This document shows, piece after piece, positions 1 through 64,000 of a stretch of 64,000 nucleotides of DNA. A program made the translations under genes and the position numbers. The notes under the pieces were generated by a model that searched no databases, was not told where the DNA came from, and saw only the letters and a list, made by a program, of their open reading frames with translations. The stretch is from Syntrophobacterales bacterium. Its GTDB lineage: Bacteria; Desulfobacterota; Syntrophia; Syntrophales; UBA5619. Position 1 is the stretch's first letter. Each line of letters starts with the position of its first letter. The stretch is taken from assembly GCA_019429105.1 (NCBI GenBank), contig JAHYJE010000017.1, positions 1 through 64,000 on the forward strand, given 5' to 3'.

Positions 1-121
1 GAAAACGAAGTTTAATGTTCATAATCTGGTTCTAACTGCTTGAAAAACCGTATTCCCGATAGAAGCATTGTGTACATTAAGCTCCGCTTTCGGGAATGAC
101 AAATAGTTTTGCAATTGGCTC
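1..121 (+). repeat. MITE-like repeat, copy A (cut by window edge)
   Basis: The first 121 bases match positions 60312-60432 base for base. The copy ends with the family's right terminus GTTTTGCAATTGGCTC. Its left terminus lies outside the window. It overlaps the 3' end of the small minus-strand reading frame at 19-252. Confidence 0.9.
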
Positions 122-252
122 ATCTGTTTCTTTTTTCTGGCCGCTTTCCCCGCAGGATTGGCGTAGGATGAACTATGATGAGCCTCTTTGTCAAGACCGT
201 TTTTTTCGAAAAGTTCAATCGCACTTGAAGGCGGTTCTTTGTTTTTATCCAT
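19..252 (-). CDS. Small protein whose 3' end lies in a MITE (77 aa)
   Basis: I do not recognise this gene. The start ATG at 252 has an AGGAG just upstream (GATAGGAGCGCATG). The first ~43 residues are polar and charged, with a lysine-rich stretch, and come from unique DNA. The last ~34 residues are encoded by the MITE copy at 1-121; the same frame is open in the inverted copy upstream of the thioredoxin gene. The likely reading is a small gene whose original C-terminus was replaced when the repeat inserted. It may also be non-functional. Confidence 0.35.
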   Translation of the reverse strand: MDKNKEPPSSAIELFEKNGLDKEAHHSSSYANPAGKAARKKKQMSQLQNYLSFPKAELNVHNASIGNTVFQAVRTRL

Positions 253-490
253 GCGCTCCTATCCCGTGAATGGTGCTTATGGTGTATGGCTTCCATAATT
301 TGCCTCGCAATTTTTGCTGTGCATTGTGGGCATTCATGCTATTAAAAAAACTCGCTGCCATTATCATGTAGCACTGTCAGCTTTTCACCCCGTCTTAACT
401 GGACGGATCAGAGGAAGCAACGATAGGAAGCGCAATCAGGGAATCGTACAGCGGGCAGTCGGGTGATTCACTGCGCACAACTAAACGCGG

Positions 491-922
491 ATGAGTAAAA
501 ACATGGATGCAAAACAGTTGACAGAGATTATACAGCGGAGACTCGGGCTGGAGGACAATGAGTTCTCACTCGTTCGGGATAATCCCAGGTTTCAAAACAT
601 TTTCGAAAACGCCCTGAAAGGGTCTCGATACCGGCTGGTGGCCAAGGTAATAGAATCCAAGGGCTGTCAATCAGGCCATCAGGTGGGGCAGAAACTGATT
701 TTTGACTCGGCGGGAAACCTTTTAACCCGCGAGTGCCCGGAGCGGGTCTGCGCCTTTCTGATGCCGAACCTCGCGGTGCTTATCAATGCCTTCTTCGAAA
801 ACATCATGAACGGCAGGGATCCCAACGAGGTGATGTTCAACCGCACCGCCTGCTTCGATGTTGGACCTGCCTGCGGAGGATGGGGTCATGTAACCGTGGA
901 AATGCGTGCAGAACTGCGCTGA
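491..922 (+). CDS. TIGR04076 family protein
   Basis: A 143-residue soluble protein of unknown function. The segment from about residue 47 (YRLVAKVIESKGCQSGHQVGQ) to the end has the layout I associate with the short TIGR04076 family: a V-x-K-G-C-x-x-G-H-x-x-G start, a central Cys-Pro, then a Cys-rich end (ACFDVGPACGG). An extra N-terminal segment of about 45 residues precedes it. The start at 491 has no strong ribosome site, and ATG 503 is an alternative. It stands alone, tail to tail with the DUF3786 gene. The conserved cysteines suggest metal binding, which is inference. Confidence 0.6.
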   Translation: MSKNMDAKQLTEIIQRRLGLEDNEFSLVRDNPRFQNIFENALKGSRYRLVAKVIESKGCQSGHQVGQKLIFDSAGNLLTRECPERVCAFLMPNLAVLINAFFENIMNGRDPNEVMFNRTACFDVGPACGGWGHVTVEMRAELR

Positions 923-1036
923 TTGGCGCCTTCTCCCTTCGCCCGTCTTTGCTCCACAAAAGACGCCGCCGCAGGGATCAGGGCCTTCCTGGAGAAAAAA
1001 GCCCCTGAATGGAAAGAGGAATAGGGGTTTTCCGGT

Positions 1037-1618
1037 TCAATCGGCGAGCATTCTTCCGATAGAGTAAAGCAGCGCCAGAAATACGCCATAGAGGCTCATC
1101 TGCTGTTCGACGCTGCTGTCGAGAATCACGCGGACCTCGCTGTCGAATTCCTCGTCCTTCTTCCAGAGGGCAAAGATGAGCGGCACCCGCGGAAAGAGCC
1201 GCAGCCTTACGGCGGCATCGCCGAAATCTGCCCTTTCACCCCCCAACTGGAGGCCCTTCTCAATAAATTTATTGGGGTCAGAGCCATATTTATCGGCGAG
1301 CTTCGGCAGGGGCAGTTCATGACTCGCCCGGAAGAAAAAGCTGCCGTCAGTCAACTGATTGGGAGAAATCAGATTATTGCTCAGCGGAACATCCTGCGCG
1401 TGGGACAGGTAGTGCAGAAGTATCTCGTCTAACAGACCTGATTTTTTAGTGTTTTCAGGTTCGACAATTAACCTTTTCTTTACGTCAACGACATACCTTT
1501 TATTGAAAACATTGATTGCAAACGTTCCATTATTCTCATAATATTCAGCTATGGCGCGAACAGCCACCTCTTGCGGGGAGACGTTTTCCAATTCCAGCCA
1601 AAGTTCTTCCTCGATCAT
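1037..1618 (-). CDS. DUF3786 family protein
   Basis: A 193-residue protein with no signal peptide or membrane segment. The middle part (YLSHAQDVPLSNNLISPNQL, then a GSFFFRASHELPLP stretch, then a GDAAVRLRLFPRVPLIFALW stretch) carries the hallmarks of DUF3786, a family frequent in anaerobic delta- and other corrinoid-using bacteria and of unknown function. The ATG at 1618 is preceded by GAGGGGTTGGC, a usable ribosome site. It is divergent from the ATP-grasp gene at 1942, with about 320 bases between them. Confidence 0.75.
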   Translation of the reverse strand: MIEEELWLELENVSPQEVAVRAIAEYYENNGTFAINVFNKRYVVDVKKRLIVEPENTKKSGLLDEILLHYLSHAQDVPLSNNLISPNQLTDGSFFFRASHELPLPKLADKYGSDPNKFIEKGLQLGGERADFGDAAVRLRLFPRVPLIFALWKKDEEFDSEVRVILDSSVEQQMSLYGVFLALLYSIGRMLAD

Positions 1619-1941
1619 GCCAACCCCTCATTCAAAATTTAATCAATTCAATCTTTTAAAAAAGCGCGCCGAATCCTCTTCAAAAGTTCCCCTGATTACA
1701 AAACCCTTATTCCCAGTCGCGGTTTATTTACATAAAAAAGAAGGTGCGTCAAGGCAAACCGCAGGCCGTCCTCTATTGAAGATTCAGCCAATAATTGATT
1801 ATTCTCGCATTATTGTGGTAGTAAAATCTGCCCTTACGAGAAAATTGCAAAAGGATGTCCCCGGGGCTTGAGAAGCTTTTTTTCAGAGCCGTGCGGCGGC
1901 GACATAAAACCCGATTAATTTACAGAATAAACGGAGTTGAT
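1619..1941. other. Intergenic region between divergent genes
   Basis: This AT-rich spacer of about 320 bases separates the DUF3786 gene and the ATP-grasp gene, so it must hold both promoters. I see no convincing -35/-10 pair or RNA structure. The plus-strand open frame before 1942 shows no family features and is treated as non-coding. Confidence 0.5.
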
Positions 1942-2625
1942 ATGAATAAGAAAAGCCTTGGCGACAGGCAAGCGGAACAAAGCTTGAATAATCTTTCCGA
2001 GTTCGAAAGCGCAAAGCTTCTGGCGGGCTATGGCATTCCGACAGCGAAGGCGATGCTGGCACACGATTGGGAGGCGGTCAAAAGGGCGGGAAAAACTATC
2101 GGCTATCCCGTTGTTTTGAAGCTCTCTTCCTCCGAGATAAGTCATAAAACCGAAAAAGGGGTCGTAGCGGTTGACCTGCATAATGAGGCTGAGCTGGGGC
2201 TTGCCTTTAACCGGATACGGGAGGCATCAGCAATAGCCAAACCGGAATATCTCGTCCAGGAGATGGTTAAGGGGGGTCGGGAACTGGTGGTGGGAATGGT
2301 CCGGGATGCCCAGTTCGGCCCCTGTGTCATGTTTGGGTTGGGGGGAATTTTTACGGAGATTCTCGGCGACGTCGTTTTTCGGCCGGCGCCGCTCAGCGAA
2401 AGGGACGCGGCGGCGATGCTGCAGGAGATAAAAGGCAACAAAATTCTTGACCTGGTCAGGGGAATGCCGGCGGTGAACAGGGAGTCGTTGCTCGGCTGCC
2501 TGATGGCGGTCGGCAAAATCGGGCTGGAACGGGCCGACATCATGGCGATTGATATCAATCCGCTGATCGTCAGGCAAGGCGAACCGGTGGCGGTTGATGC
2601 GCTGGTGGTGCTGCGGCAGATTTAA
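1942..2625 (+). CDS. ATP-grasp acyl-CoA synthetase beta-type subunit (ADP-forming)
   Basis: A 227-residue stand-alone ATP-grasp_5 domain, as in the beta part of NDP-forming acetyl/acyl-CoA synthetases. Visible motifs are the N-terminal SEFESAKLLAGYGIPTAK helix-turn, GYPVVLKLSSSEISHKTEKG (the S-x-x-I-x-H-K-T-E-x-G substrate/ATP loop), LVQEMVKGGRELVVGMVRD, FGLGGIFTEILGDVVFRPAP and the C-terminal DINPLIV. The ATG at 1942 is chosen because GGAGTTGAT lies just before it. The family interconverts acyl-CoA + ADP + Pi with acid + CoA + ATP, needing a CoA-binding alpha partner, which is not adjacent here. It may conserve ATP during fermentation. Confidence 0.85.
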   Translation: MNKKSLGDRQAEQSLNNLSEFESAKLLAGYGIPTAKAMLAHDWEAVKRAGKTIGYPVVLKLSSSEISHKTEKGVVAVDLHNEAELGLAFNRIREASAIAKPEYLVQEMVKGGRELVVGMVRDAQFGPCVMFGLGGIFTEILGDVVFRPAPLSERDAAAMLQEIKGNKILDLVRGMPAVNRESLLGCLMAVGKIGLERADIMAIDINPLIVRQGEPVAVDALVVLRQI

Positions 2626-2663
2626 GGAGGGTGAAAAAATAGTGTCTCCTTCAGCTTCCCCCA

Positions 2664-3944
2664 TCACAACGGTTTGTCTGGTTTAACGGAGCGTGGCCGG
2701 AGGTAGGCCCCCCAGTAGCTCATTCCGACAAATACACCGCCGCCGATGATATTGCCGATCGTCGCAGGAACCATGTTTTTCCATAAGAAACTTATCCAGT
2801 TGAGCGATTCAGTGTCATAGACCGCCGGAGCCGCAATCCCAGCCCAGTTGTGCAGAAATATCCCTGCCGGAATAAAGTACATATTCGCCACAACGTGCTC
2901 GAAGCCAATTGCAACAAAAGCCATAATTGGAAAGTAGATCGCGAAGATTTTGCCCACCGTCTGGCGGGCGGCAAGCGCCATCCAGACCGCCAGGCAGACG
3001 AGCCAGTTGCAGCCGATTGCGCGGACAAGCACCTCCACGAAGGTAAGGTTTACCTTAGCATAGGCGATACCCACGGCGGACGCGCCGAGCGCCCCGTCGC
3101 CGGTTTTCCAGAGTCCCGATAAATAAAGGATTAGGGCAAGCAGGACTGATCCCAGCAGATTGGCAAACCAGACCACCGCCCATCGCGCCGACATGGCGCC
3201 CAAGGTGATTTTCCCAGTCATGACGCTCGAAAGCATCAGATTATTTCCGGTAAAGAGCTCTGCGCCGGCGATTACCACAAGCATCAGGCCGACGCTGAAG
3301 GCCGAGCCGGCGAGAAATTTTGTAAAGCCGATCCCCATGATTTTGGGAAGATCGAAGGTCACGGTTGTGGAAAGAAGTCCTCCGAATCCGATGTATGCGC
3401 CGGCAAGGATGCCGAGCACAAACACGGTAATCCAGGGCGACGTGGTCTTGCCCACACCCACCGTCGAGGCAACGGTTTCCGCTATCGTCTGAGGTGGCTT
3501 GTCCTCCATGGTGGCAGTGGGAAACTGAACCGACTGCATGATTTTTTCGAAGCGGCCGAGGGCCTTTTTTTCTTCGGTCAGTTTTCTCTGGATTGCCCCT
3601 TTGACCGTTTCGGAGATTTCCTCAGGAGTAAAAGGTTTGGGGACGTAATCCATTGCGCCCCTTTTCATCGCCTCCGCCGCCCGACCCACCGAAGGGTATC
3701 CGCTGATCATCACCACAGCCGAATCAGGGGCATGGCGGTCCAGCTCGGCGATCACGTCCATTCCATCGAAACCGGGCATTTTCCAGTCAACAAGGATAAC
3801 ATCAAAGGGGGAGAGGGACGCAAGGCTCAGACCCTCCTGGGGACTTGAGGTGACCGTCACGTCGAATCCCTCGCTCGAAAATATCTTGCGGCACGATTCC
3901 AGAACAATCTTTTCGTCATCTATAACGAGCATCCTTTGCACCAT
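2664..3944 (-). CDS. Receiver domain fused to formate/nitrite (FNT) channel
   Basis: A 426-residue fusion in one uninterrupted frame. Residues 4-122 are a CheY-type receiver with the acidic pair D9/D10, phospho-acceptor D53 (VILVDWKMPG), S81 and K103 (PKPF). A charged linker (about 120-148) leads into a complete FNT channel, about 149-420. It shows both FNT signatures, AGAELFTGNN (226-235) and AIGCNWLVCLAV (309-320), and the central pore histidine H350 in FEHVVANM. FNT proteins are pentameric channels for formate, nitrite or related small anions. The start at 3944 follows AAAGGAGGCGCTTAATG. It is the last gene of the kinase/regulator operon, so phosphorylation could gate or localise the channel (inference). 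The transported anion is unknown; formate is attractive in a syntroph. Confidence 0.88.
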   Translation of the reverse strand: MVQRMLVIDDEKIVLESCRKIFSSEGFDVTVTSSPQEGLSLASLSPFDVILVDWKMPGFDGMDVIAELDRHAPDSAVVMISGYPSVGRAAEAMKRGAMDYVPKPFTPEEISETVKGAIQRKLTEEKKALGRFEKIMQSVQFPTATMEDKPPQTIAETVASTVGVGKTTSPWITVFVLGILAGAYIGFGGLLSTTVTFDLPKIMGIGFTKFLAGSAFSVGLMLVVIAGAELFTGNNLMLSSVMTGKITLGAMSARWAVVWFANLLGSVLLALILYLSGLWKTGDGALGASAVGIAYAKVNLTFVEVLVRAIGCNWLVCLAVWMALAARQTVGKIFAIYFPIMAFVAIGFEHVVANMYFIPAGIFLHNWAGIAAPAVYDTESLNWISFLWKNMVPATIGNIIGGGVFVGMSYWGAYLRPRSVKPDKPL

Positions 3945-3991
3945 TAAGCGCCTCCTTTGTGATGGCTTGCATTGAGCTGGGATCCCTGTCG

Positions 3992-4618
3992 CTACCAGAT
4001 TTCGGCACTGAGTCTCTTTTCGAGCCATCGCCGCTGATTCGGCGTCAACGGACCAATCTGGCTTTCGATCCAATCAATGTCGCCCGTGAGCACAGCCAGT
4101 CTTTCGGGGCGGGTCAGCTCGTATTCATCGAGCGCATCTGAGCCGTGATAAAGCAAATCGGCAATAAAATCGCTGTCTGATGAAGCCCGTTCGAGCACCT
4201 TCAGAATCTCCTCCCTGTGGGTAACAACCTGCGCTTCGGGCTCCTGGACCGCTGCTGTTTCCAGCGCCGCAGCAATGGCTTTGATCAATTGATCCGGGGT
4301 AAACGGTTTTTCGATATAGTCCGTTGCCCCCATTTTCATGGCCTGAACCGATGACTGGATCGAGGCATAGCCGGTAATCATGATGACCGGAAGCGCTGGC
4401 TTGGCACGTTTTACGTCCCGTAATACACTCATGCCGCCGATATCGGGCATGCGGATATCGGTCAGCACAATGTCGTAGTTTGCCTTGACGGCAAGAGCGA
4501 TTCCCTCGCGCCCGCTCAAGGTGGAATCGACTTCGTAGCCCTCGTCGGCAAGAATCTTCTGCACACTATCGAGCACGATCTGCTCGTCATCAATCACAAG
4601 CGCCCTTTTCTTTTCCAT
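3992..4618 (-). CDS. Response regulator with small helical C-terminal domain
   Basis: A 208-residue regulator. The receiver (1-125) has D10/D11, phospho-acceptor D54, T82 and K104. The C-terminal ~70 residues lack a DNA-binding HTH. They form a helical segment (DFIADLLYHGSDALDEYELT, then ERLAVLTGDIDWIESQIGPL, then WLEKRLSAEIW) whose Y-x-L-T-x-x-E-x-x-A-x-x-x-G-D pattern resembles LigA-type helical subunits; function unknown. It lies 44 bases downstream of the histidine kinase and 47 upstream of the receiver-FNT fusion, so the three form one operon. An output by protein contact rather than DNA binding is likely. Confidence 0.85.
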   Translation of the reverse strand: MEKKRALVIDDEQIVLDSVQKILADEGYEVDSTLSGREGIALAVKANYDIVLTDIRMPDIGGMSVLRDVKRAKPALPVIMITGYASIQSSVQAMKMGATDYIEKPFTPDQLIKAIAAALETAAVQEPEAQVVTHREEILKVLERASSDSDFIADLLYHGSDALDEYELTRPERLAVLTGDIDWIESQIGPLTPNQRRWLEKRLSAEIW

Positions 4619-4662
4619 CTTTACCCTCCTTCTTTAAAAAGATTATGAGAGAATTAAATGTG

Positions 4663-6618
4663 TCAGTGCGTAATCGCGGTTTCACTATGCTGTTTCTCCA
4701 CCGGCAGCCAGATAAAAAATCTTGTTCCCTTTCCAGGTTCGCTTTGCACCCGGATGGCGCCGCCATGTTCGTGGACGATGCCTAAAGAAACAGAGAGGCC
4801 AAGGCCGGTACCCTGCCCCACCTCTTTTGTCGTGAAGAAAGGATCGAACAATTTGTCGAGGTTTTCCGGGGGAATGCCACAACCGTTATCCGCGATGGTA
4901 ATCTCTATTCCCATTTGGCGAGGCTCGCTCGCGGACAGATCGGTTGCCGTATTGATGTTGATGTTGTCCCCCGGTTCTGTCGCATCAAGGGCATTGAGAA
5001 TCATGTTCAACAATACGCTCTGAATTTGATTGCGGTCCAGAGTGACCTGCGGCAGGGCCTCCCCTTTATTGAAGTTTATACTAACCCCTTTGACAAGTGC
5101 TTGATTTTCCATCATTGATGCAGTGGCGCTCACAAGGCGGTTTACATCGGTCGGCTCCCGGTCAAGTTTTGTTTGTCGGGAGAAATCGAGCAGACCCTTG
5201 ACGATTTTACGCACCCGCTCCGTGGACTGCACAATAACCTCAAGATCAGAGCGAATATCATCCCCCAGATCCTTCCGCCGTAGCAGCATGTGGGTGTAGG
5301 TCAGAACCCCGGTGAGCGGGTTGTTGATCTCGTGAGCAACGCCTGCGGCCAGTTTGCCGACGCTTGCCTGTTTTTCAGACTGTAATAGCCGGTTTTCGCT
5401 CTCCGCTTTTCTTCGCCTGTCGCGATCCTCCAAAGATAAGACCATATTCCTGAAGGTTGTCTGCAGGACTCCAATCTCATCGCTGGATATCGGGCCGATT
5501 TCGGGATTTAGATTGCCTTCTGAAACCTCCAGGCTGGCCTTTATCAAGCGGTTTACAGGTTGTGTGAGCCTGTCGGATAGAAAATACCCAAGCCCGATTG
5601 CCAGCAGCATGCCTGCGGCGGTGATGATAATGAACATGAAGAGGGCCTTGTTCCTGATATCGACATATTGTTGCTCCAGAACACCGGTGTAGAGCATGCC
5701 GACGCGGCTGCCAAAGATATCCTCAATCGGTTCATACGCGGTTATATACCAGTCGCTCACCACGACTGCCCGACCCGTCCAGCGCTCGCCCTTGACCAGG
5801 ACGTGTTCCTTTACCTCCCGTGAAACCTGTGTGCCAATGGCCCGTGCACCCTTCGGAGTCAGTACATTCGTTGAAATCCTCATGTCCTTGAAAAAGATAG
5901 TGGCCGTCCCGACATTGCGCCCCTTGTAGATTTCATTTTGAAAAACCGTGTTCCGTACCGTATCGACAATTTTATCGGACCTGTTGAGAAGCGCTCCTCC
6001 GTATAGAACCCCTACAATATTCCCCTTGTCGAATATCGGGAATGCGGCCACGAGCGCCATCCCTGATGTCTCCACTTCCTCTTTCTGCTGGGTTTCACCG
6101 GTTACGGGAAGCCGTCTGACTCGCGCCATATCTGCAAGCTCCAGGCTATGGGCGGCAAGAAAACTTTTGCTGACGATTATCGTGCCGGATACGGACACCA
6201 GCCTGGCAAAGACAAGCTCTGCAATGGGGTTTTTCACCTCCACCGTTTCGCAGCGGACATCCCCCCTGCCGATTCTGCAGAGCATTTTTCCCTCTTTATT
6301 GACGACCCCGATAAAATCAAGATCGGCACGATTCTTGACAATTTGTAATCTCGGGATGATTTCCGCGACGTCCAATTTTTTCACGGCGACCAGTAACGTC
6401 GGTTCCATCGAAGATACCGACATGGGACCGGCGATGCTTTTTATCCGGTTCAGGTATATCTCACGCGCAGTGTTAAGGTCTAACCGCACACGGTTTTTTG
6501 CCTCGTCCAAGACGCTCTCGTAGAGAAGCTGGCCTCCTATCAACAGCGAAACAAACCCAGCCAGAAAGACTACGGCCAGGAAACTGGCGATCAGCTTGGC
6601 TCGTGTAGAGTAAAACAT
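4663..6618 (-). CDS. Membrane sensor histidine kinase (Cache-like sensor, HAMP, HisKA, HATPase)
   Basis: 651 residues. A transmembrane helix (about 8-30) is followed by a large extracytoplasmic sensor (31-325) with a Cache-like look: ALVAAFPIFDKGNIVGVLYG and a TGRAVVVSDWYITAYEPI stretch. A second helix (326-348), a HAMP linker (349-400) and the kinase core follow. Kinase motifs are the H-box VAHEINNPLTG (H429), N-box LNALDA (541-546), G1 DNGCGIP (577-583), F-box FDPFF (591-595) and G2 GTGLGLS (603-609). It heads a three-gene operon with a response regulator and the receiver-FNT channel. It probably senses a small carboxylate or similar ligand outside the cell and phosphorylates one or more of the neighbouring receivers. 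Confidence 0.92.
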   Translation of the reverse strand: MFYSTRAKLIASFLAVVFLAGFVSLLIGGQLLYESVLDEAKNRVRLDLNTAREIYLNRIKSIAGPMSVSSMEPTLLVAVKKLDVAEIIPRLQIVKNRADLDFIGVVNKEGKMLCRIGRGDVRCETVEVKNPIAELVFARLVSVSGTIIVSKSFLAAHSLELADMARVRRLPVTGETQQKEEVETSGMALVAAFPIFDKGNIVGVLYGGALLNRSDKIVDTVRNTVFQNEIYKGRNVGTATIFFKDMRISTNVLTPKGARAIGTQVSREVKEHVLVKGERWTGRAVVVSDWYITAYEPIEDIFGSRVGMLYTGVLEQQYVDIRNKALFMFIIITAAGMLLAIGLGYFLSDRLTQPVNRLIKASLEVSEGNLNPEIGPISSDEIGVLQTTFRNMVLSLEDRDRRRKAESENRLLQSEKQASVGKLAAGVAHEINNPLTGVLTYTHMLLRRKDLGDDIRSDLEVIVQSTERVRKIVKGLLDFSRQTKLDREPTDVNRLVSATASMMENQALVKGVSINFNKGEALPQVTLDRNQIQSVLLNMILNALDATEPGDNININTATDLSASEPRQMGIEITIADNGCGIPPENLDKLFDPFFTTKEVGQGTGLGLSVSLGIVHEHGGAIRVQSEPGKGTRFFIWLPVEKQHSETAITH

Positions 6619-6977
6619 GGAATATGTCCTATTTTTCTGGCGTTCCGATAAAATCCAACGATAAAATCACTGTCCCGCAGACTGCTGAAGTTTGCGGAGC
6701 CCTTCTTAAAATACAGTGAATCCGGATTAGGGGGTGTGAGTTTGGATTCGCCCCTGACAACATTATGTTGGATGCGAATTGCTGTTTACGGATCAAAAAA
6801 GTCTGTTTGGGCGCGAATTGGCGGACAAGCTGAAGACCGGGATAAAACAGGCGTGCGTCTTTCGTTTTCAAGGGCATTGGCAAGTCCCTTTCTGTCATTC
6901 GGATAGCGTCAACATCGCTCGGTATCCCTGCACATGATTATTTCGAGAGTTGAGGATAATTCGCAGCCTCACAATCA
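6619..6977. other. Intergenic region upstream of the kinase operon
   Basis: About 360 bases without a supported gene. It should hold the promoter of the kinase operon. I searched for a sigma-54 site (GG-N10-GC) reading toward 6618 and saw none. The 89-codon open frame here has no recognisable features. Confidence 0.5.
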
Positions 6978-7361
6978 TTAGGGGAGGGGAGCTGTCAATG
7001 GCGCCCCCTCTCCAATTGCTTGCCGCACCGTCTCGATCAGCTCGTCAGGGGTGAAGGGTTTGGGGAGAAAGGCGGTAGCGCCCATGCTCTTGGCCTTGTC
7101 CATCGTCTCAGCTGTAGTGTAACCGCTCATTACCACCATGGGGATGAGCACCCCATGTTCCCGAAGCAGATTCATCAGGTAAAGTCCGTCGTGTCTGGGC
7201 ATCTTGATGTCAATCAGAAGGAGGGGAAAGCTTTCATTTTCAAGAAGCGCGAGGGCATCATCTACACTTGACACTGGCACAACATCGAAACCCTCCGAGC
7301 AGAGAATCTTCCGGCAGCTGTCAAGCACAACTTTTTCGTCGTCAATAACCAGAACCTTCAT
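6978..7361 (-). CDS. Single-domain response regulator (CheY-like)
   Basis: 127 residues, receiver only: D7/D8, phospho-acceptor D51 (LLLIDIKMP), S79, K101 (LPKPF). The ATG at 7361 is chosen over the in-frame GTG at 7373 because residues from MKVLVIDDEK match a normal receiver N-terminus. It lies upstream of and co-directional with the kinase operon but 359 bases away. Its sequence is close to the receiver of the FNT fusion (IDDEK-VLDSCRKI-SEGFDV in both), suggesting duplication. It could be a phosphate sink or a diffusible regulator for the same kinase. Confidence 0.88.
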   Translation of the reverse strand: MKVLVIDDEKVVLDSCRKILCSEGFDVVPVSSVDDALALLENESFPLLLIDIKMPRHDGLYLMNLLREHGVLIPMVVMSGYTTAETMDKAKSMGATAFLPKPFTPDELIETVRQAIGEGAPLTAPLP

Positions 7362-7552
7362 ATGCCACCCCACCAGTTATCGTTACCTGTTTACAGGCCT
7401 CAATGTCCGGGGCTACGGCTATGGGAACTGCCAAGAGCAGCGACAGGAAGTGAATGCACATTTCCCGGATGACTCGCCATTCTTGAATCTTCTGCTGATG
7501 GGTACAACATTTCCGTATGAAATTGCAAACAATTTTTTAAAAGGACACCTTT

Positions 7553-7705
7553 GAGGCAATTGCAAAACTCTCACATTCTGTCATTCCCGCAATTATTTTA
7601 AGCGGGAATCTGGTTCTAACTGCTTGAAAAACCGTATTCCCGATAGAAGCATTGTGTACATTAAGCTCCGCTTTCGGGAATGACAAATAGTTTTGCAATT
7701 GGCTC
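7553..7705 (+). repeat. MITE-like repeat, copy B (153 bp)
   Basis: Starts GAGGCAATTGCAAAAC and ends GTTTTGCAATTGGCTC, near-perfect terminal inverted repeats. It is flanked on both sides by CTTT (7549-7552 and 7706-7709), consistent with a 4-bp target duplication. The interior carries an inverted GTCATTCCCGC / GCGGGAAT hairpin and the family sequence CATTAAGCTCCGCTTTCGGG. It lies between the response regulator and the nitroreductase gene. Confidence 0.9.
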
Positions 7706-7712
7706 CTTTGGC

Positions 7713-8378
7713 TCATTTTACCCAGAGGGTTATGGAGTCCAGGGGCGCTCGTTCTCTCTCAAATTCATTGACTGGCTTCCCCGCGGCCGGGTAACCGAGG
7801 GCTGCGCCCATTATGATGGCCTTGGAAGACGGAAGCGGGATAATTTCACGGACCATTGACGGGTAAAGAACCGTTGCGGAAAGAATACAGGTGCCGAGGC
7901 CGCGGTCATGCGCCAGCAGACAGGTTGTCTGGAGAATGGCGCCAATGTCCAGCATCCCGTATTCACGGGCAATTTCCTTGTCCAGACAAAAAAGCAGCAT
8001 CGCGGGGGCGCCGAACAGGGCGGCCATGTCGCTGTAATAGCGCAGCCTGGCTTCTTTGTCTCCCCGGGGGATATTCAGCGCAGTCAGCACCTTTTTCCCG
8101 ATTTCGTTATAACGCTGCTTGATATGTTCCGGCCAGGTTGCCGGCATTGTGGTATCGGGTTGAGGCAGGGCGCCCTCCCTTTGCAACTGTTGATTCGCTT
8201 TTTTGAATTTTTCCAGCTTCTCCCCGGTAACGACAACGATTTCCCAAGGCTGTGTGTTTCCCCAGGAAGGGGACCAGCGGGCGGCCTCCAGGATTTCCCT
8301 GATTAGCGATTCCGAAACGGCATCCGCCTTGAAATTCCTGATGCTTCTGCGCGTTGTTACTGCTTTCATGACATCCAT
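7713..8378 (-). CDS. Nitroreductase family flavoprotein
   Basis: A 221-residue FMN-dependent NAD(P)H oxidoreductase of the nitroreductase fold. The N-terminal TRRSIRNFKADAV and ARWSPSWGNTQPWEIVVV segments are the classic phosphate/FMN contacts. The DIGAILQTTCLLAHDRGLGT stretch and the GAALGYPA end also match. It is soluble, and its physiological substrate cannot be told from sequence. It lies 20 bases downstream of the arginine decarboxylase gene on the same strand, so they are probably co-transcribed. Its 3' end abuts MITE copy B (7 bases away). Confidence 0.9.
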   Translation of the reverse strand: MDVMKAVTTRRSIRNFKADAVSESLIREILEAARWSPSWGNTQPWEIVVVTGEKLEKFKKANQQLQREGALPQPDTTMPATWPEHIKQRYNEIGKKVLTALNIPRGDKEARLRYYSDMAALFGAPAMLLFCLDKEIAREYGMLDIGAILQTTCLLAHDRGLGTCILSATVLYPSMVREIIPLPSSKAIIMGAALGYPAAGKPVNEFERERAPLDSITLWVK

Positions 8379-8398
8379 CGCTCATTCCTCCCGCAAGA

Positions 8399-8947
8399 TT
8401 AAAAAATAAACACCGCCGCCGCAAGCACCGTTGTATAGCCGGCATCCTTGACGATGGTCGATTGGGTGACATTGCGTGTTTTTACGATCTTCCCGCTGAT
8501 CTTGAAGATCTCCTTTTTTTCATCCCAGCTTTCATCGACGTTGAAATCTATTCCGAGGGTGGAGGCAAGCATCGCCGCAGCCATGTCTTCCGCGTAATCG
8601 CCGGCCTGTTTTTCTGTCTGGCCGAAGGAGTGGTGTTCGCTGATGTATCCATAGGAACGGGGATCCGCCGGGATTGCGCACCCGACGGAGGCCACCAATA
8701 GCCGTTTTGTTTCGTTGCTGCAGCAGCGGCTCATAACGCAAAAGGTGATTCCCCCTGCAACCAATTCCTTCAGACCTTGACTTTTCGAGGTAATCTTGCA
8801 GTTTGGCGGCACAATGCTGGAAACCTGCACGAGGTTGCACCTTTCAATCCCCGCGTCGCGCAGCGCCCGTTCAAAGGAATGGAGTTCATCCTTATGCGTT
8901 CCTACTCCCTTCGTGAAAAACATCTTTTTGGGAACATAACTATCCAT
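8399..8947 (-). CDS. Pyruvoyl-dependent arginine decarboxylase
   Basis: 182 residues, a typical length for the family. The proenzyme cleaves itself at the Ser-Ser bond in LVQVSSIVPPNC (S43-S44) to give a beta chain and a pyruvoyl-capped alpha chain, which decarboxylates arginine to agmatine for polyamine synthesis or acid resistance. The conserved SYGYISEHHSFGQTE region and GDYAEDMAA segment support this. The start at 8947 has a GGAGGGAAGCA ribosome site. It is followed by the nitroreductase gene. The alternative is another pyruvoyl decarboxylase of the same superfamily, but the S-S-I-V-P-P site strongly favours arginine decarboxylase. Confidence 0.9.
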   Translation of the reverse strand: MDSYVPKKMFFTKGVGTHKDELHSFERALRDAGIERCNLVQVSSIVPPNCKITSKSQGLKELVAGGITFCVMSRCCSNETKRLLVASVGCAIPADPRSYGYISEHHSFGQTEKQAGDYAEDMAAAMLASTLGIDFNVDESWDEKKEIFKISGKIVKTRNVTQSTIVKDAGYTTVLAAAVFIF

Positions 8948-9275
8948 TGCTTCCCTCCTTAACTATTATTATTTCCATCCTGTTTAAGGAAAAACAGACG
9001 TAAAATCTGTGATTTCCCGATACATTATATTCAGTGGCGCCGTATATCAATTTTCATGAAGTATTGCCACAAAAAATAAACCTTCGCTGCCGAGGAGATA
9101 TTGGCGTTCATCCTGAAATATTTTATAATTAAAATGTTGACAATCGAAATATGAAGTAGGATGTTGTCCTCGGCAATGGGCAATTAATTGATTAAGGTAA
9201 ATAGCTCTTTATAAATGCGGCAGACAGTTTATGCATGGTTGATTGCGAGGATTTTTCATGGACAAGGAGGAAAAT
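8948..9275. other. Divergent intergenic region, decarboxylase / cfa
   Basis: About 330 AT-rich bases between divergent genes. A TTGACA lies at 9137-9142 with only a weak -10 candidate (GATGTT, 9160-9165) reading toward cfa. TTTTATAATTAAAA nearby could serve either strand. I see no RNA element. Confidence 0.4.
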
Positions 9276-10610
9276 ATGGCGCCAGCAACTGCTAACCGGA
9301 ATAGTCATGAAAAGGAAAGAACCGTCCATTTGCTGGACGAGTTGTTTTGTGTTGACGAGGGGCCGCGGATCGGCGTTCGCTTATGGGACGGCTCAAACTG
9401 GCCGGGAGATGTTGCCACCTCCACAAAGATCGTCTTGAAGCACCCGGGGGCCCTGCGGGCCATGTTTCTGCCCGGGCATGAGCTGGGACTGGGCGAGGCC
9501 TATCTCTATGACGATTTCGACATAGAGGGCAATTGCGAGGAGGTATTCGATCTCGCCGAGGATTTGGCGCGCCGCACCTCCGGGTGGCGCGTCAAATTGC
9601 GGGCAGCCAAGGAGCTGCTGAGCCTGCCGGCAGAGGGCGAGCACCCTTGGTTAAAGGCTCATGGCGACGCATTTCGCCGCCCCCCGGTCAAACTTACCGG
9701 CAAACCTCATTCACAAGAGCGGGACCGCCAGGCGGTAACTTTTCACTACAACGTCTCCAACGAATTCTACAAACTCTGGCTCGATCGGAGAATGGTCTAT
9801 TCTTCCGCATATTTTCAATCGCCCAAGGAAGATCTCGATAGTGCGCAGGAAGGCAAGCTGGATTACATCTGCCGGAAGTTGCGCCTTAAGCCCGGGCAGA
9901 AATTTCTCGACATCGGCTGCGGCTGGGGGGCCTTAGTGCTGCATGCGGCAGAGCGTTACGGGGTTGACGCCACCGGGATTACCTTGTCCGAACCTCAGGC
10001 GGAACTGGCCAATGAGCGGATAGTAGCGGCGGGACTTGGCGATCGCTGCCGCGTCCTGGTTGCCGACTATCGCGAGCTTGAAACAAAGGAAGGTTATGAC
10101 GCGCTGGCGAGCGTGGGCATGTTTGAACATGTCGGCGAAGCGCTTTTGCCCGTATATTTCCGGCAGGCTTGCGACCTGATGAAGCCGGGCGGGGTTTTTC
10201 TCAATCACGGAATTGTGCGGCGCATGGGGGATGTTCCCCACGCCGGTCGAAACTTTGTTGACACATACGTTTTCCCTGATGGCGAGCTTATCCCGGTCAG
10301 CGTCACCCTGAAAGCGGCAGAAGACGTCGGGTTTGAGATTCGGGATCTGGAAAGTCTTCGCGAACACTACGCGCTGACGCTGCGCCACTGGGTGAGGCGC
10401 CTCGAAGGGGCCCACAAAGAGGCGCTCAATTATGTCGATGAGCCCACCTACCGGGTATGGAGGCTGTATATGTCCGGCTCGGCGAACGGCTTTGCCCGCG
10501 GCAGAATTAACGTCTATCAGGCCTTGCTCAGCAAGCCCGGGGCGCAGGGGAAAAGCGGTCTTCCGTTGACACGGGGCGACTGGTACCAATCAGCGGATAA
10601 GACTGTTTAA
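9276..10610 (+). CDS. cfa: Cyclopropane-fatty-acyl-phospholipid synthase family methyltransferase
   Basis: 444 residues. It transfers a methylene from S-adenosylmethionine to double bonds of membrane phospholipid acyl chains. The N-terminal lipid-binding half (about 20-130) precedes the methyltransferase fold with FHYNVSNEFYKLWLD (156-170), the SAM loop LDIGCGWGAL (211-220) and GITLSEPQ (234-241). The SVGMFEHVGE motif and the C-terminal AFARGRINVYQALLSKP match CFA synthases. The start at 9276 is preferred because a perfect AAGGAGG sits 5 bases upstream; ATG 9258 is the alternative. Monocistronic, with a strong hairpin downstream. Confidence 0.92.
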   Translation: MAPATANRNSHEKERTVHLLDELFCVDEGPRIGVRLWDGSNWPGDVATSTKIVLKHPGALRAMFLPGHELGLGEAYLYDDFDIEGNCEEVFDLAEDLARRTSGWRVKLRAAKELLSLPAEGEHPWLKAHGDAFRRPPVKLTGKPHSQERDRQAVTFHYNVSNEFYKLWLDRRMVYSSAYFQSPKEDLDSAQEGKLDYICRKLRLKPGQKFLDIGCGWGALVLHAAERYGVDATGITLSEPQAELANERIVAAGLGDRCRVLVADYRELETKEGYDALASVGMFEHVGEALLPVYFRQACDLMKPGGVFLNHGIVRRMGDVPHAGRNFVDTYVFPDGELIPVSVTLKAAEDVGFEIRDLESLREHYALTLRHWVRRLEGAHKEALNYVDEPTYRVWRLYMSGSANGFARGRINVYQALLSKPGAQGKSGLPLTRGDWYQSADKTV

Positions 10611-10680
10611 TTTATCGGTCATCCCCAATATGCTCCGGGTCATATTCCCCGAAGCTTTCTTCGTTCTTTGATGTCTTAGA

Positions 10681-10704
10681 TACCCCGTAGCTTGCTGCGG
10701 GGTA
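10681..10704 (+). terminator. Strong hairpin after cfa
   Basis: TACCCCGTAGC and GCTGCGGGGTA form an almost perfect 11-bp stem with a 2-base loop. There is no long T-run after it, so it may be a transcript-end stabiliser or a dispersed palindromic repeat rather than a textbook intrinsic terminator. Confidence 0.55.
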
Positions 10705-10756
10705 GTTCATTGAAATTTAAAATGTGAACCCGTTCCCGATTGTTTTACTTCACCCT

Positions 10757-10890
10757 GTGAAATGTCCTGATGATGTCCGGTAAAAAAAGATTTTTCTGGA
10801 CGACATATTGCCCAAACATCTAATTACACGGTTCAATTATTGGTCTTGACCAAACCGGTTCTCGGCTGAAAATGTCCTGATTATGTCCGG
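10757..10890 (-). repeat. Two direct copies of GGACATNATCAGGACATTT
   Basis: On the minus strand, GGACATAATCAGGACATTT (about 10869-10888) recurs as GGACATCATCAGGACATTT (about 10759-10778), some 110 bases apart. Each copy itself contains GGACAT twice, 5 bases apart. Both lie just past the stop codon of the AlbA_2 gene. Function unknown; a protein-binding site or an RNA element at the transcript end are possibilities. Confidence 0.5.
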
Positions 10891-10892
10891 GT

Positions 10893-12287
10893 TTATTCCT
10901 TCCAGTTCCTCGCTGTCCTCTCATAGTGCGCGGCCCGTCCTTTTCCAATCAGCTTGAGGAGGTCGGCGGCTTCCAGTTCCTTTAAGTCGCGCCGAGCCTG
11001 ACGGTCGCCGACGTCACCGGCAAAACGCTTCAAATAATCGCTCAGGGTGATGGTGCTGCCAGGGTTGAGTTCGGCGAGAAGCCGGTTCTGCCGTTTGTTC
11101 AGATTCAATTCCGGCGCTTCAATCGACGCCCGGCTGTGAAGTGTGAGCGTAATCCCGTCCTCGTCCACGGCCCAGGTAGGTGCCGGAAGTCCCATTTCCC
11201 GACAGGTTTCGATCATCTTGTTAGTGCCCCGCCCGATCCGTTCCATGTAGTTCCGGATATAGAGGAAATGGGCGGTGTCCGGATTCGCGGGTATTGATGC
11301 GTGGGGCAGCCGTAATTTGTCTGCCCTCCATCCCATAGGCAGCCGTCCTGAGTTCCAAATTTCCACGCGAGCAGGATAGACCAGAACCGTCGCGCCGCTG
11401 GAAAACGAGGCATAGTCACGATGGGCAAGGGCGTTTACCAACCCTTCCCTGACGACATAATCCGGATATGCTTCCAGATTCTGGCGTAGCAATGAATCAG
11501 GGAGAAACTGAGCCGTTAACGGCGAGTTGCGATGAATGAACGCCCGCGCCTGCTCGATGACCTGCGTCACCGGCCCGTTCAGATCCGCCTGATCGAGGTA
11601 ATCTCCACCCTTGTCGGTCTGAAGGGCAAATGCCCTGACGCGGATCTGGGGGTTCCTCACGGCCGGCCGCTTACCGAAACAGACGTCGGCGGCATTTGTC
11701 AGCATGCCGCGATTCCACATGCCAAGGTCTGAAAAAACTGCCTCCGAGTCTTCCGGGTGTCGGAACTCAAAACGAGTTCCCGTCAATGCATCCTGGACGG
11801 TTCTCTGTATCTCCGATTTATCCAGATCTTCCATCGTTAATACAGGCGCGCCTCGCCGCTCCCATCGCTCAACCTCGGCGGACCGCCTCTGAAGCAGCAT
11901 CTGCAGGTCATCACCCGAAGCCGTCAAAGTGCGGGAACCACTGCGAAGGTAAACACGCTCGTTTGCCACGAAAGGGGTGTTTTTCCCTCCCGGAACGTCA
12001 ATCACGATAATCTGATTTTCACCCTGAACCTGTTCTATCCCCACAGAAAACAGCGATCTCGGCGAAATGGCCTTCATCAGGAACGAATGAAGCTCATCAA
12101 CTACCTTTTCGGCCTCTGGAATCCCCTCTACGCGCTTATTATCGTCAACCCCGATCAACAGCCTCCCCCCGCCGCTATTGAGCAATGCTGCAACGTGCGA
12201 GGCAATAATGTCCTTATCGTTCAGAGATGCCACGAATTCAAGTGTTTGGGACTCCCCCTGTTTGATCAGACTTTCGATGGAATTCAT
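10893..12287 (-). CDS. AlbA_2 (Schlafen-like) ATP-binding protein with C-terminal winged helix
   Basis: 464 residues. The N-terminal AlbA_2/Schlafen-type domain has QGESQTLEFVASL (11-23), the LLNSGGGRLLIGVDD strand-loop (about 36-50) and an RVYLRSGSRT motif. The middle carries a GHKL-like ATPase segment (REGLVNALAHRDY, GRGTNKMIETCREMGLPAP). The last ~70 residues look like a winged helix (DYLKRFAGDVGDRQARRDLKELE). Such proteins are annotated as regulators or as parts of phage-defence loci. Its ATG overlaps the DUF4062 stop by 4 bases, so the two are translationally coupled. Confidence 0.8.
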   Translation of the reverse strand: MNSIESLIKQGESQTLEFVASLNDKDIIASHVAALLNSGGGRLLIGVDDNKRVEGIPEAEKVVDELHSFLMKAISPRSLFSVGIEQVQGENQIIVIDVPGGKNTPFVANERVYLRSGSRTLTASGDDLQMLLQRRSAEVERWERRGAPVLTMEDLDKSEIQRTVQDALTGTRFEFRHPEDSEAVFSDLGMWNRGMLTNAADVCFGKRPAVRNPQIRVRAFALQTDKGGDYLDQADLNGPVTQVIEQARAFIHRNSPLTAQFLPDSLLRQNLEAYPDYVVREGLVNALAHRDYASFSSGATVLVYPARVEIWNSGRLPMGWRADKLRLPHASIPANPDTAHFLYIRNYMERIGRGTNKMIETCREMGLPAPTWAVDEDGITLTLHSRASIEAPELNLNKRQNRLLAELNPGSTITLSDYLKRFAGDVGDRQARRDLKELEAADLLKLIGKGRAAHYERTARNWKE

Positions 12288-12928
12288 ACTGGACCTCCCT
12301 TCTGCAGAGCTTTCCGTACAGCCTTTACATCGCCGAACGTATCCTTGACAAAGGCTTCGGCCTCCTGGAAGCGACGAAACTGGCTGACGGCAAAAAGTTG
12401 CGCATCTTCAGGCGATCCGAACGTCTGCACCCAGTTGCCGACACGGTCCTTATAGACCTCAACATCGCGTCTCGTGGCCATTTCATATATATCAACGATA
12501 CGGAGATCTTCGAAGATAGGCGACTTGACCAATTTCAGTTTATGACGTTTTTCTCTCGTTGTAAACCCCAGCTTGTCGAGAAAACCCCTGGCAAAGACCA
12601 CATGATCATGGGCCAGAATCCAGCGAGGCTTTTTCAATCTGATGGCTTCCCGCATTTCGTCATGGGTAATAGAATCGTCCTCCGGCTTCTCCTTACCGCT
12701 TCCATATCGCGGAAGAATGATGCCGAGAAACAGATCGCACTCCCTAACGGCAAGCTTGCAGCTCTCCAGGGCCGTGAGCTCGGGATAGACCGGCATCGTC
12801 CCTTTGTAAGACATCCATATCTCGTAGTTCATCATCTGGGCAAGAGAAGCATAGATTCGATCCAGCAGCTCCTCAAAGCCGAAAACGGCAGAGGAGACCA
12901 TAAGAATGGGTTTACGTTTCGTAGTCAT
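12284..12928 (-). CDS. DUF4062 domain protein
   Basis: 214 residues. KPILMVSSAVFGFEELLDRI at the start and the CKLAVRECDLFLGIILPRYGSG segment fit DUF4062, a TIR/nucleoside-hydrolase-like Rossmann domain often found as the sensor or N-terminal part of NTPase-type defence proteins. SITHDEMREAIRLKKPRWIL is the usual E-x-x-x-A region. It is a stand-alone domain here and is followed with a 4-base overlap by the AlbA_2 gene, so the pair probably acts as one unit. It heads this small operon; a candidate promoter with a palindrome lies about 190 bases upstream. Confidence 0.75.
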   Translation of the reverse strand: MTTKRKPILMVSSAVFGFEELLDRIYASLAQMMNYEIWMSYKGTMPVYPELTALESCKLAVRECDLFLGIILPRYGSGKEKPEDDSITHDEMREAIRLKKPRWILAHDHVVFARGFLDKLGFTTREKRHKLKLVKSPIFEDLRIVDIYEMATRRDVEVYKDRVGNWVQTFGSPEDAQLFAVSQFRRFQEAEAFVKDTFGDVKAVRKALQKGGPV

Positions 12929-13118
12929 AGTCGGTCGCTCATTTCTTCAAGATTGAAATCACCTTCCATAGCAGCAATATCTCCTGTCCTTTCCCCAAAA
13001 TTCAAAAATAATTGAGGTTGTCGCCTTGCAAACCTGATCCCGAACTGTCCCGGCTTTCCGACTGATTGCAGGCCGGTTTTCAACAGGGCAAAACTTTTTT
13101 GTTGTCGTCAATAATTTA

Positions 13119-13154
13119 ATTATAACAATAGCTTTATATATTCCGGAGCTCCGG
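13119..13154 (-). promoter_or_regulatory. Candidate promoter and 12-bp palindromic operator for the DUF4062-AlbA_2 pair
   Basis: On the minus strand a TATAAT box (13124-13119) lies 18 bases downstream of the perfect palindrome CCGGAGCTCCGG (13143-13154), which would cover the -35 position. There is no good -35 consensus, so an operator or activator site is plausible. The rest of the 303-base gap 12929-13231 shows no gene. Confidence 0.4.
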
Positions 13155-13231
13155 CATCCCCCCAAAAAACAGCCGTCCCCCGTCCCCCAGCTCAGCACTT
13201 AGCCCCATGTTTTTCCTCCCTGCCGCCGCCT

Positions 13232-13969
13232 TCATTGCTTCAGTGCAAAAGCTTGCAAGTCATTTTTTATATAGTATTTTGCGCCAAGTTTCGTAAAAAG
13301 TTCTTCCGTATCGTAAAGGAATTTACCCCAGTTCACAGTTTTTTCGTGTTCTTTCATGTGGTTTAGCTTGCCGACCTTCCAGAAATTCACATACGGATGC
13401 GCCATGCGGATTACCGTAAGCGCTTGCGCGGGATCGATCACCGGTTCAAGGCTGACCCATGTAAAAATGCCCTCTTTGTGAGCATTTTTCAAAACGGTCA
13501 GCCGGTCATCCACGGTCGAGGCGAACGTTTCCCAATCCTTGCGGATAGAGTCATCGGCGAAACAAAGCGTAATGCCCAGTTGCGTGTGAGCATCCCTCAT
13601 CAGTCCCATGTCTTCCTGGATGAGATCCGCACATCCTTTGGTCAATATCTGGCTGTTCAGCCGGTGTTTTGCGACAATACCCAGCGCCTGCCGCGTCAGT
13701 CGTTCCGTGCGCTCAATCGGCTGATACGGATCACTCAGAAAGCAAAAGAGAATGCGCCGCGAATCTCCACGCAGTTTCATGGCGTCTTTTTCGAGGTTTT
13801 GCAGCACATCACGCCGCGGCGCCGCTGTCGCATGCCACTTTTCCCCTGTCGTTCGCATACACGACGGCGCATAGCAGTACCGGCAGCCGTGCGTACAGCC
13901 GCGATAAAGATTGCAGGCCAGCTCGGAGTATTCCCGCGCCCGTCCTTTTGGTTCATAGACGACATTCAT
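13232..13969 (-). CDS. Radical SAM protein, spore-photoproduct-lyase-like
   Basis: 245 residues. The cluster-binding motif is C-T-H-G-C-R-Y-C (C25, C29, C32), preceded by ACNLYRGC, as in SPL/SplB-like radical SAM proteins. ILFCFLSDPYQPIE, SQILTKG, a GITLCFADDS stretch and WVSLEPVIDP are family strands of the TIM-barrel. The start at 13969 is chosen over the longer frame because GGGAGTTTGAAC precedes it and it begins 11 bases after the TcmP stop. The usual partner of such genes in accessory DNA is a three-Cys-motif partner (TcmP) protein, as here. A decayed second copy lies at 15483-15603. The target is unknown; true DNA photoproduct repair is not implied. Confidence 0.8.
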   Translation of the reverse strand: MNVVYEPKGRAREYSELACNLYRGCTHGCRYCYAPSCMRTTGEKWHATAAPRRDVLQNLEKDAMKLRGDSRRILFCFLSDPYQPIERTERLTRQALGIVAKHRLNSQILTKGCADLIQEDMGLMRDAHTQLGITLCFADDSIRKDWETFASTVDDRLTVLKNAHKEGIFTWVSLEPVIDPAQALTVIRMAHPYVNFWKVGKLNHMKEHEKTVNWGKFLYDTEELFTKLGAKYYIKNDLQAFALKQ

Positions 13970-13980
13970 GTTCAAACTCC

Positions 13981-14736
13981 CTAAAAATGTTTGATTGCTT
14001 CCGTAGCAGCCTTCTTCCATGCATCGTATGAAACGTGAAATGTTTGTTCGGGTAGTATTTTTTCTTTTACCATCTGATTTAGCGCGGCCTTAGCGTGCGA
14101 TGCCATTACGCCATTCCTCAGGGCAAACAGATAGACATCTTTGTTTGTCTTTAAGCGATGCTCAAGCAAGGCGGACTCAAGTTCCTTCTCGAAATCTTTA
14201 ATTTTAGTCGGTTTGTCATCTTCTGGGAATAATGATGGCTTTGACGGGTCAATCCCATCCCTGTCAATATCGAAGTTCGCATCGCCGCCTCGTTTCCATG
14301 CCACCCGAAGAAATTTGTCTATGCCGAGTGGATGAGCTGATCCAAAAACCAATCCATAGACATTCGAACCCTTCTTGATGGAAAACGGACCAAGATAATA
14401 CTCGGTGTCTTTCGGCAGCCAGCGACGATAAGCATCCGTAACAATCCGATGCACATTGGTTCCGTTCATCCTGAAACAATCCTCTTTGGTAACAGGTAAA
14501 TTATCCAGAATCCCCTGCGTTGTTCTGAAACGGTTGATGATGGACGAGGAAATGAAAAATATGAAATCCGTCTTGGGAAGTTCTACAATGCCTTGAAAGA
14601 TAGATTCCGTAATTTGATTCACACCATTCTGAGCAAGAAACAGAAGATTGGCACAGCGGCCTTTCATTTTTGGGCGCCATTTCTCAGATGCTTCCTTGAA
14701 GTCGCTATTCGATGTTTCAAAATAGACGCTTGGCAT
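13981..14736 (-). CDS. TcmP-like (three-Cys-motif partner) protein, apparently N-terminally short
   Basis: 251 residues. CANLLFLAQNGVNQITESIF followed by DFIFFISSSIINRF corresponds to the central strand and D/N-Q-x-G region of TcmP proteins, and the C-terminal half (AFKKGSNVYGL-type strand, winged-helix-like end) fits too. The N-terminal ~100 residues with the usual D-x-F-A-G-P-G motif are missing. The frame upstream (14737-14870) runs into a stop about 34 codons earlier without showing that motif. So it is either a short variant or a 5'-truncated gene. It is coupled to the radical SAM gene 11 bases downstream. Confidence 0.6.
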   Translation of the reverse strand: MPSVYFETSNSDFKEASEKWRPKMKGRCANLLFLAQNGVNQITESIFQGIVELPKTDFIFFISSSIINRFRTTQGILDNLPVTKEDCFRMNGTNVHRIVTDAYRRWLPKDTEYYLGPFSIKKGSNVYGLVFGSAHPLGIDKFLRVAWKRGGDANFDIDRDGIDPSKPSLFPEDDKPTKIKDFEKELESALLEHRLKTNKDVYLFALRNGVMASHAKAALNQMVKEKILPEQTFHVSYDAWKKAATEAIKHF

Positions 14737-14867
14737 TGCCTCTATTTGATCGGCAATACACGCTCTCGTTTCCCATGAATAATAAGTGTGCAGGGGTCGT
14801 TGATAGTGAAAGATGATCTACCTTCATGAGACACTCCTCTGACGACTTAACTCTCCTAACGGGGTAA

Positions 14868-15467
14868 TCAGATCAACTCACCTTGATTGCCGGTATCAAT
14901 GTCCATTACTCCTTGCACCGGTTTTCCCTTTCTATAGGCATCCCATTTCGATTTAAACTCGGCATCCAGCAATTCTTTATAGGTCGTAACTGAGGCGTCT
15001 ATTTGGTTTATTTCCTTCATTGCTATCACGCGGTTCAGGATTGCGCGTGATACCAGCGCGAGAGGAATGCTGGTATCAAAAGTAGCGATTTTTTTAGAAC
15101 GACATCCCCCACATAAAATACTGGCGCGGTGATCTTTATCTTTTATTTCAACTAAATGAAGATCTTGTATGGATGAGCAACTGGCACACGACGGAAACAT
15201 TTTTTCAGAATCAGGATCATTCGAGAAATCTAACTCCGTTTGACGATCGTCGATAACTTCACCGGGGCCTGATCCGTAAGTAAAAACCTCACCGGAACGA
15301 TAAAGATCTAACAAAATAGCCCGTCGAAAAGGCTGTTCAGGTGTTATGCCTGCTTTGAGAATCTTGTCTTTCCCGTCCGGAGTAAGATGAAACGTGATGA
15401 TATTTCCCCGGATGGCGGTTTTAATGTAATATTCTCCTTTATCTTTGTATTTATGTAGTACGGGCAC
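14868..15467 (-). CDS. Unknown protein with a CxxC...CxxC zinc ribbon
   Basis: 199 residues, not recognised. The GTG start at 15467 follows TGGAGGAAGATT. The first ~90 residues look like beta-rich/helical sequence with HLTPDGKDKILKAG. A C-A-S-C (about 94-97) and C-G-G-C (about 119-122) pair forms a probable zinc ribbon. The remainder is helical with IDASVTTYKELLDAEFKSKW. It lies between the TcmP gene and the remnant of a second radical SAM gene. A regulatory or nucleic-acid-binding role in this accessory block is only inference. Confidence 0.6.
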   Translation of the reverse strand: MPVLHKYKDKGEYYIKTAIRGNIITFHLTPDGKDKILKAGITPEQPFRRAILLDLYRSGEVFTYGSGPGEVIDDRQTELDFSNDPDSEKMFPSCASCSSIQDLHLVEIKDKDHRASILCGGCRSKKIATFDTSIPLALVSRAILNRVIAMKEINQIDASVTTYKELLDAEFKSKWDAYRKGKPVQGVMDIDTGNQGELI

Positions 15468-15482
15468 AATCTTCCTCCATTT

Positions 15483-15603
15483 TTGATATAGTATTTTGCG
15501 AAAATTCCCAGCACCCGCCGTGTCAGTCGTTTCGTGTGCTCAATCGGCTGATACGGATCACTCAGGAATCAAAAGGGAATACGCCGCGAATCGCCACGCA
15601 GTC
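15483..15603 (-). pseudogene. Decayed second copy of the SPL-like radical SAM gene
   Basis: About 120 bases closely match two separate parts of the gene at 13232-13969. The left edge (TATAGTATTTTGCG) equals its extreme C-terminal codons near 13267-13280. It then jumps to the segment at about 13664-13773 (TCAATCGGCTGATACGGATC is identical). Both parent sites contain TTTTGCG, so an internal deletion of about 390 bases between short direct repeats explains the remnant. The rest of 15468-15727 shows nothing else. Confidence 0.85.
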
Positions 15604-15727
15604 AAGCTTTTCACCAAGTCCGATTTTCAGAGCGATTCCCTAAAAAATAACGAATTATAAATCAACAAGTTATGCACGCATTTTCAGGTGAAATTTAAAA
15701 TGGCGCAAATAGACAAGGGCCATCCTT

Positions 15728-16345
15728 TTACAGCGAGATGCCTGCCGCTTTCTCTGCGAAACGCCGGAATGTGCAGGAGCGTTTGAGCCGATTGAAATCA
15801 GGCATAGCTTTAGCAATCTTTAGGGCGTCGCGAAAATCCTCATAACAACGATGGGCGCCCAGTTCCTGGTTAAAGATTTTAGTGAGGCAAGTCTTTGGTT
15901 TTCTGACCCTCTCAGGGTCTTTATAATTTGTCAGCCTTCCCACCCGATGCGGATGTTTGCAAGACGCTATGAAACTCCGTATCGCCCTTATATCTGCTAA
16001 CAGCCAGGCTTCAAGCTCTTCCTCTATGCAGACAAGGGCTACCTTGCTCAGCGGCACATTGCTGGATTGAAGCGACGAAAATATTTTCTGTCTGTCATTT
16101 TTTCGGCAAGGTTTGATATGTTTTTCCCGCCATGCCGGGTAGAGGTCCCAGATAATGACCACCTTGTCACAACTGTTAACCAATGTGGATGCAACAAGGC
16201 CGCAGTCCTCCAATAGATTCGTTTTGACATCCATATATTGAGAGACGATTTCGACACCAGGCCTTAATTTCTCCAGAAAATAGCGACACACCTGGCCGTC
16301 AGCCCCACCCCGCCCGCATTCAAAGATTAAGCCTACTCTCATCAT
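15728..16345 (-). CDS. DUF4276 family (TOPRIM-like) protein
   Basis: 205 residues. The N-terminal VGLIFECGRGGADGQVCRYF fits the acidic start of the family. VVIIWDLYPAW is the D-x-D-like strand, CIEEELEAWLLADIRAI the conserved E-x-E-A-W-L-L-A-D helix, and KPKTCLTKIF plus a C-terminal FNRLKRSCTFRRFAEK complete the pattern. DUF4276 proteins are usually encoded next to an AAA_21 ATPase and are proposed TOPRIM-type effectors like those of OLD/PARIS/Abi systems. The ATG follows the stop codon of the ATPase gene with no gap (TAAATG), so translation is coupled. Effector role is inference. Confidence 0.85.
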   Translation of the reverse strand: MMRVGLIFECGRGGADGQVCRYFLEKLRPGVEIVSQYMDVKTNLLEDCGLVASTLVNSCDKVVIIWDLYPAWREKHIKPCRKNDRQKIFSSLQSSNVPLSKVALVCIEEELEAWLLADIRAIRSFIASCKHPHRVGRLTNYKDPERVRKPKTCLTKIFNQELGAHRCYEDFRDALKIAKAMPDFNRLKRSCTFRRFAEKAAGISL

Positions 16346-17473
16346 TTAAGCCCGTGTTAGGTTTCCCATTGTGTAGAGCTTTCCAGGGGCAAATTTTCTT
16401 GCCCATTCAACTAAATCCTTGTTGTCTGCCGGTCTGCTGAAAACGGGGGAACCTTCCTCATCCCGTTCAACAACAACGATCTGCGAAAGCGGCAGAAGGT
16501 CCAAAAGATACGGTGAATGGGTCGTGGCAATGACCTGGCCCTTTCCCGTTTGAACGAACGTGCGAATTTCATTGATGATGAGATGAATTGTCCGCGGATC
16601 CAGACCGTTCTCAATTTCCTCTATAACTATGACGGACGGAGAATTAGGATGGCGGAGAAGACACAAGAGAGCCAAAACGCGTAGGGTCCCCTGAGACAAT
16701 AACCAACCGGGCAGCTTATCGGCAAGGCCTTTTTCCTTTAAGGTCAAATAAAAATTTCGCTCCAATTCCGAGGTTATGGCCGGTTGCAGATCATCGGCGT
16801 AGGGCAGAACGCTTTGCAATGTTTCGATGATGCCGCGGAATGTCGAAACATCCGCATTTCTTATGCTTTCAAAATACTCTGCGATGTTGGCGCCGTCCTT
16901 CGATAATTCCACTCCCCCTTTTGTTCTCTTCTGAAGAACGGGATACTGCATCTGCTGTGGCAGAATGGTAAGGAATTGCCATGAGGAGGCAAGCATCTGC
17001 AGACGTTTATCACTACTTATTCTGTATTCAGAGAAAGAATCTCCCATCAAACCAATTTGGGGGCCTTCCTCAGGGGACTTAACCTTGAGTTCTCTGATGT
17101 CGATAGTGTTGCCTTGGCGATCCATATCGAGTAATAAATTAACTTCCACGGGAATATCACTGACAAGCCCGCGACGAAAAGTTCCTTTGATTTTAAAAGA
17201 CATAGGATTAGAGGTCTTTCTATTCTTCTTCAATTTATGTTCAACCGCCTTGTTCCAGACGTGTTCAAAACCCCGCCACGGCTGAATAGCCGCGTCTATC
17301 CCGCTAAGAACAATTTGTTGAAACATCTCGAGTCCTTCGATCAAGCTGCTTTTTCCGGAGCCATTATTGCCGATAAAGACTGTGAGCGGAGTGAAGCGGA
17401 TCACGCCGCTATCGCGAACGGCTTTAAAATTACTCAGGCGGAAAGATTGCAACGGCAATTTGGGCACACTCAT
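16346..17473 (-). CDS. AAA_21 / SMC-like ATPase of a defence operon
   Basis: 375 residues. FRLSNFKAVRDSG (11-23) and the Walker A GNNGSGKSS (35-43) open the protein. LSQGTLRVLALLCLL is the signature-type helix, VIVIEEIENGLDPR the Walker B, and ATTHSPYLLD the H-loop, the layout of ABC-type AAA_21 ATPases (OLD/RloA-like without nuclease domain). Its start overlaps the methylase stop by 4 bases (17470-17473) and its stop abuts the DUF4276 start. It is thus the third gene of a tightly coupled four-gene operon and probably senses infection or controls the DUF4276 partner. Confidence 0.9.
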   Translation of the reverse strand: MSVPKLPLQSFRLSNFKAVRDSGVIRFTPLTVFIGNNGSGKSSLIEGLEMFQQIVLSGIDAAIQPWRGFEHVWNKAVEHKLKKNRKTSNPMSFKIKGTFRRGLVSDIPVEVNLLLDMDRQGNTIDIRELKVKSPEEGPQIGLMGDSFSEYRISSDKRLQMLASSWQFLTILPQQMQYPVLQKRTKGGVELSKDGANIAEYFESIRNADVSTFRGIIETLQSVLPYADDLQPAITSELERNFYLTLKEKGLADKLPGWLLSQGTLRVLALLCLLRHPNSPSVIVIEEIENGLDPRTIHLIINEIRTFVQTGKGQVIATTHSPYLLDLLPLSQIVVVERDEEGSPVFSRPADNKDLVEWARKFAPGKLYTMGNLTRA

Positions 17474-20400
17474 TTTATTAACCCCCTTTCTACGTCCCGG
17501 TAGGCATTGGCGGCAGCAATACGCTCCGGGTCAGGCAAAAACAATTGGGAAAGTACATACAAGAATTCTTCTTCCGTCAAGCCGTACAGGTGGGCGACGA
17601 GACCATCGATCTGGGCCTCCAGCGGCAAGGTGAAGGCATCGGGATTCTGCCGTTTTGCGGCGATAATCTGGTCAACAAGTGTGATAAACTGCTCCTGAGC
17701 GGCCGGCAAGATTTTTTTTATCGGGATAAACGAGAGCGGCTTGTTAAAATATTCCCTGACTTTTCCCTTTGGTTTGCCGATAAATCCATAAAACCAGTCG
17801 ATAAGCTTCGAATTCAGCAAGGATAAAACATATTTGATGTTTATCTTTTTATCAGTAATTACAATTGCTCGAATATCGCCACCATCGTTGAAGTATTGCT
17901 CATTATCAAAGGCAAAACGATTTCCCTCAGCCCTATAGGGGACAACAATTTTTTCCTTGGCGTCAAATATTTCTTTATTTCGGGGCCGATCGAATCTGTA
18001 CCAGGGATATAATCCGCTTGCCACTTCATTCCGGTCTTGTAACGTGTCTTCATGCAACTTTAAATATGAATATGCCTGTGGGTATTTTTTTATATCCGTA
18101 TGATTATCCACATAAATCAAACAATTTCCTCTGTCGCGAATTGCATATCTTCCAATATCGCCATTCTTTAAATTCCTTCTTAAAACCTCCTTTTCAATCC
18201 CCATTTCCTCTGCAAACTTGTTTGTAATTGTGAAAACAGTATTCTTCCCGGATTTCGATCCTTGTTCAATTCCTGCAATATCTCCAAGCAAGACGGAATC
18301 TTTTTTTAGTTTTTCAATAATCGATGAAGCCCGTTGATCTGCTATAATCCAATCATCTTTTAAATCCTCCCGTTTGATCGCAAAGGATCGTAGGTGTTTT
18401 TCAATGTCACTTGATGTTATTTTCTCATCCGAGGCTGCCTCAAAAAAGATGATTTCGCTGGGCATTGTCCCTTTGTAAGAAAAAGAGATGCAAGTATGAA
18501 TACTTGCCGCATCAAATACCATGCGATCCTTGAAATTGATTGCCTTGGAAATATGGTCTTTTAGATAACGCCTCAAATTTCTGGCGTACTCGTTGCCGAG
18601 GAAATAGTTGGAAGTAATTAACGCGCAACAACCGTTTTCCCGTAAATGTTCGATACCCAGATAAATGAAGTAGTAAACAATATCATTATATCCGGTATGA
18701 ATAACCTTGTAATGATCTGCCAGATAATTATATAGCTCTTTACCGATGGTGCTGACGTTAAAATATGGAGGATTGCCGATCACAATATCGAAACCATCCT
18801 GGACATTGAACATAGTTTCCATGTCGAAGAATCCGGCGGCATGGATGGGGTCGAAGGGGTTCCAGGAGGCGATCAGTCCGGCGTTTGTCGTGCTGTATTT
18901 GTTTTCGATAAGCGCCTTCTTTAACTCTTCCCTTTTTACTCTGTCGGCCTGTCGCAGTCTCTTTTTATCAGTGTATTTACGCGTATAGAACATCCTCTGC
19001 CGCAAATTCTTCAGCTCATCCTCAATAGTATAAACCTTGCCGCCTCCCAATTCGAGTTCCTGCTGGGGCTTGTCGATCCCGATAAGAGTGTTGGCAGCGA
19101 CGAATTTGGTTTCAAGATTGGGCAGGGCCAGGATGTTGCGGTTAGGCCGCTCGTCTATCACCTTCTGGTCGACAATTAGAGAGATAAAAAACCGGAGTTT
19201 GGCGATCTGAACGGCGATGTTCTGGATATCCACGCCGTAGATGCAGTTTTCAATCAAAAAGAGCTTGCGGGTATAGTCCAGTTCATGCCGATTGCTGCTG
19301 AAAGCCTCTTCGATTGCCCGGACGCGCTGCTCAACATTCTCCAGTGTCCTTCTGCGGATATCTTCATCCTCCATTTTTTCCGCACGTTGCCGGTCGCGCA
19401 TAGCCTTATCTAATTGGGCCTGTTCCCACTGCTTGTTATAGGGGTCGAGCTTTCCCAGAATGAAGACCATCTTGTGGAGAATACCCATCGGAAAAGCGCC
19501 GGAACCGCAAGCGGGATCGAGAATTTTACAGTTATTAATGGCCTCGATGAGGACGTTCACCTCTGCCGTGTCTGAATCCTTTTCATCTTTAAATAAATGT
19601 CCAGTCTCATTATACGAGAGAAGATGACTCAGTTTGTCATGAACGGCTTTTTTCTCCCCTGGAGAGAGTTTTTCAGGATTTGAAGACGATGCCGCTTCTT
19701 TATCGTAAAATTCTATTAATTGGTTTTCCAAATAATGCAGCAGACTTTCATCCACCATGTAGTTAACAATTTCGCGGGGAGTGTAAAAGGAACCAGTCTG
19801 CTTGCGTGCGGTTGTCTGAGTTTCGGGATTATAACTTGCCAGAAGATTTTCAAAGACCTTTCCCAGAAGTTCCGGGTCAAGAGCAATTTCCTCTTCCACC
19901 GGCGTGTTTTCCTCAATGGTAAACTTGTACTTTTCCAGAATGCGTATCAAGCCATTGACAGTGACATCCTTGTATTTAGGACTGCCATAATCTTCTGATA
20001 GATCAATATGGGTGTTCTCAGCAAAGAAAAGTTCATCAGGCACAACTGGCTGTTTGGTGAAGGTCGAAGAAAAACCGTCGATGCGAGTTTCTACATTCTT
20101 GCCATCGATGGTCTCAAAGGTATCGAGGCACTCGAAAAGACCGCCGTTGAGAAAAGGTATATCTTCAAAATACCTTATTGCCTCACCTTTTTCCTGAAAA
20201 AGGTCCTTATATCGAAATGCTGTCGGGATAGAATATTCCTCGGATACGCCTGATGCGCTTTTCTTGTTGGTAATAAAATGTCTACTGTCGGCAACATCCT
20301 TATTCATGTCCGTATTCAGGGTGGCGAAGAAGAGGTTCTGCAGAATGGCCTTATAATAACTGCTCGGATCACCGTTTTTGCTTAGTATTGGAGATTTTAC

Positions 20401-21276
20401 CAGTATTCTTGCCAGCTCTGCTGTGTCAAAAAGAGTTGCCGAAATCAGGTTTTTTTCCTTCAAAAACCAGCAAAAAATGAGGCGAGTCAGCAACCGAATA
20501 ACATTAAGTGAGCAATTATGATGTTCTGCCAATTTATGGGGATTTGGGTAGAGGACCCGTTTAACAGCCCAGAAGTGCCAGTCTGCAATTTCTTTGAAGA
20601 AACGCTTGTTTAATTCCAATGTGTCCAGTGTTTGCTGCCAAGCCCGTTGGAGTTCGACAAAATTTGTGAAGCCTTGACGATGGTGAAGTTGCTCGAAGGA
20701 TAGATCGAAAAGTATTTCGACATGTCCCCGGTGCGGATTTTCAAAATTTATATCCTTAATGAGGGTGATCTTTTCCAGAACATCTTTGATTTCATCCCGT
20801 TTGTGCTGTCGGCGATTAATGACCGAGAGCGTAAGAAATTGGCCATATTTGAACAGAATCATTACCGGCATCGGGAACATGTGGTTCACTTCGCGTGTAA
20901 TATTGCTCAGTTCCGTGCGGCTGTATTGGTCTTTGACTAATCCGATGGTGAAGAACAGGTAGGTCTCAATTACTGTGCGGTCAACTTTTACTGTATCAAA
21001 CAGGGAAATTTGCTTGCGCACCTCTTCCTTGGAGAGCTGAAACAGCAAATCAACATATTCCCAGTCTTTCACCAAAGCTTTTTCTTCATTGAATTTAGCT
21101 TGAGTATCAACGAAAAATTCTTTGAATGTGGCATAGTTGGGTTTATCGAAGGGCGCCTGGCGTTCGGTATTATAGCCAAGCGTTTGAAAAAGATTGAGGG
21201 CGTTGGCAGACAGTTGTCCGTCGCTAAAGGAACCAAGGGAAGTAATAATTTTTTGTTTTACGTCCGGATTTGCCAT
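17470..21276 (-). CDS. Eco57I-type adenine methyltransferase / specificity protein
   Basis: 1268 residues. The N-terminal helical part (1-480) is followed by GSFYTPREIVNYMV (495-508), SAM motif DPACGSGAFPMG (587-598), YGVDIQNIAVQIAKLRFF and the catalytic NPPY (835-838). The last ~250 residues look like a TaqI/type I target-recognition domain. I see no PD-(D/E)xK nuclease, so cutting may depend on the PLD-helicase encoded just upstream, whose stop is 5 bases before this start. It should methylate N6-adenine at a specific site to mark self DNA. It overlaps the ATPase gene by 4 bases. Confidence 0.92.
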   Translation of the reverse strand: MANPDVKQKIITSLGSFSDGQLSANALNLFQTLGYNTERQAPFDKPNYATFKEFFVDTQAKFNEEKALVKDWEYVDLLFQLSKEEVRKQISLFDTVKVDRTVIETYLFFTIGLVKDQYSRTELSNITREVNHMFPMPVMILFKYGQFLTLSVINRRQHKRDEIKDVLEKITLIKDINFENPHRGHVEILFDLSFEQLHHRQGFTNFVELQRAWQQTLDTLELNKRFFKEIADWHFWAVKRVLYPNPHKLAEHHNCSLNVIRLLTRLIFCWFLKEKNLISATLFDTAELARILVKSPILSKNGDPSSYYKAILQNLFFATLNTDMNKDVADSRHFITNKKSASGVSEEYSIPTAFRYKDLFQEKGEAIRYFEDIPFLNGGLFECLDTFETIDGKNVETRIDGFSSTFTKQPVVPDELFFAENTHIDLSEDYGSPKYKDVTVNGLIRILEKYKFTIEENTPVEEEIALDPELLGKVFENLLASYNPETQTTARKQTGSFYTPREIVNYMVDESLLHYLENQLIEFYDKEAASSSNPEKLSPGEKKAVHDKLSHLLSYNETGHLFKDEKDSDTAEVNVLIEAINNCKILDPACGSGAFPMGILHKMVFILGKLDPYNKQWEQAQLDKAMRDRQRAEKMEDEDIRRRTLENVEQRVRAIEEAFSSNRHELDYTRKLFLIENCIYGVDIQNIAVQIAKLRFFISLIVDQKVIDERPNRNILALPNLETKFVAANTLIGIDKPQQELELGGGKVYTIEDELKNLRQRMFYTRKYTDKKRLRQADRVKREELKKALIENKYSTTNAGLIASWNPFDPIHAAGFFDMETMFNVQDGFDIVIGNPPYFNVSTIGKELYNYLADHYKVIHTGYNDIVYYFIYLGIEHLRENGCCALITSNYFLGNEYARNLRRYLKDHISKAINFKDRMVFDAASIHTCISFSYKGTMPSEIIFFEAASDEKITSSDIEKHLRSFAIKREDLKDDWIIADQRASSIIEKLKKDSVLLGDIAGIEQGSKSGKNTVFTITNKFAEEMGIEKEVLRRNLKNGDIGRYAIRDRGNCLIYVDNHTDIKKYPQAYSYLKLHEDTLQDRNEVASGLYPWYRFDRPRNKEIFDAKEKIVVPYRAEGNRFAFDNEQYFNDGGDIRAIVITDKKINIKYVLSLLNSKLIDWFYGFIGKPKGKVREYFNKPLSFIPIKKILPAAQEQFITLVDQIIAAKRQNPDAFTLPLEAQIDGLVAHLYGLTEEEFLYVLSQLFLPDPERIAAANAYRDVERGLIK

Positions 21277-21281
21277 TCACA

Positions 21282-24200
21282 TTACCTCAATACCAGCCAC
21301 GTTATCAGCTCAAAGTTATCAATTTCATTTATTTGTTTCGATCTGGGGATGATGAGCGCGCTTCTGTCGCTCAACAATTTCTGAGCGCCACGCTTTTTAA
21401 ACACAATGATTATTTCCGCAACCGCCTTTTTCAGGAGATCGGCATATTTATCCATCCGCTGCCCATTATCGGTCTCGGTGTTGAAAAACTCGCATAGAGC
21501 ACGGTAAGGCTCCGTTCGTCCCTGGCATAAAAGCCTGTATATTTCCAGTATCTGTTTGGCATTGGTGTAATTATACCGTACTGTGCCGTCATCGCGGATG
21601 TAAACGAGAAAATATGGCTGGAGGGGATTTATCGCTTCGTTTCCATCCGTCACACCTTTTTGTCTCAGGCAATAAAAAGCCCCGGGCTTGATAATTTCCC
21701 TCTCCGCCGGAGAAAAACTTCTGTTGTCGCTTGCAATTGAAGCTTCCTCTGCCGGCGAAGGTATGACTGCATAGAGGCCGAACGGCGCATTTTCCAGCTT
21801 TTGCCGATTGGCATTAATGTAACTGAGCAGTTCAATGCGGAAGTCATCGAGTGTAAAATCGGTAAGCGATACCGTTTCATCCATATCTTCCAGATCGAGA
21901 ACCTCCTCCTGAAGTTTCTTGAGTTGGCGATTACGATATTTCAAGTCTTCAGATATTAGGTCTTCAAGCTGCTCCGTGTTGAGAATATTGTCTTCCCCGG
22001 TCGCCGTCATATCCACCAACGCCATGCGGGCTTCGACCCGTTCCTTGAGATTGATATAACTATCGAGGTCTTTTGTAGGCCAGAAATTAACCAATTGGAT
22101 TTTTGCGTTTATACTTCCCAGGCGGTCAATGCGGCCAAAACGCTGGATGATGCGTACCGGATTCCAATGAATATCGTAGTTGATAAGAAAATCGCAGTCT
22201 TGCAGGTTCTGACCTTCGCTGATGCAGTCGGTGGCGATCAGGATGTCTATTTCCCCTTGCTGCGGCGCAGCTTTCATCTTTGCTCTGTTTTTGGATACTG
22301 GCGAGAAATTGGTTAAAATGCTGTCATAATCGCTTTTGCCGAAGGTCGTTTGCGTATATGTTCCCGTAATCAGGGCTGAATTAAGTTTCAAATCGGTTTT
22401 TATCCAACTTGATAAGTTGTCATGAAGATATTGAGCGGTATCAGCAAAAGCGGTAAAAATAAGGACTTTATTATTTCCGTTATTCGTCTGGCGCGCGATT
22501 TTGTCTCCAATGATTCTTTTCAATTCAAACAGTTTTGCATCCCGGTCCGGCGTCACGGCAAGGGCGTTATTATACAAATCTACAAGCGCGGCTTTATCCC
22601 GGCCTAAGTCCTCAAGCCATTCTTTAAGCTTCAAATCGGCAAGATCAAACTTGAGTTTTTTCCCTACCTGCCATTGATCGTGCTCTTCTCCGTTCTCTTC
22701 AAGTTCCTCTTCATCCGGTTCGGGCGCCTCCAGGGCTGTTTCCTGAGCAGGGATTTTCTGCTTCATGAAGGAATCAATCCTTTTCTCCAGGACTTCTATT
22801 TTTTGAATTGTCCTATCCAGCGAAATCTCAAATGATTCAATCGAACTCTCCAGCCTTTTGAGGTAATTAACCTTCATCATGCCAATCAAAAAGCTTTCAC
22901 GATCGGCCTGCTTGAAAGCCAGAACTTCCGTTTTAGCTAATTCTTCGTACTTCTGCTCTTTTTCTTCTAATACATAAGCGGAAGGATTGAATATGGAGAA
23001 TTTGTATTCTAAAATTTGCTTATTCAGACGGTCGTAGGTGGGAAATCTGCTCTTTAAATCAATGACCGGGTAAACTGAAGAAGGTTTTAGTCTTTCCGGA
23101 AATGAGCCGATCATTTCAAGTTTGTAGAACGATTTTATATGCTTGCGACTGCGCGCGATGGTCAATTCATCAAGCAGTTTGAAAAAAGCCGAATCGAGCC
23201 GCTCCAGCAAGTCTTTAAGGTTTCGGTGCGGATTCCTCTTGTGATCCGCCCAGTTGGTAAAATTTGTCTGGGCCGTTTTGAGGGTCAGGGAAATGTCTTT
23301 AATGCCGCAAGTCTCAAGCAGTGCGTCGTCCCTTCCCTCGGTAATCAGGGCAATTTGGTTCCTTAAATCCCGCAACGTATTATTGACGGGCGTCGCCGAC
23401 AGCATCAACACCCTTGTTTTTACACCGGACTTGATTATCTTTTCCATGAGCCATTTGGCCCGATTCATTTTACTGGTTCCGTCCTCCTTTGCCCTCTCCA
23501 CAGGATTGCCTCGGAAGTTGTGCGACTCATCAATGACAACAAGATCATAAGCGCCCCAATTGAAGTTGCCGAGTTCAACGCCGTTCGCATCGGACCTCCC
23601 GATCTCTCTCCCCATGTCCGTATGATAGAGGACTGTGTAGTTAAACCGATCTTTAACAAAAGGATTGAGGGCATGATTTTGGCCGGCCTGATAAATGGTC
23701 CAGTTTCCGGTAAGCTTTTTAGGGCAAAGAACGAGAACGCGGCTGTTTAAAAGCTCAAAATATTTGATAACAGCAAGGGCTTCATAGGTCTTGCCGAGCC
23801 CGACGCTGTCGGCAATTATACAGCCGTTGAGTTTTAATATCTTGTTGATAGCGCCCTTAACGCCGTCTTTTTGGAAGTTGTACAGGGTATTCCATATCTC
23901 ACTTTCAAAGAAGCCGGTTTTTTCGTTAAGCAGTCCTCCTTTGGCCTGGTCATCGAGATAGTTTTCAAAAATATGATACAGCGTTTTGAAATAAATAAAT
24001 TCAGGCTCATTCTCAGCAAAAAGCTGGGTAAGATACCTTAAAACATCATCTTTTACATCTTCTACAAGCCCGGTTGCGTCATTCCAGATGCCGTCAAACC
24101 ACTGCTTTAATTCCTGCCGGTCCCGGTCGCTATCGATTATCATGTTCAGTTCTATATTGTTGTTTCCACCGAGGCCAAGACCATTGACGGTAAAGTTTGA

Positions 24201-24620
24201 GCTGCCGACAACCGCCTTCTCAATGCCGCTTTCCTGAATTACATGGTACATTTTGCCGTGCAGAAAATTGGGCTTAACCATTGAGCGGACATCGACTTTT
24301 TCCTTAATCCATTTTGAACAGGCGGCCGCAATTGATTTTTGCGTCAGCCTTTGTTCAAGGGGGATAATCAATTGATCATCTTCTATTTTAAAACTTCTAT
24401 GATTATTTTTACTGGGATCTATCGATTTGATAAATGTTGGCTCGCCGAATAAAAACCGCAGCCGTTCTATTTTCTCAAGCTCCGCTTGCAAATGATGATA
24501 AGCGTAGATCGTGAAGTATGCGGAGACAATGGAAACGCTTGAGCTGCCTTTTACAATTTCCTTTAAGAAATCGCCTACATTGCCGTACTGATGATTATCT
24601 CTGATAGAGGCATTTGTCAT
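21282..24620 (-). CDS. PLD-domain SNF2-type helicase/translocase
   Basis: 1112 residues. The N-terminal phospholipase-D-like domain (1-170) has one HxK half-site, HGKMYHV (121-127), with GSSNFT (139-144), the form found in nucleases of this superfamily. The SNF2-type motor follows: Walker A DSVGLGKT (271-278), DESH (364-367), SATPVNN, then the second lobe with TDCISEGQNLQ and QRFGRIDRLGS. A helical insert (about 560-680) carries acidic EEEL repeats. ATG 24620 is preferred to the TTG at 24647 because a GGAG lies 10 bases upstream. It is the first gene of the operon and probably translocates on and cuts unmodified DNA. Confidence 0.92.
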   Translation of the reverse strand: MTNASIRDNHQYGNVGDFLKEIVKGSSSVSIVSAYFTIYAYHHLQAELEKIERLRFLFGEPTFIKSIDPSKNNHRSFKIEDDQLIIPLEQRLTQKSIAAACSKWIKEKVDVRSMVKPNFLHGKMYHVIQESGIEKAVVGSSNFTVNGLGLGGNNNIELNMIIDSDRDRQELKQWFDGIWNDATGLVEDVKDDVLRYLTQLFAENEPEFIYFKTLYHIFENYLDDQAKGGLLNEKTGFFESEIWNTLYNFQKDGVKGAINKILKLNGCIIADSVGLGKTYEALAVIKYFELLNSRVLVLCPKKLTGNWTIYQAGQNHALNPFVKDRFNYTVLYHTDMGREIGRSDANGVELGNFNWGAYDLVVIDESHNFRGNPVERAKEDGTSKMNRAKWLMEKIIKSGVKTRVLMLSATPVNNTLRDLRNQIALITEGRDDALLETCGIKDISLTLKTAQTNFTNWADHKRNPHRNLKDLLERLDSAFFKLLDELTIARSRKHIKSFYKLEMIGSFPERLKPSSVYPVIDLKSRFPTYDRLNKQILEYKFSIFNPSAYVLEEKEQKYEELAKTEVLAFKQADRESFLIGMMKVNYLKRLESSIESFEISLDRTIQKIEVLEKRIDSFMKQKIPAQETALEAPEPDEEELEENGEEHDQWQVGKKLKFDLADLKLKEWLEDLGRDKAALVDLYNNALAVTPDRDAKLFELKRIIGDKIARQTNNGNNKVLIFTAFADTAQYLHDNLSSWIKTDLKLNSALITGTYTQTTFGKSDYDSILTNFSPVSKNRAKMKAAPQQGEIDILIATDCISEGQNLQDCDFLINYDIHWNPVRIIQRFGRIDRLGSINAKIQLVNFWPTKDLDSYINLKERVEARMALVDMTATGEDNILNTEQLEDLISEDLKYRNRQLKKLQEEVLDLEDMDETVSLTDFTLDDFRIELLSYINANRQKLENAPFGLYAVIPSPAEEASIASDNRSFSPAEREIIKPGAFYCLRQKGVTDGNEAINPLQPYFLVYIRDDGTVRYNYTNAKQILEIYRLLCQGRTEPYRALCEFFNTETDNGQRMDKYADLLKKAVAEIIIVFKKRGAQKLLSDRSALIIPRSKQINEIDNFELITWLVLR

Positions 24621-24663
24621 CGGATTTTTACTCCAATCATTGCACAAAAAAAGTATTCCATAT

Positions 24664-24810
24664 GAGCTAATTGCAAAACTCCGAACTCTGTCATTCCCGC
24701 GACGCTTCTGCGGGAAAGCGGAGCTTAATGTTCATAATGTAGACTTAAAAACCTCGAAAAATCAGATCCCCGATAAAAGAATTCGGGGATGACAGACGTT
24801 TTGCAATTAC
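24664..24810 (+). repeat. MITE-like repeat, divergent copy C
   Basis: Starts GAGCTAATTGCAAAAC, carries the GTCATTCCCGCGACGCTTCTGCGGGAAAG hairpin region and ends GTTTTGCAATTACCGCTC. The centre has drifted from the main family. About 122 bases from 24749 to 24870, spanning its right half and adjoining DNA, recur at 36088-36210 with two differences. Confidence 0.8.
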
Positions 24811-24916
24811 CGCTCTTGATATCATTCTTGAATAGGGCTTCCCTGAGGATGTCAGAAAACCGCTCACGCAGACTGTTTCCGGATTCATTTGTGAGAAAGG
24901 TTAGGTCAGACGACAT
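24811..24916 (-). pseudogene. N-terminal remnant of a PLD-helicase gene
   Basis: An ATG at 24916 opens a frame reading SSDLTFLTNESGNSLRERFS, followed by DILREALFKND, before it enters repeat copy C. DL-x-F-x-TNE-x-G-x-x-L-x-x-RF is the usual start of a different PLD-helicase family, so this looks like the 5' stump of a second helicase gene cut off by the repeat. Confidence 0.5.
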
Positions 24917-25047
24917 TAAAAGGGTCTCCGACTGGATTAGATAAAGGGTTAAAGATCAAATATTTATGCAGGCGAGGATAATCAGATAAATCCCCCTTCG
25001 TCAAGGATTATTTGGGACTGTCAGCCAGTCAGCCGTTCATTCCGAAT

Positions 25048-26826
25048 TCAACGATCCGGCAGCCGCCCCTGTTCATCCCATCCCCGCAGACGATAGTAAT
25101 CCCCGATCATTCGCTTCAGGTCAGCCTTGGCGATCGCGTTGCCGCTTTCCGGCAGGGGTTCGTTATGAAAACGCTCCGGCAGCGAATCGTCATCCGGCGT
25201 CATTCCCTCTCGCAGGTTGAACGCTCGGCAGAGGGAGAGGACATGGTTGGCAAATTTGCCGATTTCCTCCTTCCCCCAGCCCAATCCGGTTGTCATGCGC
25301 ACAATGCGGGAAAGTTCCTTCCAGGAATAAAGATCCCGGTAAAAACGACAGGTGATCAGGCAATCGGCAAGAAGCAGACGATCCTCGAAATCAATAAAGA
25401 GTTCCGCCTTCCCGGCGATCTGCTCGGGGGCAATCAGTCCTGCCAATTCCGCCTTGTAGAAGGTGGAGCGCAGGTGGCAGGCGCCCCGGTCGGAGGTGGC
25501 GTAGCCGAGCCCCATTCCCTTGAATACCCGCGGATCGTAGCCGGCCGGCTCCATTCCCTTGACGTGGATGGCGATTCCCTCCAGCCCCCACGCTTGTGCG
25601 GCGCCGCGAATCCCGTCGGCCAGCACGGCCCCTATTCCCCGACGATACGCGATCTGCGTGAGCAACTCGGCAATCGCGGCGGTATCGCCGTAAGCAAACT
25701 TTTCTTTTATCTTGTTGCGCCGCGAGGCCTCGATTGTCAGACCGGCCAGATTGCCGGCAGTGATCGTGTCTATTCCCAGCCGGTCGCAGAGGTCGTTCAA
25801 ATAGATGATCTCCTCTATGCTTTTAATGACACACAAACCGCCGAAAGCATACAAGGTTTCATATTCCGGGCCTTCTATCTGCAACCCCTTGTGGGGGCCT
25901 ACCTTGACCGTGCTGAGCCGTCCGCAGGCGATAAAACAGCGGGCGCAGGCCCGCGGGGTTACGTCGCACCGTTCGTTGAGCGATTCAGCGCTGATTGCCT
26001 CCCAGCCGTCGAGAACCCCTTTTGACCAGTATTGCGTCGGAAACCCCTGTGCCTTGTTCAATACCTCCACCATCATCGGCGTTCCCAGCTTCCGGTATTT
26101 GGCGGCCCCGGCGTCGGTTTTGCCCTTCTCCAGAATCTCCCGGGCAAAGGCTGCAACCTCGTCGGGAAAGGCGATGGGGCGTTTCCGCTTTCCATGAAAA
26201 CAGAGGGCCTTGATCTTTTTTGAGCCCAGCACCGCCCCGACGCCGGTACGTCCCGCCGAGCGCCAGTAATCGTTTTCGATCAGCGCGAACCGGACCAGAT
26301 TCTCCCCCGCCGGACCGATGACGAGAGCGGCGGCCCGTTGCGAGTCCCCGCCGGTGCGTTTTTTGCCGATCTTTTCGAGGACCTTGTCCTCCGTGGCGTA
26401 GGTGTCCAGGCCCCACAAATCCACCGCGGAATGAAAGCGGACGGTCTCGTCGCTGATCTCGAGAAAAATCGGTTCCAAAGAAGCGCCCCGGATGACGATC
26501 GCATCGTAGCCGGTGCGGCTGATTACCTCCGCCGCCTTGCCCCCGGAATATGATTCGGAATAAAGCCCTGTCTGCGGACTTTTAGTAAAAATTCCGTGAC
26601 GGCAGGCGCCGTAAATCAGGGTATCGGCGACGGGGCCGACGGCGATGATCAGGTTATTCTCCGGGGCAAGGGGAGCGACGCCGGGCGGGTTTTCCTCCAG
26701 AAGCAACTTTGCGCCCAGCCCTTTTCCGCCGAGGGTTTCTTCCAGTTCCCCGTCGGATAACTCCCGGATCGAAAAGGAACGCTCGCCGACATCAATTTTT
26801 AAAATGAGATTGAAAAAACCGTACAT
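25048..26826 (-). CDS. Tungsten-type aldehyde:ferredoxin oxidoreductase
   Basis: 592 residues, a normal AOR length. The enzyme oxidises aldehydes to acids with reduction of ferredoxin, or the reverse, using a bis-tungstopterin and one [4Fe-4S] cluster. Cluster ligands appear as C294-x2-C297-x3-C301 (RACARCFIACG) plus C489 or C493 (ADCLITC). GACRHGIFTKSP, GRTGVGAVLGSKKIKA, EGPEYET and the ATSDRGACH region match pterin and substrate contacts. The start follows CAGGAGAATCAG. It ends the aminotransferase-GDH-PNPOx gene set, so it may process aldehydes formed from amino-acid-derived 2-oxo acids. Confidence 0.95.
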   Translation of the reverse strand: MYGFFNLILKIDVGERSFSIRELSDGELEETLGGKGLGAKLLLEENPPGVAPLAPENNLIIAVGPVADTLIYGACRHGIFTKSPQTGLYSESYSGGKAAEVISRTGYDAIVIRGASLEPIFLEISDETVRFHSAVDLWGLDTYATEDKVLEKIGKKRTGGDSQRAAALVIGPAGENLVRFALIENDYWRSAGRTGVGAVLGSKKIKALCFHGKRKRPIAFPDEVAAFAREILEKGKTDAGAAKYRKLGTPMMVEVLNKAQGFPTQYWSKGVLDGWEAISAESLNERCDVTPRACARCFIACGRLSTVKVGPHKGLQIEGPEYETLYAFGGLCVIKSIEEIIYLNDLCDRLGIDTITAGNLAGLTIEASRRNKIKEKFAYGDTAAIAELLTQIAYRRGIGAVLADGIRGAAQAWGLEGIAIHVKGMEPAGYDPRVFKGMGLGYATSDRGACHLRSTFYKAELAGLIAPEQIAGKAELFIDFEDRLLLADCLITCRFYRDLYSWKELSRIVRMTTGLGWGKEEIGKFANHVLSLCRAFNLREGMTPDDDSLPERFHNEPLPESGNAIAKADLKRMIGDYYRLRGWDEQGRLPDR

Positions 26827-26938
26827 CTGATTCTCCTGTAAAAGTTATTGTGCAATGTTTCATAGGTAAAAAGGTTTCTCTCTCAGGAAGCGTCTCCCCC
26901 TTCGTTGTGAGAAGGAAGCACTTCCTTAGTTGTTCTTA

Positions 26939-27409
26939 TCAGACGTCGCGGTTGAACCGGGACTGCTTTCCCGCGATCTGATCGATATCAACCCTGACGA
27001 CGGCAATGTTTACCACATCCTGTTTTGTCATGGTAAAGATTTTGTCCGTGTATTGATTTAAGATGATCCGGATTGCCCCGAGCTTTTCCTCGCTGTTCTC
27101 CAGGAAATGTGCACTTCCGTATCCGATCACGCTCCGGTAGCGCATGGTGAACGAACACGCGCGTTCCGCGGGGATGACCTCGCAGTCCGCTTCAAACTCA
27201 AAGCAGACCTGGGGATGCGTCTTAAGTATATCGATCTTCCTGCCCTCGGTTGCGCTGTGTAAATATATGCTCGTGCCGTCGTACCCAAAGGATAGAGGGA
27301 CAATATAGGGCATTTCCCCATCATACAGGGCTATCCGGCAAACCAGGGATTTACGGATTATGGAATCGATAAGATTTCTATCGGTTATTTCTTTTTCCTG
27401 TCTTCTCAT
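26939..27409 (-). CDS. Pyridoxamine 5'-phosphate oxidase-like flavoprotein
   Basis: 156 residues. MRRQEKEITDRNLIDSII, then CRIALYDGEMPYIVPLSFGY, IYLHSATEGRKIDIL, and ERACSFTMRYRSVIGYG mark the PNPOx-like split-barrel family (heme- or FMN-binding; often called nitroimidazole-resistance-type proteins). The start at 27409 has a GGAGAGACATC ribosome site; the longer frame lacks one. It lies 33 bases downstream of glutamate dehydrogenase and upstream of AOR, so co-transcription is likely. A paralogue with a replaced C-terminus lies at 36085-36633. Substrate unknown. Confidence 0.88.
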   Translation of the reverse strand: MRRQEKEITDRNLIDSIIRKSLVCRIALYDGEMPYIVPLSFGYDGTSIYLHSATEGRKIDILKTHPQVCFEFEADCEVIPAERACSFTMRYRSVIGYGSAHFLENSEEKLGAIRIILNQYTDKIFTMTKQDVVNIAVVRVDIDQIAGKQSRFNRDV

Positions 27410-27442
27410 GATGTCTCTCCAATGTGCCAAGTTAATAAAGTT

Positions 27443-30304
27443 TTATTTTTTCAGGCTTTCCACATAAGCGGCGAAATCAACCTCGTTGGCGTAAAGGCCG
27501 CGTCCGTACACAAAATCGGTAGCCATTTTGTTTGCCGTAATTGCCTTTATGTAAGAGACAGGCGCCCGCTTCAGGATGGTGTCAAGGCCAAGCAGTTCCA
27601 GCAGGATGCGGGGCGCGTACTCCCTCATGATCTTTTCCCGTATTGCCGGATCGTCCGCCAAGGGGGATTCCCGGATGGAGTCGGCAAGCCGGTTGATCTT
27701 GTCGCTGATGGCGTTGGAGAGCGTCGTAAGCGCCGACTTGGTGTTCGTCCGTTCTTGCCACAACAGCTCAAACTCGGAGCGGGCATAGGTCCGGATAGTC
27801 TGAATGATCCATTCCACGTAGGCTTGACGGAACGGCGAAATCTTGTCTTTTTGCACACGCAGATACTTGTTGTACTCCTCGTCGCTCATGGCAAGCGATA
27901 CGAAAACCTCGAACGAAGAGGATGTTACACCGCCCTTGTTCGTGGATGCATCCTTGATCACGACAATGCCCTGCTCTTCAAGTCTGAGTCGGGCGTCTTC
28001 CGTAATGAAGAGGTTGGCGCCCTCCACGATGAATCTGAATTTGGGCCGTCCCCGGTCGTCAAGCAGGGATTTCCAGTTGCCAATGTTGATTGCGCCCGGC
28101 CGTCCCCCGCAAGGCACGAACAGATCGGCGACGGCGTATTTCCCCAGATGAAAATTATTGCGGAACTCCTCTCCGTTTTTTACCAGCTCTCCGTCTGGCA
28201 AGGAGACGTCTCGGTCGTTTACGGAAATGAAGAAGCCTTCTCTGGAAAGTTTTTCCCGGTCGAACTTCTCGACCATGACCCGTTTTTGTGCAAGGCGGAT
28301 GAGTTCTTCCCGGTTTAGCCCCCGGGAATCGTAGAGAACGCCGCTTCCGTCGACGATTGCAATAGTCTGGTCCTTAGAGATGAGTATCTCGTTGCTGCCC
28401 AGATCACCATCCGGTCCGCCTGTCTGTATCTTGACGACGTCCTCTTCCCTCAGTCCGTGTTTTTTCAGGACTCCGAGGACGTATTCATGAATTCCGTTTG
28501 TGGTCATTCCGAACAGGTCATGGGGAATCCCGCCCAGCTCCGGCGTTTTCCCGGTGCTGAACGCCTTCCAGAAGGGGTACCCGCGCGATCGGGCATGGAG
28601 GGCGGCCCAATCCATGAATCCGGCGCTTCCCTCATCGGGACCGAAAAAAAGAATCTCCCGCACCTGTGTGTTTCCCTTTTCGTCGGTTTCTATGAGCAAA
28701 TCGAGCAGACCGTCGATGTAATCCTTGAAAGCCCGCTCGGCAAACTCCTGACTGTTGCGGTTAAGCAGAATTGTCCCCTTTGCTCCTCCTTCGGGTATAT
28801 CCTTGTTCTTTCGCTGCTGGGTAAGGGCCAGATTGTAATTTTCCGTGAATATCGTGTCGATGTTGTGGGCGTACAGGTCAATGGAAGGCGATTTGACGAT
28901 GCGGATGCCGCCCCTGGCGATGTCCCGGAAACGCACATGGAAACCATGAAAATCATGTCCGATGAGTAAAAAGAGTCCGAAAATTTTTTCCGGAAAATCG
29001 ACAGGATCGACGATTCCCGGATCCAGACGGTACGCCATGCATGCCTTTTCTTTATTATAGAAATTTGTCTTCTGTATCGAATTATTGAACATGAGAAAGT
29101 AATTGAGGATGGCTCGTTCCTTTCCGTAAAGAACCTCCCGTTCAAGCGTCCGGCGTATGTGTTTTTCCGTTTCTACGCACAGCTCTTGATTCCCTCCTTT
29201 GAAACGAAGTTCGAAGTGGTTGAAGAGCATCTCCACGACTTTCAGATGTTTTGCGATAGTATCTGAGATGCGCGTGGTAGAATAGGTATCCTTGATCAGG
29301 TGCATCTTCATGTTATATGCGATTCCGCGAGCCTCGGGCTGGTCTTTCAAAGCCCGCAGAAGAATCTGGTATTCCTCTGTCAGCAGGGAAAGGAAATGGT
29401 GAGTAAACGCGGCGGCCGAGATTGCGTACATCGTCGTTTGCGCAGAAATGAGGCCGTCGTGGAACAGGGCAGTTACCGGATCATCCGGCAGCATCAGAGA
29501 GACGTTGATGCTGCGGGTCAGGTCTCCGACGACATTGTCGGGCAATCTGGAAAAATAGAAACTGGCGATCTTCTTCTCATCGGCGAATGGTTCCACATAT
29601 TTGCGTCTGATCGTGAGCCCGCAGCTTACCACCAGATGCGCGAAGGTCGTTAGCAACCGGCGCTGTTGACTGCCTTTCACGCCGATCATGATCCGCGTCT
29701 CGTCAGTCTCCGGTTTTAAGGAAACCGAGATATGCGGCACCTCCATGGTGTTCATTCTCTCCCAAAACTCGCGGTAACGGGTCACGGTCTCCGGGACGGC
29801 GCGGGAGAAAAAGGCAACATCGGCCGCACCTTCAAAGGATAAAACCGCCCCCTTCTTATTTTCAGCAGTGAAGGCGGGTTTTGTCAGAACATAGAAACGG
29901 AAAGGACTATTACGTGCAGTCTTCCGTGTGATGTAGCTTTCCAGGTGAAAGGCCGGATAATTCTTTTCGATCCGTTCCTCGATTTCCAGTGTCTTTTGGT
30001 TTACATCATCCACGATATAGACGGCCTGATCCTCACGCTCGCTGATGAGCTGCGCCCCTGAGCCGCCGCCGTGCCGGGCGATGAACTCCGAGGCGCTCAG
30101 GGAAATCAGTTGCCGGGCTATGTCGGTTTCAGAGGTCGTGCGGAAATAATACTCGTCGAGGCCGAGATCAATGATGAACCACTCCATTTCGCGGCGCGCC
30201 TTTTCCGGATTCATATAGCCGGTATTGACGATATATTCTTCAATACGAACAAGCTTATCCAGAGAAAGAATGCTCCGCGCGGCGATATCGTTCAGACTGC
30301 TCAT
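27443..30304 (-). CDS. Large NAD-type glutamate dehydrogenase
   Basis: 953 residues, the large class with a long N-terminal regulatory part (about 1-450) before the Glu/Leu/Phe/Val dehydrogenase core. The core has FRDIARGGIRIVKSP, KDIPEGGAKGTILL (catalytic Lys region), FFGPDEG, TNGIHEYVLGVL, GGPDGDLGSNEIL (dinucleotide loop) and VPCGGRPGAINIGN. It deaminates glutamate to 2-oxoglutarate with NAD reduction. With the aminotransferase 38 bases upstream it makes a transamination/deamination cycle for amino-acid degradation. The start at 30304 has a GGGGAAAAGTC ribosome site. Confidence 0.92.
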   Translation of the reverse strand: MSSLNDIAARSILSLDKLVRIEEYIVNTGYMNPEKARREMEWFIIDLGLDEYYFRTTSETDIARQLISLSASEFIARHGGGSGAQLISEREDQAVYIVDDVNQKTLEIEERIEKNYPAFHLESYITRKTARNSPFRFYVLTKPAFTAENKKGAVLSFEGAADVAFFSRAVPETVTRYREFWERMNTMEVPHISVSLKPETDETRIMIGVKGSQQRRLLTTFAHLVVSCGLTIRRKYVEPFADEKKIASFYFSRLPDNVVGDLTRSINVSLMLPDDPVTALFHDGLISAQTTMYAISAAAFTHHFLSLLTEEYQILLRALKDQPEARGIAYNMKMHLIKDTYSTTRISDTIAKHLKVVEMLFNHFELRFKGGNQELCVETEKHIRRTLEREVLYGKERAILNYFLMFNNSIQKTNFYNKEKACMAYRLDPGIVDPVDFPEKIFGLFLLIGHDFHGFHVRFRDIARGGIRIVKSPSIDLYAHNIDTIFTENYNLALTQQRKNKDIPEGGAKGTILLNRNSQEFAERAFKDYIDGLLDLLIETDEKGNTQVREILFFGPDEGSAGFMDWAALHARSRGYPFWKAFSTGKTPELGGIPHDLFGMTTNGIHEYVLGVLKKHGLREEDVVKIQTGGPDGDLGSNEILISKDQTIAIVDGSGVLYDSRGLNREELIRLAQKRVMVEKFDREKLSREGFFISVNDRDVSLPDGELVKNGEEFRNNFHLGKYAVADLFVPCGGRPGAINIGNWKSLLDDRGRPKFRFIVEGANLFITEDARLRLEEQGIVVIKDASTNKGGVTSSSFEVFVSLAMSDEEYNKYLRVQKDKISPFRQAYVEWIIQTIRTYARSEFELLWQERTNTKSALTTLSNAISDKINRLADSIRESPLADDPAIREKIMREYAPRILLELLGLDTILKRAPVSYIKAITANKMATDFVYGRGLYANEVDFAAYVESLKK

Positions 30305-30342
30305 GACTTTTCCCCGGAGCTCCAGATGGCTCTATGTTTAAA

Positions 30343-31650
30343 TTACTTTTTATCAAGCGAGGCAAAGGCCTCGTCGAGAATGCCGATCCCCTTCGACAGT
30401 TGCTCATCGGTGATTACAAGAGGCATCAGGATGCGTATCACGTTGCCGTACTGGCCGCAAGAGAGAATATTTAGCCTCTTTTCGAAGGCGTATTTTACGA
30501 CCGCGGCCGTTTCTTCCGGAGCCGGCTCTTTCGTTTTGCGGCTCTTTACCAGTTCCAGTGCAAGCATGGAACCGATCCCCCGCACCTCTCCGATCACATC
30601 GTGTTTGCTCTTGAGTTCATCCAGATATTTACTGAGTTTCTTGCCGAGTTTCTCGCTTTTGTCAATGATTTTTTCTTCCTCATAGATGTCCAGTACCGCC
30701 AGCGCCGCTGCGCAGCTCACCGGGTTGCCTCCAAAGGTGCTGCCGATGCCTCCTTTATGTACGGAGTCCATGATTTCCTGTTTTCCCACCACGGCGGAAA
30801 GTGGCATGCCGGCTGTCAGGCTCTTGGCTACGGTTATCATATCAGGTTCTACGCCCCAATGCTCAATGGCCCACATTTTACCGCCAGTCCTGGCCATTCC
30901 GGACTGTATCTCGTCGGCGATGAAGAGAATGCTGTTATCTTTGCATATTTTGGCAAGCTTCGGGAAATATTCTTTGGGCGGGGTGATGAATCCGCCCTCG
31001 CCCTGAACAGGTTCGACAACGACGGCGGCGATCATTTCGGGTGCGATCTTGCCGAAAAAGTCCTGCAGGGAGTCCGCGCACGCACAGTTGCACTTGGGAT
31101 AGGTAATACCGAGAGGGCAACGGTAGCAGTAACCATTCGGGATGTGGTAAACTTCAGGCGCGAATGGCCCGAACCCTAACTTGTAGGGATTTGCCTTGCT
31201 GGTCATGGTCATGCCGAGCAGGGTTCTGCCGTGGAAGGCGTGATCCAAAACGACGATCCCCTGCTTTTTGGTGTAGTAGCGGGCGATCTTCACCGCGTTT
31301 TCGACCGCCTCAACGCCGCTGTTGGCGAAGTAGGCGCGCTTGGGGGATTTGCCCGGGGCGAGTTTACAGAGTCTTTCCGCCAGCTTCACGGCGGTCTCAT
31401 AAGGCGTTACCATGAAGCAGGTGTGGGTAAACTTTTCGGCCTGTTCCTGGATGGCCTTGATTACCTGCGGATGGGAGTGACCGACGTTCATCACGCCGAT
31501 GCCGCCGCCGAAATCGATGTACTCGTTGCCTTCCACGTCGTAGAGCAGGGCCCCTTTTGCCGATGCAATGTATGCTGGTTTGGCGCTGGAAAAACCCTTT
31601 GCCATAACGGTGTTTCTCAATTTATCGATTGATTTGTTCGTGGCTTTCAT
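30343..31650 (-). CDS. Class III aminotransferase, 4-aminobutyrate aminotransferase-like
   Basis: 435 residues with pyridoxal phosphate. YIDFGGGIGVMNVGHSHP, FANSGVEAVENAVKIAR, DHAFHGRTLLGMT, FIADEIQSGMARTG (the Asp contacting the PLP nitrogen) and TVAKSLTAGMPLSAVVG (with the Schiff-base Lys) identify the class III fold. A Cys-rich insert (YCYRCPLGITYPKCNCAC) is seen in many anaerobe and archaeal members and may bind metal. GABA, ornithine or lysine-type omega-amino substrates are all possible. The AAGGAGGAAACAACGAG ribosome site is strong. It heads the operon with glutamate dehydrogenase, and a sigma-54 promoter candidate lies about 205 bases upstream. Confidence 0.9.
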   Translation of the reverse strand: MKATNKSIDKLRNTVMAKGFSSAKPAYIASAKGALLYDVEGNEYIDFGGGIGVMNVGHSHPQVIKAIQEQAEKFTHTCFMVTPYETAVKLAERLCKLAPGKSPKRAYFANSGVEAVENAVKIARYYTKKQGIVVLDHAFHGRTLLGMTMTSKANPYKLGFGPFAPEVYHIPNGYCYRCPLGITYPKCNCACADSLQDFFGKIAPEMIAAVVVEPVQGEGGFITPPKEYFPKLAKICKDNSILFIADEIQSGMARTGGKMWAIEHWGVEPDMITVAKSLTAGMPLSAVVGKQEIMDSVHKGGIGSTFGGNPVSCAAALAVLDIYEEEKIIDKSEKLGKKLSKYLDELKSKHDVIGEVRGIGSMLALELVKSRKTKEPAPEETAAVVKYAFEKRLNILSCGQYGNVIRILMPLVITDEQLSKGIGILDEAFASLDKK

Positions 31651-31665
31651 CTCGTTGTTTCCTCC

Positions 31666-31839
31666 TTAATCTTCCGTTCTTGCCTTTATGCTCCGAAGAA
31701 ACAGTTCTTGTTCCCCAGTGAAAGCAGGCACAGTCTTGAAAATTCTCAGGTATTCCTCTATGTCCGATTTCTGAATGACCTCAAATATCTCCGGGACAAG
31801 GCATCCACGGGGAACGAGAGACGTCCATTTTCGATGATG
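31666..31839 (-). pseudogene. Open reading fragment without start, just before the aminotransferase gene
   Basis: A 57-codon open frame ends in TAA that overlaps the aminotransferase ribosome site. Its sequence (for example SLVPRGCLVPEIFEVIQKSD and AFTGEQELFLRSIKARTED) reads like real protein, but no ATG, GTG or TTG starts it and a stop lies directly upstream. It may be the tail of a decayed gene or a frameshifted small protein joined to the frame at 31758-31961. Not recognised. Confidence 0.35.
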
Positions 31840-31854
31840 TTAAACGCTACTGAA

Positions 31855-31873
31855 AAGCATTTTATATGCCAAA
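31855..31873 (-). promoter_or_regulatory. Sigma-54 (-24/-12) promoter candidate for the aminotransferase operon
   Basis: The minus strand reads TTGGCATATAAAATGCTTTT: the invariant GG and GC are exactly 10 bases apart and the flanks (TTGGCA, TGCT) fit the sigma-54 consensus well. It points at the aminotransferase gene, 205 bases away, and lies beside a sigma-54 activator gene. The remainder of 31651-32113 is AT-rich and could hold activator sites. Confidence 0.65.
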
Positions 31874-32113
31874 ATTTGATGAATGGTTTTAGTGGAAAGA
31901 ATACCCCGGTTTCTCGCGGGATATATTTGATTAACTCGCGAGCATCTTTCAAAAATTTCATCGAGGCCCTTTATTCGCAGACTTGATTGGAGGAGCAAAA
32001 ATAAGTGAAGGCACTAAGGATATATGCGTTTATACATCAAAAACATTTTATGTTTGTCTTTTTATTTTTAAGATATTGAAATATATACGATATAAATGCA
32101 TGCAGGATGACAT

Positions 32114-33877
32114 CTATTTATGCAATAGCGCATCAGGGCGCAACTTCGAATATTTTTTACTTTTTCTGGAAACTGTTGCCTGATCTATCTTCAGTATTCG
32201 TGCGGCTTCCCGCTGAGAACCGTATTGTTTAATTGTCCGTTGGATAATCTCACATTCACATTTTTCCAGAGCTTCCTTGAGGGGGAGGCCTTCGAATAAC
32301 AATGAGGCGGGTACTGTTGGGGGGGGGTACTTTTCGGTAAGATAGCCAGGCAACTCCCGCAACTCAACGTAGTCATTGTCGGTTGAAACAACTAAACGTT
32401 CAATTAGGTTGGCCAGTTCGCGGATATTCCCCGGGAAACCATAGTTGCAAAGAGCATCGATTGCTCCGGGAGAGAGGATCTTTTTTCTCTTGTAGGCTTT
32501 GTTGAATTTTCTCAGATAATGAAAAGCTATGGGTAAAATATCATCCGTCCTTTCCTTTAGCGAGGGGATATGGATGGGAACGACGTTTAGCCTGTAATAC
32601 AGGTCTGCCCTGAAATTTTTAGAGGCTACCATTTCTTCGATCTGCCTGTTTGTTGCCGCAATAATCCGCACATCAATTTCCTTTGATTCTGTTCCCCCGA
32701 CGTTAGTTATTTTGTGATCCTCCAAAAATCGTAAAAGCGTTGATTGGGAGGCAAACGGAATTTCCCCGATTTCGTCCAGAAAGAGGGTTCCTTTGTTGGC
32801 AAGTTCGAATAATCCAAGTTTCCCTTCCGCCTTTGCCCCGGTAAAGGCCCCTTTTTCGTATCCAAACAATTCCGATTCAATCAGAGAATCTGGAATGCCC
32901 GTAAGATCAACGCGAATGAACGGGCACTTGCTCCGATCCGATTGCTTGTGGATTAAGGTAGCGATGATGCCTTTTCCTACCCCTGATTCTCCAAGAAGCA
33001 AAACAGTTGAGTCAACTTGGGCCACCCGCATCGCCATTTCAATGATTCTCTGCATTTCTGCACTGCGGAAAATAATGTTCGCGAGGTCGGCCGCTTCCTG
33101 TTGAAGATTGGAAAGCCTTGAGATGTAGCCTTTCGCCAGCGCCTGCGCTTCCTGGAGCTGGCTTCTCAGATTATCCAGCTCGGTTATGTCCCGGTCGTTT
33201 GTTACAACAAAAACAATGTCTCCCTTGTCATTGAAAATTGGGTTGCCGGTAACCAGGATTTTTTTATCTCCATGAGCCCGTTGAATCATCGTTACGGGGG
33301 CCTTTTTCTGGAGAACTTCTAACGTCACTGACTTGTCGAACAGGCCTGCACGTACCAGTTCCCTCATGTTTTTCCCGATAATATTCGCAGCCTCCACCCC
33401 GTTAATCCGTTCCGACGCCTTGTTGAGCATAAGCGCGTTGCCTTCGTGATCACATATCCAGAGGCCATCATAGGACGAATTGATGATAGTATCCAGCCAG
33501 CTTTTCATATTCTTGAACATATCCAGTTCTTTGGAAATAGTTTCAATGTCGGAGATGTCATGAAAAACGCTGACGACGCCGGTAATCGCTCCGTTTTTCA
33601 TGAGCGGGTTGATATTGGAAATGAGGTTTACCTCTTTGCCTTTGAGTTTTTCTCCGTGGAAGGGCTTCCCTGTTTTCAGGGATTCGAGGATTTTCCCGCC
33701 CGTATTTGGCAGAATATCAAGTATGTATTGACCCAAAGCATCACGAGCAGGTGTTTTGAATATCCGTTCTGCTGTTTTATTAAAATATGCGATAATGCCT
33801 TCGGCATTGATCGCGATAATGCCGTTATAAATTGAATCCAGCAACAGGCTATAGTCTAAAAAAATCGGTTTTTCCAT
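32114..33877 (-). CDS. Sigma-54-dependent transcriptional activator (PAS-PAS-AAA-Fis)
   Basis: 587 residues. Two PAS domains (about 10-115 and 125-238) precede the AAA+ sigma-54 interaction domain with Walker A GESGVGKG (296-303), the GAFTGA loop (343-348), LFLDEIGEIP and the R-finger region. A Fis-type HTH ends the protein (QREAARILKIDQATVSRKSK). The start at 33877 is chosen for its AAGGGG ribosome site; the longer frame has none. It sits upstream of the aminotransferase-GDH-AOR genes, facing the same way, and a good sigma-54 promoter lies in the gap. It probably senses a metabolite through PAS and turns on amino-acid fermentation. Confidence 0.92.
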   Translation of the reverse strand: MEKPIFLDYSLLLDSIYNGIIAINAEGIIAYFNKTAERIFKTPARDALGQYILDILPNTGGKILESLKTGKPFHGEKLKGKEVNLISNINPLMKNGAITGVVSVFHDISDIETISKELDMFKNMKSWLDTIINSSYDGLWICDHEGNALMLNKASERINGVEAANIIGKNMRELVRAGLFDKSVTLEVLQKKAPVTMIQRAHGDKKILVTGNPIFNDKGDIVFVVTNDRDITELDNLRSQLQEAQALAKGYISRLSNLQQEAADLANIIFRSAEMQRIIEMAMRVAQVDSTVLLLGESGVGKGIIATLIHKQSDRSKCPFIRVDLTGIPDSLIESELFGYEKGAFTGAKAEGKLGLFELANKGTLFLDEIGEIPFASQSTLLRFLEDHKITNVGGTESKEIDVRIIAATNRQIEEMVASKNFRADLYYRLNVVPIHIPSLKERTDDILPIAFHYLRKFNKAYKRKKILSPGAIDALCNYGFPGNIRELANLIERLVVSTDNDYVELRELPGYLTEKYPPPTVPASLLFEGLPLKEALEKCECEIIQRTIKQYGSQREAARILKIDQATVSRKSKKYSKLRPDALLHK

Positions 33878-34135
33878 TTTCCCCTTCTGTCCTTGATGAG
33901 AAAATTTTCCATAAATCGGGCCGCCATCATTACTGGCAATGGACATAGTTTTAAATTGAAAATTTCAGTCTGGTTCCTGTTGTGTAAAAATTCCCAAGGG
34001 GGTGTCTTACAAAACACGGAAGCTTGACAGTGAGAGTAAACACGAAAAGAAGAAAAACACAAGGCTGTCTGTAAAAAATAAAATTGGCTGCCTGTCGAAA
34101 GAAAAAGCAGTTATACGCACACGCCAGCCGCCATC

Positions 34136-34260
34136 AAGATGCACGCCTTCCTCGCTCTGCGGGGAGTATTCCGTCGTTTATCAGCCTGACTGCCGGCAAC
34201 GTACACGATGTCAATGTCCGGGATATCCTCCCGCTGGAAAAAGATGCCTGCAAGCAATAA
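34136..34260 (+). pseudogene. IS4-type transposase remnant
   Basis: Two frames joined by a frameshift encode KMHAFLALRG and then SFISLTAGNVHDVNVRDILP, closely resembling the K-x-H-x-L-L-D-L-R-G ... G-x-V-H-D-V-x-V region of IS4-family DDE transposases. Only about 40 codons survive. The surrounding gap (33878-34547) shows no other gene. Confidence 0.7.
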
Positions 34261-34547
34261 CCGGAACCATGTCCATCCAACCGGTTAAATCATTCAACAA
34301 TTAACCGGACGGGCGTGATGCACAATCTCTATTGACAAATCATAATATTTTGAATACCCATGCACGCCGGAAAAATTTCGCATCTCTTGCGTGGGAACAG
34401 ACTCCGTCCGCGGGGTAAAGATCGTTTCCCCGGAATGCCGGCGGCAGCTCTTTTTATTAAAGAAGGAAACGGGTGCAGGGTTAGCCTGACCAGACATCCG
34501 TAAACCATGAAGGACAATGCCATGAAGAAGTTCACCGACCTTATCAG

Positions 34548-36084
34548 CCCTACAACGATACATAATGAAATAAATGCTTGACAAATGGGTCTGACTCTGT
34601 TACTTGTTTAAAAAAACAAGGACAGGAGGTAGGCCATGATACCGGAAAATCGTGTTGAGAATGGTAGCTTTCCCATCCCGAAACTGTTTATTGACAAAGA
34701 GGATATTACCCTTTTTATGGAGGACTTCAAGGGATTTCACGCCCATTTTGCCGATTGTTTTTCCCGTGAGGAACCGCGGGAAAACTTTTATCAGTACATG
34801 GCAGGCCAGATGAGCCAACTGGAGAGAAAATCCATCGAGCCGATCGCCCTGAACGTGGAGAGCGCCAAGGTTCGGGCCATGCAGCACTTTGTTAGCGATA
34901 TCGTCTGGGAGGAGGAGCGGATTCTTTCCAGATACCACGGTCTGGTGTTCGATGATCTTGGCGATGCCGAGGGGGTGCTGATTATCGACGAATCGGGCTT
35001 TGTGAAGAAGGGGAATGATTCCGTCGGAGTTTCCCGGCAGTACTGCGGCAATGTCGGAAAAGTGGAGAACTGCCAGGTAGGGGTCTATGCGGCTTATGCT
35101 TCGCGCCACGGCTACGGTTTCCTGGACAACCGACTGTTCATTCCGGAGAAGTGGTTCGGCTCGGATTACGCCGAGCGCCGGGAGAAGTGCAGACTTCCTG
35201 CCGAGATTTCTTTCAAGACGAAACCACAGTTGGCTGTGGAGATGCTCGAGAAGATTGTTGGCGAGGGGGTGATTCCTTTCCGATATGTGGTAGCGGATTC
35301 GATTTACGGGAACAGCCCGGAGTTTCTGGAGGCGGTAGAAAAGATTCCTGGAGTGTCGTTCCTTGTCGCCCTTCCCCATGACACCCTCTGCTGGCTGCAA
35401 AACCCGGCCACGATGGAGAAGTCCTACCGGTATGGCGGGGAGAAGAGGACGAAACGGATCCTTGTTGAAACTGAGAAGAAGCCTATCACTTTTGATAAGA
35501 TCGCCAAGGGGACGAACGACTACTTCTGGTATCGCAGGACGGTTTCCGAAGGGACGAAGGGGCCAGTGTCCTATGAGTTTATGAAGCGCCGGATTGTTCT
35601 TTGTAAAGACGCGCAGCCCTACCGGACGGTTTGGCTTATCGTTCGCAGGACTCTTGGAGAAGGTGCCGTTTATTCCTACTTCATCTCGAACGCAAACAGA
35701 TCCGCCCACTTGAATAACTTCGTCTGGCTCTCGGGAGTTCGCTGGGCCATCGAGCAGTGCTTTGAGGAGGCCAAATCCGATCTCGGGATGGATCACTACG
35801 AGGTGAGGAAGTTTCCCGGGTGGCGACACCATATGTTGACCTGCATGCTGGCTCATTTTTTCCTCTGGCACATGAGAATCCGGTGGGGGAAAAAAAGCAC
35901 CAGCTATTACGCTGTCGCAGCTTAGGCTGCTCATCAGCGCAGTCTTGCCCATGAAAAAGTTGGATCTTATTGATCTCATTAACCTTGTCTCATGGATACA
36001 GATGAAGAACCATCGGGCTTATCTCTCTCATCGGAAACGAAAACTTGCTGCGTTGGAAGCTGAACATTATGTATCGTTGTAGGG
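34548..36084 (+). mobile_element. IS701-like insertion sequence, 1537 bp
   Basis: Bounded by perfect 20-bp inverted repeats, CCCTACAACGATACATAATG at 34548-34567 and its exact complement at 36065-36084. It encodes one transposase. The right flank is TTAA (followed by AAGCCTCG), in the middle of the MITE-type sequence seen at 24749; the left flank is TCAG, so there is no target duplication. This suggests a later rearrangement across the element. Confidence 0.9.
34636..35925 (+). CDS. IS701-like DDE transposase, frameshifted near the C-terminus
   Basis: 429 residues to the present stop. DDE residues are visible: LIIDESGF (first D), VVADSIYG (second D) and the E in AIEQCFEEAKSDLGMDHYE. The ribosome site GGAGG lies before ATG 34636. 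After codon 417 the reading frame passes an A7 run (35890-35896) and soon stops. In the +1 frame the protein would continue for about 60 residues, including LRLLISAVLPMKKLDLIDLI and the end AALEAEHYVSL, up to the right terminal repeat. One extra A in the homopolymer, by mutation or sequencing error, explains this. The catalytic core is intact, so activity is uncertain. Confidence 0.9.
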   Translation: MIPENRVENGSFPIPKLFIDKEDITLFMEDFKGFHAHFADCFSREEPRENFYQYMAGQMSQLERKSIEPIALNVESAKVRAMQHFVSDIVWEEERILSRYHGLVFDDLGDAEGVLIIDESGFVKKGNDSVGVSRQYCGNVGKVENCQVGVYAAYASRHGYGFLDNRLFIPEKWFGSDYAERREKCRLPAEISFKTKPQLAVEMLEKIVGEGVIPFRYVVADSIYGNSPEFLEAVEKIPGVSFLVALPHDTLCWLQNPATMEKSYRYGGEKRTKRILVETEKKPITFDKIAKGTNDYFWYRRTVSEGTKGPVSYEFMKRRIVLCKDAQPYRTVWLIVRRTLGEGAVYSYFISNANRSAHLNNFVWLSGVRWAIEQCFEEAKSDLGMDHYEVRKFPGWRHHMLTCMLAHFFLWHMRIRWGKKSTSYYAVAA

Positions 36085-36633
36085 TTAAAAGCCTCGAAAA
36101 ATCAGATCCCCGATAAAAGAATTCGGGGATGACAGACGTTTTGCAATTACCGCTCTTGATATCATTCTTGAATAGGGCTTCCTTGAGGATGTCAGAAAAC
36201 CGCTCACGCAATCAATCCTTATAATTGTTATTTTTGCCAGATCATTCTCACTCAAGACAACGATTTTGTCCGTATATTGACTGATGATTGTCCGGAGCGC
36301 CGCGCTTCTCTCTTCAATATCATCGATAAAACAAGCAGTTCCGTAGCCGATCACGCTTTTGTAGCGCATGGTGAACGAACAGGCCCGGGGAGTGGGGATA
36401 ACCTCGCAGTCCGTTTCAAACTCAAAGCAAACAAGGGGATTGCCCTTGAGTATCTCGATTTTTCTTCCTTCTTTGGCACTGTGCAGGTAGATGTTTTTCC
36501 CGTCATAGCCAAATGACATGGGGATGACATAGGGCATCTTGCCGTCGCACAGGGCTATCCGGCAGGCGAGGGATTGGTGGATAATGGAATCAATCAGCTG
36601 CCGCTCTGTTATTTCCTTGTCCGCTCTTCTCAT
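36085..36633 (-). CDS. PNPOx-like flavoprotein with chimeric C-terminus
   Basis: 182 residues. Residues 1-141 are a close paralogue of the gene at 26939-27409 (MRRADKEITERQLIDSIIHQ, then CRIALCDGKMPYVIPMSFGY, PRACSFTMRYKSVIGYG). After TIIRID the paralogue continues normally, whereas here the frame runs into the 122-base repeat segment 36088-36210 and ends with about 41 unrelated residues against the IS right end. So the native C-terminus was lost when the repeat arrived. The start at 36633 follows GGAGAGAACCA. It may be non-functional; the core split barrel is nearly complete. Confidence 0.8.
   Translation of the reverse strand: MRRADKEITERQLIDSIIHQSLACRIALCDGKMPYVIPMSFGYDGKNIYLHSAKEGRKIEILKGNPLVCFEFETDCEVIPTPRACSFTMRYKSVIGYGTACFIDDIEERSAALRTIISQYTDKIVVLSENDLAKITIIRIDCVSGFLTSSRKPYSRMISRAVIAKRLSSPNSFIGDLIFRGF
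36088..36210 (+). repeat. Second copy of the 122-bp segment from 24749-24870
   Basis: Matches 24749-24870 with two differences. It contains the right half of a MITE-like copy (ending GACGTTTTGCAATTACC) plus about 60 bases that at the other locus belong to the helicase stump. The IS701-like element abuts its left edge. Confidence 0.85.
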
Positions 36634-36885
36634 TGGTTCTCTCCAGTTGCAGCTTGGTAATTTACGCCTGGTTCCGGCAATCCATGTCTATATTTCCCCC
36701 GTTCGGCAATGTCATGCTTGCTTCCCATCTACCCGCCTGCTCCTCCGAAAAAGAAAAATTTCCTTGACGGACGGCGTCCGTTCTTTCTATATACCCGGCG
36801 CGCAAATGGTCAATTATTTTTTCATTAGCCATTTGTAAAAAACTTGCAGCAGCAACTTTGGCAACAGGCGATAAGAGAAGATAGT

Positions 36886-37545
36886 ATGGAAAAAAGCAGG
36901 ACGGCAATCAGACCAGGGATGCCCATCGATGTGGTGGAGCAGGACAGACACATGAAGTCCATCGCCTATGACGTAATAGACCGCCGGATCATTATTGCCC
37001 AAACCGCCCCTCCGCTTACCAAATATAATTTAAACCGGGAAATAACGCTAACCTTTATTCTCAAGCAAGGGGGAACCCCCTTTCGTTATGGTTCGCAGGC
37101 CAGGGTAACCGATTTTATCCCCAATTACAAGCTGGCTTCCACCGAGGTTATGGCCGTCGGTCTTGAACGTACAACCAACCCGGAAATATGCAACCTGCGA
37201 ATGGATTTTCGCGTCCATTCCCCCGCCGACAGCAATTTCGCCATTGAAATGGAAGGCAGAAAACTCGGCATCATCGATGTTTCCTCCGGCGGATTTCGGT
37301 TCAGCTATCGGGGCGATGATTTACCGGGGATCAATGAAGATGTTGAAATGACCATGATTATAGATAGCGATTCTTTACGGCTGAAGGCAAATGTTTTGCG
37401 GATAACGACGCCCCTGCCTCATGACCGCAGCCTGCGCCATGTTTGTGTAAAATTTGTCGGCAGCAGCAGGGAGTATGAACGGCATCTAATGAAGAAAATA
37501 ATAGAAATTCAGCGGAAACTGTTAAATGAAGGAAAACTTCCTTAG
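36886..37545 (+). CDS. PilZ domain protein (cyclic-di-GMP binding)
   Basis: 219 residues. An N-terminal YcgR-N-like region (about 8-105) precedes a PilZ domain. The two c-di-GMP contacts are present: an R-x-x-x-R motif in NLRMDFRVH (about 106-114) and the D-x-S-x-x-G-like IDVSSGGFRFS about 30 residues later. The soluble YcgR-like layout points to control of motility or surface attachment by c-di-GMP. ATG 36886 is chosen because the upstream TTG extension lacks features; the ribosome site (AGAGAAGATAGT) is modest. It is followed after 43 bases by the PfkB kinase gene. Confidence 0.88.
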   Translation: MEKSRTAIRPGMPIDVVEQDRHMKSIAYDVIDRRIIIAQTAPPLTKYNLNREITLTFILKQGGTPFRYGSQARVTDFIPNYKLASTEVMAVGLERTTNPEICNLRMDFRVHSPADSNFAIEMEGRKLGIIDVSSGGFRFSYRGDDLPGINEDVEMTMIIDSDSLRLKANVLRITTPLPHDRSLRHVCVKFVGSSREYERHLMKKIIEIQRKLLNEGKLP

Positions 37546-37588
37546 TCTTCGCCAATAACGCTCCACAGCGCACAAGAAAGGATCAGCT

Positions 37589-38533
37589 ATGAACATAATT
37601 GTTTCCGGATCGCTTGCCTATGACCGCATCATGTCTTTTCCCGGACATTTTTCCGACCATATACTGCCTGACAAGATACACGTTCTGAACGTCTGCTTTC
37701 AGGTAAACGGGATGAAGGAAAAGTATGGCGGCACCGCGGGAAATATTGCCTACTCCCTGGGATTGATGGGTGAAAAGCCGATCATCTCGGCGACGATCGG
37801 TCAGGACTATGCGCGCTACTTCGCTTGGCTTGCCCGGAACGGGATATCAACGGAGGCCATAAAAATCATCGAAGAGGAATTCACCGCCGGGGCCTATATC
37901 ACGACCGACCTTGCCGACAATCAGATTACCGGGTTCAACCCTGGCGCCATGCAGCATCCCGCCGGCATGAATTTTGAGGGCATGAAGGCGGAAGAGACCA
38001 TTGTTATCGTCTCTCCCGGCAATATGGATGATATGATCAATTACCCAACCGCCTGCAAGCAAAAGGGAATCAGTTACATATTTGATCCCGGGCAATCGCT
38101 GCCTGTCTGGGATGCAAACGAACTGCTCCGGGCGATCTCGGGCTGTAAAATACTGATCGTCAACGACTACGAACTGGAGCTTATCGTCAATAAAACAGGG
38201 ATGAAGCAAAAAGACCTGCTGGAACTGGCCGGCGCGATCATAACCACGTTGGGAGAAGCAGGTTCACGGATATCCACCAAGGAGGGCGATATAAGCATTG
38301 CTCCGGCAAAGACGAGAAGGGTTACCGACCCGACCGGGGCCGGCGACTCCTACCGGGGAGGGCTGATCAGCGGGCTTGTCCGGGGACTGGAACTTGAACA
38401 GAGCGCGAAAATGGGAAGCGTCTGCGCGTCGTTCGCGGTGGAGTGTTACGGCACTCAGGAATACAGTTTTAAGCCTGATGAATTTACCGAAAGGCTGACC
38501 GGACGCGACGGAGCGCGTCCCTCCATTTTATGA
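37589..38533 (+). CDS. PfkB family sugar/nucleoside kinase
   Basis: 314 residues. GGTAGNIAYSLGLMG (substrate lid), NDYELELIVNKTG (N-x-x-E motif) and the anion-hole motif DPTGAGDSYRGG with the catalytic Asp mark the ribokinase/adenosine kinase family. The overall pattern is closest to bacterial adenosine-kinase-like members; the substrate is uncertain. The ribosome site is AAAGGATCAGCT. Its stop codon lies in the first unit of a 21-bp tandem repeat (38530-38592), and a GGACGCG/CGCGTCC hairpin overlaps the final codons, so the original C-terminus may have been altered. Confidence 0.9.
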   Translation: MNIIVSGSLAYDRIMSFPGHFSDHILPDKIHVLNVCFQVNGMKEKYGGTAGNIAYSLGLMGEKPIISATIGQDYARYFAWLARNGISTEAIKIIEEEFTAGAYITTDLADNQITGFNPGAMQHPAGMNFEGMKAEETIVIVSPGNMDDMINYPTACKQKGISYIFDPGQSLPVWDANELLRAISGCKILIVNDYELELIVNKTGMKQKDLLELAGAIITTLGEAGSRISTKEGDISIAPAKTRRVTDPTGAGDSYRGGLISGLVRGLELEQSAKMGSVCASFAVECYGTQEYSFKPDEFTERLTGRDGARPSIL

Positions 38534-38622
38534 ACATTAAGCTCCGCTTTGTGAACATTAAGCTCCGCTTTGTGAACATTAAGCTCCGCTTTCGGGCATG
38601 ACACGGAGTTTTGCAATTACCT
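38529..38622 (+). repeat. Tandem triplet of a 21-bp unit plus MITE right end
   Basis: Three head-to-tail copies of GTGAACATTAAGCTCCGCTTT (the first lacks its leading G) run into GGAGTTTTGCAATTACC, the right end of a divergent MITE copy. The unit is the internal family sequence, amplified, probably by slippage. Confidence 0.85.
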
Positions 38623-38665
38623 CTACGTTTTCAGCTTTCGTCGCGCCGCCCCGCGCTTGGGGGCT

Positions 38666-39964
38666 TTAAGCAGCGTTCACGATAACGTAATGCTTCTTTC
38701 CCTTGCGCAGCCTTATTTCACCCTGCGCGTCGGCGTCGGCCAGGGAAATCTTTTCATCAAAGGCCTTGATCTGCCGGTCGCCTACATAACCGCCCCCCTG
38801 CGAGAGCAGGCGTCTGGCCTCTCCGCGCGAGGAACACAAGCCTGCTTCCTGAAAAAGTTCGAAAGCGGGAATGCCCGCCTCCAGCTCAGCCCGGCTTTTT
38901 GGAAATGACGTAATCGCGTCGGTATCCAGTCCTGCGGCTGTGCGCGGTATGGAGCTTGCGGGGAATAACCCTGCTTCTACCGGCTTTAAGCCGAAGGCGC
39001 CGGCGGATGCCTTCCAGGCGGCGGTCGCTGCCTCCTCGCCATGGGTGATCCTTGTTGCCTCGAAGGCCAGCACCGTCTTGGCCATGTTCAGGCGGGCATC
39101 GGCCAGCCCTTGCACCGCGTCAATTTCTTCCCTCGGCAGGAAGGTGAAGAGGGAAAGAAAACGCGCCACATCGGCATCTTCCGTGTTGATCCAGAACTGG
39201 TAATATTCGTAAGGGGAGGTAAGAGCAGCATCTAACCAGACGGTCCCCTTCTCCGTTTTTCCCATCTTGTGCCCCTGGGAGGTGGTGATCAGCGGGAAGG
39301 TGAGGCTGTAGGCCTTTTTTTCTTCCATCCGGCGGATAAGGTCAATGCCGGCAACCATATTGCCCCACTGATCGTTTCCCCCCATCTGCATCAGGCAATC
39401 CCAGTTTTTGAAGAGATGCAGAAAGTCGTAAGACTGGAGAAGCATGTAGTTGAATTCAATGAAATTCAACCCCTTTTCCAGACGCATCCGGTAGCTCTCG
39501 GCGGCGAGCATCCGGTTGACACTGAAGTGCCGTCCGATATCTCTCAAAAATTCTATATAGTTGAGCGGCGTCAACCAGTCGGCGTTATTGAGCAGCAGCG
39601 CCTTGCCTTCACTGAAATCCAGATAGCGGGAGAGCTGTTTTTTAATGCCCTCCGCATTGGCGTTGATCTGTTCCCGGGAGAGGATCTTGCGCATCTCGGT
39701 TTTCCCCGACGGATCGCCGATCAGCGCGGTGCCGCCTCCTACAAGCGCGATGGGGCGGTGACCTTGTCGTTGCATGTGGGCCAGGGCCATGATCGGGACG
39801 AGCGAACCGATATGCAGCGAAGCCGCCGTCGGATCAAAGCCGATATAACAGGTTATGGATTTCTCCCGAAGGAGCTCCGCTATTTCCGCTTCGTCGGTGA
39901 TCTGTTCGATAAAACCCCGTTCTCGGAATATGTCGTAAACGCTTCTCAAAACTCTTTTCCTCAT
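38666..39964 (-). CDS. tyrS: Tyrosyl-tRNA synthetase
   Basis: 432 residues, full length. The class I signatures are LHIGS (HIGH) in DPTAASLHIGSLVPI and KMGKT (KMSKS) in GHKMGKTEKGTVWL. The tyrosine pocket shows LLQSYDFLHLF and MGGNDQWGNMVAGIDLIRR. The C-terminal S4 RNA-binding domain is ARRLLSQGGGYVGDRQI. It charges tRNA-Tyr. It is followed upstream on the same strand by ymdB and rny, so these may be read together. Confidence 0.97.
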   Translation of the reverse strand: MRKRVLRSVYDIFRERGFIEQITDEAEIAELLREKSITCYIGFDPTAASLHIGSLVPIMALAHMQRQGHRPIALVGGGTALIGDPSGKTEMRKILSREQINANAEGIKKQLSRYLDFSEGKALLLNNADWLTPLNYIEFLRDIGRHFSVNRMLAAESYRMRLEKGLNFIEFNYMLLQSYDFLHLFKNWDCLMQMGGNDQWGNMVAGIDLIRRMEEKKAYSLTFPLITTSQGHKMGKTEKGTVWLDAALTSPYEYYQFWINTEDADVARFLSLFTFLPREEIDAVQGLADARLNMAKTVLAFEATRITHGEEAATAAWKASAGAFGLKPVEAGLFPASSIPRTAAGLDTDAITSFPKSRAELEAGIPAFELFQEAGLCSSRGEARRLLSQGGGYVGDRQIKAFDEKISLADADAQGEIRLRKGKKHYVIVNAA

Positions 39965-40000
39965 GACTTTCTAATAGCTTGACTGCCCCAGCAGGGGCAA

Positions 40001-40783
40001 TCAGCGCATCCGGAAAGGCACGCTCAGGCGCTCTATCTCCAGTGCCCTGCCCGCCGGCGATACTTCCACAATCACCCCCTGCAGGCGCACGTCGTTTTTG
40101 GCGACATCGAACTTGTTGGGGATCTGTAGTAAAAATCTCTGCACGATCGCATCCTTTTGCATGCCGATGATCGAATCGAGGGGGCCGGTCATGCCGGCGT
40201 CGGTGATGCAGGCGGTTCCTCCGGGCAAAATGCGCTCGTCAGCCGTCTGCACATGGGTGTGCGTACCGAAAACGGCGCTTACCCGGGAATCCAGATACCA
40301 GCTCAGGGCGATCTTTTCCGAGGAAGCCTCCGCATGCATATCGACAATAATGATCTGCGCCTTCTGCAGCTTTTCGATTTCCCGGTCAGCGGTGCGAAAC
40401 GGGCAGTCGAGCGGGTTCATGAAGATGCGACCCTGAAGATTGATGACCCCGATGGGAACCCCGCCTTCGGTATAAGCCAGGACGCTCCCCCGGCCGGGCG
40501 CCCCCTCGGGATAGTTGGCCGGGCGCAGCAGGGTTTCGTAATTATCGATGAAACCCAGCACTTCTTTTTTGTCCCAGATATGGTTTCCGGAGGTCAGAAC
40601 GTCGATATTGGCGTTGTAGAGTTCCTTCACGATATCAGCCGTCACGCCGAACCCGGCAGCGGCGTTTTCGCAATTGGCAATAACAAAATCGATCCCACGC
40701 TGCTCGATGATCTCGGGAAGCAGTTCGCGGACGGCGAGTCTCCCGGGTTTCCCAACAATATCGCCTATAAAAAGTATCTTCAT
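40001..40783 (-). CDS. ymdB: TIGR00282/YmdB-type metallophosphoesterase
   Basis: 260 residues. The family motifs MKILFIGDIVGKPGR, FVIANCENAAAGFG, TSGNHIWD and VDMHAEASSEK plus FGTHTHVQTAD bind two metal ions. B. subtilis YmdB is a phosphodiesterase acting on cyclic mononucleotides or RNA ends and affects biofilm and motility decisions. The start at 40783 follows AGAGGCTTTC. It is 8 bases downstream of rny, the conserved rny-ymdB order, which suggests a joint role in RNA turnover. Confidence 0.93.
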   Translation of the reverse strand: MKILFIGDIVGKPGRLAVRELLPEIIEQRGIDFVIANCENAAAGFGVTADIVKELYNANIDVLTSGNHIWDKKEVLGFIDNYETLLRPANYPEGAPGRGSVLAYTEGGVPIGVINLQGRIFMNPLDCPFRTADREIEKLQKAQIIIVDMHAEASSEKIALSWYLDSRVSAVFGTHTHVQTADERILPGGTACITDAGMTGPLDSIIGMQKDAIVQRFLLQIPNKFDVAKNDVRLQGVIVEVSPAGRALEIERLSVPFRMR

Positions 40784-40791
40784 GAAAGCCT

Positions 40792-42357
40792 CTATCGCGC
40801 GAGTTCGGAAACGCGCGTTTCCCGGATGACGGTCACCTTGATCTGGCCGGGATACGTCAATTCCGCTTCGATTCGTTTGACGATGTCCTTGCAGAGCATG
40901 ACCGCATCGCTGTCGGAAATCTTCTCGTTTTCGACCATGATGCGGATCTCCCGGCCCGCTTGAATTGCAAAGCATTTGTCCACGCCGCTGAAGGAATTGG
41001 CAATGCTTTCGAGCTCTTCGAGACGCTTGACGTAGTTTTCCAGCATCTCCCGGCGCGCCCCGGGCCGCGCCGCCGACAGGCTGTCCGCGGCCTGAATCAG
41101 GACACCGAGCGGGGTATTGATCATCGGATCTTCATGGTGGGCGGCGATTGCCTGGACAATCCGCGCCGGCTCGCCGAAACGCTTCGCGTAATCGGCGCCG
41201 ATTGCGGGATGGGAACCCTCCACTTTATGGTCAATCGCCTTGCCGATATCGTGCAGCAGACCTGCCCGTTTGGCCTCCTTCACGTTCATCTTGAGCTCGG
41301 CCGCCATCATGCCGGTCAGGTGAGCCACTTCTATCGAGTGTTCGAGAACATTCTGCGAATAACTCGTCCGATATTTGAGACTGCCGATCATCGCCACCAG
41401 TTCCGGATGCAGATCGTGCACGCCGACATCGAAGCAGACCCGCTCTCCAGTCTCCTTGATGATCGCGTCCACCTCCGACCGGACCTTTTTGACAATTTCC
41501 TCTATCCGCCCGGGATGAATGCGCCCATCCGTTATCAGGCGCTCCAGCGAAAGACGCGCCACTTCCCGCCGGACTGGGTCAAAACTGGACAGAACGACCG
41601 CCTCCGGGGTATCGTCAACAATCAGATCTATCCCGGTTGCCGCTTCAATGGCCCGGATATTCCGGCCTTCGCGACCAATGATGCGCCCCTTCATCTCGTC
41701 ATTCGGCAAATTGACAACGGAAACGGTATTTTCCGCAACATAATCATTCGAATAGCGCTGGATTGCGTAGGCGATTACTTCCCTGGCCGCTTTATCCGCG
41801 GTGCGCCGGGCCTCCTCGTCTATCTTTCTAATCATCAGCGCCGCTTCGCGCCTCGCCTCGGCTTCCATAGACTGGACGAGGACATTTTTTGCCTCCTCCG
41901 CGGTAAGGCCGGCGACCTGCTCCAGCTTTACCCGCTGCTCCTGCAACAGGCGCTCAATCTTTTCATTTTTTTCGTTAATCTGCGCCTCTTTCTGCAGACT
42001 CAGGCGCTCCCTGTTTTCCAACGCGCTTTCCTTCTGGGCGAAAGTATCGGAACGCCGTTCGAGGTTCTCTTCCTTCGACCGGAGCCGGCGTTCCAGTGAT
42101 TCCAGCTCTTCCTTTCTTTCTTTTGCGTCTTTATCGAAGTCGGTTTTGACCTTGAGCAGGTTTTCCTTTGCCTGCAGGATGGCGTCCTTTTTGATTGTCT
42201 CCGCTTCTTTTCTTGCCTCGTTGAGGATTCTCGCCGAGAGACTTTCGGAGGATTCCAGTTTCTTTTTCGCGAGTTTTTGCCGCAGGGCAAAGCCGATTAT
42301 CCCGCCTGCGGTAAGGGCCGCCAGCAGGGACAGTATAAAGATTGTTGTATATAACAA
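40792..42357 (-). CDS. rny: Ribonuclease Y
   Basis: 521 residues. A single N-terminal membrane helix (about 5-22), a long charged coiled coil (about 25-190), a KH RNA-binding domain ([24 protein letters not shown]), and an HD phosphohydrolase domain ([12 protein letters not shown]). It is the membrane-bound endonuclease that starts mRNA decay in many bacteria. A TTG start at 42357 is chosen: AAGGAGGTGAC sits 4 bases upstream and the length then equals the family norm. It is coupled to ymdB downstream. Confidence 0.95.
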
Positions 42358-42465
42358 AGTTGTCACCTCCTTGTTTTTGCGTCCAAACGTAAAGACTGGA
42401 CAGAGGAAAACTGTCTGGCATTGATAGGGATGCAAGAGGCGCCGTTGGCGGGGTGCTTATGAAAA

Positions 42466-42650
42466 AAAGTCCTGTGTCGTAATCGGCAGTTGTCTGGAAC
42501 TATTTGGAAAGGCGACGTATGATATCAATCATTTCCGAAAAGGCAGATTTGCATACAGCCATTAAAGAGCGACCGACCGTAACTCCTCATCTAAAAAGAA
42601 ATAATATTGATAACTTACATCTCAGGGGATTGCCCGCTTATCTTGTTTCA
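42466..42650 (-). ncRNA. ssrS: 6S RNA candidate
   Basis: Directly after zapA, its usual neighbour in Proteobacteria, the minus strand carries AAGCGGGCAATCCCCTGAG (42639-42621), very close to the conserved E. coli 6S segment with GCGGGCC..TCCCCTGAG. Downstream, TATCAAT pairs with ATTGATA and GGGCA with TGCC to give the long hairpin with a central bubble. CGGTCGGTCG near the apex resembles the E. coli apical part. A T7 run (about 42466) could end it. 6S RNA binds sigma-70 RNA polymerase in stationary phase. The exact ends are estimates. Confidence 0.72.
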
Positions 42651-42916
42651 TTTATCGAACGTATCAACTGTTCGGCTTTACTCTCCAAATTTTCGTAAAT
42701 ATGCTCATTTTTTTCAGCAATCTGCAAATACTCATCCGCAATATTCAAAGCGGCCAGAATGGCGACAGTAAGGGTATTGCTACCGGCTGATTTCTGCACT
42801 TCTTCAACCTTGCTGCCGACATACCGTATAACATTGGCTACATGCTCATCCCCCGAATCGCTTACTACCGACAGTTGCTGCCCCAGGATATTAAATTCAA
42901 AGCGCTTGTTCACCAT
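42638..42916 (-). CDS. zapA: Cell division protein ZapA
   Basis: 92 residues. The N-terminal FEFNILGQQLSVVSDSGDEHVANVIRYV region is the conserved ZapA domain, followed by a coiled-coil helix (about 55-90) for tetramer formation. It stabilises FtsZ filaments at mid-cell. A zapB-like coiled-coil gene lies 36 bases upstream, and the 6S RNA candidate starts at or within its 3' end. Confidence 0.9.
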   Translation of the reverse strand: MVNKRFEFNILGQQLSVVSDSGDEHVANVIRYVGSKVEEVQKSAGSNTLTVAILAALNIADEYLQIAEKNEHIYENLESKAEQLIRSINETR

Positions 42917-42952
42917 AAACCTCTCAACAAATTATGAACATGGACTTTGTTG

Positions 42953-43180
42953 TCAGGGCGCCTTTATTTCCTGAAGCAAGTCAAGGAGCGAATCCACCTT
43001 TGAGCGCACGGCATCCTTGTCTTCCTTTAACCCCTCCAATTTCGAATTAGCCTCTTCCAACTCACTGGTTTTATTTTGAAGTTCTTCCTCCAACTCGAGA
43101 TTTCTCTTCTTCAGCAGGGCATAATCACCCAACAGACCGCTTATCTTGCTTTCCAGCTCGGAAAATTTCTGAAATTCCAC
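42953..43180 (-). CDS. ZapB-like coiled-coil protein
   Basis: 75 residues from the GTG at 43180, nearly all one heptad-repeat coiled coil (LESKISGLLGDYALLKKRNL, LEEELQNKTSELEEANSKLE). Size, composition and position before zapA fit the ZapB-type division protein. An upstream GGAG lies 12 bases before GTG; the frame is open further 5', so the start is uncertain. No other domain is visible. Confidence 0.65.
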   Translation of the reverse strand: MEFQKFSELESKISGLLGDYALLKKRNLELEEELQNKTSELEEANSKLEGLKEDKDAVRSKVDSLLDLLQEIKAP

Positions 43181-43320
43181 GGCTCTTAAAATCTCCTTTT
43201 CAGTTAATATTATTATCATGCCGGAAAAAACTCCGACACGGCAAAATTCGGCGCGATTATGCCGGGATGCCATCGGAAAGTCAAGGAATTATTTACAGGA
43301 ATTATCGGCAGGCGCTTGAC

Positions 43321-44292
43321 TCATTTGTCGCTTTCAATCGCCAAAAAGTAGTTGTGCAGGGCCGTTATTGCCGCTTCCCGGTTATTTATCTTCCCGGCCG
43401 CCTCCCGAAACCGGGCGCCCCCTGCAAGTCCTTTTGTGTACCACAGCAGGTGCTTGCGAAAGTCTCGGACTCCGGTCTGTTCTCCATAGAAATCAGAGAC
43501 CAGAGCCAGATGGCGGATAATTATCTCCTCTCTTTCTGCAGGGGTGGGCGCCGAAAACGTATTTCCTGCGAGAAAAGCCAAGGTCTCGGCAATAACCCAG
43601 GGGTTTCCCAAAGCTCCCCTGCCGATCATGGCGCCGTCGCATCCCGTTTCCTGAAACATCCTTGCGGCATCCCGGGGTTTGCGGATATCCCCGCTGCCGA
43701 TAACGGGAATCCCGATGTGCCCTTTCAAGGCTGCAATCAAATCCCAGTCCGCGTGACCGCTGTAACCCTGGTCGGCGGTGCGGGGGTGGAGGGTAACGGC
43801 CTCGCACCCGGCATCCTCGGCGATTTTGCCGATCTCCAGGGCGTTTACCTGCCGGCCGCTCCATCCGGAACGAATTTTTACCGTAAAGGGCAGGACCGTC
43901 GCCTTTCTCACCGCCTGCATAATCGCCGCTGCGAGTTGGGGCTCCTTCATCAGCGCTGAGCCGGCGCCGGCTTTGGTCACCTTTTTTACCGGACATCCCA
44001 TATTAAAATCTATTAAATCGGCCCCGTGCTGTTCGGCGATTCTTGCCGCTTCGGCGATGACCTCCGGGTCATTTCCGAAAAGCTGCACCCCGAGTGGACG
44101 GTCAAGGGGGCTGGAAGCGAGATACCGCAGTGTCTTGCCCGTTTGCCTGACCAGTCCGACCGCGCTTATCATCTCGGTATAGGCGAGGTCGCAGCCGAAC
44201 GAACGCACAATGGTGCGGAAAGGCAGATCCGTGATCCCCGCCAGCGGGGCCAGAAAAACATTGCTTTTCAGTTGTAAATGTCCGATTTTCAA
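43321..44292 (-). CDS. dusB: tRNA-dihydrouridine synthase
   Basis: 323 residues. LAPLAGITDLPFRTIVRSFG, YTEMISAVGL, GVQLFGNDPEV, DFNMGCPVKKVTKAGAGSAL (with the catalytic Cys), VKIRSGW and GRGALGNPWV are the FMN-binding TIM-barrel motifs of Dus proteins. It reduces specific uridines in tRNA to dihydrouridine with NADPH. The K-K-V-T-K-A-G-A-G-S segment fits the DusB group. It lies 11 bases downstream of the nucleotidyltransferase gene. Confidence 0.92.
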   Translation of the reverse strand: MKIGHLQLKSNVFLAPLAGITDLPFRTIVRSFGCDLAYTEMISAVGLVRQTGKTLRYLASSPLDRPLGVQLFGNDPEVIAEAARIAEQHGADLIDFNMGCPVKKVTKAGAGSALMKEPQLAAAIMQAVRKATVLPFTVKIRSGWSGRQVNALEIGKIAEDAGCEAVTLHPRTADQGYSGHADWDLIAALKGHIGIPVIGSGDIRKPRDAARMFQETGCDGAMIGRGALGNPWVIAETLAFLAGNTFSAPTPAEREEIIIRHLALVSDFYGEQTGVRDFRKHLLWYTKGLAGGARFREAAGKINNREAAITALHNYFLAIESDK

Positions 44293-44303
44293 TAGCTGTG
44301 CCG

Positions 44304-45053
44304 TCAGGGGAGATTGGCAAGGACGAGAGCCGCCTGCTGCAGGTCCTCCGGGGTGTTGATCCCTGCGACTTCCGCCGGATCAGAAACCAGCAAAGATGTG
44401 GCCAACAGGCCATTTTTGCAGGCAATTTCAATTATATCGGTGAGGTAATACTCCCGTTGCGCGTTTTTGTCGCCGAGGCTGGCCACGGCGGTAAAAAGGA
44501 AGGGACTCTCGACGCAGTAGATGCCTGTGTTTATCTCACGGACGAGCTTTTCCTCGGCGGTCGCGTCCTTCTCCTCAACGATTCTGGCCACCTGGCCATC
44601 ACCCGTTTTTATCACCCGGCCATAGCCGGTCGGCTCAGCAACAACCGTCGTGAGCACTGTGACCACTGCCCGGTCGCCTCTGCGCTTCTCGTAAAGGGCC
44701 CTGATGGTGGAAGGCCTGATGAGCGGGACATCGCCGCACAGGATGACAACCTCTGCACTTTGCCCCTGAAACGCCTCCCGGGCCTGAAGCACGGCATGTC
44801 CTGTTCCCAGGAGCTCCCGTTGTTCCACGAAAAGCAAATCCGACTCCTGAAACAGCGCACGAATCCGCTCCGCCTGATGGCCTATCACCACAACGATTCG
44901 ACTGGAGCCGGCTTCCCGCGCCGCCTTGATCGGCCAGGAAAGCAGCGGAACGCCGCCGAGGGGGTGCAATACCTTGGCAATCTCCGCTTTCATCCGCGTA
45001 CCCTTGCCGGCCGCGAGAATAATGGTCGAAAATCCCGTTCCTTTGTCGCTCAT
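44304..45053 (-). CDS. GlmU-type nucleotidyltransferase without acetyltransferase domain
   Basis: 249 residues. IILAAGKGTRMKAEIAKVLHPLGG binds the NTP, and ELLGTGHAVLQA, LCGDVPLIRP, GYGRVIK and EINTGIYC match the uridyltransferase domain of GlmU. The C-terminal left-handed beta helix that acetylates glucosamine-1-phosphate is absent: the protein ends at residue 249. It therefore makes UDP-GlcNAc-like sugars from a preformed N-acetyl sugar phosphate or serves another nucleotide sugar. The ATG at 45053 follows AGAGGTTATTG. The acetyltransferase must be elsewhere if this is the main GlmU. Confidence 0.85.
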   Translation of the reverse strand: MSDKGTGFSTIILAAGKGTRMKAEIAKVLHPLGGVPLLSWPIKAAREAGSSRIVVVIGHQAERIRALFQESDLLFVEQRELLGTGHAVLQAREAFQGQSAEVVILCGDVPLIRPSTIRALYEKRRGDRAVVTVLTTVVAEPTGYGRVIKTGDGQVARIVEEKDATAEEKLVREINTGIYCVESPFLFTAVASLGDKNAQREYYLTDIIEIACKNGLLATSLLVSDPAEVAGINTPEDLQQAALVLANLP

Positions 45054-45438
45054 CAATAACCTCTGAATAAATCAGTATTTCTTTGGGAAATATCCAACAT
45101 TGCCGATATCTTTAAAATCTGCATTTTTCGGCCCGGATGGATGTTCAATGCCTCCCCGGTATTTTTTGGCATAACTGCCTGATATTTTGGCGATACTGTT
45201 AACGATTGCAGGGCATTTCCTCTATCGCTCAATTTTGTACTACGGTATCATGATAGATGAAATTTTGTCAATCCTGTCGCTGGTCAACTCTTGGAAGCAG
45301 ATTAATTTGACTAACAGCCCTTTTTCCGTTATGTACCGCAGGAGACTTGTGCCTTTCAACCTGAAGGCGTCGCAAAAGGTAGCGAAAAAAGGCGTTTTTC
45401 GATTGTTCAGTGCTGGAGCAATAAAAGGAGATTACCCT
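45054..45438. other. Divergent intergenic region, nucleotidyltransferase / purD
   Basis: About 385 bases holding the promoters of both genes. I see no purine riboswitch. CGAAAAAAGGCGTTTTTCG (about 45387-45405) forms a hairpin before purD. The open frame upstream of 45439 in phase with purD has no family features and is not considered coding. Confidence 0.5.
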
Positions 45439-46770
45439 ATGACCAGAGTCCTTCTCATCGGCAACGGGGCAAGAGAACACGCGCTCGCGGAGGCGATCAT
45501 GCGCTCGCAACAGTCCCCTTGCCTTTACTCTTTTATGAAGGCAAACAACCCCGGGATAGCATCCCTGTCGGAAAAAATTCATCTGGGTCGCTATGACGAT
45601 CCGCAGGCGATAACGGCGTTCGCTGGAGAGTGCAAAGCCGATTTCGCCTTCGTCGGTCCGGAAGAGCCGCTCGGCAACGGCGTGGTGGACGCGCTTGCGG
45701 CAAAGGGAATTCCCGCCGTCGGGCCGACCAGCTCTCTGGCCCGGCTGGAAACCTCAAAGTCTTTTACGCGAAATCTGCTGGCGAAATACGGCATCGCCGG
45801 CAATCCCCGCTTCCGGAATTTCACGACAATGGACGGAATTCCGGAATTTCTCAACGAGCTCGCAGAGGTTGTCCTCAAACCGGACGGCCTCACCGGGGGC
45901 AAGGGGGTGCTGGTTCAGGGGGATCATTTTCAGGAAAAGGCGGAGGCAATCAAGTTCTGCCGTGAAATCATCGCCGCACATCCAGGCGTTACCATTGAGG
46001 AAAAGCTAGAGGGGGAGGAGTTTTCCCTGCAATGTCTGTGCGATGGCTGGACGGTCGTCGCGACTCCGCCGGTGCAAGATCATAAGCGGCGGTTTGTCGG
46101 GGATCGCGGCCCGAACACCGGGGGAATGGGCTCCTACTCCGGCGCCGACCATCTCCTGCCGTTTCTTGATGCCGAGGCCGTCGCCGATGGTCTTGCGATC
46201 ACCCGCAAGGTGGCCGAGGCGCTGAGGATAGAAACGGGAGCGCCCTACAAAGGGGTGCTCTACGGCGGGTTCATGACAACCAGCGCCGGGGTGCGGCTTA
46301 TCGAATACAACGCCCGTTTCGGCGATCCCGAGGCGATGAACATCCTCCCGCTTCTGCAAACCGATTTCATCGAGATCTGCGAGGCGATTATAACCGGCAG
46401 GCTCGAGGGTCTCGACGTAAAATTCGCAGGCCAGGCTACGGTCTGCAAATATGTCGTTCCGCAAGGTTACGGTCTGGCGGAACCCGGTTCGGGCGATGCG
46501 TCCCGAGCTGCCCGGATCGAAATCGGCGACACAAGCGGGGCAAGGCTGTACTACTCCTCCGTTGACCAAAAACCTGATGGGCTCTACATGACGTCGTCAC
46601 GGGCGATCGGGGTGGTCGGAATCGCCGCCGACATTGCCGCCGCGGAAAGAATTGCGGAGGGCGCCGTCCAGGCGATCCGGGGGCCGGTTGATCACCGCCC
46701 GGACATCGGCGGCGCAGAGCTCATTCAGAAACGCATCGAGCACATGAAAAAACTGAAAAACGTATTTTAA
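45439..46770 (+). CDS. purD: Phosphoribosylamine-glycine ligase
   Basis: 443 residues. Starts MTRVLLIGNGAREHALAEAI, then VGPEEPLGNGVVDAL, VLKPDGLTGGKGVLVQGD (ATP-grasp loop), SLQCLCDG, GPNTGGMGSYS and EYNARFGDPEAM. It joins glycine to phosphoribosylamine in purine synthesis. The start is chosen for AAAAGGAG 8 bases upstream; the longer frame is not supported. It is followed by purH, purE and tsaC on the same strand. Confidence 0.95.
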   Translation: MTRVLLIGNGAREHALAEAIMRSQQSPCLYSFMKANNPGIASLSEKIHLGRYDDPQAITAFAGECKADFAFVGPEEPLGNGVVDALAAKGIPAVGPTSSLARLETSKSFTRNLLAKYGIAGNPRFRNFTTMDGIPEFLNELAEVVLKPDGLTGGKGVLVQGDHFQEKAEAIKFCREIIAAHPGVTIEEKLEGEEFSLQCLCDGWTVVATPPVQDHKRRFVGDRGPNTGGMGSYSGADHLLPFLDAEAVADGLAITRKVAEALRIETGAPYKGVLYGGFMTTSAGVRLIEYNARFGDPEAMNILPLLQTDFIEICEAIITGRLEGLDVKFAGQATVCKYVVPQGYGLAEPGSGDASRAARIEIGDTSGARLYYSSVDQKPDGLYMTSSRAIGVVGIAADIAAAERIAEGAVQAIRGPVDHRPDIGGAELIQKRIEHMKKLKNVF

Positions 46771-46824
46771 GATACAGGGCCAGGGTGGCCGCAACTGCCG
46801 TTTCGGCAATCTGCACGGGAGGTT

Positions 46825-48399
46825 ATGATGCAACAAAATCAGATAAAACGGGCGCTGATCAGCGTTACGGACAAAACGGGGATCGTCGAATTCGCCAGGG
46901 GCCTTCAGGAATTCGGCGTCGAGATACTCTCTACCGGCGGCACCGCCGCGCAATTGCGCAACGGCGGGATTGCCGTTATCGATGTCTCGGATTACACCGG
47001 GTTCCCGGAAATGATGGACGGCCGGCTCAAAACCCTGCACCCGAAAATCCACGGCGGCCTGCTGGCGCTGAGGGACAACGCGGGGCATCTGGAAGCTCTG
47101 AAAAAGCACGGAATCGGCCTGATCGACATGGTTGTCATCAACCTCTACCGCTTTGAGGACACAGTAGCCCGGGCGGGCTGCACACTTCAGGAGGCGATCG
47201 AAAACATCGATATCGGCGGGCCGACGATGCTGCGCGCCGCTTCCAAAAACTACCGCTTCGTGAGCGTTGTCACCGATCCGGCCGATTACCCGAAAATTAT
47301 CGCCGCGCTGCGAGAAACGGGGGGCAGCATCTCGGCGGCAACCAACTTCGAACTGGCCAAAAAAACCTTTCAGCTTACCGCGCGCTATGACGGGGCAATT
47401 TCCAATTATCTCGGACTGCTTGCCGCCGGCGAAGAGGAGAAAAAGGATTTTCCCGACACCTTCACGTTTCAGTTTGCCAAGGCGCAGGAGCTCCGCTACG
47501 GGGAAAATCCTCATCAGAAAGCGGCCTTCTACCGGGAGAACAATCCCAGCCTCTCCGCGCTTTCCAACGCCCGCCAGCTCCAGGGAAAGGAACTCTCCTA
47601 CAACAACATCATGGACAGCGACGCCGCCTGGCAGGTCGTCTCCGATTTTTCGCTCCCAGGGGCGGTGATCGTCAAACACGCCAATCCCTGCGGCGCCGCG
47701 ACTTCGGATGGGGACATGACTGTGGCCTTTCAGAAGGCGCTTGCGGGCGATCCCGTCTCCGCCTTTGGCGGCATCGTCGCCCTGAACCGTCCGGTGGATG
47801 CCAAAACAGCCCAAGAGTTGATTAAAACCTTTTTTGAGGTGATTATTGCCCCCGCCTTTTCCTCCGACGCGACAGAAATTCTGGGAACCCGGCAGAATGT
47901 CCGGGTTCTGGAAATACCAGCCGCGTGCGACCGGCGCACCGCCGGCCATGATTTTAGACGGGTGATGGGCGGATTGCTGGTGCAGGAAAGGGACAGCGCT
48001 GAATATGACATCAAAAAGGCCCGCGTCGCCACTCGCCGCAGCCCTACTGAAATGGAATACCAGGCGCTCGATTTTGCCTGGCGGATCGTCAAACACGTGA
48101 AATCCAACGCGATTGTCTTTACAACCAGCGATCAGCTTGTCGGATTCGGCGCCGGTCAAACCAGCCGGGTTGATTCGGTCAAGCTGGCGATCATGAAGGC
48201 GGTCATCCCCACTTCCGGCTGCGTGGTCGGCTCGGACGCCTTTTTTCCCTTCCGCGACGGGATAGACATCGCCGCCCGGGCGGGAATAACCGCGATCGTC
48301 CAGCCGGGAGGCTCGCTGAAGGATGAAGAGGCGATCAAGGCGGCAGACGAGCACAACATAGCCATGCTGTTTACCGGCATGAGGCATTTCAAACATTGA
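46825..48399 (+). CDS. purH: Bifunctional AICAR transformylase / IMP cyclohydrolase
   Basis: 524 residues, full length. The N-terminal IMP cyclohydrolase part shows RALISVTDKTGIVEFARGL, STGGTAAQLRN and GRLKTLHPKIHGGLL. The C-terminal transformylase part has RYGENPHQKAAFYR, KHANPCGAATS, AFGGIVALN and the SDAFFPFRDGID region. It does the last two steps of IMP synthesis. Its TGA is made from the last T of the AACATT target repeat and the first GA of MITE copy F, so the insertion defined the present stop. Confidence 0.96.
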   Translation: MMQQNQIKRALISVTDKTGIVEFARGLQEFGVEILSTGGTAAQLRNGGIAVIDVSDYTGFPEMMDGRLKTLHPKIHGGLLALRDNAGHLEALKKHGIGLIDMVVINLYRFEDTVARAGCTLQEAIENIDIGGPTMLRAASKNYRFVSVVTDPADYPKIIAALRETGGSISAATNFELAKKTFQLTARYDGAISNYLGLLAAGEEEKKDFPDTFTFQFAKAQELRYGENPHQKAAFYRENNPSLSALSNARQLQGKELSYNNIMDSDAAWQVVSDFSLPGAVIVKHANPCGAATSDGDMTVAFQKALAGDPVSAFGGIVALNRPVDAKTAQELIKTFFEVIIAPAFSSDATEILGTRQNVRVLEIPAACDRRTAGHDFRRVMGGLLVQERDSAEYDIKKARVATRRSPTEMEYQALDFAWRIVKHVKSNAIVFTTSDQLVGFGAGQTSRVDSVKLAIMKAVIPTSGCVVGSDAFFPFRDGIDIAARAGITAIVQPGGSLKDEEAIKAADEHNIAMLFTGMRHFKH

Positions 48400-48571
48400 G
48401 GTAATGGCAAAACGTTTCGTCATCCCCGAAAACGGAGCTTAATGTACACAATGCTCTTGTCGGGCATCCATGATTTCAAATAGTTAAAAACTGGATTATG
48501 AACATTAAACTTCGTTTTCCCGCCCAGAAGCGTCGCGGGAATGACAGAGTCGGGAGTTTTGCAATTGGCTC
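48398..48571 (+). repeat. MITE-like repeat, copy F (174 bp)
   Basis: Starts GAGGTAATGGCAAAAC, ends GTTTTGCAATTGGCTC, and is flanked by perfect AACATT direct repeats (48392-48397 and 48572-48577). It separates purH from purE within the purine operon and supplies GA of the purH stop codon. Confidence 0.9.
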
Positions 48572-48600
48572 AACATTAAACGTCGTTTTGAGGTGAAAAT

Positions 48601-49104
48601 ATGCCAAAAAAAGCAGCTTTGCTGGTCAGCGTGGTTATGGGAAGCGATTCCGATCTTCCCATAATGGAAGAAGCGGCAAAGATTCTGGAGTCCTTCGCCG
48701 TTCCTTATGAGCTTTTTCTCACCTCGGCGCACCGGACGCCGGAGCGAACGACGCAGTTTGCCCGCGCCGCCGCTGGACGGGGGATAAAGGCAATCATTGT
48801 CGGCGCGGGAGCTGCCGCTCATCTCGCGGGGGTAATTGCGGCGCAGACCCCGCTGCCGGTGATCGGAGTGCCGATCGATGCCACCTCGCTCCACGGTCTT
48901 GACGCGCTTTTGGCCACCGTTCAGATGCCCGGCGGCATTCCTGTGGCAACCATGGCGATCGGCAAGGCCGGGGCAAAAAACGCCGCCCTGCTGGCCATCC
49001 GCATCCTCGCCCTCGAAAATCCCGGCCTTGCCGCGCAGCTTGACGCCTACATCGGCAAGATGGCCGAGGATGTCGAGAAAAAACAGCTCCATCTACAAAA
49101 GTGA
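48601..49104 (+). CDS. purE: N5-carboxyaminoimidazole ribonucleotide mutase
   Basis: 167 residues. VSVVMGSDSDLPIMEEA, ELFLTSAHRTPERT (catalytic His region), IIVGAGAAAHLAGVIAA, PVIGVPIDATSLHGLDALL and the QMPGGIPVATMAIGKAGAKN end are typical for class I PurE. It rearranges N5-CAIR to CAIR in purine synthesis. The ribosome site GAGGTGAAAAT directly follows MITE-adjacent DNA. The stop is 4 bases before the tsaC start. Confidence 0.95.
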   Translation: MPKKAALLVSVVMGSDSDLPIMEEAAKILESFAVPYELFLTSAHRTPERTTQFARAAAGRGIKAIIVGAGAAAHLAGVIAAQTPLPVIGVPIDATSLHGLDALLATVQMPGGIPVATMAIGKAGAKNAALLAIRILALENPGLAAQLDAYIGKMAEDVEKKQLHLQK

Positions 49105-49108
49105 GAAG

Positions 49109-49747
49109 ATGGCCATACTTGCGATCGATCCCCGAAATCCAGACCAGGAAAAACTGGCGGAGGCCGTTGCCGTGTTAAGGGATGGCGGCGTCGTCGCCTA
49201 CCCGACGGAGACCTTCTACGCCCTGGGTGCGGCGGCAAACAATGAAAACGCGGTTGAGAAAATATTCAACATCAAGGGGCGGGCCTTCAACAATCCCCTT
49301 GCGGTTATAGTTGCAGCAGAAAATGATCTGCTTCCCCTCGTGGCGGAAATACCGAACGGGGCGAAAATATTGATGAAGCGATTCTGGCCCGGTCCGCTCA
49401 CCATGGTTTTTGGGGCAGCGCCCGCTGTTTCCCCCCGCCTGACCGCCGGAACCGGGAAGATTGGAATCCGGATCTCCAGTCACCCAATCGCCGCCATGCT
49501 TGCCCGGGAACTCGGCGCCCCTCTTACCGCAACCAGTGCCAACCGCTCAGGCGAAGCGGAGCAGGACACCGCCGCCGGGGTGGAAAGCTCCCTCGGCGCC
49601 CTTCCCGATTTGATTATTGAGGGCGGTGCAACCCCTGGTGGAGCAGGCTCAACCATCCTCGATGTCACCGTCTTTCCCTTTCGGATCCTCCGGGAAGGGG
49701 CGGTTTCGGGAAATCTTATCTTTCAACAAACCGGTGGGCATTTTTGA
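49109..49747 (+). CDS. tsaC: L-threonylcarbamoyladenylate synthase (YrdC/Sua5 domain)
   Basis: 212 residues. DGGVVAYPTETFYALGA, KIFNIKGRAFNNPLAVIV, KRFWPGPLTMVF, KIGIRISSHPIAAML and ATSANRSGE are the YrdC motifs that bind threonine, bicarbonate and ATP for the first step of t6A tRNA modification. The ATG at 49109 is inferred from homology to the short TsaC form and lies 4 bases after purE; the ribosome site is weak, so translation is probably coupled. Confidence 0.92.
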   Translation: MAILAIDPRNPDQEKLAEAVAVLRDGGVVAYPTETFYALGAAANNENAVEKIFNIKGRAFNNPLAVIVAAENDLLPLVAEIPNGAKILMKRFWPGPLTMVFGAAPAVSPRLTAGTGKIGIRISSHPIAAMLARELGAPLTATSANRSGEAEQDTAAGVESSLGALPDLIIEGGATPGGAGSTILDVTVFPFRILREGAVSGNLIFQQTGGHF

Positions 49748-49762
49748 GGATGGCAAATTTGA

Positions 49763-49791
49763 TTGACAACAAATTGAAAACATTTTAATGT
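49763..49791 (+). promoter_or_regulatory. Sigma-70 promoter for the TRAP transporter operon
   Basis: TTGACA (49763-49768), a 17-base spacer and TAATGT (49786-49791) make a good housekeeping promoter, about 140 bases before the solute-binding protein gene. The predicted transcript start would fall inside the terminator stem described next. Confidence 0.65.
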
Positions 49792-49793
49792 TT

Positions 49794-49821
49794 GCCGCGT
49801 TTTGGGCGCGGCTGTGTTTTT
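49794..49821 (+). terminator. Intrinsic terminator after the purine/tsaC genes
   Basis: GCCGCG (49794-49799), a 7-base loop and CGCGGC (49807-49812) are followed by TGTGTTTTT. It ends transcripts from tsaC. It overlaps the start region of the TRAP promoter at 49763-49791. Confidence 0.75.
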
Positions 49822-49931
49822 CTGGCAGCATTTAACCGGGTCATTATCAAAAAAGCTTGTTGTATTTCGTGGATGGCGCAGACCTAATCGCAAGTCGCGG
49901 CCTGCATAAACTAATTAAGGAGGAAAATGTC

Positions 49932-50924
49932 ATGAACAGAAAAGGATATCTTCTCATCGTTGCGGCGTTCATATTGACAGCGGCAGTTTTGTTTGCGGGA
50001 CAGGCTGGCGCTGTTGACAAGAAGTTCTTTGCCATCTCGACCGGGGGAACCGGCGGCACCTACTATCCACTCGGAGGGCTTCTGGCCCAGGCCCTGACGG
50101 ACAGGGTTCCGGAAATAGTGGCGACCGGGCAGGCAGGCAACGCCTCCGTCGCGAACTGCAATCTCATCAAAGACCACCAGATTGAATCGGCCTTTGTGCA
50201 GAACAACGTGGCCTTCAGCGCCTACAACGGCCAAGACCAGTTCGCAGGCAAGCCCGTGAAGAATCTCCGGGGCATCGCCTCGCTTTACCCGGAAACGATC
50301 CAGATCGTGGCCCGGGGTGACTCCGGGATCAAGACCATCAAGGACATCAAGGGTAAAAAACTGATCCCCGGCGACAGGGGAAGTGGTACCGAGGTCGATA
50401 CGCTGAACGTTATCAAGGGGATGGGGCTTACCTACAAGGACTTCGCCGGCGTTGACTGGCTTGGTTTCTCCGGCGCAGCGCAGCGTCTTCAGGACAAACA
50501 GGCCGACGTAACCTTCATAACCGCCGGCTGGCCGACCGCCGCGATCACGGAACTTGCCATGTCAACGAATATCGTGCTCGTGGCCATTGACGAAAACTCG
50601 ATCAACGAACTCACGAAGCTGTATCCGTTCTACAGCAAGGTGGTTCTCCCCAAAGGCACCTACAAGGGAATGGCGGCGGACGTGCCCACTATCACCACCA
50701 TGGCCCAGTGGGTTGTGGACGAGCAAGTGCCCGAAGAGACGGTGTATAAATTGACAAAGGCTCTGTGGGAGAAAAGCAAGGACAACTTGAGCGGCGCGGA
50801 TGTCATGGCCAAGGTGCATGCCAAGGGCAAGGAGGTGCAGCTCAAAACCGCACTCAGCGGGATGGCGATTCCGTTGCATCCAGGTGCGGCAAAATACTAC
50901 AGGGAAAAGAACCTCATCAAATAA
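49932..50924 (+). CDS. TAXI family TRAP transporter solute-binding protein
   Basis: 330 residues with a signal peptide (MNRKGYLLIVAAFILTAAVL, cleavage near AGA). FFAISTGGTGGTYYPLGGLLA is the TAXI hallmark; NVAFSAYNGQDQF, RGIASLYPETIQIVA, GDRGSGTEVDTLNVI and FITAGWPTAAI follow. It binds a small carboxylate or amino acid such as glutamate in the periplasm and hands it to the membrane permease encoded two genes later. The ribosome site AAGGAGGAAAATGTC is strong. Gene order SBP, DUF1850, fused permease is standard for TAXI systems. Confidence 0.94.
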   Translation: MNRKGYLLIVAAFILTAAVLFAGQAGAVDKKFFAISTGGTGGTYYPLGGLLAQALTDRVPEIVATGQAGNASVANCNLIKDHQIESAFVQNNVAFSAYNGQDQFAGKPVKNLRGIASLYPETIQIVARGDSGIKTIKDIKGKKLIPGDRGSGTEVDTLNVIKGMGLTYKDFAGVDWLGFSGAAQRLQDKQADVTFITAGWPTAAITELAMSTNIVLVAIDENSINELTKLYPFYSKVVLPKGTYKGMAADVPTITTMAQWVVDEQVPEETVYKLTKALWEKSKDNLSGADVMAKVHAKGKEVQLKTALSGMAIPLHPGAAKYYREKNLIK

Positions 50925-50933
50925 GCAGCGCCG

Positions 50934-51491
50934 ATGGCTTCGCTAACAAACCGGGCGCCCCTGTTGCGGCGTCCGGTTTTAGTTGTAAAAAACGGTATTC
51001 TGACACTGTTTGTGATCGCAATGCTGGTCGCCGCGGGGTTCTATCCGCTGCATTTTCTCCAGATCGAAAACCAGCGAACAGGGAAAGCATTGCTCGTTCG
51101 GCGCGTACTGGCAAAAGATAAATTTTCCCTCAGGTATAAGCATTCGGTTGAGTTGTGCAGTATCTGGGATGGCTATCTGGTTGACGACCGATACCGTCTG
51201 GTGCTCGATGAAACGGTGTTTGGCTCGTCCAATACGGGGTTGCCCGCCATCCTGGGCGAAGGGGAAATATTATCGCGCGCAGGAAATAACTACCGCATTG
51301 CCAACATGAGGAGAGTTCTTCCCCATGTCGATTTTTGGGTTAACAAAAAATACGAAAACACCCTGGAATTCGCCGGGGACAATATCAATCTTCCCTCTCT
51401 GGCAGGTGATTCCTTGCTGCGCCTCAGTATCCAAAAAGCCTCATTGTTTGAATTTGCCTGCAAAAAAGTGCTGGTGTTTACCCCATTATAA
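50934..51491 (+). CDS. DUF1850 protein of the TAXI TRAP system
   Basis: 185 residues with one N-terminal membrane helix (about 21-42). LRYKHSVELCSIWDGYLVDD and LVLDETVFGSSNTGLPAILG fit DUF1850, a small protein almost always encoded between TAXI solute-binding protein and permease genes. Its exact role is unknown; an accessory periplasmic subunit is likely. It lies 9 bases after the binding protein and 12 before the permease. Confidence 0.85.
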   Translation: MASLTNRAPLLRRPVLVVKNGILTLFVIAMLVAAGFYPLHFLQIENQRTGKALLVRRVLAKDKFSLRYKHSVELCSIWDGYLVDDRYRLVLDETVFGSSNTGLPAILGEGEILSRAGNNYRIANMRRVLPHVDFWVNKKYENTLEFAGDNINLPSLAGDSLLRLSIQKASLFEFACKKVLVFTPL

Positions 51492-51503
51492 AGAGGAGCC
51501 GCT

Positions 51504-54254
51504 ATGAATGACGCGCCCAAAAAAGAAGCAGCGAATCCCGACCCCTTAAAAGCCGACGTTATCGATGAGATAGACGAGGTTGCCAAGTACGACCCGGAAC
51601 TCCGTTTCCGGAGACTTTCCGGCGCGACCTTGAAAATCATGTACGCGATGACGATCATCCTCTCGTTGTTCCACATCTACACAGCCGGCTTTGGCGTTCT
51701 TCAGGAGTGGCGTCACCGCACCTTCCATCTTGCCTTTGTGCTGCCGCTCGTCTTTTTTCTATATACGATGAGGAAAGGCAAGTCAGAGGGAAGGAAAATA
51801 GTTATTTACGACATCATCTACGCGGCCATCGGCAGCGGCTTTATTACCGTTATGAGCAGGGAGCTTTTCCACCTCGTTCCCGCCGCTTCCTGGGGGACGG
51901 CGCTTTTGTCATTCGCCATGATTCTTTATTTTAAACGCCGGGAGTTCCTGTCTGAAAAAATCGCCGCCTCCATCGATTTCCCCATTTTTACGGCAATGCT
52001 GCTGGCGGTGTTTTATGGCGCCTACCTTCAGTTTTCCGATCTCCATTTCCTGAGCTGGTTTAATGATCTCAACCCCTCCCTGATTTTTTGGGGCGTCCTG
52101 CTTTTGGGAATGTTTCTGAGCCTGATCCTGCTTTTTGTGTTGCAGTGGCTAAATGCGCTTGCCGGCATTGTCAAAAGACGCACCTTTTGCTACAATCAAA
52201 ACAATATTCCCTATTTCGACGTCTTTTTCGCCATGCTGTCCGCCTTTGTTTCCATTTACATTTTTCTGGAATTCAACAACATCGGCATGAGGGCGGGAAG
52301 CCCCGTGCCGACTGATCTCCTGATCGGGGCAGTTGCCATTCTCTTTGTTCTCGAAGGGGCCAGAAGGAGCATCGGGGCGCCGCTGCCGATCATCGCCACC
52401 CTGGTCTTGATAAACTGCTATCTGGGGCCTTATTTCCTTAATATCCCGGGGCTTTCGCTGTTCGCGCATCGCGGCTATCCCGTTTCCCGCATTATCGACT
52501 ATATGTATCTCGGCACAGAGGGAATCTATGGCATTCCCCTGGGCGTCGTTGCCACCTTCGTCTTTCATTTTGTCCTTTTTGGACTTTTCATCTCCCGGAC
52601 GGGGCTGGGACAGCTCTTCATGGACCTGGCGATGGCAATCGCCGGGGGCAGTCCGGGGGGGCCGGCCAAGGTGGCCGTGGTCTCCAGCGGAATGTTCGGC
52701 TCCATCAGCGGCAGTTCCGTCGCCAATACGGTGACAACCGGCTCCTTTACAATCCCGCTGATGAAAAAGGTGGGGTATCGACCTGTTTTCGCCGGCGCCG
52801 TGGAGGCAACCTCCTCCACCGGCGGACAACTGATGCCGCCGGTTATGGGCGCTGCTGCCTTTATCATGGCTGATTTTCTGGGGATCCCCTACATAAAAAT
52901 CGCCGCCGCCGCCGTCATCCCTGCCTTTCTTTACTATCTGGCGGTCGGCTGGATGGTTCACCTTGAAGCCCTTAAATACGGCTTGACCGGTCTGCCGCGG
53001 GAGATGCTCCCCCGGGTTTCCACTGTTCTGAAAGAGCGCGGTCTTTTGGTCGTTCCCCTTTTGATTATCGTCTATCTGCTGATCTCCGGGAGAAGTCCTT
53101 TTCTTGCCGCCTACTGGGGGATCATCCTCTCGGTTTCGATGGGTCAGATCCATAAGCGCACTTCATCCTTCTTACTGCCGATTGTTCTGTCGCTGCCGGC
53201 CATCCTCTTTGAAGTCAATCCGCTGCTCAATATGACTCAGGCGCTGCTCTGGATTGGCGTCTTCATCCTGGGGGCGGCACTGGCATTGCGCCGCGGCGAC
53301 CGCATCGCCCTGAGCGCATCCGTTGTAATTTCCCTGTTGCTGGCGGCGGGCTTTCTGTCGGGAATGAATCCGTATTTATGCTCTTTCTGGGCTAACATCC
53401 TGGTTATTCTCGTCGGCATTTCCTACAAGGAAAGCAAAATGCGCCTGCCGGACATCTTAAGCGCCCTGGAATGGGGAACAAAAAACGCCATTTCCATTGG
53501 CGCCGCAGTAGCCTGTGTTGGTTTCATAGTCGGGGGAACAACGCTGACCGGCCTCGGCCTCAAATTCGCTGCCACCGTTATCAACCTTGCCCAGGCGACG
53601 GTGGGAGGCATCGCCCAGCTCGATATTTTCCACCTGATCACCGGCAAGGGGCTGATCCTTTTCTTTACCCTTTTCTACACGATGATCGCCTGCTTCATCC
53701 TCGGGATGGGAATACCGACGACCGCCCAGTACATTGTGGCATCGATGATTGCCGCGCCGGCTTTGATGCAGTGGGGAATCCATCCGCTGGTATCTCACAT
53801 GTTCGTTCTCTATTTCGCCGTGCTGGCCGACGTAACGCCGCCGGTGGCGCTGGCCGCCTACGCCGCCTCGGGGGTCTCCGGGGCCGATCCTTTCCGGACG
53901 GGACTCACCGCCTTTCGCCTCTCGTCTGCCGGTTTTTTGATACCCTATGTCTTTGTTTCCGCGCCGATCATCCTCTGGCATCCGACCATAATCGATGGAA
54001 AAACGCCGTTTGATTATTGGCTGTTTGCCCAGGTCATGATTACCGCCATCCTGGGAATCATGGCGTTAGGTGCAACGATGATCGGCTATTTCCGGACGAT
54101 CTCTACGGTTTGGGAAAGGATTCTTACCGGAATCGCCGCTGCCTTTCTGATCGTGCCGGAAACAAAGACCGATTTTATCGGCTTCTTTGTCCTGCTGGCG
54201 GTTTTCCTGTTGCAGACCTTTCGCAAAAGAAAGGTAAAGACTGCGGCTGTTTGA
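51504..54254 (+). CDS. TRAP transporter fused permease, TAXI type
   Basis: 916 residues with about 18-20 membrane helices. The N-terminal DctQ-like four-helix part is fused to the DctM-like large subunit (SSGMFGSISGSSVANTVTTG, AVEATSSTGGQLMPPVMGAA, FILGMGIPTTAQYIV, ADVTPPVALAAYAASG are the signature loops). It is a sodium- or proton-driven secondary importer using the TAXI binding protein. The ribosome site AAGAGGAGCCGCT lies before 51504. Substrate unknown; amino acids or C4/C5 dicarboxylates are usual. Confidence 0.95.
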   Translation: MNDAPKKEAANPDPLKADVIDEIDEVAKYDPELRFRRLSGATLKIMYAMTIILSLFHIYTAGFGVLQEWRHRTFHLAFVLPLVFFLYTMRKGKSEGRKIVIYDIIYAAIGSGFITVMSRELFHLVPAASWGTALLSFAMILYFKRREFLSEKIAASIDFPIFTAMLLAVFYGAYLQFSDLHFLSWFNDLNPSLIFWGVLLLGMFLSLILLFVLQWLNALAGIVKRRTFCYNQNNIPYFDVFFAMLSAFVSIYIFLEFNNIGMRAGSPVPTDLLIGAVAILFVLEGARRSIGAPLPIIATLVLINCYLGPYFLNIPGLSLFAHRGYPVSRIIDYMYLGTEGIYGIPLGVVATFVFHFVLFGLFISRTGLGQLFMDLAMAIAGGSPGGPAKVAVVSSGMFGSISGSSVANTVTTGSFTIPLMKKVGYRPVFAGAVEATSSTGGQLMPPVMGAAAFIMADFLGIPYIKIAAAAVIPAFLYYLAVGWMVHLEALKYGLTGLPREMLPRVSTVLKERGLLVVPLLIIVYLLISGRSPFLAAYWGIILSVSMGQIHKRTSSFLLPIVLSLPAILFEVNPLLNMTQALLWIGVFILGAALALRRGDRIALSASVVISLLLAAGFLSGMNPYLCSFWANILVILVGISYKESKMRLPDILSALEWGTKNAISIGAAVACVGFIVGGTTLTGLGLKFAATVINLAQATVGGIAQLDIFHLITGKGLILFFTLFYTMIACFILGMGIPTTAQYIVASMIAAPALMQWGIHPLVSHMFVLYFAVLADVTPPVALAAYAASGVSGADPFRTGLTAFRLSSAGFLIPYVFVSAPIILWHPTIIDGKTPFDYWLFAQVMITAILGIMALGATMIGYFRTISTVWERILTGIAAAFLIVPETKTDFIGFFVLLAVFLLQTFRKRKVKTAAV

Positions 54255-54364
54255 AGGACCGGAAAGGCTGCTCGCTTGACAGAGAAGAAGTCCGTCCATA
54301 TAATCGCAGCAAGAAAAAGAACGGCTTCAAGGTTGTTTTGCACAATGTTCAGGAGGTGAAGGCA

Positions 54365-54568
54365 GTGCCGATACACGAGTTTAAATGCAGAAAATGCGGG
54401 AAGATCTTCGAATATCTGTGCATGCGCAGCGATGACAGGGATCACGCTGTCTGCCCTGATTGCGGGCATAAAAAAACGGATATCCAGTTGTCGGCTTTTT
54501 CCTGTTCAGGAAGCGGCAGTGCAGCGGGGGCGTTATCGTCCTTTTCTGCGCCCTGTCATTCTTCCTGA
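54365..54568 (+). CDS. FmdB family zinc-ribbon protein
   Basis: 67 residues with a GTG start following a near-perfect AGGAGGTGA. PIHEFKCRKCGKIFEYLC then AVCPDCG make the paired C-x2-C zinc ribbon typical of FmdB/CxxC_CXXC_SSSS proteins, and the Ser/Gly/Cys-rich tail (SCSGSGSAAG) is also usual. The family takes its name from a gene of the formamidase operon and is a putative regulator. It lies about 110 bases after the TRAP permease. Confidence 0.85.
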   Translation: MPIHEFKCRKCGKIFEYLCMRSDDRDHAVCPDCGHKKTDIQLSAFSCSGSGSAAGALSSFSAPCHSS

Positions 54569-54615
54569 GGGGGATGAACCAACACTGCGGTTCGCAGTGT
54601 AAAACCGAAACAAAG

Positions 54616-54768
54616 GAGGAAATTGCAAAACCATTTGTCATTCCCGAAAGCGCAGCTTAATGTCCATAATGTCTTTATCGGGAATATGGTTTTTCAAGCA
54701 GTTAGAACCAGATTACCGCTCAGAATCGTTGCGGGAACGACAAGAATGGGGAGTTTTGCAATTGGCTC
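54616..54768 (-). repeat. MITE-like repeat, copy G (153 bp, inverted)
   Basis: Starts GGAGGAAATTGCAAAAC-like (from 54616 GAGGAAATTGC) and ends GTTTTGCAATTGGCTC. It is flanked by AAAG on both sides (54612-54615 and 54769-54772). Its interior (TTTTTCAAGCAGTTAGAACC) is in the opposite orientation to copies A, B and H. It lies just upstream of the thioredoxin gene. Confidence 0.9.
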
Positions 54769-54805
54769 AAAGGATTATTTTTCGGCAAAAGGAGGTCAAA
54801 GACTG

Positions 54806-55123
54806 ATGGTTCACGAGGTCACAGATAACAATTTTCAAGATGTGGTTATCAAGGCAGAACTGCCGACGCTTGTTGATTTCTGGGCGCCCTGGTGCGGTCC
54901 CTGCAAGAAGATTTCCCCCGTTGTCGAAAAACTGGCTGAAGAATATGCGGGAAAGGCCGGCTTCTGCAAGATCAACGTTGACCAGGCGCCGGAAACCGCG
55001 ATCAAATACGGCATCCGCAGCATTCCTACCTTGATGGTTTTCAAGGGCGGCGAAAAGGCAAATCAGGTCATCGGCGCCGTTCCGGAGGCGAAAATCAAGG
55101 CCATGCTCGACGAACAAATGTAA
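54806..55123 (+). CDS. trxA: Thioredoxin
   Basis: 105 residues. LVDFWAPWCGPCKK contains the W-C-G-P-C redox centre, and the cis-Pro loop is IRSIPTLMVFKGGE. It reduces protein disulfides with thioredoxin reductase. The start at 54806 is chosen for AAAAGGAGG upstream and for fit to the family; the longer open frame runs back through MITE copy G and is not real. It is convergent with the transglycosylase gene. Confidence 0.96.
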   Translation: MVHEVTDNNFQDVVIKAELPTLVDFWAPWCGPCKKISPVVEKLAEEYAGKAGFCKINVDQAPETAIKYGIRSIPTLMVFKGGEKANQVIGAVPEAKIKAMLDEQM

Positions 55124-55132
55124 AACTCCCTA

Positions 55133-57109
55133 TCAGTAATCATAACCCTGCTCGCCCTGGTTCGGTGCAGAAGCCTCGTTCTTCCCGGCGCTGCCTGCGA
55201 TTGTGCCAAGAAGCTGCTTGAGAGACCGCTGTTTGCTCCCATAAAGGGCCGAGTAGTAAACGGCGTTGGCCAGAACCTTCTTTACGTAAAGGCGCGTTTC
55301 CGTAAACGGGATTGATTCGACATAGATCACGCCTTCCAGCGGTTTGGCGCTTCGCCACTTCTCGGCGCGGCGTGGTCCGGCGTTGTAAGCGGCCGCGGCA
55401 AACGCATAATTTGCGGAAAACCGTTTCAGTATGTCGCGCAGATAGGCCGTCCCCAATTCGATATTTACCTCCGGCCTTGTCAACATCGCGTTATTGAACC
55501 CAGCCATGCCGATTTTGCGGGCGGTGATCCGCGCTGTCTCCGGCATCAACTGCATCAGCCCCCTTGCCCCGGCTGACGACCGGGCCTCGGCAGCAAAGAG
55601 GCTTTCCTGGCGCACAAGCCCCAGCACTACCGACTCGTCGAGATTGCAGTTGCGGGCATTCTTTATGAGGATGTCTTTGTACGGCGTTGGATAGCGCAGT
55701 AAAAAGTTTTGTTCGGAAGCTGCCAACTCCGCCGTGTTGGCGGAGCGATCCCAAACGCCGTTCATTCTTGCCAGTTCCGCCGCCGCCAGTAGTTGTCGGT
55801 CGCTCAGCGAACGCAAACCCCACCGCCACTCCCGGGCTGCCTCCGTTCGTAAATTGAGCCGGTAGAGGGCAAGCGCCCGCTGAAGGGCGGGGCGCCCTGC
55901 AACCCGGGATAGCTCTTCCTTGGTTGACTCTGCCGCCTGGGCGGGAATCGGCAACGGAATTCCCAACTCCTCGGCGGCCAACAGTCCATAGAAATCATAA
56001 CGACCGGAAATCTTCTTGAAAAGCTCCCGGCTTGCGTCGTTGTTTCCAGTCATGCCAAGCGACCGCCCCAGCCAGTAAGTCCAGGCCGATTCGTTGCGCA
56101 GCGGGGCGGTCATGCCTTCTATCGCGGTTTTTACCTCAGGCCAGTTTTCCTGTCTTAGCGCGATGCGCGCTCGCCAGACAAGCTGTTCCCCGGCAAGCGC
56201 TTCCTTCTCGCCCTTTTTGAACCACTCCAGTGATTCCGGAAGGTGACTGCGGGCGCCTCTGGTTGCGAGATACGTCCATAAGCGCTGCTGATCCTGCAGG
56301 GAAAGGATTGTTTTTAGCTTGCCTTCCAGCAATTTTGCCGCACGCGGCAAGTCGCTGCGGGCCAGAGACAAAAGGGCAATAAAGGCGAGTTCCGCACCTT
56401 TCGCAGTTTGGAGAATTGCTTCATCCTGCGCCAAAAAAGAGGCCGGGGATCGAAAAACCTCCTCGATCTGTTTTGCGCCCGGCAGATCATCTGCGGACGA
56501 AAGCTCCCTGGTACGCCGCGCGGCTGAAACAAGATTCTCCATTAGCAGCAGCCGCAGCCGCGCCTTGATGTCCGGGGCAAAGAGGCGGCAGGCGTTGACC
56601 AATGCCGCGGCGACCGGTAGGCATCCCTCCGGCAAGGAGCGCGGGGCATTCCAGAAGCCTTTGAAGTCAGCAGCAAGGCGATTGTCTATCCCCTGCCGCC
56701 GCAGACTTTCCTGGAGGGCGTAGCATTTGTTTTCGGAATCGGCCCTCGGCAAAAGCGGGAATTGCAGTCGGAACTGCTCCCACCGGCCTTGCTTGCCCAG
56801 TTCATGCAGCCACTCCTGCCGAAACCGCTCGGCGAGCACGGTTCCTGCGTATTTGTCCAGAAAGGCATTGACTTCCGCAGGGTCCACATCTTTAAGGCGC
56901 AGACTGATTGACCAGTAGCGGACATAGGCGGTAAGAACGTGGTGTTTTGTTTGTTCAACCTGACTGAACACAGTGGCCTCATCGCGGGCCAAAAAGGCCC
57001 GGTAAGCCGCCACAACAGCTTCATCGCCGCTTGTCTCTCCCGCCGCCAAGGCTGCGAGCGGCAGCAAAATAAAAATAGCCGCTATTAGTGCCCGTCGCGC
57101 TGTTGCCAT
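55133..57109 (-). CDS. slt: Soluble lytic murein transglycosylase (Slt70-like)
   Basis: 658 residues. A signal peptide (AALIAAIFILLPLAALAAGE-type, first ~22 residues) exports it. A long alpha-helical superhelical U/L region (about 30-470) precedes the SLT domain, with catalytic Glu in VLGLVRQESLFAAEARSSAG and the RGLMQLMPETA, AAAAYNAGPRRA motifs. It cleaves peptidoglycan glycan strands, forming anhydro-muropeptides. ATG 57109 follows AAGGATATTTCA; the longer frame overlaps ndk and is rejected. Confidence 0.92.
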   Translation of the reverse strand: MATARRALIAAIFILLPLAALAAGETSGDEAVVAAYRAFLARDEATVFSQVEQTKHHVLTAYVRYWSISLRLKDVDPAEVNAFLDKYAGTVLAERFRQEWLHELGKQGRWEQFRLQFPLLPRADSENKCYALQESLRRQGIDNRLAADFKGFWNAPRSLPEGCLPVAAALVNACRLFAPDIKARLRLLLMENLVSAARRTRELSSADDLPGAKQIEEVFRSPASFLAQDEAILQTAKGAELAFIALLSLARSDLPRAAKLLEGKLKTILSLQDQQRLWTYLATRGARSHLPESLEWFKKGEKEALAGEQLVWRARIALRQENWPEVKTAIEGMTAPLRNESAWTYWLGRSLGMTGNNDASRELFKKISGRYDFYGLLAAEELGIPLPIPAQAAESTKEELSRVAGRPALQRALALYRLNLRTEAAREWRWGLRSLSDRQLLAAAELARMNGVWDRSANTAELAASEQNFLLRYPTPYKDILIKNARNCNLDESVVLGLVRQESLFAAEARSSAGARGLMQLMPETARITARKIGMAGFNNAMLTRPEVNIELGTAYLRDILKRFSANYAFAAAAYNAGPRRAEKWRSAKPLEGVIYVESIPFTETRLYVKKVLANAVYYSALYGSKQRSLKQLLGTIAGSAGKNEASAPNQGEQGYDY

Positions 57110-57134
57110 TGAAATATCCTTAATTTCAGGAACT

Positions 57135-57587
57135 TTACTTTTCAAATATCCATGGATCCACGGCGCGGCGCCAGGAAACAAGTTCGTCTTTTTTAAACCA
57201 CAAAGCCGCCTCCGTTGCGCCGTTTTCCGGGCTGTCGGAGGCGTGGGTAAGATTGCGGCCGACCTCCAGCGCAAAGTCGTGGCGGATCGTCCCCGGCGCC
57301 GCCTCTATAGGACGGGTGGCCCCCATCGTCTGCCGGATTGCGGCAATCGCGTTCGGCCCTTCCCAGACCATCGCCATGACCGGCGACGCAGTTATATAGG
57401 CGATCAGTCCCTCATAAAAGGGCTTTCCCTTGTGAATGGCATAATGCTCCTCGGCAAGTTCCCGGCTTACCTGCATGAATTTTGCGCCCGCAAGCAGCAG
57501 CCCGCGTCTTTCCAGGCGGCTGATGACCTCGCCTGTAAGACCGCGCTGCACGCCATCCGGTTTTACCAATACTAAAGAACGTTCCAT
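57135..57587 (-). CDS. ndk: Nucleoside diphosphate kinase
   Basis: 150 residues. MERSLVLVKPDGVQRGL, FYEGLIAYITASPVMAMVWEG, GPNAIAAIRQTMGATRP and the phospho-His motif LTHASDSPENGATEAALWF are diagnostic. The enzyme equalises NTP pools. The start at 57587 follows CTGGAGGTTAAAA. It is 25 bases upstream of slt on the same strand. Confidence 0.95.
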   Translation of the reverse strand: MERSLVLVKPDGVQRGLTGEVISRLERRGLLLAGAKFMQVSRELAEEHYAIHKGKPFYEGLIAYITASPVMAMVWEGPNAIAAIRQTMGATRPIEAAPGTIRHDFALEVGRNLTHASDSPENGATEAALWFKKDELVSWRRAVDPWIFEK

Positions 57588-57653
57588 TTTTAACCTCCAG
57601 TTTTTATTGTGAAAAATTACATCAAACCTTGTTACTCTCGCCAAAAGTCGTCG

Positions 57654-57671
57654 TTCCCGTTTTCACGGGAA
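57654..57671 (-). other. Small perfect hairpin upstream of ndk
   Basis: TTCCCGT-TTTC-ACGGGAA forms a 7-bp stem in the rnhA-ndk gap (57588-57752). There is no T-run on the minus strand. It may be a remnant of a repeat or a weak transcription pause. Confidence 0.4.
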
Positions 57672-57752
57672 TCACAATCAATAGCCTTTGCAGAGAAATT
57701 CAGGGTCTCCGCGCCGGGATAGATGAACCAGGCAATTGCCTGCGGTTGACAA

Positions 57753-58523
57753 TTATTCCTGAGGCCGTTGCCCCGGGCAGAGATAACCTGCGTCTTCAAG
57801 CAGATCCCGGCCCAGGGCGGCTTGAGTCGCCAACCTGTCGCAACGCTCATTTTCCCTTGTTCCGGCATGGCCGCGCACCCAGACAAACTGCACCCGATGG
57901 CGATCGCAGAGCTCCAGCAGCACCGCCCAGAGATCGGCGTTGACAGCCGCCTCCTCTTTGGTGCGCATCCAGCCTTTCGCCCGCCACCTTTTTGCCCAAC
58001 CCTTTTCGATCCCTTTTACCACATACTGAGAATCGCTGTGGAGAACAACGGCGGCTGAACCGGTCAGTGATTGCAACGCGGCGATGCAGGCCATAAGCTC
58101 CATGCGGTTGTTCGTCGTCAGCCGAAATCCCTGCGCCAGTTCCCTGCGGTTGCTTCCGTCCATTACCACCGCCCCGTATCCGCCCGGTCCCGGATTCCGC
58201 TTGCACCCGCCATCGGTGTAAATGATGATTTTCTGCGCCGACGCCTTAACCGGGGCAACAATTTCAGGCGCAGTGCTCGTATCCGCTGTTTCCGTTCGCC
58301 TGCCTTTACCTGTCACGACAGGTTTTGCGGCTCCAGCCGCTTCCGTTCGCCTGGCTGGCGTCCCCTTTTTTTGCCATACTTCCGCTTCTTCCCGGCTGCC
58401 GAATCCCTGGAAAAGGGCGTTTGCATATCCCCGTACCTGCTCCTCCGCCCCGCCGAGGCCATACCATGAGTTATAAATGCCGGGGCAAAAACCACGAACA
58501 ACGGCATAGTACTTCTTTTTCAC
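57753..58523 (-). CDS. rnhA: Ribonuclease H1 with N-terminal RNA/DNA-hybrid-binding domain
   Basis: 256 residues. The N-terminal 'caulimovirus viroplasmin' type domain (KKKYYAVVRGFCPGIYNSW) is joined by a Pro/Ala-rich linker to the RNase H fold: YTDGGCKRNPGPGGYGAV, NRMELMACIAAL, HSDSQYVVKGI, VRGHAGTRENERCDRLA, giving the D-E-D-D catalytic set. It degrades RNA in RNA-DNA hybrids. The GTG at 58523 is preferred to the GTG at 58535 because GAGGTG is spaced correctly. Confidence 0.93.
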   Translation of the reverse strand: MKKKYYAVVRGFCPGIYNSWYGLGGAEEQVRGYANALFQGFGSREEAEVWQKKGTPARRTEAAGAAKPVVTGKGRRTETADTSTAPEIVAPVKASAQKIIIYTDGGCKRNPGPGGYGAVVMDGSNRRELAQGFRLTTNNRMELMACIAALQSLTGSAAVVLHSDSQYVVKGIEKGWAKRWRAKGWMRTKEEAAVNADLWAVLLELCDRHRVQFVWVRGHAGTRENERCDRLATQAALGRDLLEDAGYLCPGQRPQE

Positions 58524-58577
58524 TCGAAAATGCACCTCAACTTATTGAAAACATTGCATTCATATTCCCTGCCATTC

Positions 58578-58676
58578 AAGGGGAGGGCAAGGGTGGGGAT
58601 GGGGTCGCCCCGCCATTGTCGTTACCCTTTGCGACGGGCTCTGTCATGCAGATTTCATTGTCCCTTGCCTCCCCTT
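58578..58676. repeat. Short element with AAGGGGAGGGCAAGGG terminal inverted repeats
   Basis: AAGGGGAGGGCAAGGG at 58578-58593 and CCCTTGCCTCCCCTT at 58662-58676 are inverted copies with one base difference, 100 bp overall. It lies in the divergent rnhA-serS gap of about 310 bases, which also holds both promoters. It differs from the MITE family above. Confidence 0.7.
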
Positions 58677-58834
58677 AATACAATCCTCCATATTTTTCCA
58701 GAACTGTTCGCAAAAAAACAAGCCTCCCGATCATGGAATCCATCCTCGCCACCGCCGGAGCGGCTATTAAACGATTGACTTCAACTGTTCGAGGTGATAG
58801 GAGAACCTCCTCTTGCAAAGGGAAAGGTGGGGGC

Positions 58835-60112
58835 ATGCTGGACATAAAATACCTCAGACAAAATATGGATATTGTTGCCGCCAAGATGCGCGAGCGGGGA
58901 CAGGGGATGAACTTTGAGCGGTTCTCCCTCCTGGATAACCGCCGGCGGGAACTGCTGCAAGAGGTGGAGCAGCTTCGCAGCGAACGCAATGCCGTCTCCC
59001 GGCAGGTTGGCGAAAAGAAGAAAAAAGGCGAGGACGCAACCGAAATAATCGCCCGGATGGGGGATGTTTCGGCGCGGATCAAGGCCCTCGATGACGACCT
59101 CAAAAAAACGGACGAGGATCTCGACCGGATCGTCATGACCATCCCGAATATCCCGCACGAATCGGTTGTTTGCGGGAAGGACGCCGATGACAACCCGGTC
59201 GTCCGCCTCTGGGGCGAGAAGCCGCAATTTTCTTTTGCGCCGCGTCCGCACTGGGAGATCGGGGAGGAGCTGAAGATCCTCGATTTTGCCGTAGGGGCAA
59301 AGCTGACCGGGGCGCGCTTTACCCTGTACCGGGGGCCGGGGGCAAGGCTGGAGCGGGCGCTGATCAATTTCATGCTCGATCTCCATACGCAGGAGCATGG
59401 CTATACCGAGATGCTGCCCCCCTTCATCGTCAACCGCGAAAGCATGACCGGCACCGGCCAGCTCCCCAAGTTTGAGGAGGATCTCTTCAAGCTGGAGGGG
59501 CTTGACTATTTTTTGATTCCGACGGCGGAGGTTCCCGTCACCAATATCCACCGGGGCGATATTCTCGGCGAGGCGGAATTGCCGCTTTGCTATGTGGCCT
59601 ATACCCCCTGCTTTCGCGCGGAGGCCGGCTCGTACGGCAAGGATACGCGGGGGCTGATCCGTCAGCATCAGTTCAACAAGGTCGAGTTGGTGAAGTTTTC
59701 CAAACCGGAGGAATCTTACAATGAGTTGGAAAAACTGACATTGAACGCCGAAGAGGTATTGAAGAGGCTGAAGATTCCCTATCGGGTGATCAATCTTTGC
59801 ACCGGCGATCTGGGCTTTTCATCCGCGAAAACCTATGATATAGAGGCATGGCTTCCCGGGCAGGACGCCTATCGGGAGATATCCTCGTGCAGTAATTTCG
59901 AGGATTTTCAGGCGCGCCGGGCCTCCATCCGCTTCCGGCGGGCGGAAACCGGCAAAACGGAGCTGGTGCATACCCTGAATGGCTCCGGCTTGGCGGTAGG
60001 CCGAACGGTCGTTGCCATCCTGGAGAATTTCCAGCAGGCCGACGGCAGCGTCGTAATGCCGGACGCCCTTCGTCCCTATATGGGCGGGGTGGAAGTGATC
60101 AGAAACAAGTAG
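58835..60112 (+). CDS. serS: Seryl-tRNA synthetase
   Basis: 425 residues. The N-terminal tRNA-binding coiled coil (about 25-100) precedes the class II core with [32 protein letters not shown] (motif 2) and [17 protein letters not shown] (motif 3). It charges tRNA-Ser, encoded 21 bases downstream. The start at 58835 fits the family N-terminus [10 protein letters not shown] and has AAAGGTGG upstream. Confidence 0.97.
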
Positions 60113-60133
60113 TTATGCAGATGAGAAATACAT

Positions 60134-60219
60134 GGAGGGATGGCCGAGTGGTCTATGGCGGCGGTCTTGAAAACCGTTGACCGAAAGGTTCGCGGGTTCG
60201 AATCCTGCTCCCTCCGCCA
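60134..60219 (+). tRNA. tRNA-Ser (anticodon TGA)
   Basis: An 86-base class II tRNA including an encoded CCA. The acceptor stem is GGAGGGA/TCCCTCC, the anticodon loop CTTGAAA places TGA at 60168-60170, a long variable arm follows, and the T loop is GTTCGAATC. It lies just after serS, a functional pairing. Confidence 0.95.
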
Positions 60220-60258
60220 ATTCATAATCCAGGACAGTCCGAAGAAGTGCAAAAACCC

Positions 60259-60432
60259 GAGCCAATTGCAAAACTCTCACATTCTGTCATTCCCGCAATG
60301 ATTTTAAGCGGGAAAACGAAGTTTAATGTTCATAATCTGGTTCTAACTGCTTGAAAAACCGTATTCCCGATAGAAGCATTGTGTACATTAAGCTCCGCTT
60401 TCGGGAATGACAAATAGTTTTGCAATTGGCTC
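60259..60432 (+). repeat. MITE-like repeat, copy H (174 bp), inside a terminator
   Basis: Starts GAGCCAATTGCAAAAC and ends with its exact complement, flanked by ACCC on both sides (60255-60258 and 60433-60436). It splits the AAAAACCC left side from the CCCGTTAGAAATAGCGGGTTTTTT terminator right side. The last 121 bases match copy A. Confidence 0.92.
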
Positions 60433-60458
60433 ACCCGTTAGAAATAGCGGGTTTTTTG
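60433..60458 (+). terminator. Intrinsic terminator after tRNA-Ser
   Basis: ACCCG-C/T-TAGAAAT-A-GCGGGT followed by T6. It should end the serS-tRNA-Ser transcript. The AAAAACCC before copy H is the matching A-rich side, so the terminator was bidirectional before the insertion. Confidence 0.8.
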
Positions 60459-60536
60459 TCATTTGTCCAAAGGCGTGCTACGCGATTCATCAAAATCCTG
60501 CAATTATGGGTCACTGAAATAGAGTAAGGAGTATCC

Positions 60537-60746
60537 ATAATATTCAGCAGGCGTCCAAAAGTGAGGTATTGCCCTGCCGAAACGAATCATCACTTTAACC
60601 GACGTGAAGGTTTAAAAAGCCAAATCGAAGGACAAGCCCCTTTCGTTATTGGATGGCGATGGAATTATGGAAACTGCAACATTGCAGTTCTTGAAGATGG
60701 CGTTGCCTTGTCTTATAGTCGCCGCAAATCGGGAGGCAAGCCATGA
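60537..60746 (+). CDS. Unrecognised small ORF coupled to cas1, possible AUA start
   Basis: The frame is open from just after TAA at about 60525. A perfect AAGGAG (60526-60531) is followed 5 bases later by ATA at 60537; the first conventional start is GTG 60561, which has no ribosome site. The product (69 or 62 residues) is basic, with an aromatic-rich centre (IGWRWNYGNCNIAVLEDGVA) and basic end. Its TGA overlaps the cas1 ATG by 4 bases (ATGA), indicating translational coupling. I do not recognise the family. It could be a leader for cas1, a decayed gene with ATG changed to ATA, or a novel accessory protein. Confidence 0.4.
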   Translation: MIFSRRPKVRYCPAETNHHFNRREGLKSQIEGQAPFVIGWRWNYGNCNIAVLEDGVALSYSRRKSGGKP

Positions 60747-61906
60747 TCGTGTACATCAAGACACAGGGTGCGAAAATTATCAAGGAGGGTCGGCATCTTC
60801 TGGTCAAGAAGGGGGATGCGACCTGCAACACGCTTTTCACTTATAAACTCAGCCAGATCGTCATTTTCGGCAATGTCGAGATCACCCACCGGGCGATGGC
60901 GCAGTTGATGCGCTACGAGATCGACACGGTTTTTCTCACGCAGAACGGGCGCTATCTCGGCCGAATCGCGTCGCCCGAGTTCCGCAACGTCTTTTTGCAC
61001 AAACGTCAGTACGACCTTCTGGGGGACAACGATTTTGGCGTCAGGATGGCCCTGGCGATTGTCGCAGGAAAACTCTCCAACATGGCCACAGTGCTGATGC
61101 GTCTCAAACGGACGCGGAGCGATGAATTCTGCGGCCAGAGGGCCCGAGAAATCCAGAGTCTGATGGCCCCCTTACTCAACGCAGCGAACATCGACAGCAT
61201 CCGTGGGTACGAAGGGCGCGGCAGCGCGATCTATTTTTCGGCGTTTCCGCGCGGTTTCATCGAAAACATGGGGTTCACACGGCGCATTCGCCGCCCGCCC
61301 ACCGATCCGGTCAACTCGATTCTGTCCCTGCTCTACACCTTTTTGATGAACAGGGTCTATGCCGCCTGCCGCGTCGCAGCGCTGGACCCCTATCCAGGCG
61401 CCCTGCACACGCCCGATTACGGCCGCTATTCGCTTGTTCTCGATTTGATGGAGGAATTTCGGACAATTATTGTCGATACGCTGACCCTGTCTCTCTTCAA
61501 TCTGAAGATTCTCAAAGAGGAGGATTTTTATCGGGAAATCACCAATGAGGGCGAGGAATTTCAGCAGATGGAGGACAATCCTGTTGCCGATGTGACAAGG
61601 GACCCAATCGGGAGGATATCCGGAGGGAGCGACAATTTCGAATGTTTCGATCTCCCCGAGCAGCGGATCGATGAGCATGTAGTCCCGGCTTCGGCGCCCG
61701 CCCCTTACCGTTATCCGGTGAAGCTCCATCCGCATGCCTTCGAGCGCGTTATCGAGGCGTTTGAAAAGAAGCTGACAACGTCGTTTTTTTATCCGCCTGC
61801 GGAGCGCAGCCTGACGTATGCCGATGCGCTGATCTTCCAGGCCGTGCATTACCGGAAGGTTCTGGAAGGGGAGGCTGCCGTTTACCAGCCGGTGCTGCTG
61901 AAATGA
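60743..61906 (+). CDS. cas1: CRISPR-associated integrase Cas1
   Basis: 387 residues. The N-terminal beta domain starts MIVYIKTQGAKI. The catalytic helical domain has E157 in IRGYEGRGSAIYF, H222 in DPYPGALHTPDYGR and acidic LVLDLMEEFR (D234, E237), the metal-binding triad. It integrates new spacers with Cas2. A segment of about 60 residues (about 270-330, acidic then DPIGRISGGSDN) makes it longer than the usual ~330. It overlaps cas2 by 4 bases. The subtype cannot be fixed from this window. Confidence 0.95.
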   Translation: MIVYIKTQGAKIIKEGRHLLVKKGDATCNTLFTYKLSQIVIFGNVEITHRAMAQLMRYEIDTVFLTQNGRYLGRIASPEFRNVFLHKRQYDLLGDNDFGVRMALAIVAGKLSNMATVLMRLKRTRSDEFCGQRAREIQSLMAPLLNAANIDSIRGYEGRGSAIYFSAFPRGFIENMGFTRRIRRPPTDPVNSILSLLYTFLMNRVYAACRVAALDPYPGALHTPDYGRYSLVLDLMEEFRTIIVDTLTLSLFNLKILKEEDFYREITNEGEEFQQMEDNPVADVTRDPIGRISGGSDNFECFDLPEQRIDEHVVPASAPAPYRYPVKLHPHAFERVIEAFEKKLTTSFFYPPAERSLTYADALIFQAVHYRKVLEGEAAVYQPVLLK

Positions 61907-62178
61907 TCACGATGGTAACCTACGACATCACAAGTCCCAAGCGGCTCAACGCCATGCGCAAATTCCTGAAGGAATACGGAATCCGCACGCAGAAATCGGT
62001 TTTTGAGTGCGATATCGATGAGGAGGCAATCCGCAGGATACGTTCTTACTGCAAGCATCGACTCGACCTGGCGACAGATTCGGTGCGGATCTACCGCATC
62101 TGCTCGCGCTGCATCAACCGGGTAATCATCTCCGGCGAGGGGATCAAAATCACGCAGCTCGACTACATGATTGTCTGA
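61903..62178 (+). CDS. cas2: CRISPR-associated Cas2, first copy
   Basis: 91 residues. MITMVTYDITSPKRLNAMRK has the conserved D8, then YGIRTQKSVFECDIDEEAI. A C-S-R-C pair lies near the C-terminus. Cas2 dimers bridge two Cas1 dimers in the adaptation complex. Its ATG overlaps the cas1 stop by 4 bases. Confidence 0.93.
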   Translation: MITMVTYDITSPKRLNAMRKFLKEYGIRTQKSVFECDIDEEAIRRIRSYCKHRLDLATDSVRIYRICSRCINRVIISGEGIKITQLDYMIV

Positions 62179-62233
62179 AAGGCGTCGGGATCGCGGGAGC
62201 TTGAGTACAAATTGTCTTAAAGGGGGGAAATTC

Positions 62234-62512
62234 ATGGACATGATCGTCGCTTACGACATTGCCGACCCGAAGCGCTTGGCCCGGATCGCGAAAATCATGA
62301 AGGATTACGGCATTCGGGTGCAGAAGTCCATCTTCGAGGTGACCGCGCGGGGTGGGGTGTTCGAGCAGATGCGTCGCCGGGTCGAGGCGGTCATCGTCCC
62401 TGCAAAGGACGGCGTGAAATATTTCCCGCTCTGCGAAAAATGCGCGGGAAAAGTCGAGATCATCGGCCAGGGGATATTTATCGATCCCGACCAGGAATTT
62501 TACATTTATTGA
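62234..62512 (+). CDS. cas2: CRISPR-associated Cas2, second copy
   Basis: 92 residues starting MDMIVAYDIADPKRLARIAK, with D8 conserved and YGIRVQKSIFEVTARGGVFE. C-E-K-C near the end matches the C-x-x-C of the first copy, so they are paralogues, though they have diverged widely. A strong AAGGGGGGAAATTC ribosome site precedes 62234. Two tandem cas2 genes are unusual; they may make a heterodimer or one may be a spare. Confidence 0.92.
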   Translation: MDMIVAYDIADPKRLARIAKIMKDYGIRVQKSIFEVTARGGVFEQMRRRVEAVIVPAKDGVKYFPLCEKCAGKVEIIGQGIFIDPDQEFYIY

Positions 62513-62660
62513 TGCTGTAAGCAAAACCGAAAACGCAAAGAAATGGAGAAATGAAGATGAAGAATGCTATGAAGACGGTGAGGGAGATGGAGGGAAAAAT
62601 ATCGTTTTCAGTACCGACGGGATCAATCTCATCGATCCGACCGGCAACAGAAACCCCGTC

Positions 62661-63047
62661 ATGTCAACCGACCAGGTGATTGCAAAGGCCAAAAAGAGCT
62701 ATTGGAGAACTGCCGGTTGGGGTGTCGCATTCGGCATCGTTGGTATTATCCCGAGTTTGATCAACGTCTCGAACACAAACGACAAAATCCAGGCGGATTA
62801 TGAATCACGGATGCTCAAAAGTGGAAATCTCGTCGCGGATGGCCAGACGGCCGGTCTCGTCTTTTTTAACGTTCCCGACAACATCAGCAATTTGTCGGGC
62901 TGGAAAGTCGCCCTGATCCTGAAGGACGTTGAAACTTCATCCGATATTGTCTTGGAACACGGCATATCCGGGACGATCGTTTCGCCGAAGGAAAGAAAAG
63001 AAGAGCAAAATAAGGAGCTTGAAGAAACAAAGGGGGAAGTAAAATGA
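62661..63047 (+). CDS. Membrane-anchored protein, possibly 5'-truncated or frameshifted
   Basis: 128 residues from ATG 62661, not recognised. One hydrophobic helix (WGVAFGIVGIIPSLINV, about 19-35) is followed by a soluble part (GQTAGLVFFNVPDNISNLSG) and a charged tail (KERKEEQNKELEETKGEVK). No ribosome site precedes 62661. An ATG with a ribosome site at 62554 opens a different frame that stops at about 62680, whereas this frame stays open back into cas2 (GKNIVFSTDGINLIDPTGN). A frameshift or loss of an N-terminal signal peptide is likely. The following 63048-63319 holds only short frames. Confidence 0.5.
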   Translation: MSTDQVIAKAKKSYWRTAGWGVAFGIVGIIPSLINVSNTNDKIQADYESRMLKSGNLVADGQTAGLVFFNVPDNISNLSGWKVALILKDVETSSDIVLEHGISGTIVSPKERKEEQNKELEETKGEVK

Positions 63048-63319
63048 TCGATCCACCAAAGCGGGCCGGGGAGAGCCCCTGAATGCTGGTCGCGACAAAG
63101 AAATGTATCTCTGCCCCCGGTTTTTATAGGTTGTCGCGGCTGCGCGGCTGTGGTATGAAGAATCGAGACTTGTGTGGAAACATTGCAATTTTTTACCATG
63201 TAGAGATAATCGCGTATTCTACCCGGCATGATAATCCACCGGCGCAACCGCACTGGGATTCCGGAAGACATGGAATTCAGGCTGTTTTCCCGCCGTGACG
63301 TTTTTTACGGAGCGTGACG

Positions 63320-64000
63320 ATGCTGTACGGCCGTTATACCTTTTCTCTTGCCTTCACCGACGACGCGATCCTGCCTGAATACAAGGGCTCGACCTTTCGC
63401 GGGATCTTCGGCCATTCCCTGAAAAAGGTGGTCTGCGCACTGAAACTCCAGGGGTGCGCTGATTGCCTGCTAAAAGAAAAATGCGTGTATTTCAGAATAT
63501 TTGAATTGCCAGCGGGGGATCTTACTGCGGATCGAGCCCCTTCCGATGACACACATTTTGCGTCAAAGAACCGCATCGCGGCCCCTCCCCATCCCTACGT
63601 TATCGAGCCGCCCGACGAATCCCGCACAAAATACGCCGGAGGCGAAGAGATCAATTTCACGCTGCTGCTGTTCGGACAGGCCAACGAGGATCTGCCTTAT
63701 TTCATCTACGCCTTTCGGGAAATGGGCTCAATCGGGGTGGGCAAAGCGGTGAACGGCAAGCGCGCCTCCTTCGACCTCAAACGGGTGGCCGCGGGGGAGC
63801 GGGTTATCTATGAAAGCGGGGGCAAAATGATCCACGCGGGCCCCTTCGCCGAGGAGCTGTCCGTGGGGGCGCCGACGCCCGCCTCAAAGATTACCCTGCG
63901 GCTCGCAACCCCGCTGCGGCTGAAATTTGAAAACAATCTCAAGGCGGAGCTGCCGTTTCATGTTCTGGTGAGAGCGATGCTCCGCCGGATCTCGTCGCTG
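63320..64000 (+). CDS. cas6: Cas6-type RAMP protein, partial (runs off window)
   Basis: The first 227 residues, with no stop to the window end. MLYGRYTFSLAFTDDAILPEYKGSTFRGIFGHSLKK opens a RAMP fold. A Cys set, CALKLQGCADCLLKEKC, and VYFRIFELP are usual in the Cas6 / DUF2276-like processing nucleases. YFIYAFREMGSIGVGKA is the glycine-rich G-loop region. It should cut precursor CRISPR RNA. The start follows GGAGCGTGACG. The upstream gap may hold its promoter. Confidence 0.85.
   Translation, partial: MLYGRYTFSLAFTDDAILPEYKGSTFRGIFGHSLKKVVCALKLQGCADCLLKEKCVYFRIFELPAGDLTADRAPSDDTHFASKNRIAAPPHPYVIEPPDESRTKYAGGEEINFTLLLFGQANEDLPYFIYAFREMGSIGVGKAVNGKRASFDLKRVAAGERVIYESGGKMIHAGPFAEELSVGAPTPASKITLRLATPLRLKFENNLKAELPFHVLVRAMLRRISSL

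What the first reader, a model, noticed from the sequence alone, without database searches (positions are those of the whole stretch)
10893..12928. AlbA_2/Schlafen-like protein coupled to a DUF4062 protein
The two genes overlap by 4 bases and lie at the edge of the defence island, behind a promoter with a perfect palindrome. DUF4062 is a TIR-like sensing or enzymatic domain of defence NTPases, and AlbA_2 is related to the Schlafen nucleases. A two-gene sensor/effector module is plausible.
Basis: inference. Interest (0 to 1): 0.6.

Follow-up and report, generated by a model that had tools for sequence, protein, structure and literature searches.

The report
Paired NADase–Schlafen bacterial defence cassette
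Two overlapping genes, one a predicted NAD+-destroying enzyme and the other a relative of animal antiviral Schlafen proteins joined to an ATPase, travel together as one unit through bacteria and archaea, often inside known antivirus gene clusters, and probably form a little-described cell-suicide defence against phages.

Summary
On the minus strand a 214-aa DUF4062 gene (12928-12284) overlaps by ATGA a 464-aa SLFN_AlbA_2–GHKL ATPase–wHTH gene (12287-10893). A scan of 84,980 species' genomes keyed only on the DUF4062 protein gave 80 loci; in all 80 the next gene, same strand, is this Schlafen-GHKL protein. They span 16 named phyla including archaea, and the Schlafen partners form one clade. Homology to the closest relative runs from start codon to just past stop (2.06 kb), with unrelated flanks: BREX there, a defence-island edge here. 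HsdM lies within 8 kb in 27 of 78 loci (about 0.5% expected). DUF4062 has TIR topology; its catalytic Glu (E91) is invariant (85/85) and aligns with the catalytic E97 of KpSwz. GHKL motifs are invariant; the Schlafen nuclease Glu pair has been lost at least 11 times. Most likely: a two-gene abortive-infection cassette in which DUF4062 is the NADase effector and the Schlafen-GHKL protein the ATP-dependent sensor/regulator, usually with a second, dispensable RNase. Each half is known separately (Swarozyc DUF4062 NADases; bacterial Schlafens); the obligate pair is not in PADLOC or the papers read. New variant of a known kind.

The parts
12284..12928 (-). DUF4062 protein (214 aa), first gene: stand-alone TIR-like predicted NADase; putative catalytic Glu91 on helix C (SITHDE motif)
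   Evidence: PF13271 E 7e-14; AF2 model pLDDT 84 with TIR-order strands and helices; Foldseek top hits TIR domains 4c6t, 7xoz and nucleoside deoxyribosyltransferases/DNPH1; E91 in 85/85 homologues; aligns with the E97A site of KpSwz, PDB 10wc (weak E 0.35)
10893..12287 (-). SLFN_AlbA_2 - GHKL ATPase (HATPase_c_4) - wHTH protein (464 aa), second gene: predicted ATP-dependent sensor/regulator and, when its triad is intact as here, RNase
   Evidence: Pfam; AF2 pLDDT 89; Foldseek: 3lmm full length, Schlafen and SAMD9 tRNase domains for the N-terminus, histidine kinase ATP-binding domains; profile search: SLFN family, 3lmm, C-terminal wHTH of Fic 4rgl
12141..12254 (-). AlbA_2 nuclease motif stretch of the second gene (E12, E17 ... 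D49; GESQTLEF ... GVDD), intact in the window protein
   Evidence: Columns in 85 homologues: E12 77/85, E17 76/85, D/E49 66/85; SLFN13 E205/E210/D248 are the equivalent catalytic residues (PMC5862951)
11225..11447 (-). GHKL ATP-binding motifs of the second gene (E281, N285, H289-R290-D291-Y292, N312-x-G314, G352-R353-G354)
   Evidence: E281, N285, H289, R290, Y292, N312, G352, G354 invariant in 82/82 complete homologues
12284..12287 (-). 4-base ATGA stop/start overlap (translational coupling)
   Evidence: Direct from sequence; -4 is the junction in 57 of 84 homologous pairs
10869..12928 (-). limits of the cassette by homology: start codon of gene 1 to 24 bp past the stop of gene 2
   Evidence: blastn against L009: one 2077-column match at 78%, no match in either flank

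Best explanation
This is a mobile two-gene antiviral cassette that works by abortive infection. Shown: the two genes are inherited as one unit across bacteria and archaea, both are under purifying selection, and both active-site architectures (TIR-like Glu; GHKL ATPase) are invariant. Inferred: DUF4062 is the effector, a TIR-like enzyme that hydrolyses NAD+ when allowed to oligomerise. It lacks any sensor domain of its own, so the translationally coupled AlbA_2-GHKL-wHTH protein holds it silent and senses infection, either a phage trigger or the state of a neighbouring R-M/BREX complex. An ATP-dependent GHKL conformational switch then releases or assembles the NADase, depleting NAD+ and stopping phage production. 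In most members, including this one, the AlbA_2 domain keeps a Schlafen-type nuclease triad and probably adds tRNA/rRNA cleavage as a second effector. In some lineages that site is dead and the domain is only a recognition or scaffold domain.
For: Pairing 80/80, same strand, mostly 4-bp overlap. One clade of Schlafen partners apart from solo homologues. Distance matrices of the two proteins correlate r=0.84, permutation maximum 0.17. Homology limits equal the two genes. dN/dS 0.06 and 0.12. DUF4062 E91 85/85. GHKL motifs 82/82. Schlafen Glu pair broken in 11 of 83 rows by 11 changes on the tree, including the nearest relative L009 (E17V, DD48-49SK) and the Acinetobacter plasmid copy, whose N-terminus is missing. 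Against L009, AlbA_2 is 61% identical but the GHKL core 92%. In 17-18 other DUF4062 proteins of the phylum, DUF4062 is fused in one chain to the same GHKL-wHTH part and takes the place of AlbA_2, so GHKL-wHTH looks like a shared switch for exchangeable N-terminal effectors. A second, independent coupling (AlbA_2-GHKL gene followed by DUF4062-GHKL gene) occurs in this same genome and another (L143, L149). DUF4062 NADase activity and abortive defence were measured for KpSwz, needing E97 (PMC13174449). Defence context.
Against: No activity, toxicity or phage protection has been measured for any member. The Schlafen Glu pair is conserved in about 87% of members, so RNase activity may matter more than I allow. 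Two thirds of loci have no recognisable HsdM within 8 kb (many contigs are short), so the trigger is unknown. The sequence match between this DUF4062 family and KpSwz is weak in the profile search (E 0.35); assignment rests on the Pfam family, motif register and predicted fold. No complex between the two proteins was modelled.
Confidence: 0.58

Rival explanations
1. Thoeris-like signalling: the DUF4062 enzyme senses infection and makes a nucleotide second messenger from NAD+, and the Schlafen-GHKL protein is the receptor-effector that then cleaves tRNA or rRNA.
For: A small stand-alone TIR-like enzyme beside a larger effector is the Thoeris layout (family knowledge). The Schlafen Glu pair is kept in most members, and one remote fold hit is a Thoeris ThsB (9vyl). 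PMC13174449 suggests that DUF4062 operons may use mechanisms beyond NADase activity.
Against: The nuclease site is lost in at least 11 lineages while the pair is retained, and AlbA_2 is the fastest-changing domain. KpSwz and TEP1 DUF4062 make ADP-ribose and nicotinamide, and TEP1 made no further ADP-ribose derivatives (PMC13174449). Fusions join DUF4062 to GHKL-wHTH without any AlbA_2.
Confidence: 0.18
2. R-M/BREX guard, in the manner of PrrC: the cassette is held silent by the restriction complex in whose operon it lies, and fires when a phage anti-restriction protein disables that complex.
For: HsdM within 8 kb in 27/78 loci against about 0.005 expected per locus, with the cassette nested between hsdM and hsdS-type genes in several gammaproteobacteria and between pglX and pglZ-brxL in L009. 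PrrC, a tRNA-cutting nuclease, is silenced by a linked type I R-M enzyme and activated by an anti-restriction peptide (PMC2610378).
Against: Many loci, including the window's, have no hsd genes beside the pair, and partner systems differ (type I R-M, BREX, none). The linkage may only reflect defence-island clustering. This is a possible trigger for the main model rather than a full alternative.
Confidence: 0.14
3. A toxin-antitoxin-like addiction module for mobile elements, with DUF4062 the toxin and the Schlafen-GHKL-wHTH protein the neutraliser and autoregulator.
For: Two coupled genes with the toxin-like gene first, a wHTH at the end of the partner, and two plasmid-borne copies, one beside VapBC and RelBE-type pairs.
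Against: The partner is twice the size of the toxin with an invariant ATPase, unlike ordinary antitoxins. Most copies are chromosomal and sit in R-M/BREX loci. Only 2 of 72,556 plasmids carry it, and no phage record does.
Confidence: 0.07
4. An ordinary regulator pair without defence function.
For: AlbA_2-HATPase_c_4-HTH proteins have long been annotated as transcriptional regulators or RecG-like helicases (Pfam names).
Against: Patchy, horizontally moving distribution (a deltaproteobacterial copy 87% identical to a methanogen's), R-M/BREX enrichment, invariant NADase-type Glu.
Confidence: 0.03

Closest known systems
Swarozyc (KpSwz), DUF4062 TIR-like NADase defence, PMC13174449
   Same: Same Pfam family (PF13271), TIR-like fold, conserved catalytic Glu in the same place (E91 here, E97 there), found in defence islands.
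   Different: KpSwz is one protein with its own C-terminal portal-sensing domain. Here DUF4062 stands alone with no sensor domain, and the partner is a separate Schlafen-GHKL-wHTH protein. The preprint's main text names no Schlafen or AlbA partner; its supplement could not be read.
[quoted passage not shown] Taboada et al. 2025 preprint cited there)
   Same: Same AlbA_2-GHKL-wHTH architecture and R-M/BREX neighbourhood.
   Different: Described as backup RNase effectors. The obligate DUF4062 partner is not mentioned. Members of the paired clade form their own branch and some lack the nuclease Glu pair.
Thoeris (TIR ThsB plus effector ThsA)
   Same: Small stand-alone TIR-like enzyme encoded beside a larger second protein.
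   Different: DUF4062 instead of TIR/DUF1863; the partner has AlbA_2-GHKL-wHTH, not SIR2/SLOG, Macro or membrane domains.
PrrC / EcoprrI and RloC
   Same: Cell-arrest effector encoded inside or beside a type I R-M operon.
   Different: Unrelated protein families (ABC ATPase plus HEPN-type anticodon nuclease); R-M regulation of this cassette is untested.
Human SLFN11/13/14 and rat SLFN13
   Same: AlbA_2 domain folds like their nuclease domain, with equivalent Glu/Glu/Asp triad positions.
   Different: Single AlbA_2 lobe on a GHKL ATPase in a prokaryotic operon; no helicase domain.

Membership tests
DUF4062 TIR-like NADase family (PF13271) | Profile match above Pfam's gathering score | tested here: met
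   52.1 bits against a 24.7 cut-off
DUF4062 TIR-like NADase family (PF13271) | TIR-like fold | tested here: met
   AF2 pLDDT 84 with TIR-like strand/helix order; top PDB fold matches are TIR and NDT/DNPH1 enzymes
DUF4062 TIR-like NADase family (PF13271) | Catalytic Glu equivalent to KpSwz E97 / TEP1 E1008 | tested here: met
   E91 invariant 85/85; aligned with the E97A position of 10wc
DUF4062 TIR-like NADase family (PF13271) | NAD+ hydrolysis | not testable with these tools
   Needs biochemistry
Swarozyc defence system | Single protein with C-terminal HTH/winged portal-sensing domain | tested here: not met
   Protein is 214 aa; residues after the TIR-like core are helices inside or after the fold, with no separate AUX domain. 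Not filed as Swarozyc
Schlafen / AlbA_2 (PF04326) | Profile match and Schlafen fold | tested here: met
   65.3 bits; fold matches to SLFN13, SLFN11, SLFN14, SAMD9 tRNase
Schlafen / AlbA_2 (PF04326) | Catalytic Glu-Glu-Asp triad | tested here: met
   E12, E17, D49 present in the window protein, but the Glu pair is lost in at least 11 relatives
Thoeris | ThsA-type effector (SIR2/SLOG and variants) with TIR ThsB | tested here: not met
   No such domain in either protein; PADLOC gives no Thoeris hit
Catalogued defence systems (PADLOC 2.0) | A system model covering both proteins | tested here: not met
   DUF4062 protein: no hit; Schlafen protein hits only a pAgo-fusion model (E 4e-16) and weaker pAgo-like models

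The most novel reading that the evidence does not exclude
A widespread, uncatalogued immune class built on a GHKL-ATPase-wHTH switch that gates exchangeable effectors (Schlafen RNase, TIR-like NADase) in cis or in trans. In the two-gene form one switch protein drives two unlike killing activities, NAD+ depletion and tRNA cleavage, and monitors restriction or BREX complexes.
Probability: 0.3. Interest if true: 0.82.

Novelty: new variant of a known kind. Interest (0 to 1): 0.62.

Why it matters
DUF4062 NADases and bacterial Schlafens have each just been tied to phage defence and have human counterparts (TEP1, NWD1/2; SLFN11/13/14). This cassette shows that the two families are obligate partners in one lineage spread over bacteria and archaea, and the DUF4062–GHKL fusions suggest that GHKL is the common switch. 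That makes a direct test possible of how TIR-like and Schlafen effectors are turned on, and of whether the Schlafen fold can act as a sensor rather than a nuclease.

Tried and rejected
Palindrome/promoter as part of the module: real 12-bp palindrome, but no promoter match and no homology upstream of the start codon in the nearest relative. pAgo reading suggested by PADLOC (E 4e-16): some long pAgos carry N-terminal AlbA_2 fusions (PMC6299218), which probably explains the hit; no PIWI here. 'Fic family protein' annotation of the Acinetobacter partner: comes from the shared C-terminal wHTH (4rgl). 'RecG-like helicase' naming of HATPase_c_4: fold is GHKL. Close E. coli relatives: none found by DNA search of 5,426 E. 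coli genomes. Phage carriage: no hit in 50,697 phage records and one damaged copy in IMG/VR. L107, the nearest 'solo' outgroup, was checked for a hidden partner and has none upstream.

Full report
What is there. The minus strand carries two ORFs exactly as described: 12928-12284 (214 aa, DUF4062) and 12287-10893 (464 aa, SLFN_AlbA_2 plus HATPase_c_4), overlapping by ATGA. DUF4062 is upstream. 303 bp separate it from the neighbouring radical-SAM gene. The pair lies at the end of a block of defence-type genes (13232-24647) bounded by metabolic genes.

Is the pairing real? In the window's phylum (395 genomes), the DUF4062 protein has only two close relatives, and both are followed by the Schlafen-GHKL protein. 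The alignment of DUF4062 proteins alone was then used to scan 84,980 species genomes. 132 relatives were found and the best 80 kept. In all 80, the adjacent downstream gene on the same strand is the AlbA_2-GHKL protein. The junction is a 4-base overlap in 57 of 84 non-window pairs. Organisms span 16 named phyla, including methanogenic archaea, with many isolates (Pseudomonas, Acidovorax, Methanoculleus, Chlorobium, Thorsellia), so MAG binning errors do not explain it. Among 72,556 plasmids the same two records come up whichever gene is the query. The 52 weaker relatives not kept were not examined.

Controls. AlbA_2 proteins in general are not paired: 30 sampled loci from related genomes, none with a DUF4062 neighbour of this type. 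On a tree of the shared GHKL region, all 66 paired partners form one side of a single branch (support 94), apart from solo proteins and from fusions. The distance matrices of the two proteins correlate at 0.84, against a permutation maximum of 0.17. A deltaproteobacterial copy is 87% identical to a Methanoculleus copy, so the cassette crosses domains. Homology to the nearest relative, L009 (78% DNA identity), starts at the DUF4062 start codon and ends 24 bp after the partner's stop. In L009 the cassette sits in a BREX operon (PglX-type methylase upstream, PglZ and BrxL downstream), with flanks unrelated to the window's. This is cassette behaviour. Both genes are under purifying selection (dN/dS 0.06 and 0.12).

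Neighbourhood. Among 92 upstream neighbour proteins, 23 match N6_Mtase and 20 HsdM_N; among 81 downstream ones, 14 match Methylase_S. HsdM homologues lie within 8 kb in 27 of 78 loci. The background, 104 HsdM_N matches in 319 Mb of the window's phylum, predicts about 0.005 per such stretch.

What the proteins are. The DUF4062 model (pLDDT 84) has the TIR order of strands and helices with E91 on the third helix. Best PDB fold matches are TIR domains and nucleoside deoxyribosyltransferases. In a 2026 preprint, DUF4062 proteins are TIR-like NADases. One from Klebsiella (KpSwz, Swarozyc) protects E. coli by depleting NAD+ after binding the phage portal, and needs E97 (PMC13174449). E91 aligns with the mutated E97A of PDB 10wc (weak score, consistent register) and is invariant in 85 of 85 relatives. 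The second protein (pLDDT 89) is a Schlafen-type N-domain, a histidine-kinase-like GHKL domain and a wHTH. Its GHKL motifs are invariant in 82 of 82. Its nuclease Glu pair (equivalent to SLFN13 E205/E210, PMC5862951) is intact in the window but broken in 11 of 83 rows, by 11 separate changes on the tree, including the nearest relative and a plasmid copy lacking the segment altogether. Between the window and L009, AlbA_2 is 61% identical and the GHKL core 92%. A raw Fisher test of E91 loss against Glu-pair loss gives p = 3e-4, not corrected for relatedness.

A clue from fusions. Seventeen to eighteen other DUF4062 proteins in the phylum carry DUF4062 directly joined to the same GHKL–wHTH region, in place of AlbA_2, all with the motif Glu where it could be read. 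A further arrangement, an AlbA_2-GHKL gene followed by a DUF4062-GHKL gene, exists in this same genome on another contig and in a second genome (L143, L149). Schlafen and DUF4062 have thus been brought together at least twice, and GHKL–wHTH is the common part.

Mechanism. I infer that DUF4062 is the executioner and the Schlafen-GHKL-wHTH protein its ATP-dependent sensor and regulator, with Schlafen RNase activity as an optional second effector. The trigger is unknown. The R-M/BREX linkage makes a PrrC-like guard role (PMC2610378) a serious possibility. Nothing here has been tested at the bench.

Relation to the known. Each half is known: Swarozyc for DUF4062, and Schlafen RNases fused to a minimal histidine kinase and wHTH near BREX (PMC12839542, citing a 2025 preprint on bacterial Schlafens in defence). 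The Swarozyc paper says that some DUF4062 genes lie in operons with diverse enzymes and points to a supplementary figure I could not read, so this pair may be drawn there. It is not in PADLOC, and no Schlafen or AlbA is named in that paper's main text. I file it as a new variant of a known kind.

Noticed in passing
L143 (own genome, contig C11 near 1354-1608): 3-1151 and 1132-2874; also L149: A second way of coupling: an AlbA_2/GHKL gene overlapping a DUF4062-GHKL-wHTH fusion gene, phylogenetically distinct from the window pair.
   Followed up: partly
L128, L129, L132-L139, L141, L142, L144-L147: DUF4062 fused to GHKL-wHTH in one protein, with DUF4062 in the place of AlbA_2; common in the window's phylum and apparently not catalogued.
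   Followed up: partly
window 13232-14736: Radical SAM (DUF5131-like) gene overlapping a TcmP / PDC-M30A-like protein with a GMT-wHTH domain: another candidate defence pair.
   Followed up: no
window 15728-24647: HKD-Snf2 helicase (PADLOC C3a139), type IIG-like methyltransferase, AAA_21 ATPase and DUF4276 in one operon, resembling the HKD-helicase plus methyltransferase part of Type-2 BREX-related systems, but no DUF499 ATPase was found among the genes scanned.
   Followed up: partly
L053, L063, L070, L072, L079, L080, L083, L086: In gammaproteobacteria the cassette sits inside a type I R-M operon, with hsdM-like genes on both sides of it in at least L053.
   Followed up: partly
L008:3029-4351 (Acinetobacter plasmid pC9_4): Partner protein annotated 'Fic family' is really a GHKL-wHTH member of this family lacking the Schlafen active-site segment: a natural nuclease-dead version.
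   Followed up: yes
window genome G000: The genome carries 8 AlbA_2 proteins and 2 DUF4062 proteins, more AlbA_2 proteins than most of its relatives.
   Followed up: no

Follow-up and report, generated by a model that had tools for sequence, protein, structure and literature searches.

The four genes at positions 15,728–24,620 of the window (the analysed 64,000-nucleotide stretch of contig JAHYJE010000017.1 of a Syntrophobacterales bacterium) are a single defence operon, in which a two-gene restriction-modification core is followed by a two-gene module of a known type. The operon is a fresh variant of a known arrangement, and its trace of module exchange is unusually clear. Embedded defence modules are known, but we are aware of no account of how a restriction operon gains or loses them and stays intact. 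Here, the methylase gene ends in a foreign 3′ stretch that matches a certain core type, the apparent origin of the module.

Layout of the operon and its restriction core

All four genes lie on the reverse strand. The helicase gene (21,282–24,620) encodes an HKD (PLD-like) nuclease with an SNF2 helicase/translocase (1112 residues); it starts with ATG, and its reading frame stays open as far as a TTG at 24,647. The second core gene (17,470–21,276) encodes an Eco57I-type N6-adenine methylase with a TaqI_C specificity domain (1268 residues). The module consists of an OLD/ABC-like ATPase (AAA_21/AAA_15) with the Walker A motif GNNGSGKS (16,346–17,473) and a divergent DUF4276 protein, the predicted effector (15,728–16,345), which resemble HEC-01A and HEC-01B, respectively. 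Helicase and methylase genes are 5 bases apart, methylase and ATPase genes overlap by 4 bases (ATGA), and 0 bases separate the ATPase from the DUF4276 gene. These domains and spacings, proposed in a first-pass annotation, were confirmed from the ORFs and by a domain search, and the HxK site (LHGKMY...GSSN), DPACGSG and NPPY that it listed are all present in the translations. The domains and the spacing also bear out its view of a tight defence operon combining a restriction-like with an abortive-infection-like pair. The four genes are probably carried on one transcript.

The helicase contains the Pfam domains PLDc_2, RE_NgoFVII, SNF2-rel_dom and Helicase_C. Its best PADLOC model, C3a139 ‘HKD+Snf2’ (422.7 bits), is matched nearly end to end; this model names a protein alone. 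We compared 48 related loci (group A, defined by helicase identity and methylase matches) with 41 type III-like loci (group B). Among helicases longer than 900 residues, the HKD motif is present in 42 of 42 from group A (window included) and in 0 of 40 from group B. In BLAST searches with the genes of the type III-like locus L102 as queries, DUF4391, mod or res was found in 0 of 48 group-A loci, whereas in group B DUF4391 was found in 19 loci, mod in 33 and res in 32; the res protein of L102 carries an endonuclease domain (Pfam). The HKD site is thus retained where no other nuclease was seen in the core. The motif is linked to the methylase type of the core, and since group A itself was set by helicase identity and methylase matches, the HKD count is the sole independent contrast between the two groups.

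In the methylase, the Pfam domains are Eco57I, N6_Mtase and TaqI_C, the PADLOC model REase_MTase_IIG scores 195.7 bits, and the two solved sequences that it matches are adenine-specific methyltransferases (e.g. 7lni, 8cxz). The N-terminal part (residues 1–466; 19,879–21,276, reverse strand) may be a nuclease-like domain of the type IIG kind that has degenerated, as judged from an AlphaFold2 model (pLDDT 77) whose best VIA match, a weak one, is DrdV (Z 5.9, r.m.s.d. 4.0, 121 aligned). Foldseek gave no match to the model at E ≤ 0.001, and the D...(E/Q)xK (PD-(D/E)XK) pattern was not recognised among the conserved residues of this part.

The ATPase and DUF4276 pair

According to the PADLOC models, HEC-01A is the best of 115 families for the ATPase (147.5 bits), with AriA at 106.2 bits; the best solved match is an OLD-family enzyme (32.6 bits). 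The small protein matches the DUF4276 (Pfam, 36.8 bits; cut-off 30.2), HEC-01 (HEC-01B, 37.1 bits) and MAD4 models and no others. Its subgroup aligns with classical DUF4276 over approximately the C-terminal half, with middling probabilities of 84.5% and 68.6%, and no solved relative was found by sequence. A single-sequence model, which was poor (pLDDT 55), shows an alpha/beta protein in which E9 and D67 sit at the ends of strands. The PDB chains that it matches best have common alpha/beta folds, and no TOPRIM chain is among the matches listed for this poor model; a TOPRIM fold of DUF4276 remains putative.

In 16 of 21 cases with called ORFs, the gene just upstream of DUF4276 encodes an ATPase with Walker A (of the 22 loci inspected, one yielded no called ORF; among the five misses, several look like wrong-frame ORF picks). 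The DUF4276 subgroup of the window is rare in what was searched, because it is scarce in genomes of the phylum (1 of 326, its own), plasmids (2 of 72,556 records), viral contigs (24 pattern matches, none confirmed as a relative) and phages (none). Among 386 genomes from the phylum to which genome G420 belongs it was found in none, in a search run without a positive control. The ATPase was found at E ≤ 1e-25 in 2 of 395 genomes of the phylum, its own included.

The comparison of the four proteins with PADLOC models, suggested in the first-pass annotation, had a divided outcome: the ATPase and DUF4276 genes correspond to the known HEC-01 model pair, with the small protein adjoining the ATPase in the same order, but the four-gene set does not match DISARM, MADS, BREX, BR Type-2 or PARIS. 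The pair is, however, a divergent subgroup, with 147.5 and 37.1 bits against 685.6 and 279.2 bits for a second such pair of the same genome (in which the A and B labels of the best models are reversed), and it is accompanied by a methylase tail that matches. This second pair lies apart from the window core, flanked by genes for a DUF1156 methylase and an SNF2 helicase; besides this cluster, a HEC-01-type pair is also found inside the type III-like operon of L102 (Pfam). We link HEC-01 to the preprint of Payne et al. (2024) and its embedded candidates.

A mosaic methylase gene and exchangeable modules

Two cyanobacterial plasmids (Calothrix and Anabaena) carry the same four-gene order with the 4-base methylase/ATPase overlap. 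The ATPase and DUF4276 proteins are 47–53% identical to their plasmid counterparts (DUF4276 47–48%), while helicase and methylase are distant. Within the methylase, approximately the last 50 residues are 57–61% identical to the two plasmid methylases and the body only about 21%, whereas the body is 41–55% identical to the five clade members compared; the methylase gene is therefore a mosaic. Its foreign 3′ end (approximately the last 50 codons; 17,470–17,631, reverse strand) has a GC fraction of 0.525 vs. 0.428 for the rest of the gene. It seems that the ATPase and DUF4276 pair was brought in together with the 3′ part of the methylase gene of another core.

We set aside the idea that this tail is a general type IIG motif, as the window’s methylase alone has it among 42 methylase ends (several of them truncated where a contig stops; one record underlies both L042 and L123, and L087 is not a core methylase). 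A pattern search in all called proteins of the surveyed loci found no other copy. Four plasmid records carry the tail, all cyanobacterial, and because different genes follow the methylase in two of them, from Synechocystis, the tail marks the core type and not strictly the module.

A second core in the same genome, with a helicase 86% and a methylase 45% identical to those of the window, is followed by DarT and DarG (DarTG) in place of the ATPase and DUF4276. Core and pair each occur apart within this genome.

Among the 48 loci found through the helicase, DUF4276 was seen at the window alone. The place of the module behind the conserved core is filled by many other modules: between the helicase and methylase genes, and 3′ of the methylase gene, lie YhcG, Schlafen, an SMC-like ATPase, KilA-N, Fic, TIR-TPR, Abi and others. 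Within 60 bases 3′ of the methylase, 19 of 26 readable loci have an ORF of at least 60 residues on the same strand, and in 9 of these 19 it overlaps the methylase by exactly 4 bases (window included in both counts), so the coupling of the genes is beyond chance. Where the helicase precedes the methylase (37 loci), the two are separated by one or more same-strand ORFs of 60 residues or longer in 14 loci and by none in 23; these inserts take in a transposase gene (L064). ORFs were called mechanically; no methylase was called at 9 of the 48 loci (several at contig ends) and no helicase at one (L055), and one (L089) has the reverse order. Of the 38 loci with both genes, 12 are unreadable 3′ of the methylase and 7 have no ORF within 60 bases, one of which (L009) has a DarT gene beginning 155 bases on. 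From one set of search hits, only eight loci were refetched with their flanks, L123 being dropped as the same record as L042. Modules were typed with Pfam on 40 hand-chosen proteins, of which 6 have no family; non-defence ones include two metabolic genes of L089 and the L064 transposase. A module tree (31 rows, quick method, labels assigned by hand on Pfam or BLAST evidence, loci restricted to those with an identified module) has 19 changes over 15 labels, compared to 22.6 (s.d. 1.1) in shuffles, 1 of 500 being as low. Modules therefore switch often, yet less than by chance.

Could the ATPase and the DUF4276 protein nevertheless be obligate subunits of one four-part restriction machine, on a plan comparable to MADS? 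The plasmids, with their shared gene order and overlap, make a dedicated system conceivable, the methylase tail is shared along with the pair, MADS has a methylase, an ATPase and a small protein distantly like the DUF4276 protein of the window, and MAD2, MAD3 and MAD4 are weakly matched. But these matches (20.9 of 720, 111.5 of 420 and 19.7 of 160 bits, NCBIfam cut-offs) are far too low for MADS, the paralogous core bears DarTG, and 25 other loci readable at the methylase 3′ side have no DUF4276; we consider such a machine unlikely. Because of the second core and the survey, a fixed system of four co-occurring genes, for which the first-pass annotation had suggested a check, is rejected as a general rule.

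On the other hand, toxin-antitoxin-like genes (DarTG, an AbiEii-type gene) occupy equivalent places of the window’s or the second core type, and Synechocystis has a VapC toxin and a small neighbour between helicase and methylase. The pair might accordingly be an addiction module that stabilises the operon and has no sensing role. We give this still less credence, as the ATPase resembles HEC-01, AriA (106.2 bits) and OLD-type ATPases, which are known as sensors rather than antitoxins. That two unrelated defence pairs became neighbours by chance in a defence island would agree with more candidate defence genes downstream and with the separate occurrence of both pairs in this genome, but is very improbable given the 4-base and 0-base junctions, the recurrence of the same overlap at 9 of 19 module junctions and the two plasmids from a different phylum that share the layout.

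Named systems and a proposed mechanism

DISARM, to which the first-pass annotation had likened the parts, does not include the operon: DrmD scores are 151.8 of 610 and 97.9 of 950 bits (NCBIfam cut-offs), and DrmA, DrmB (a DUF1998 protein) and the separate PLD protein DrmC were not seen among the 16 proteins of window positions 7716–31,650. BREX was rejected with a PglX methylase score of at best 65.2 of 500 bits (NCBIfam cut-off) and no PglZ family protein among the same 16. PARIS (AriA and AriB) has in common an OLD-like ATPase followed by a small effector, and the AriA model is matched. AriB is a DUF4435 protein; the effector here matches the DUF4276, HEC-01 and MAD4 models instead, and DUF4435 is not among the domain and model matches of the operon proteins. 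For Hma, HmaA scores 79.4 bits, while HmaB and HmaC do not appear in the best 25 families for gene 2 (of 42) or gene 3 (of 115).

We think it probable that the operon is a two-layer anti-phage system, with a restriction core and a PARIS-like abortive backup. In the core, the Eco57I-type methylase would mark adenines at sites chosen by its TaqI_C domain, and the HKD-SNF2 protein would translocate on unmarked DNA and then cut it. Its single HKD half-site would act as a dimer, as in BfiI-type enzymes. The OLD-like ATPase would act as a sensor while clamping the small DUF4276 protein, which it would free or activate upon blockage of the core or ongoing infection, leading to an abortive response as in PARIS. 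The enzyme activities, the sensing step and the target of DUF4276 are what we infer here.

In PMC12839542, backup effectors including OLD-ABC with TOPRIM are reported for BREX and BR systems, and BR Type-2 shares with the operon an HKD nuclease fused to a Swi2/Snf2 helicase, an N6-methylase and backup effectors. As described there, DUF499 is the centre of BR systems, and DUF3780 is present in Type-2; both are absent among the 16 proteins of positions 7716–31,650. The RptR island, as described in PMC12255303, likewise embeds a defence module (DarTG2) in a restriction operon, but differs in its type I core (HsdM/HsdS/HsdR) and in the module. In the literature searched, which did not cover the Payne et al. 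preprint, no paper describing the two-gene core of HKD-SNF2 helicase and Eco57I-type methylase was found; neither was a mention of DUF4276, or of HEC-01 together with PADLOC. A search for the MADS defence system returned unrelated papers in its list (yeast-type Mad3 among them).

Tentatively, the methylase’s C-terminal tail could serve as an adaptor matched to the module behind it, such that cassettes starting in the last ~50 codons move between unrelated cores while tail, overlap and effector pair stay together. The tail may then be the contact by which the ATPase monitors the core. Because one genome holds two closely related cores with different modules and a mosaic methylase, both the exchange route (recombination in the methylase 3′ end) and the physical coupling of core and module are testable. 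A domain and model scan also found further candidate defence genes downstream of the operon.

The operon and its restriction core

The operon lies on the reverse strand and consists of an HKD-SNF2 helicase gene (21282-24620), an Eco57I-type methylase gene (17470-21276), an ATPase gene (16346-17473) and a DUF4276 gene (15728-16345), in this order; helicase and methylase genes are 5 bases apart, methylase and ATPase overlap by 4 bases (ATGA), and ATPase and DUF4276 abut with a gap of 0 bases. ORF calls and Pfam agree with the genes, domains and spacings proposed in the first-pass annotation, and the single HKD half-site of the helicase and the DPACGSG and NPPY motifs of the methylase are all present in the translations. 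Sites resembling promoters or terminators are not enriched over shuffled sequence in 14700-25100, so it is the spacing that suggests a single transcript for the four genes. The genes and spacing first noted are sound, but reading them as a distinct four-part system is only partly right: the operon combines in a new way the parts of a known theme, restriction operons that house defence modules, and contains a rare, divergent ATPase and DUF4276 pair of the HEC-01 kind (the PADLOC name); modules are exchanged behind the helicase-methylase core. Its added value lies in two cores in one genome and a mosaic methylase end.

The PADLOC model C3a139 (“HKD+Snf2”) covers the helicase almost end to end at 422.7 bits, compared to 126.5 bits for the best DrmD model in PADLOC and 151.8 bits in NCBIfam (cut-off 610). 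Relatives of the helicase at E ≤ 1e-60 occur in 26 of 395 phylum genomes, and relatives were found in 3 of 31 near relatives, the own genome being counted each time. The methylase is similar to enzymes of type IIG (PADLOC, 195.7 bits), and the two solved sequences matching it, 7lni and 8cxz, which we take to be CamA, are adenine-specific methyltransferases. In a model built from the methylase and 18 relatives (pLDDT 77), the first 466 residues possibly form a degenerate nuclease fold: the best VIA match, DrdV, is weak (Z 5.9, rmsd 4.0, 121 aligned), BpuSI and Holliday-junction resolvases are placed lower, and Foldseek returned no match at E ≤ 0.001. The own genome also has two more distant helicase and methylase pairs, L010 and L011, with identities of about 27% for the helicase and of 30% and 24% for the methylase.

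At least 322 helicase loci were confirmed in a scan of species genomes; the best 80 were taken and, with the window, the second core of the own genome (L009) and seven further loci, gave a survey of 89. In group A (n=48), 39 loci have an Eco57I-type methylase and none carries an L102-type DUF4391, mod or res gene. In the type III-like group B (n=41, reference locus L102), DUF4391 is found in 19, mod in 33 and res in 32 loci (res proteins other than that of L102 being identified by BLAST only), and the Eco57I-type methylase in none. One annotated plasmid with the group B gene order encodes a helicase, DUF4391, a site-specific methyltransferase and a DEAD/DEAH helicase. Among helicases of more than 900 residues, the HKD motif is present in 42/42 of group A vs. 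0/40 of group B, and the res protein of L102 bears an endonuclease domain. These sequences are read most simply if HKD serves as the group A nuclease. At another group A helicase (L120) the adjoining 1944-residue ORF (3872-9703, reverse strand) has no Pfam match, and no methylase was seen at this locus.

Modules behind the core

On another contig of the own genome, the second group A core has a helicase 86% and a methylase 45% identical to those of the window; at the DNA level, 80% identity across 3955 bases extends into the methylase gene. This core is followed by DarT and DarG (PADLOC 126.4 and 293.1 bits).

Within 60 bases 3′ of the methylase, 19 of 26 readable group A loci have an ORF of 60 residues or more on the same strand, nine of them with the exact 4-base overlap (window counted in both), and such an ORF separates helicase and methylase in 14 of 37 helicase-first loci. 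By Pfam, the slot residents seen in group A are a YhcG PDDEXK nuclease, Schlafen AlbA_2, SMC-like ATPases, KilA-N, Bro-N, RhuM, Uma2, Fic, AbiEii with GmrSD, DUF3800, Abi_C, Abi_2, TIR-TPR, DUF3644, and DUF4238 with an ATPase and DUF3226. Group B behaves likewise: where mod and res were both seen in order (30 loci), ORFs of 60 residues or more lie between the two in 12, and in one of these, L102, the insert is an ATPase and DUF4276 pair. A quick helicase tree (31 rows, 15 labels) requires 19 module-label changes, the least possible being 14; shuffled labels require 22.6 on average (sd 1.1), and 1 of 500 shuffles was as low as 19. This suggests that modules switch often yet are partly inherited, SMC-like ATPases above all.

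The ATPase and DUF4276 pair and the methylase 3′ end

Does the operon correspond to a named system, a match the first-pass annotation could not confirm? The best PADLOC models for the pair are HEC-01A and HEC-01B, as C3a139 is for the helicase, but the window's pair is divergent (147.5 bits for the ATPase, 37.1 for DUF4276). Much higher scores (685.6 and 279.2 bits) are reached by the other pair of the own genome, on a third contig (L181, 5785-14638), where it and a 166-residue protein are flanked by a DUF1156/HmaB-like methylase and an HmaA/BrxH-like SNF2 helicase; we liken this cluster to Hma or DUF499-type BR clusters. Of 22 DUF4276 loci inspected, 21 had ORFs called, and a Walker A ATPase lies directly 5′ of DUF4276 in 16 of these, including the window, L102 and L181. 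Classical pairs also occur on viral-collection contigs (L271, 2889-4651; L272, 2907-4687). In the predicted DUF4276 structure (pLDDT 55), E9 and D67 are located at strand ends, a placement that would suit a TOPRIM site; no TOPRIM chain is among the matches listed for this model.

Co-occurrence of all four genes, the check suggested at first, is seen on a Calothrix and an Anabaena plasmid, in the window's order and with the 4-base methylase/ATPase overlap, but among the 48 group A loci DUF4276 is confined to the window (three profiles, E ≤ 0.01). In the collections searched, the window's DUF4276 subgroup is rare: it occurs in 1 of 326 phylum genomes and 2 of 72,556 plasmid records, and among 386 genomes from the phylum to which a further genome (G420) belongs it was found in 0, a search run without a positive control.

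Compared with Anabaena, the ATPase is 53% and DUF4276 48% identical; best local alignments give 27% for the helicase and 21% for the methylase. Over the last 51 methylase residues, however, identity is 57% with Anabaena, 61% with Calothrix and 51% with Synechocystis, and this tail is in none of the other methylase ends displayed. Up to about residue 1215 the methylase groups with its own clade (55% to L124, including the specificity part; 41-45% to four others compared). The GC content is 0.525 in the tail region, 0.471 in the ATPase, 0.482 in DUF4276 and 0.428 in the rest of the methylase, which is a weak hint of foreign origin because the tail spans just 162 bases. A Synechocystis core with the same tail type has VapC between helicase and methylase and other small genes behind the methylase, so the tail belongs to a second core type. 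We infer that the module arrived together with the 3′ end of a methylase gene from another core. In L042 (12804-15791; L123 is the same record), the methylase gene is followed by genes for DUF4238, an ATPase and DUF3226, and after these the methylase C-terminus recurs as a 72-residue copy, another recombination trace at the same place.

Proposed action and genomic surroundings

We propose that methylation by the core would shield self DNA while HKD-SNF2 would cut unmarked DNA, and that the ATPase would hold a small effector and free it on failure of the core; the sensing step and the chemistry and target of the effector are what we infer here. PMC12839542 proposes the same hold-and-release scheme for the OLD-ABC and TOPRIM modules that back up BREX and BR systems, and reports it for PARIS. 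The closest experimental precedent seen is DarTG2 inside a type I locus (PMC12255303).

Metabolic genes bound the island on both sides: those above it encode aldehyde ferredoxin oxidoreductase, a pyridoxamine oxidase-like protein, glutamate dehydrogenase and an aminotransferase, those below it a cyclopropane synthetase-like protein, arginine decarboxylase and a nitroreductase. A 199-residue protein (14868-15467, reverse strand) without Pfam, PADLOC or NCBIfam matches separates the operon from another candidate defence pair (13232-14736, reverse strand), in which a TcmP-like protein (TIGR04474 58.9 bits, cut-off 53; PADLOC PDC-M30A 255 bits) overlaps a radical SAM protein. At 10893-12928 (reverse strand) a DUF4062 protein overlaps a Schlafen AlbA_2 and HATPase_c_4 protein, a kind that also occupies module slots of the core in related loci. 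By blastn within the own genome, a short repeat (window 24664-24716, 48517-48571, 54711-54768 and 38591-38624; L009 9539-9671) has copies just 5′ of both helicase gene copies.
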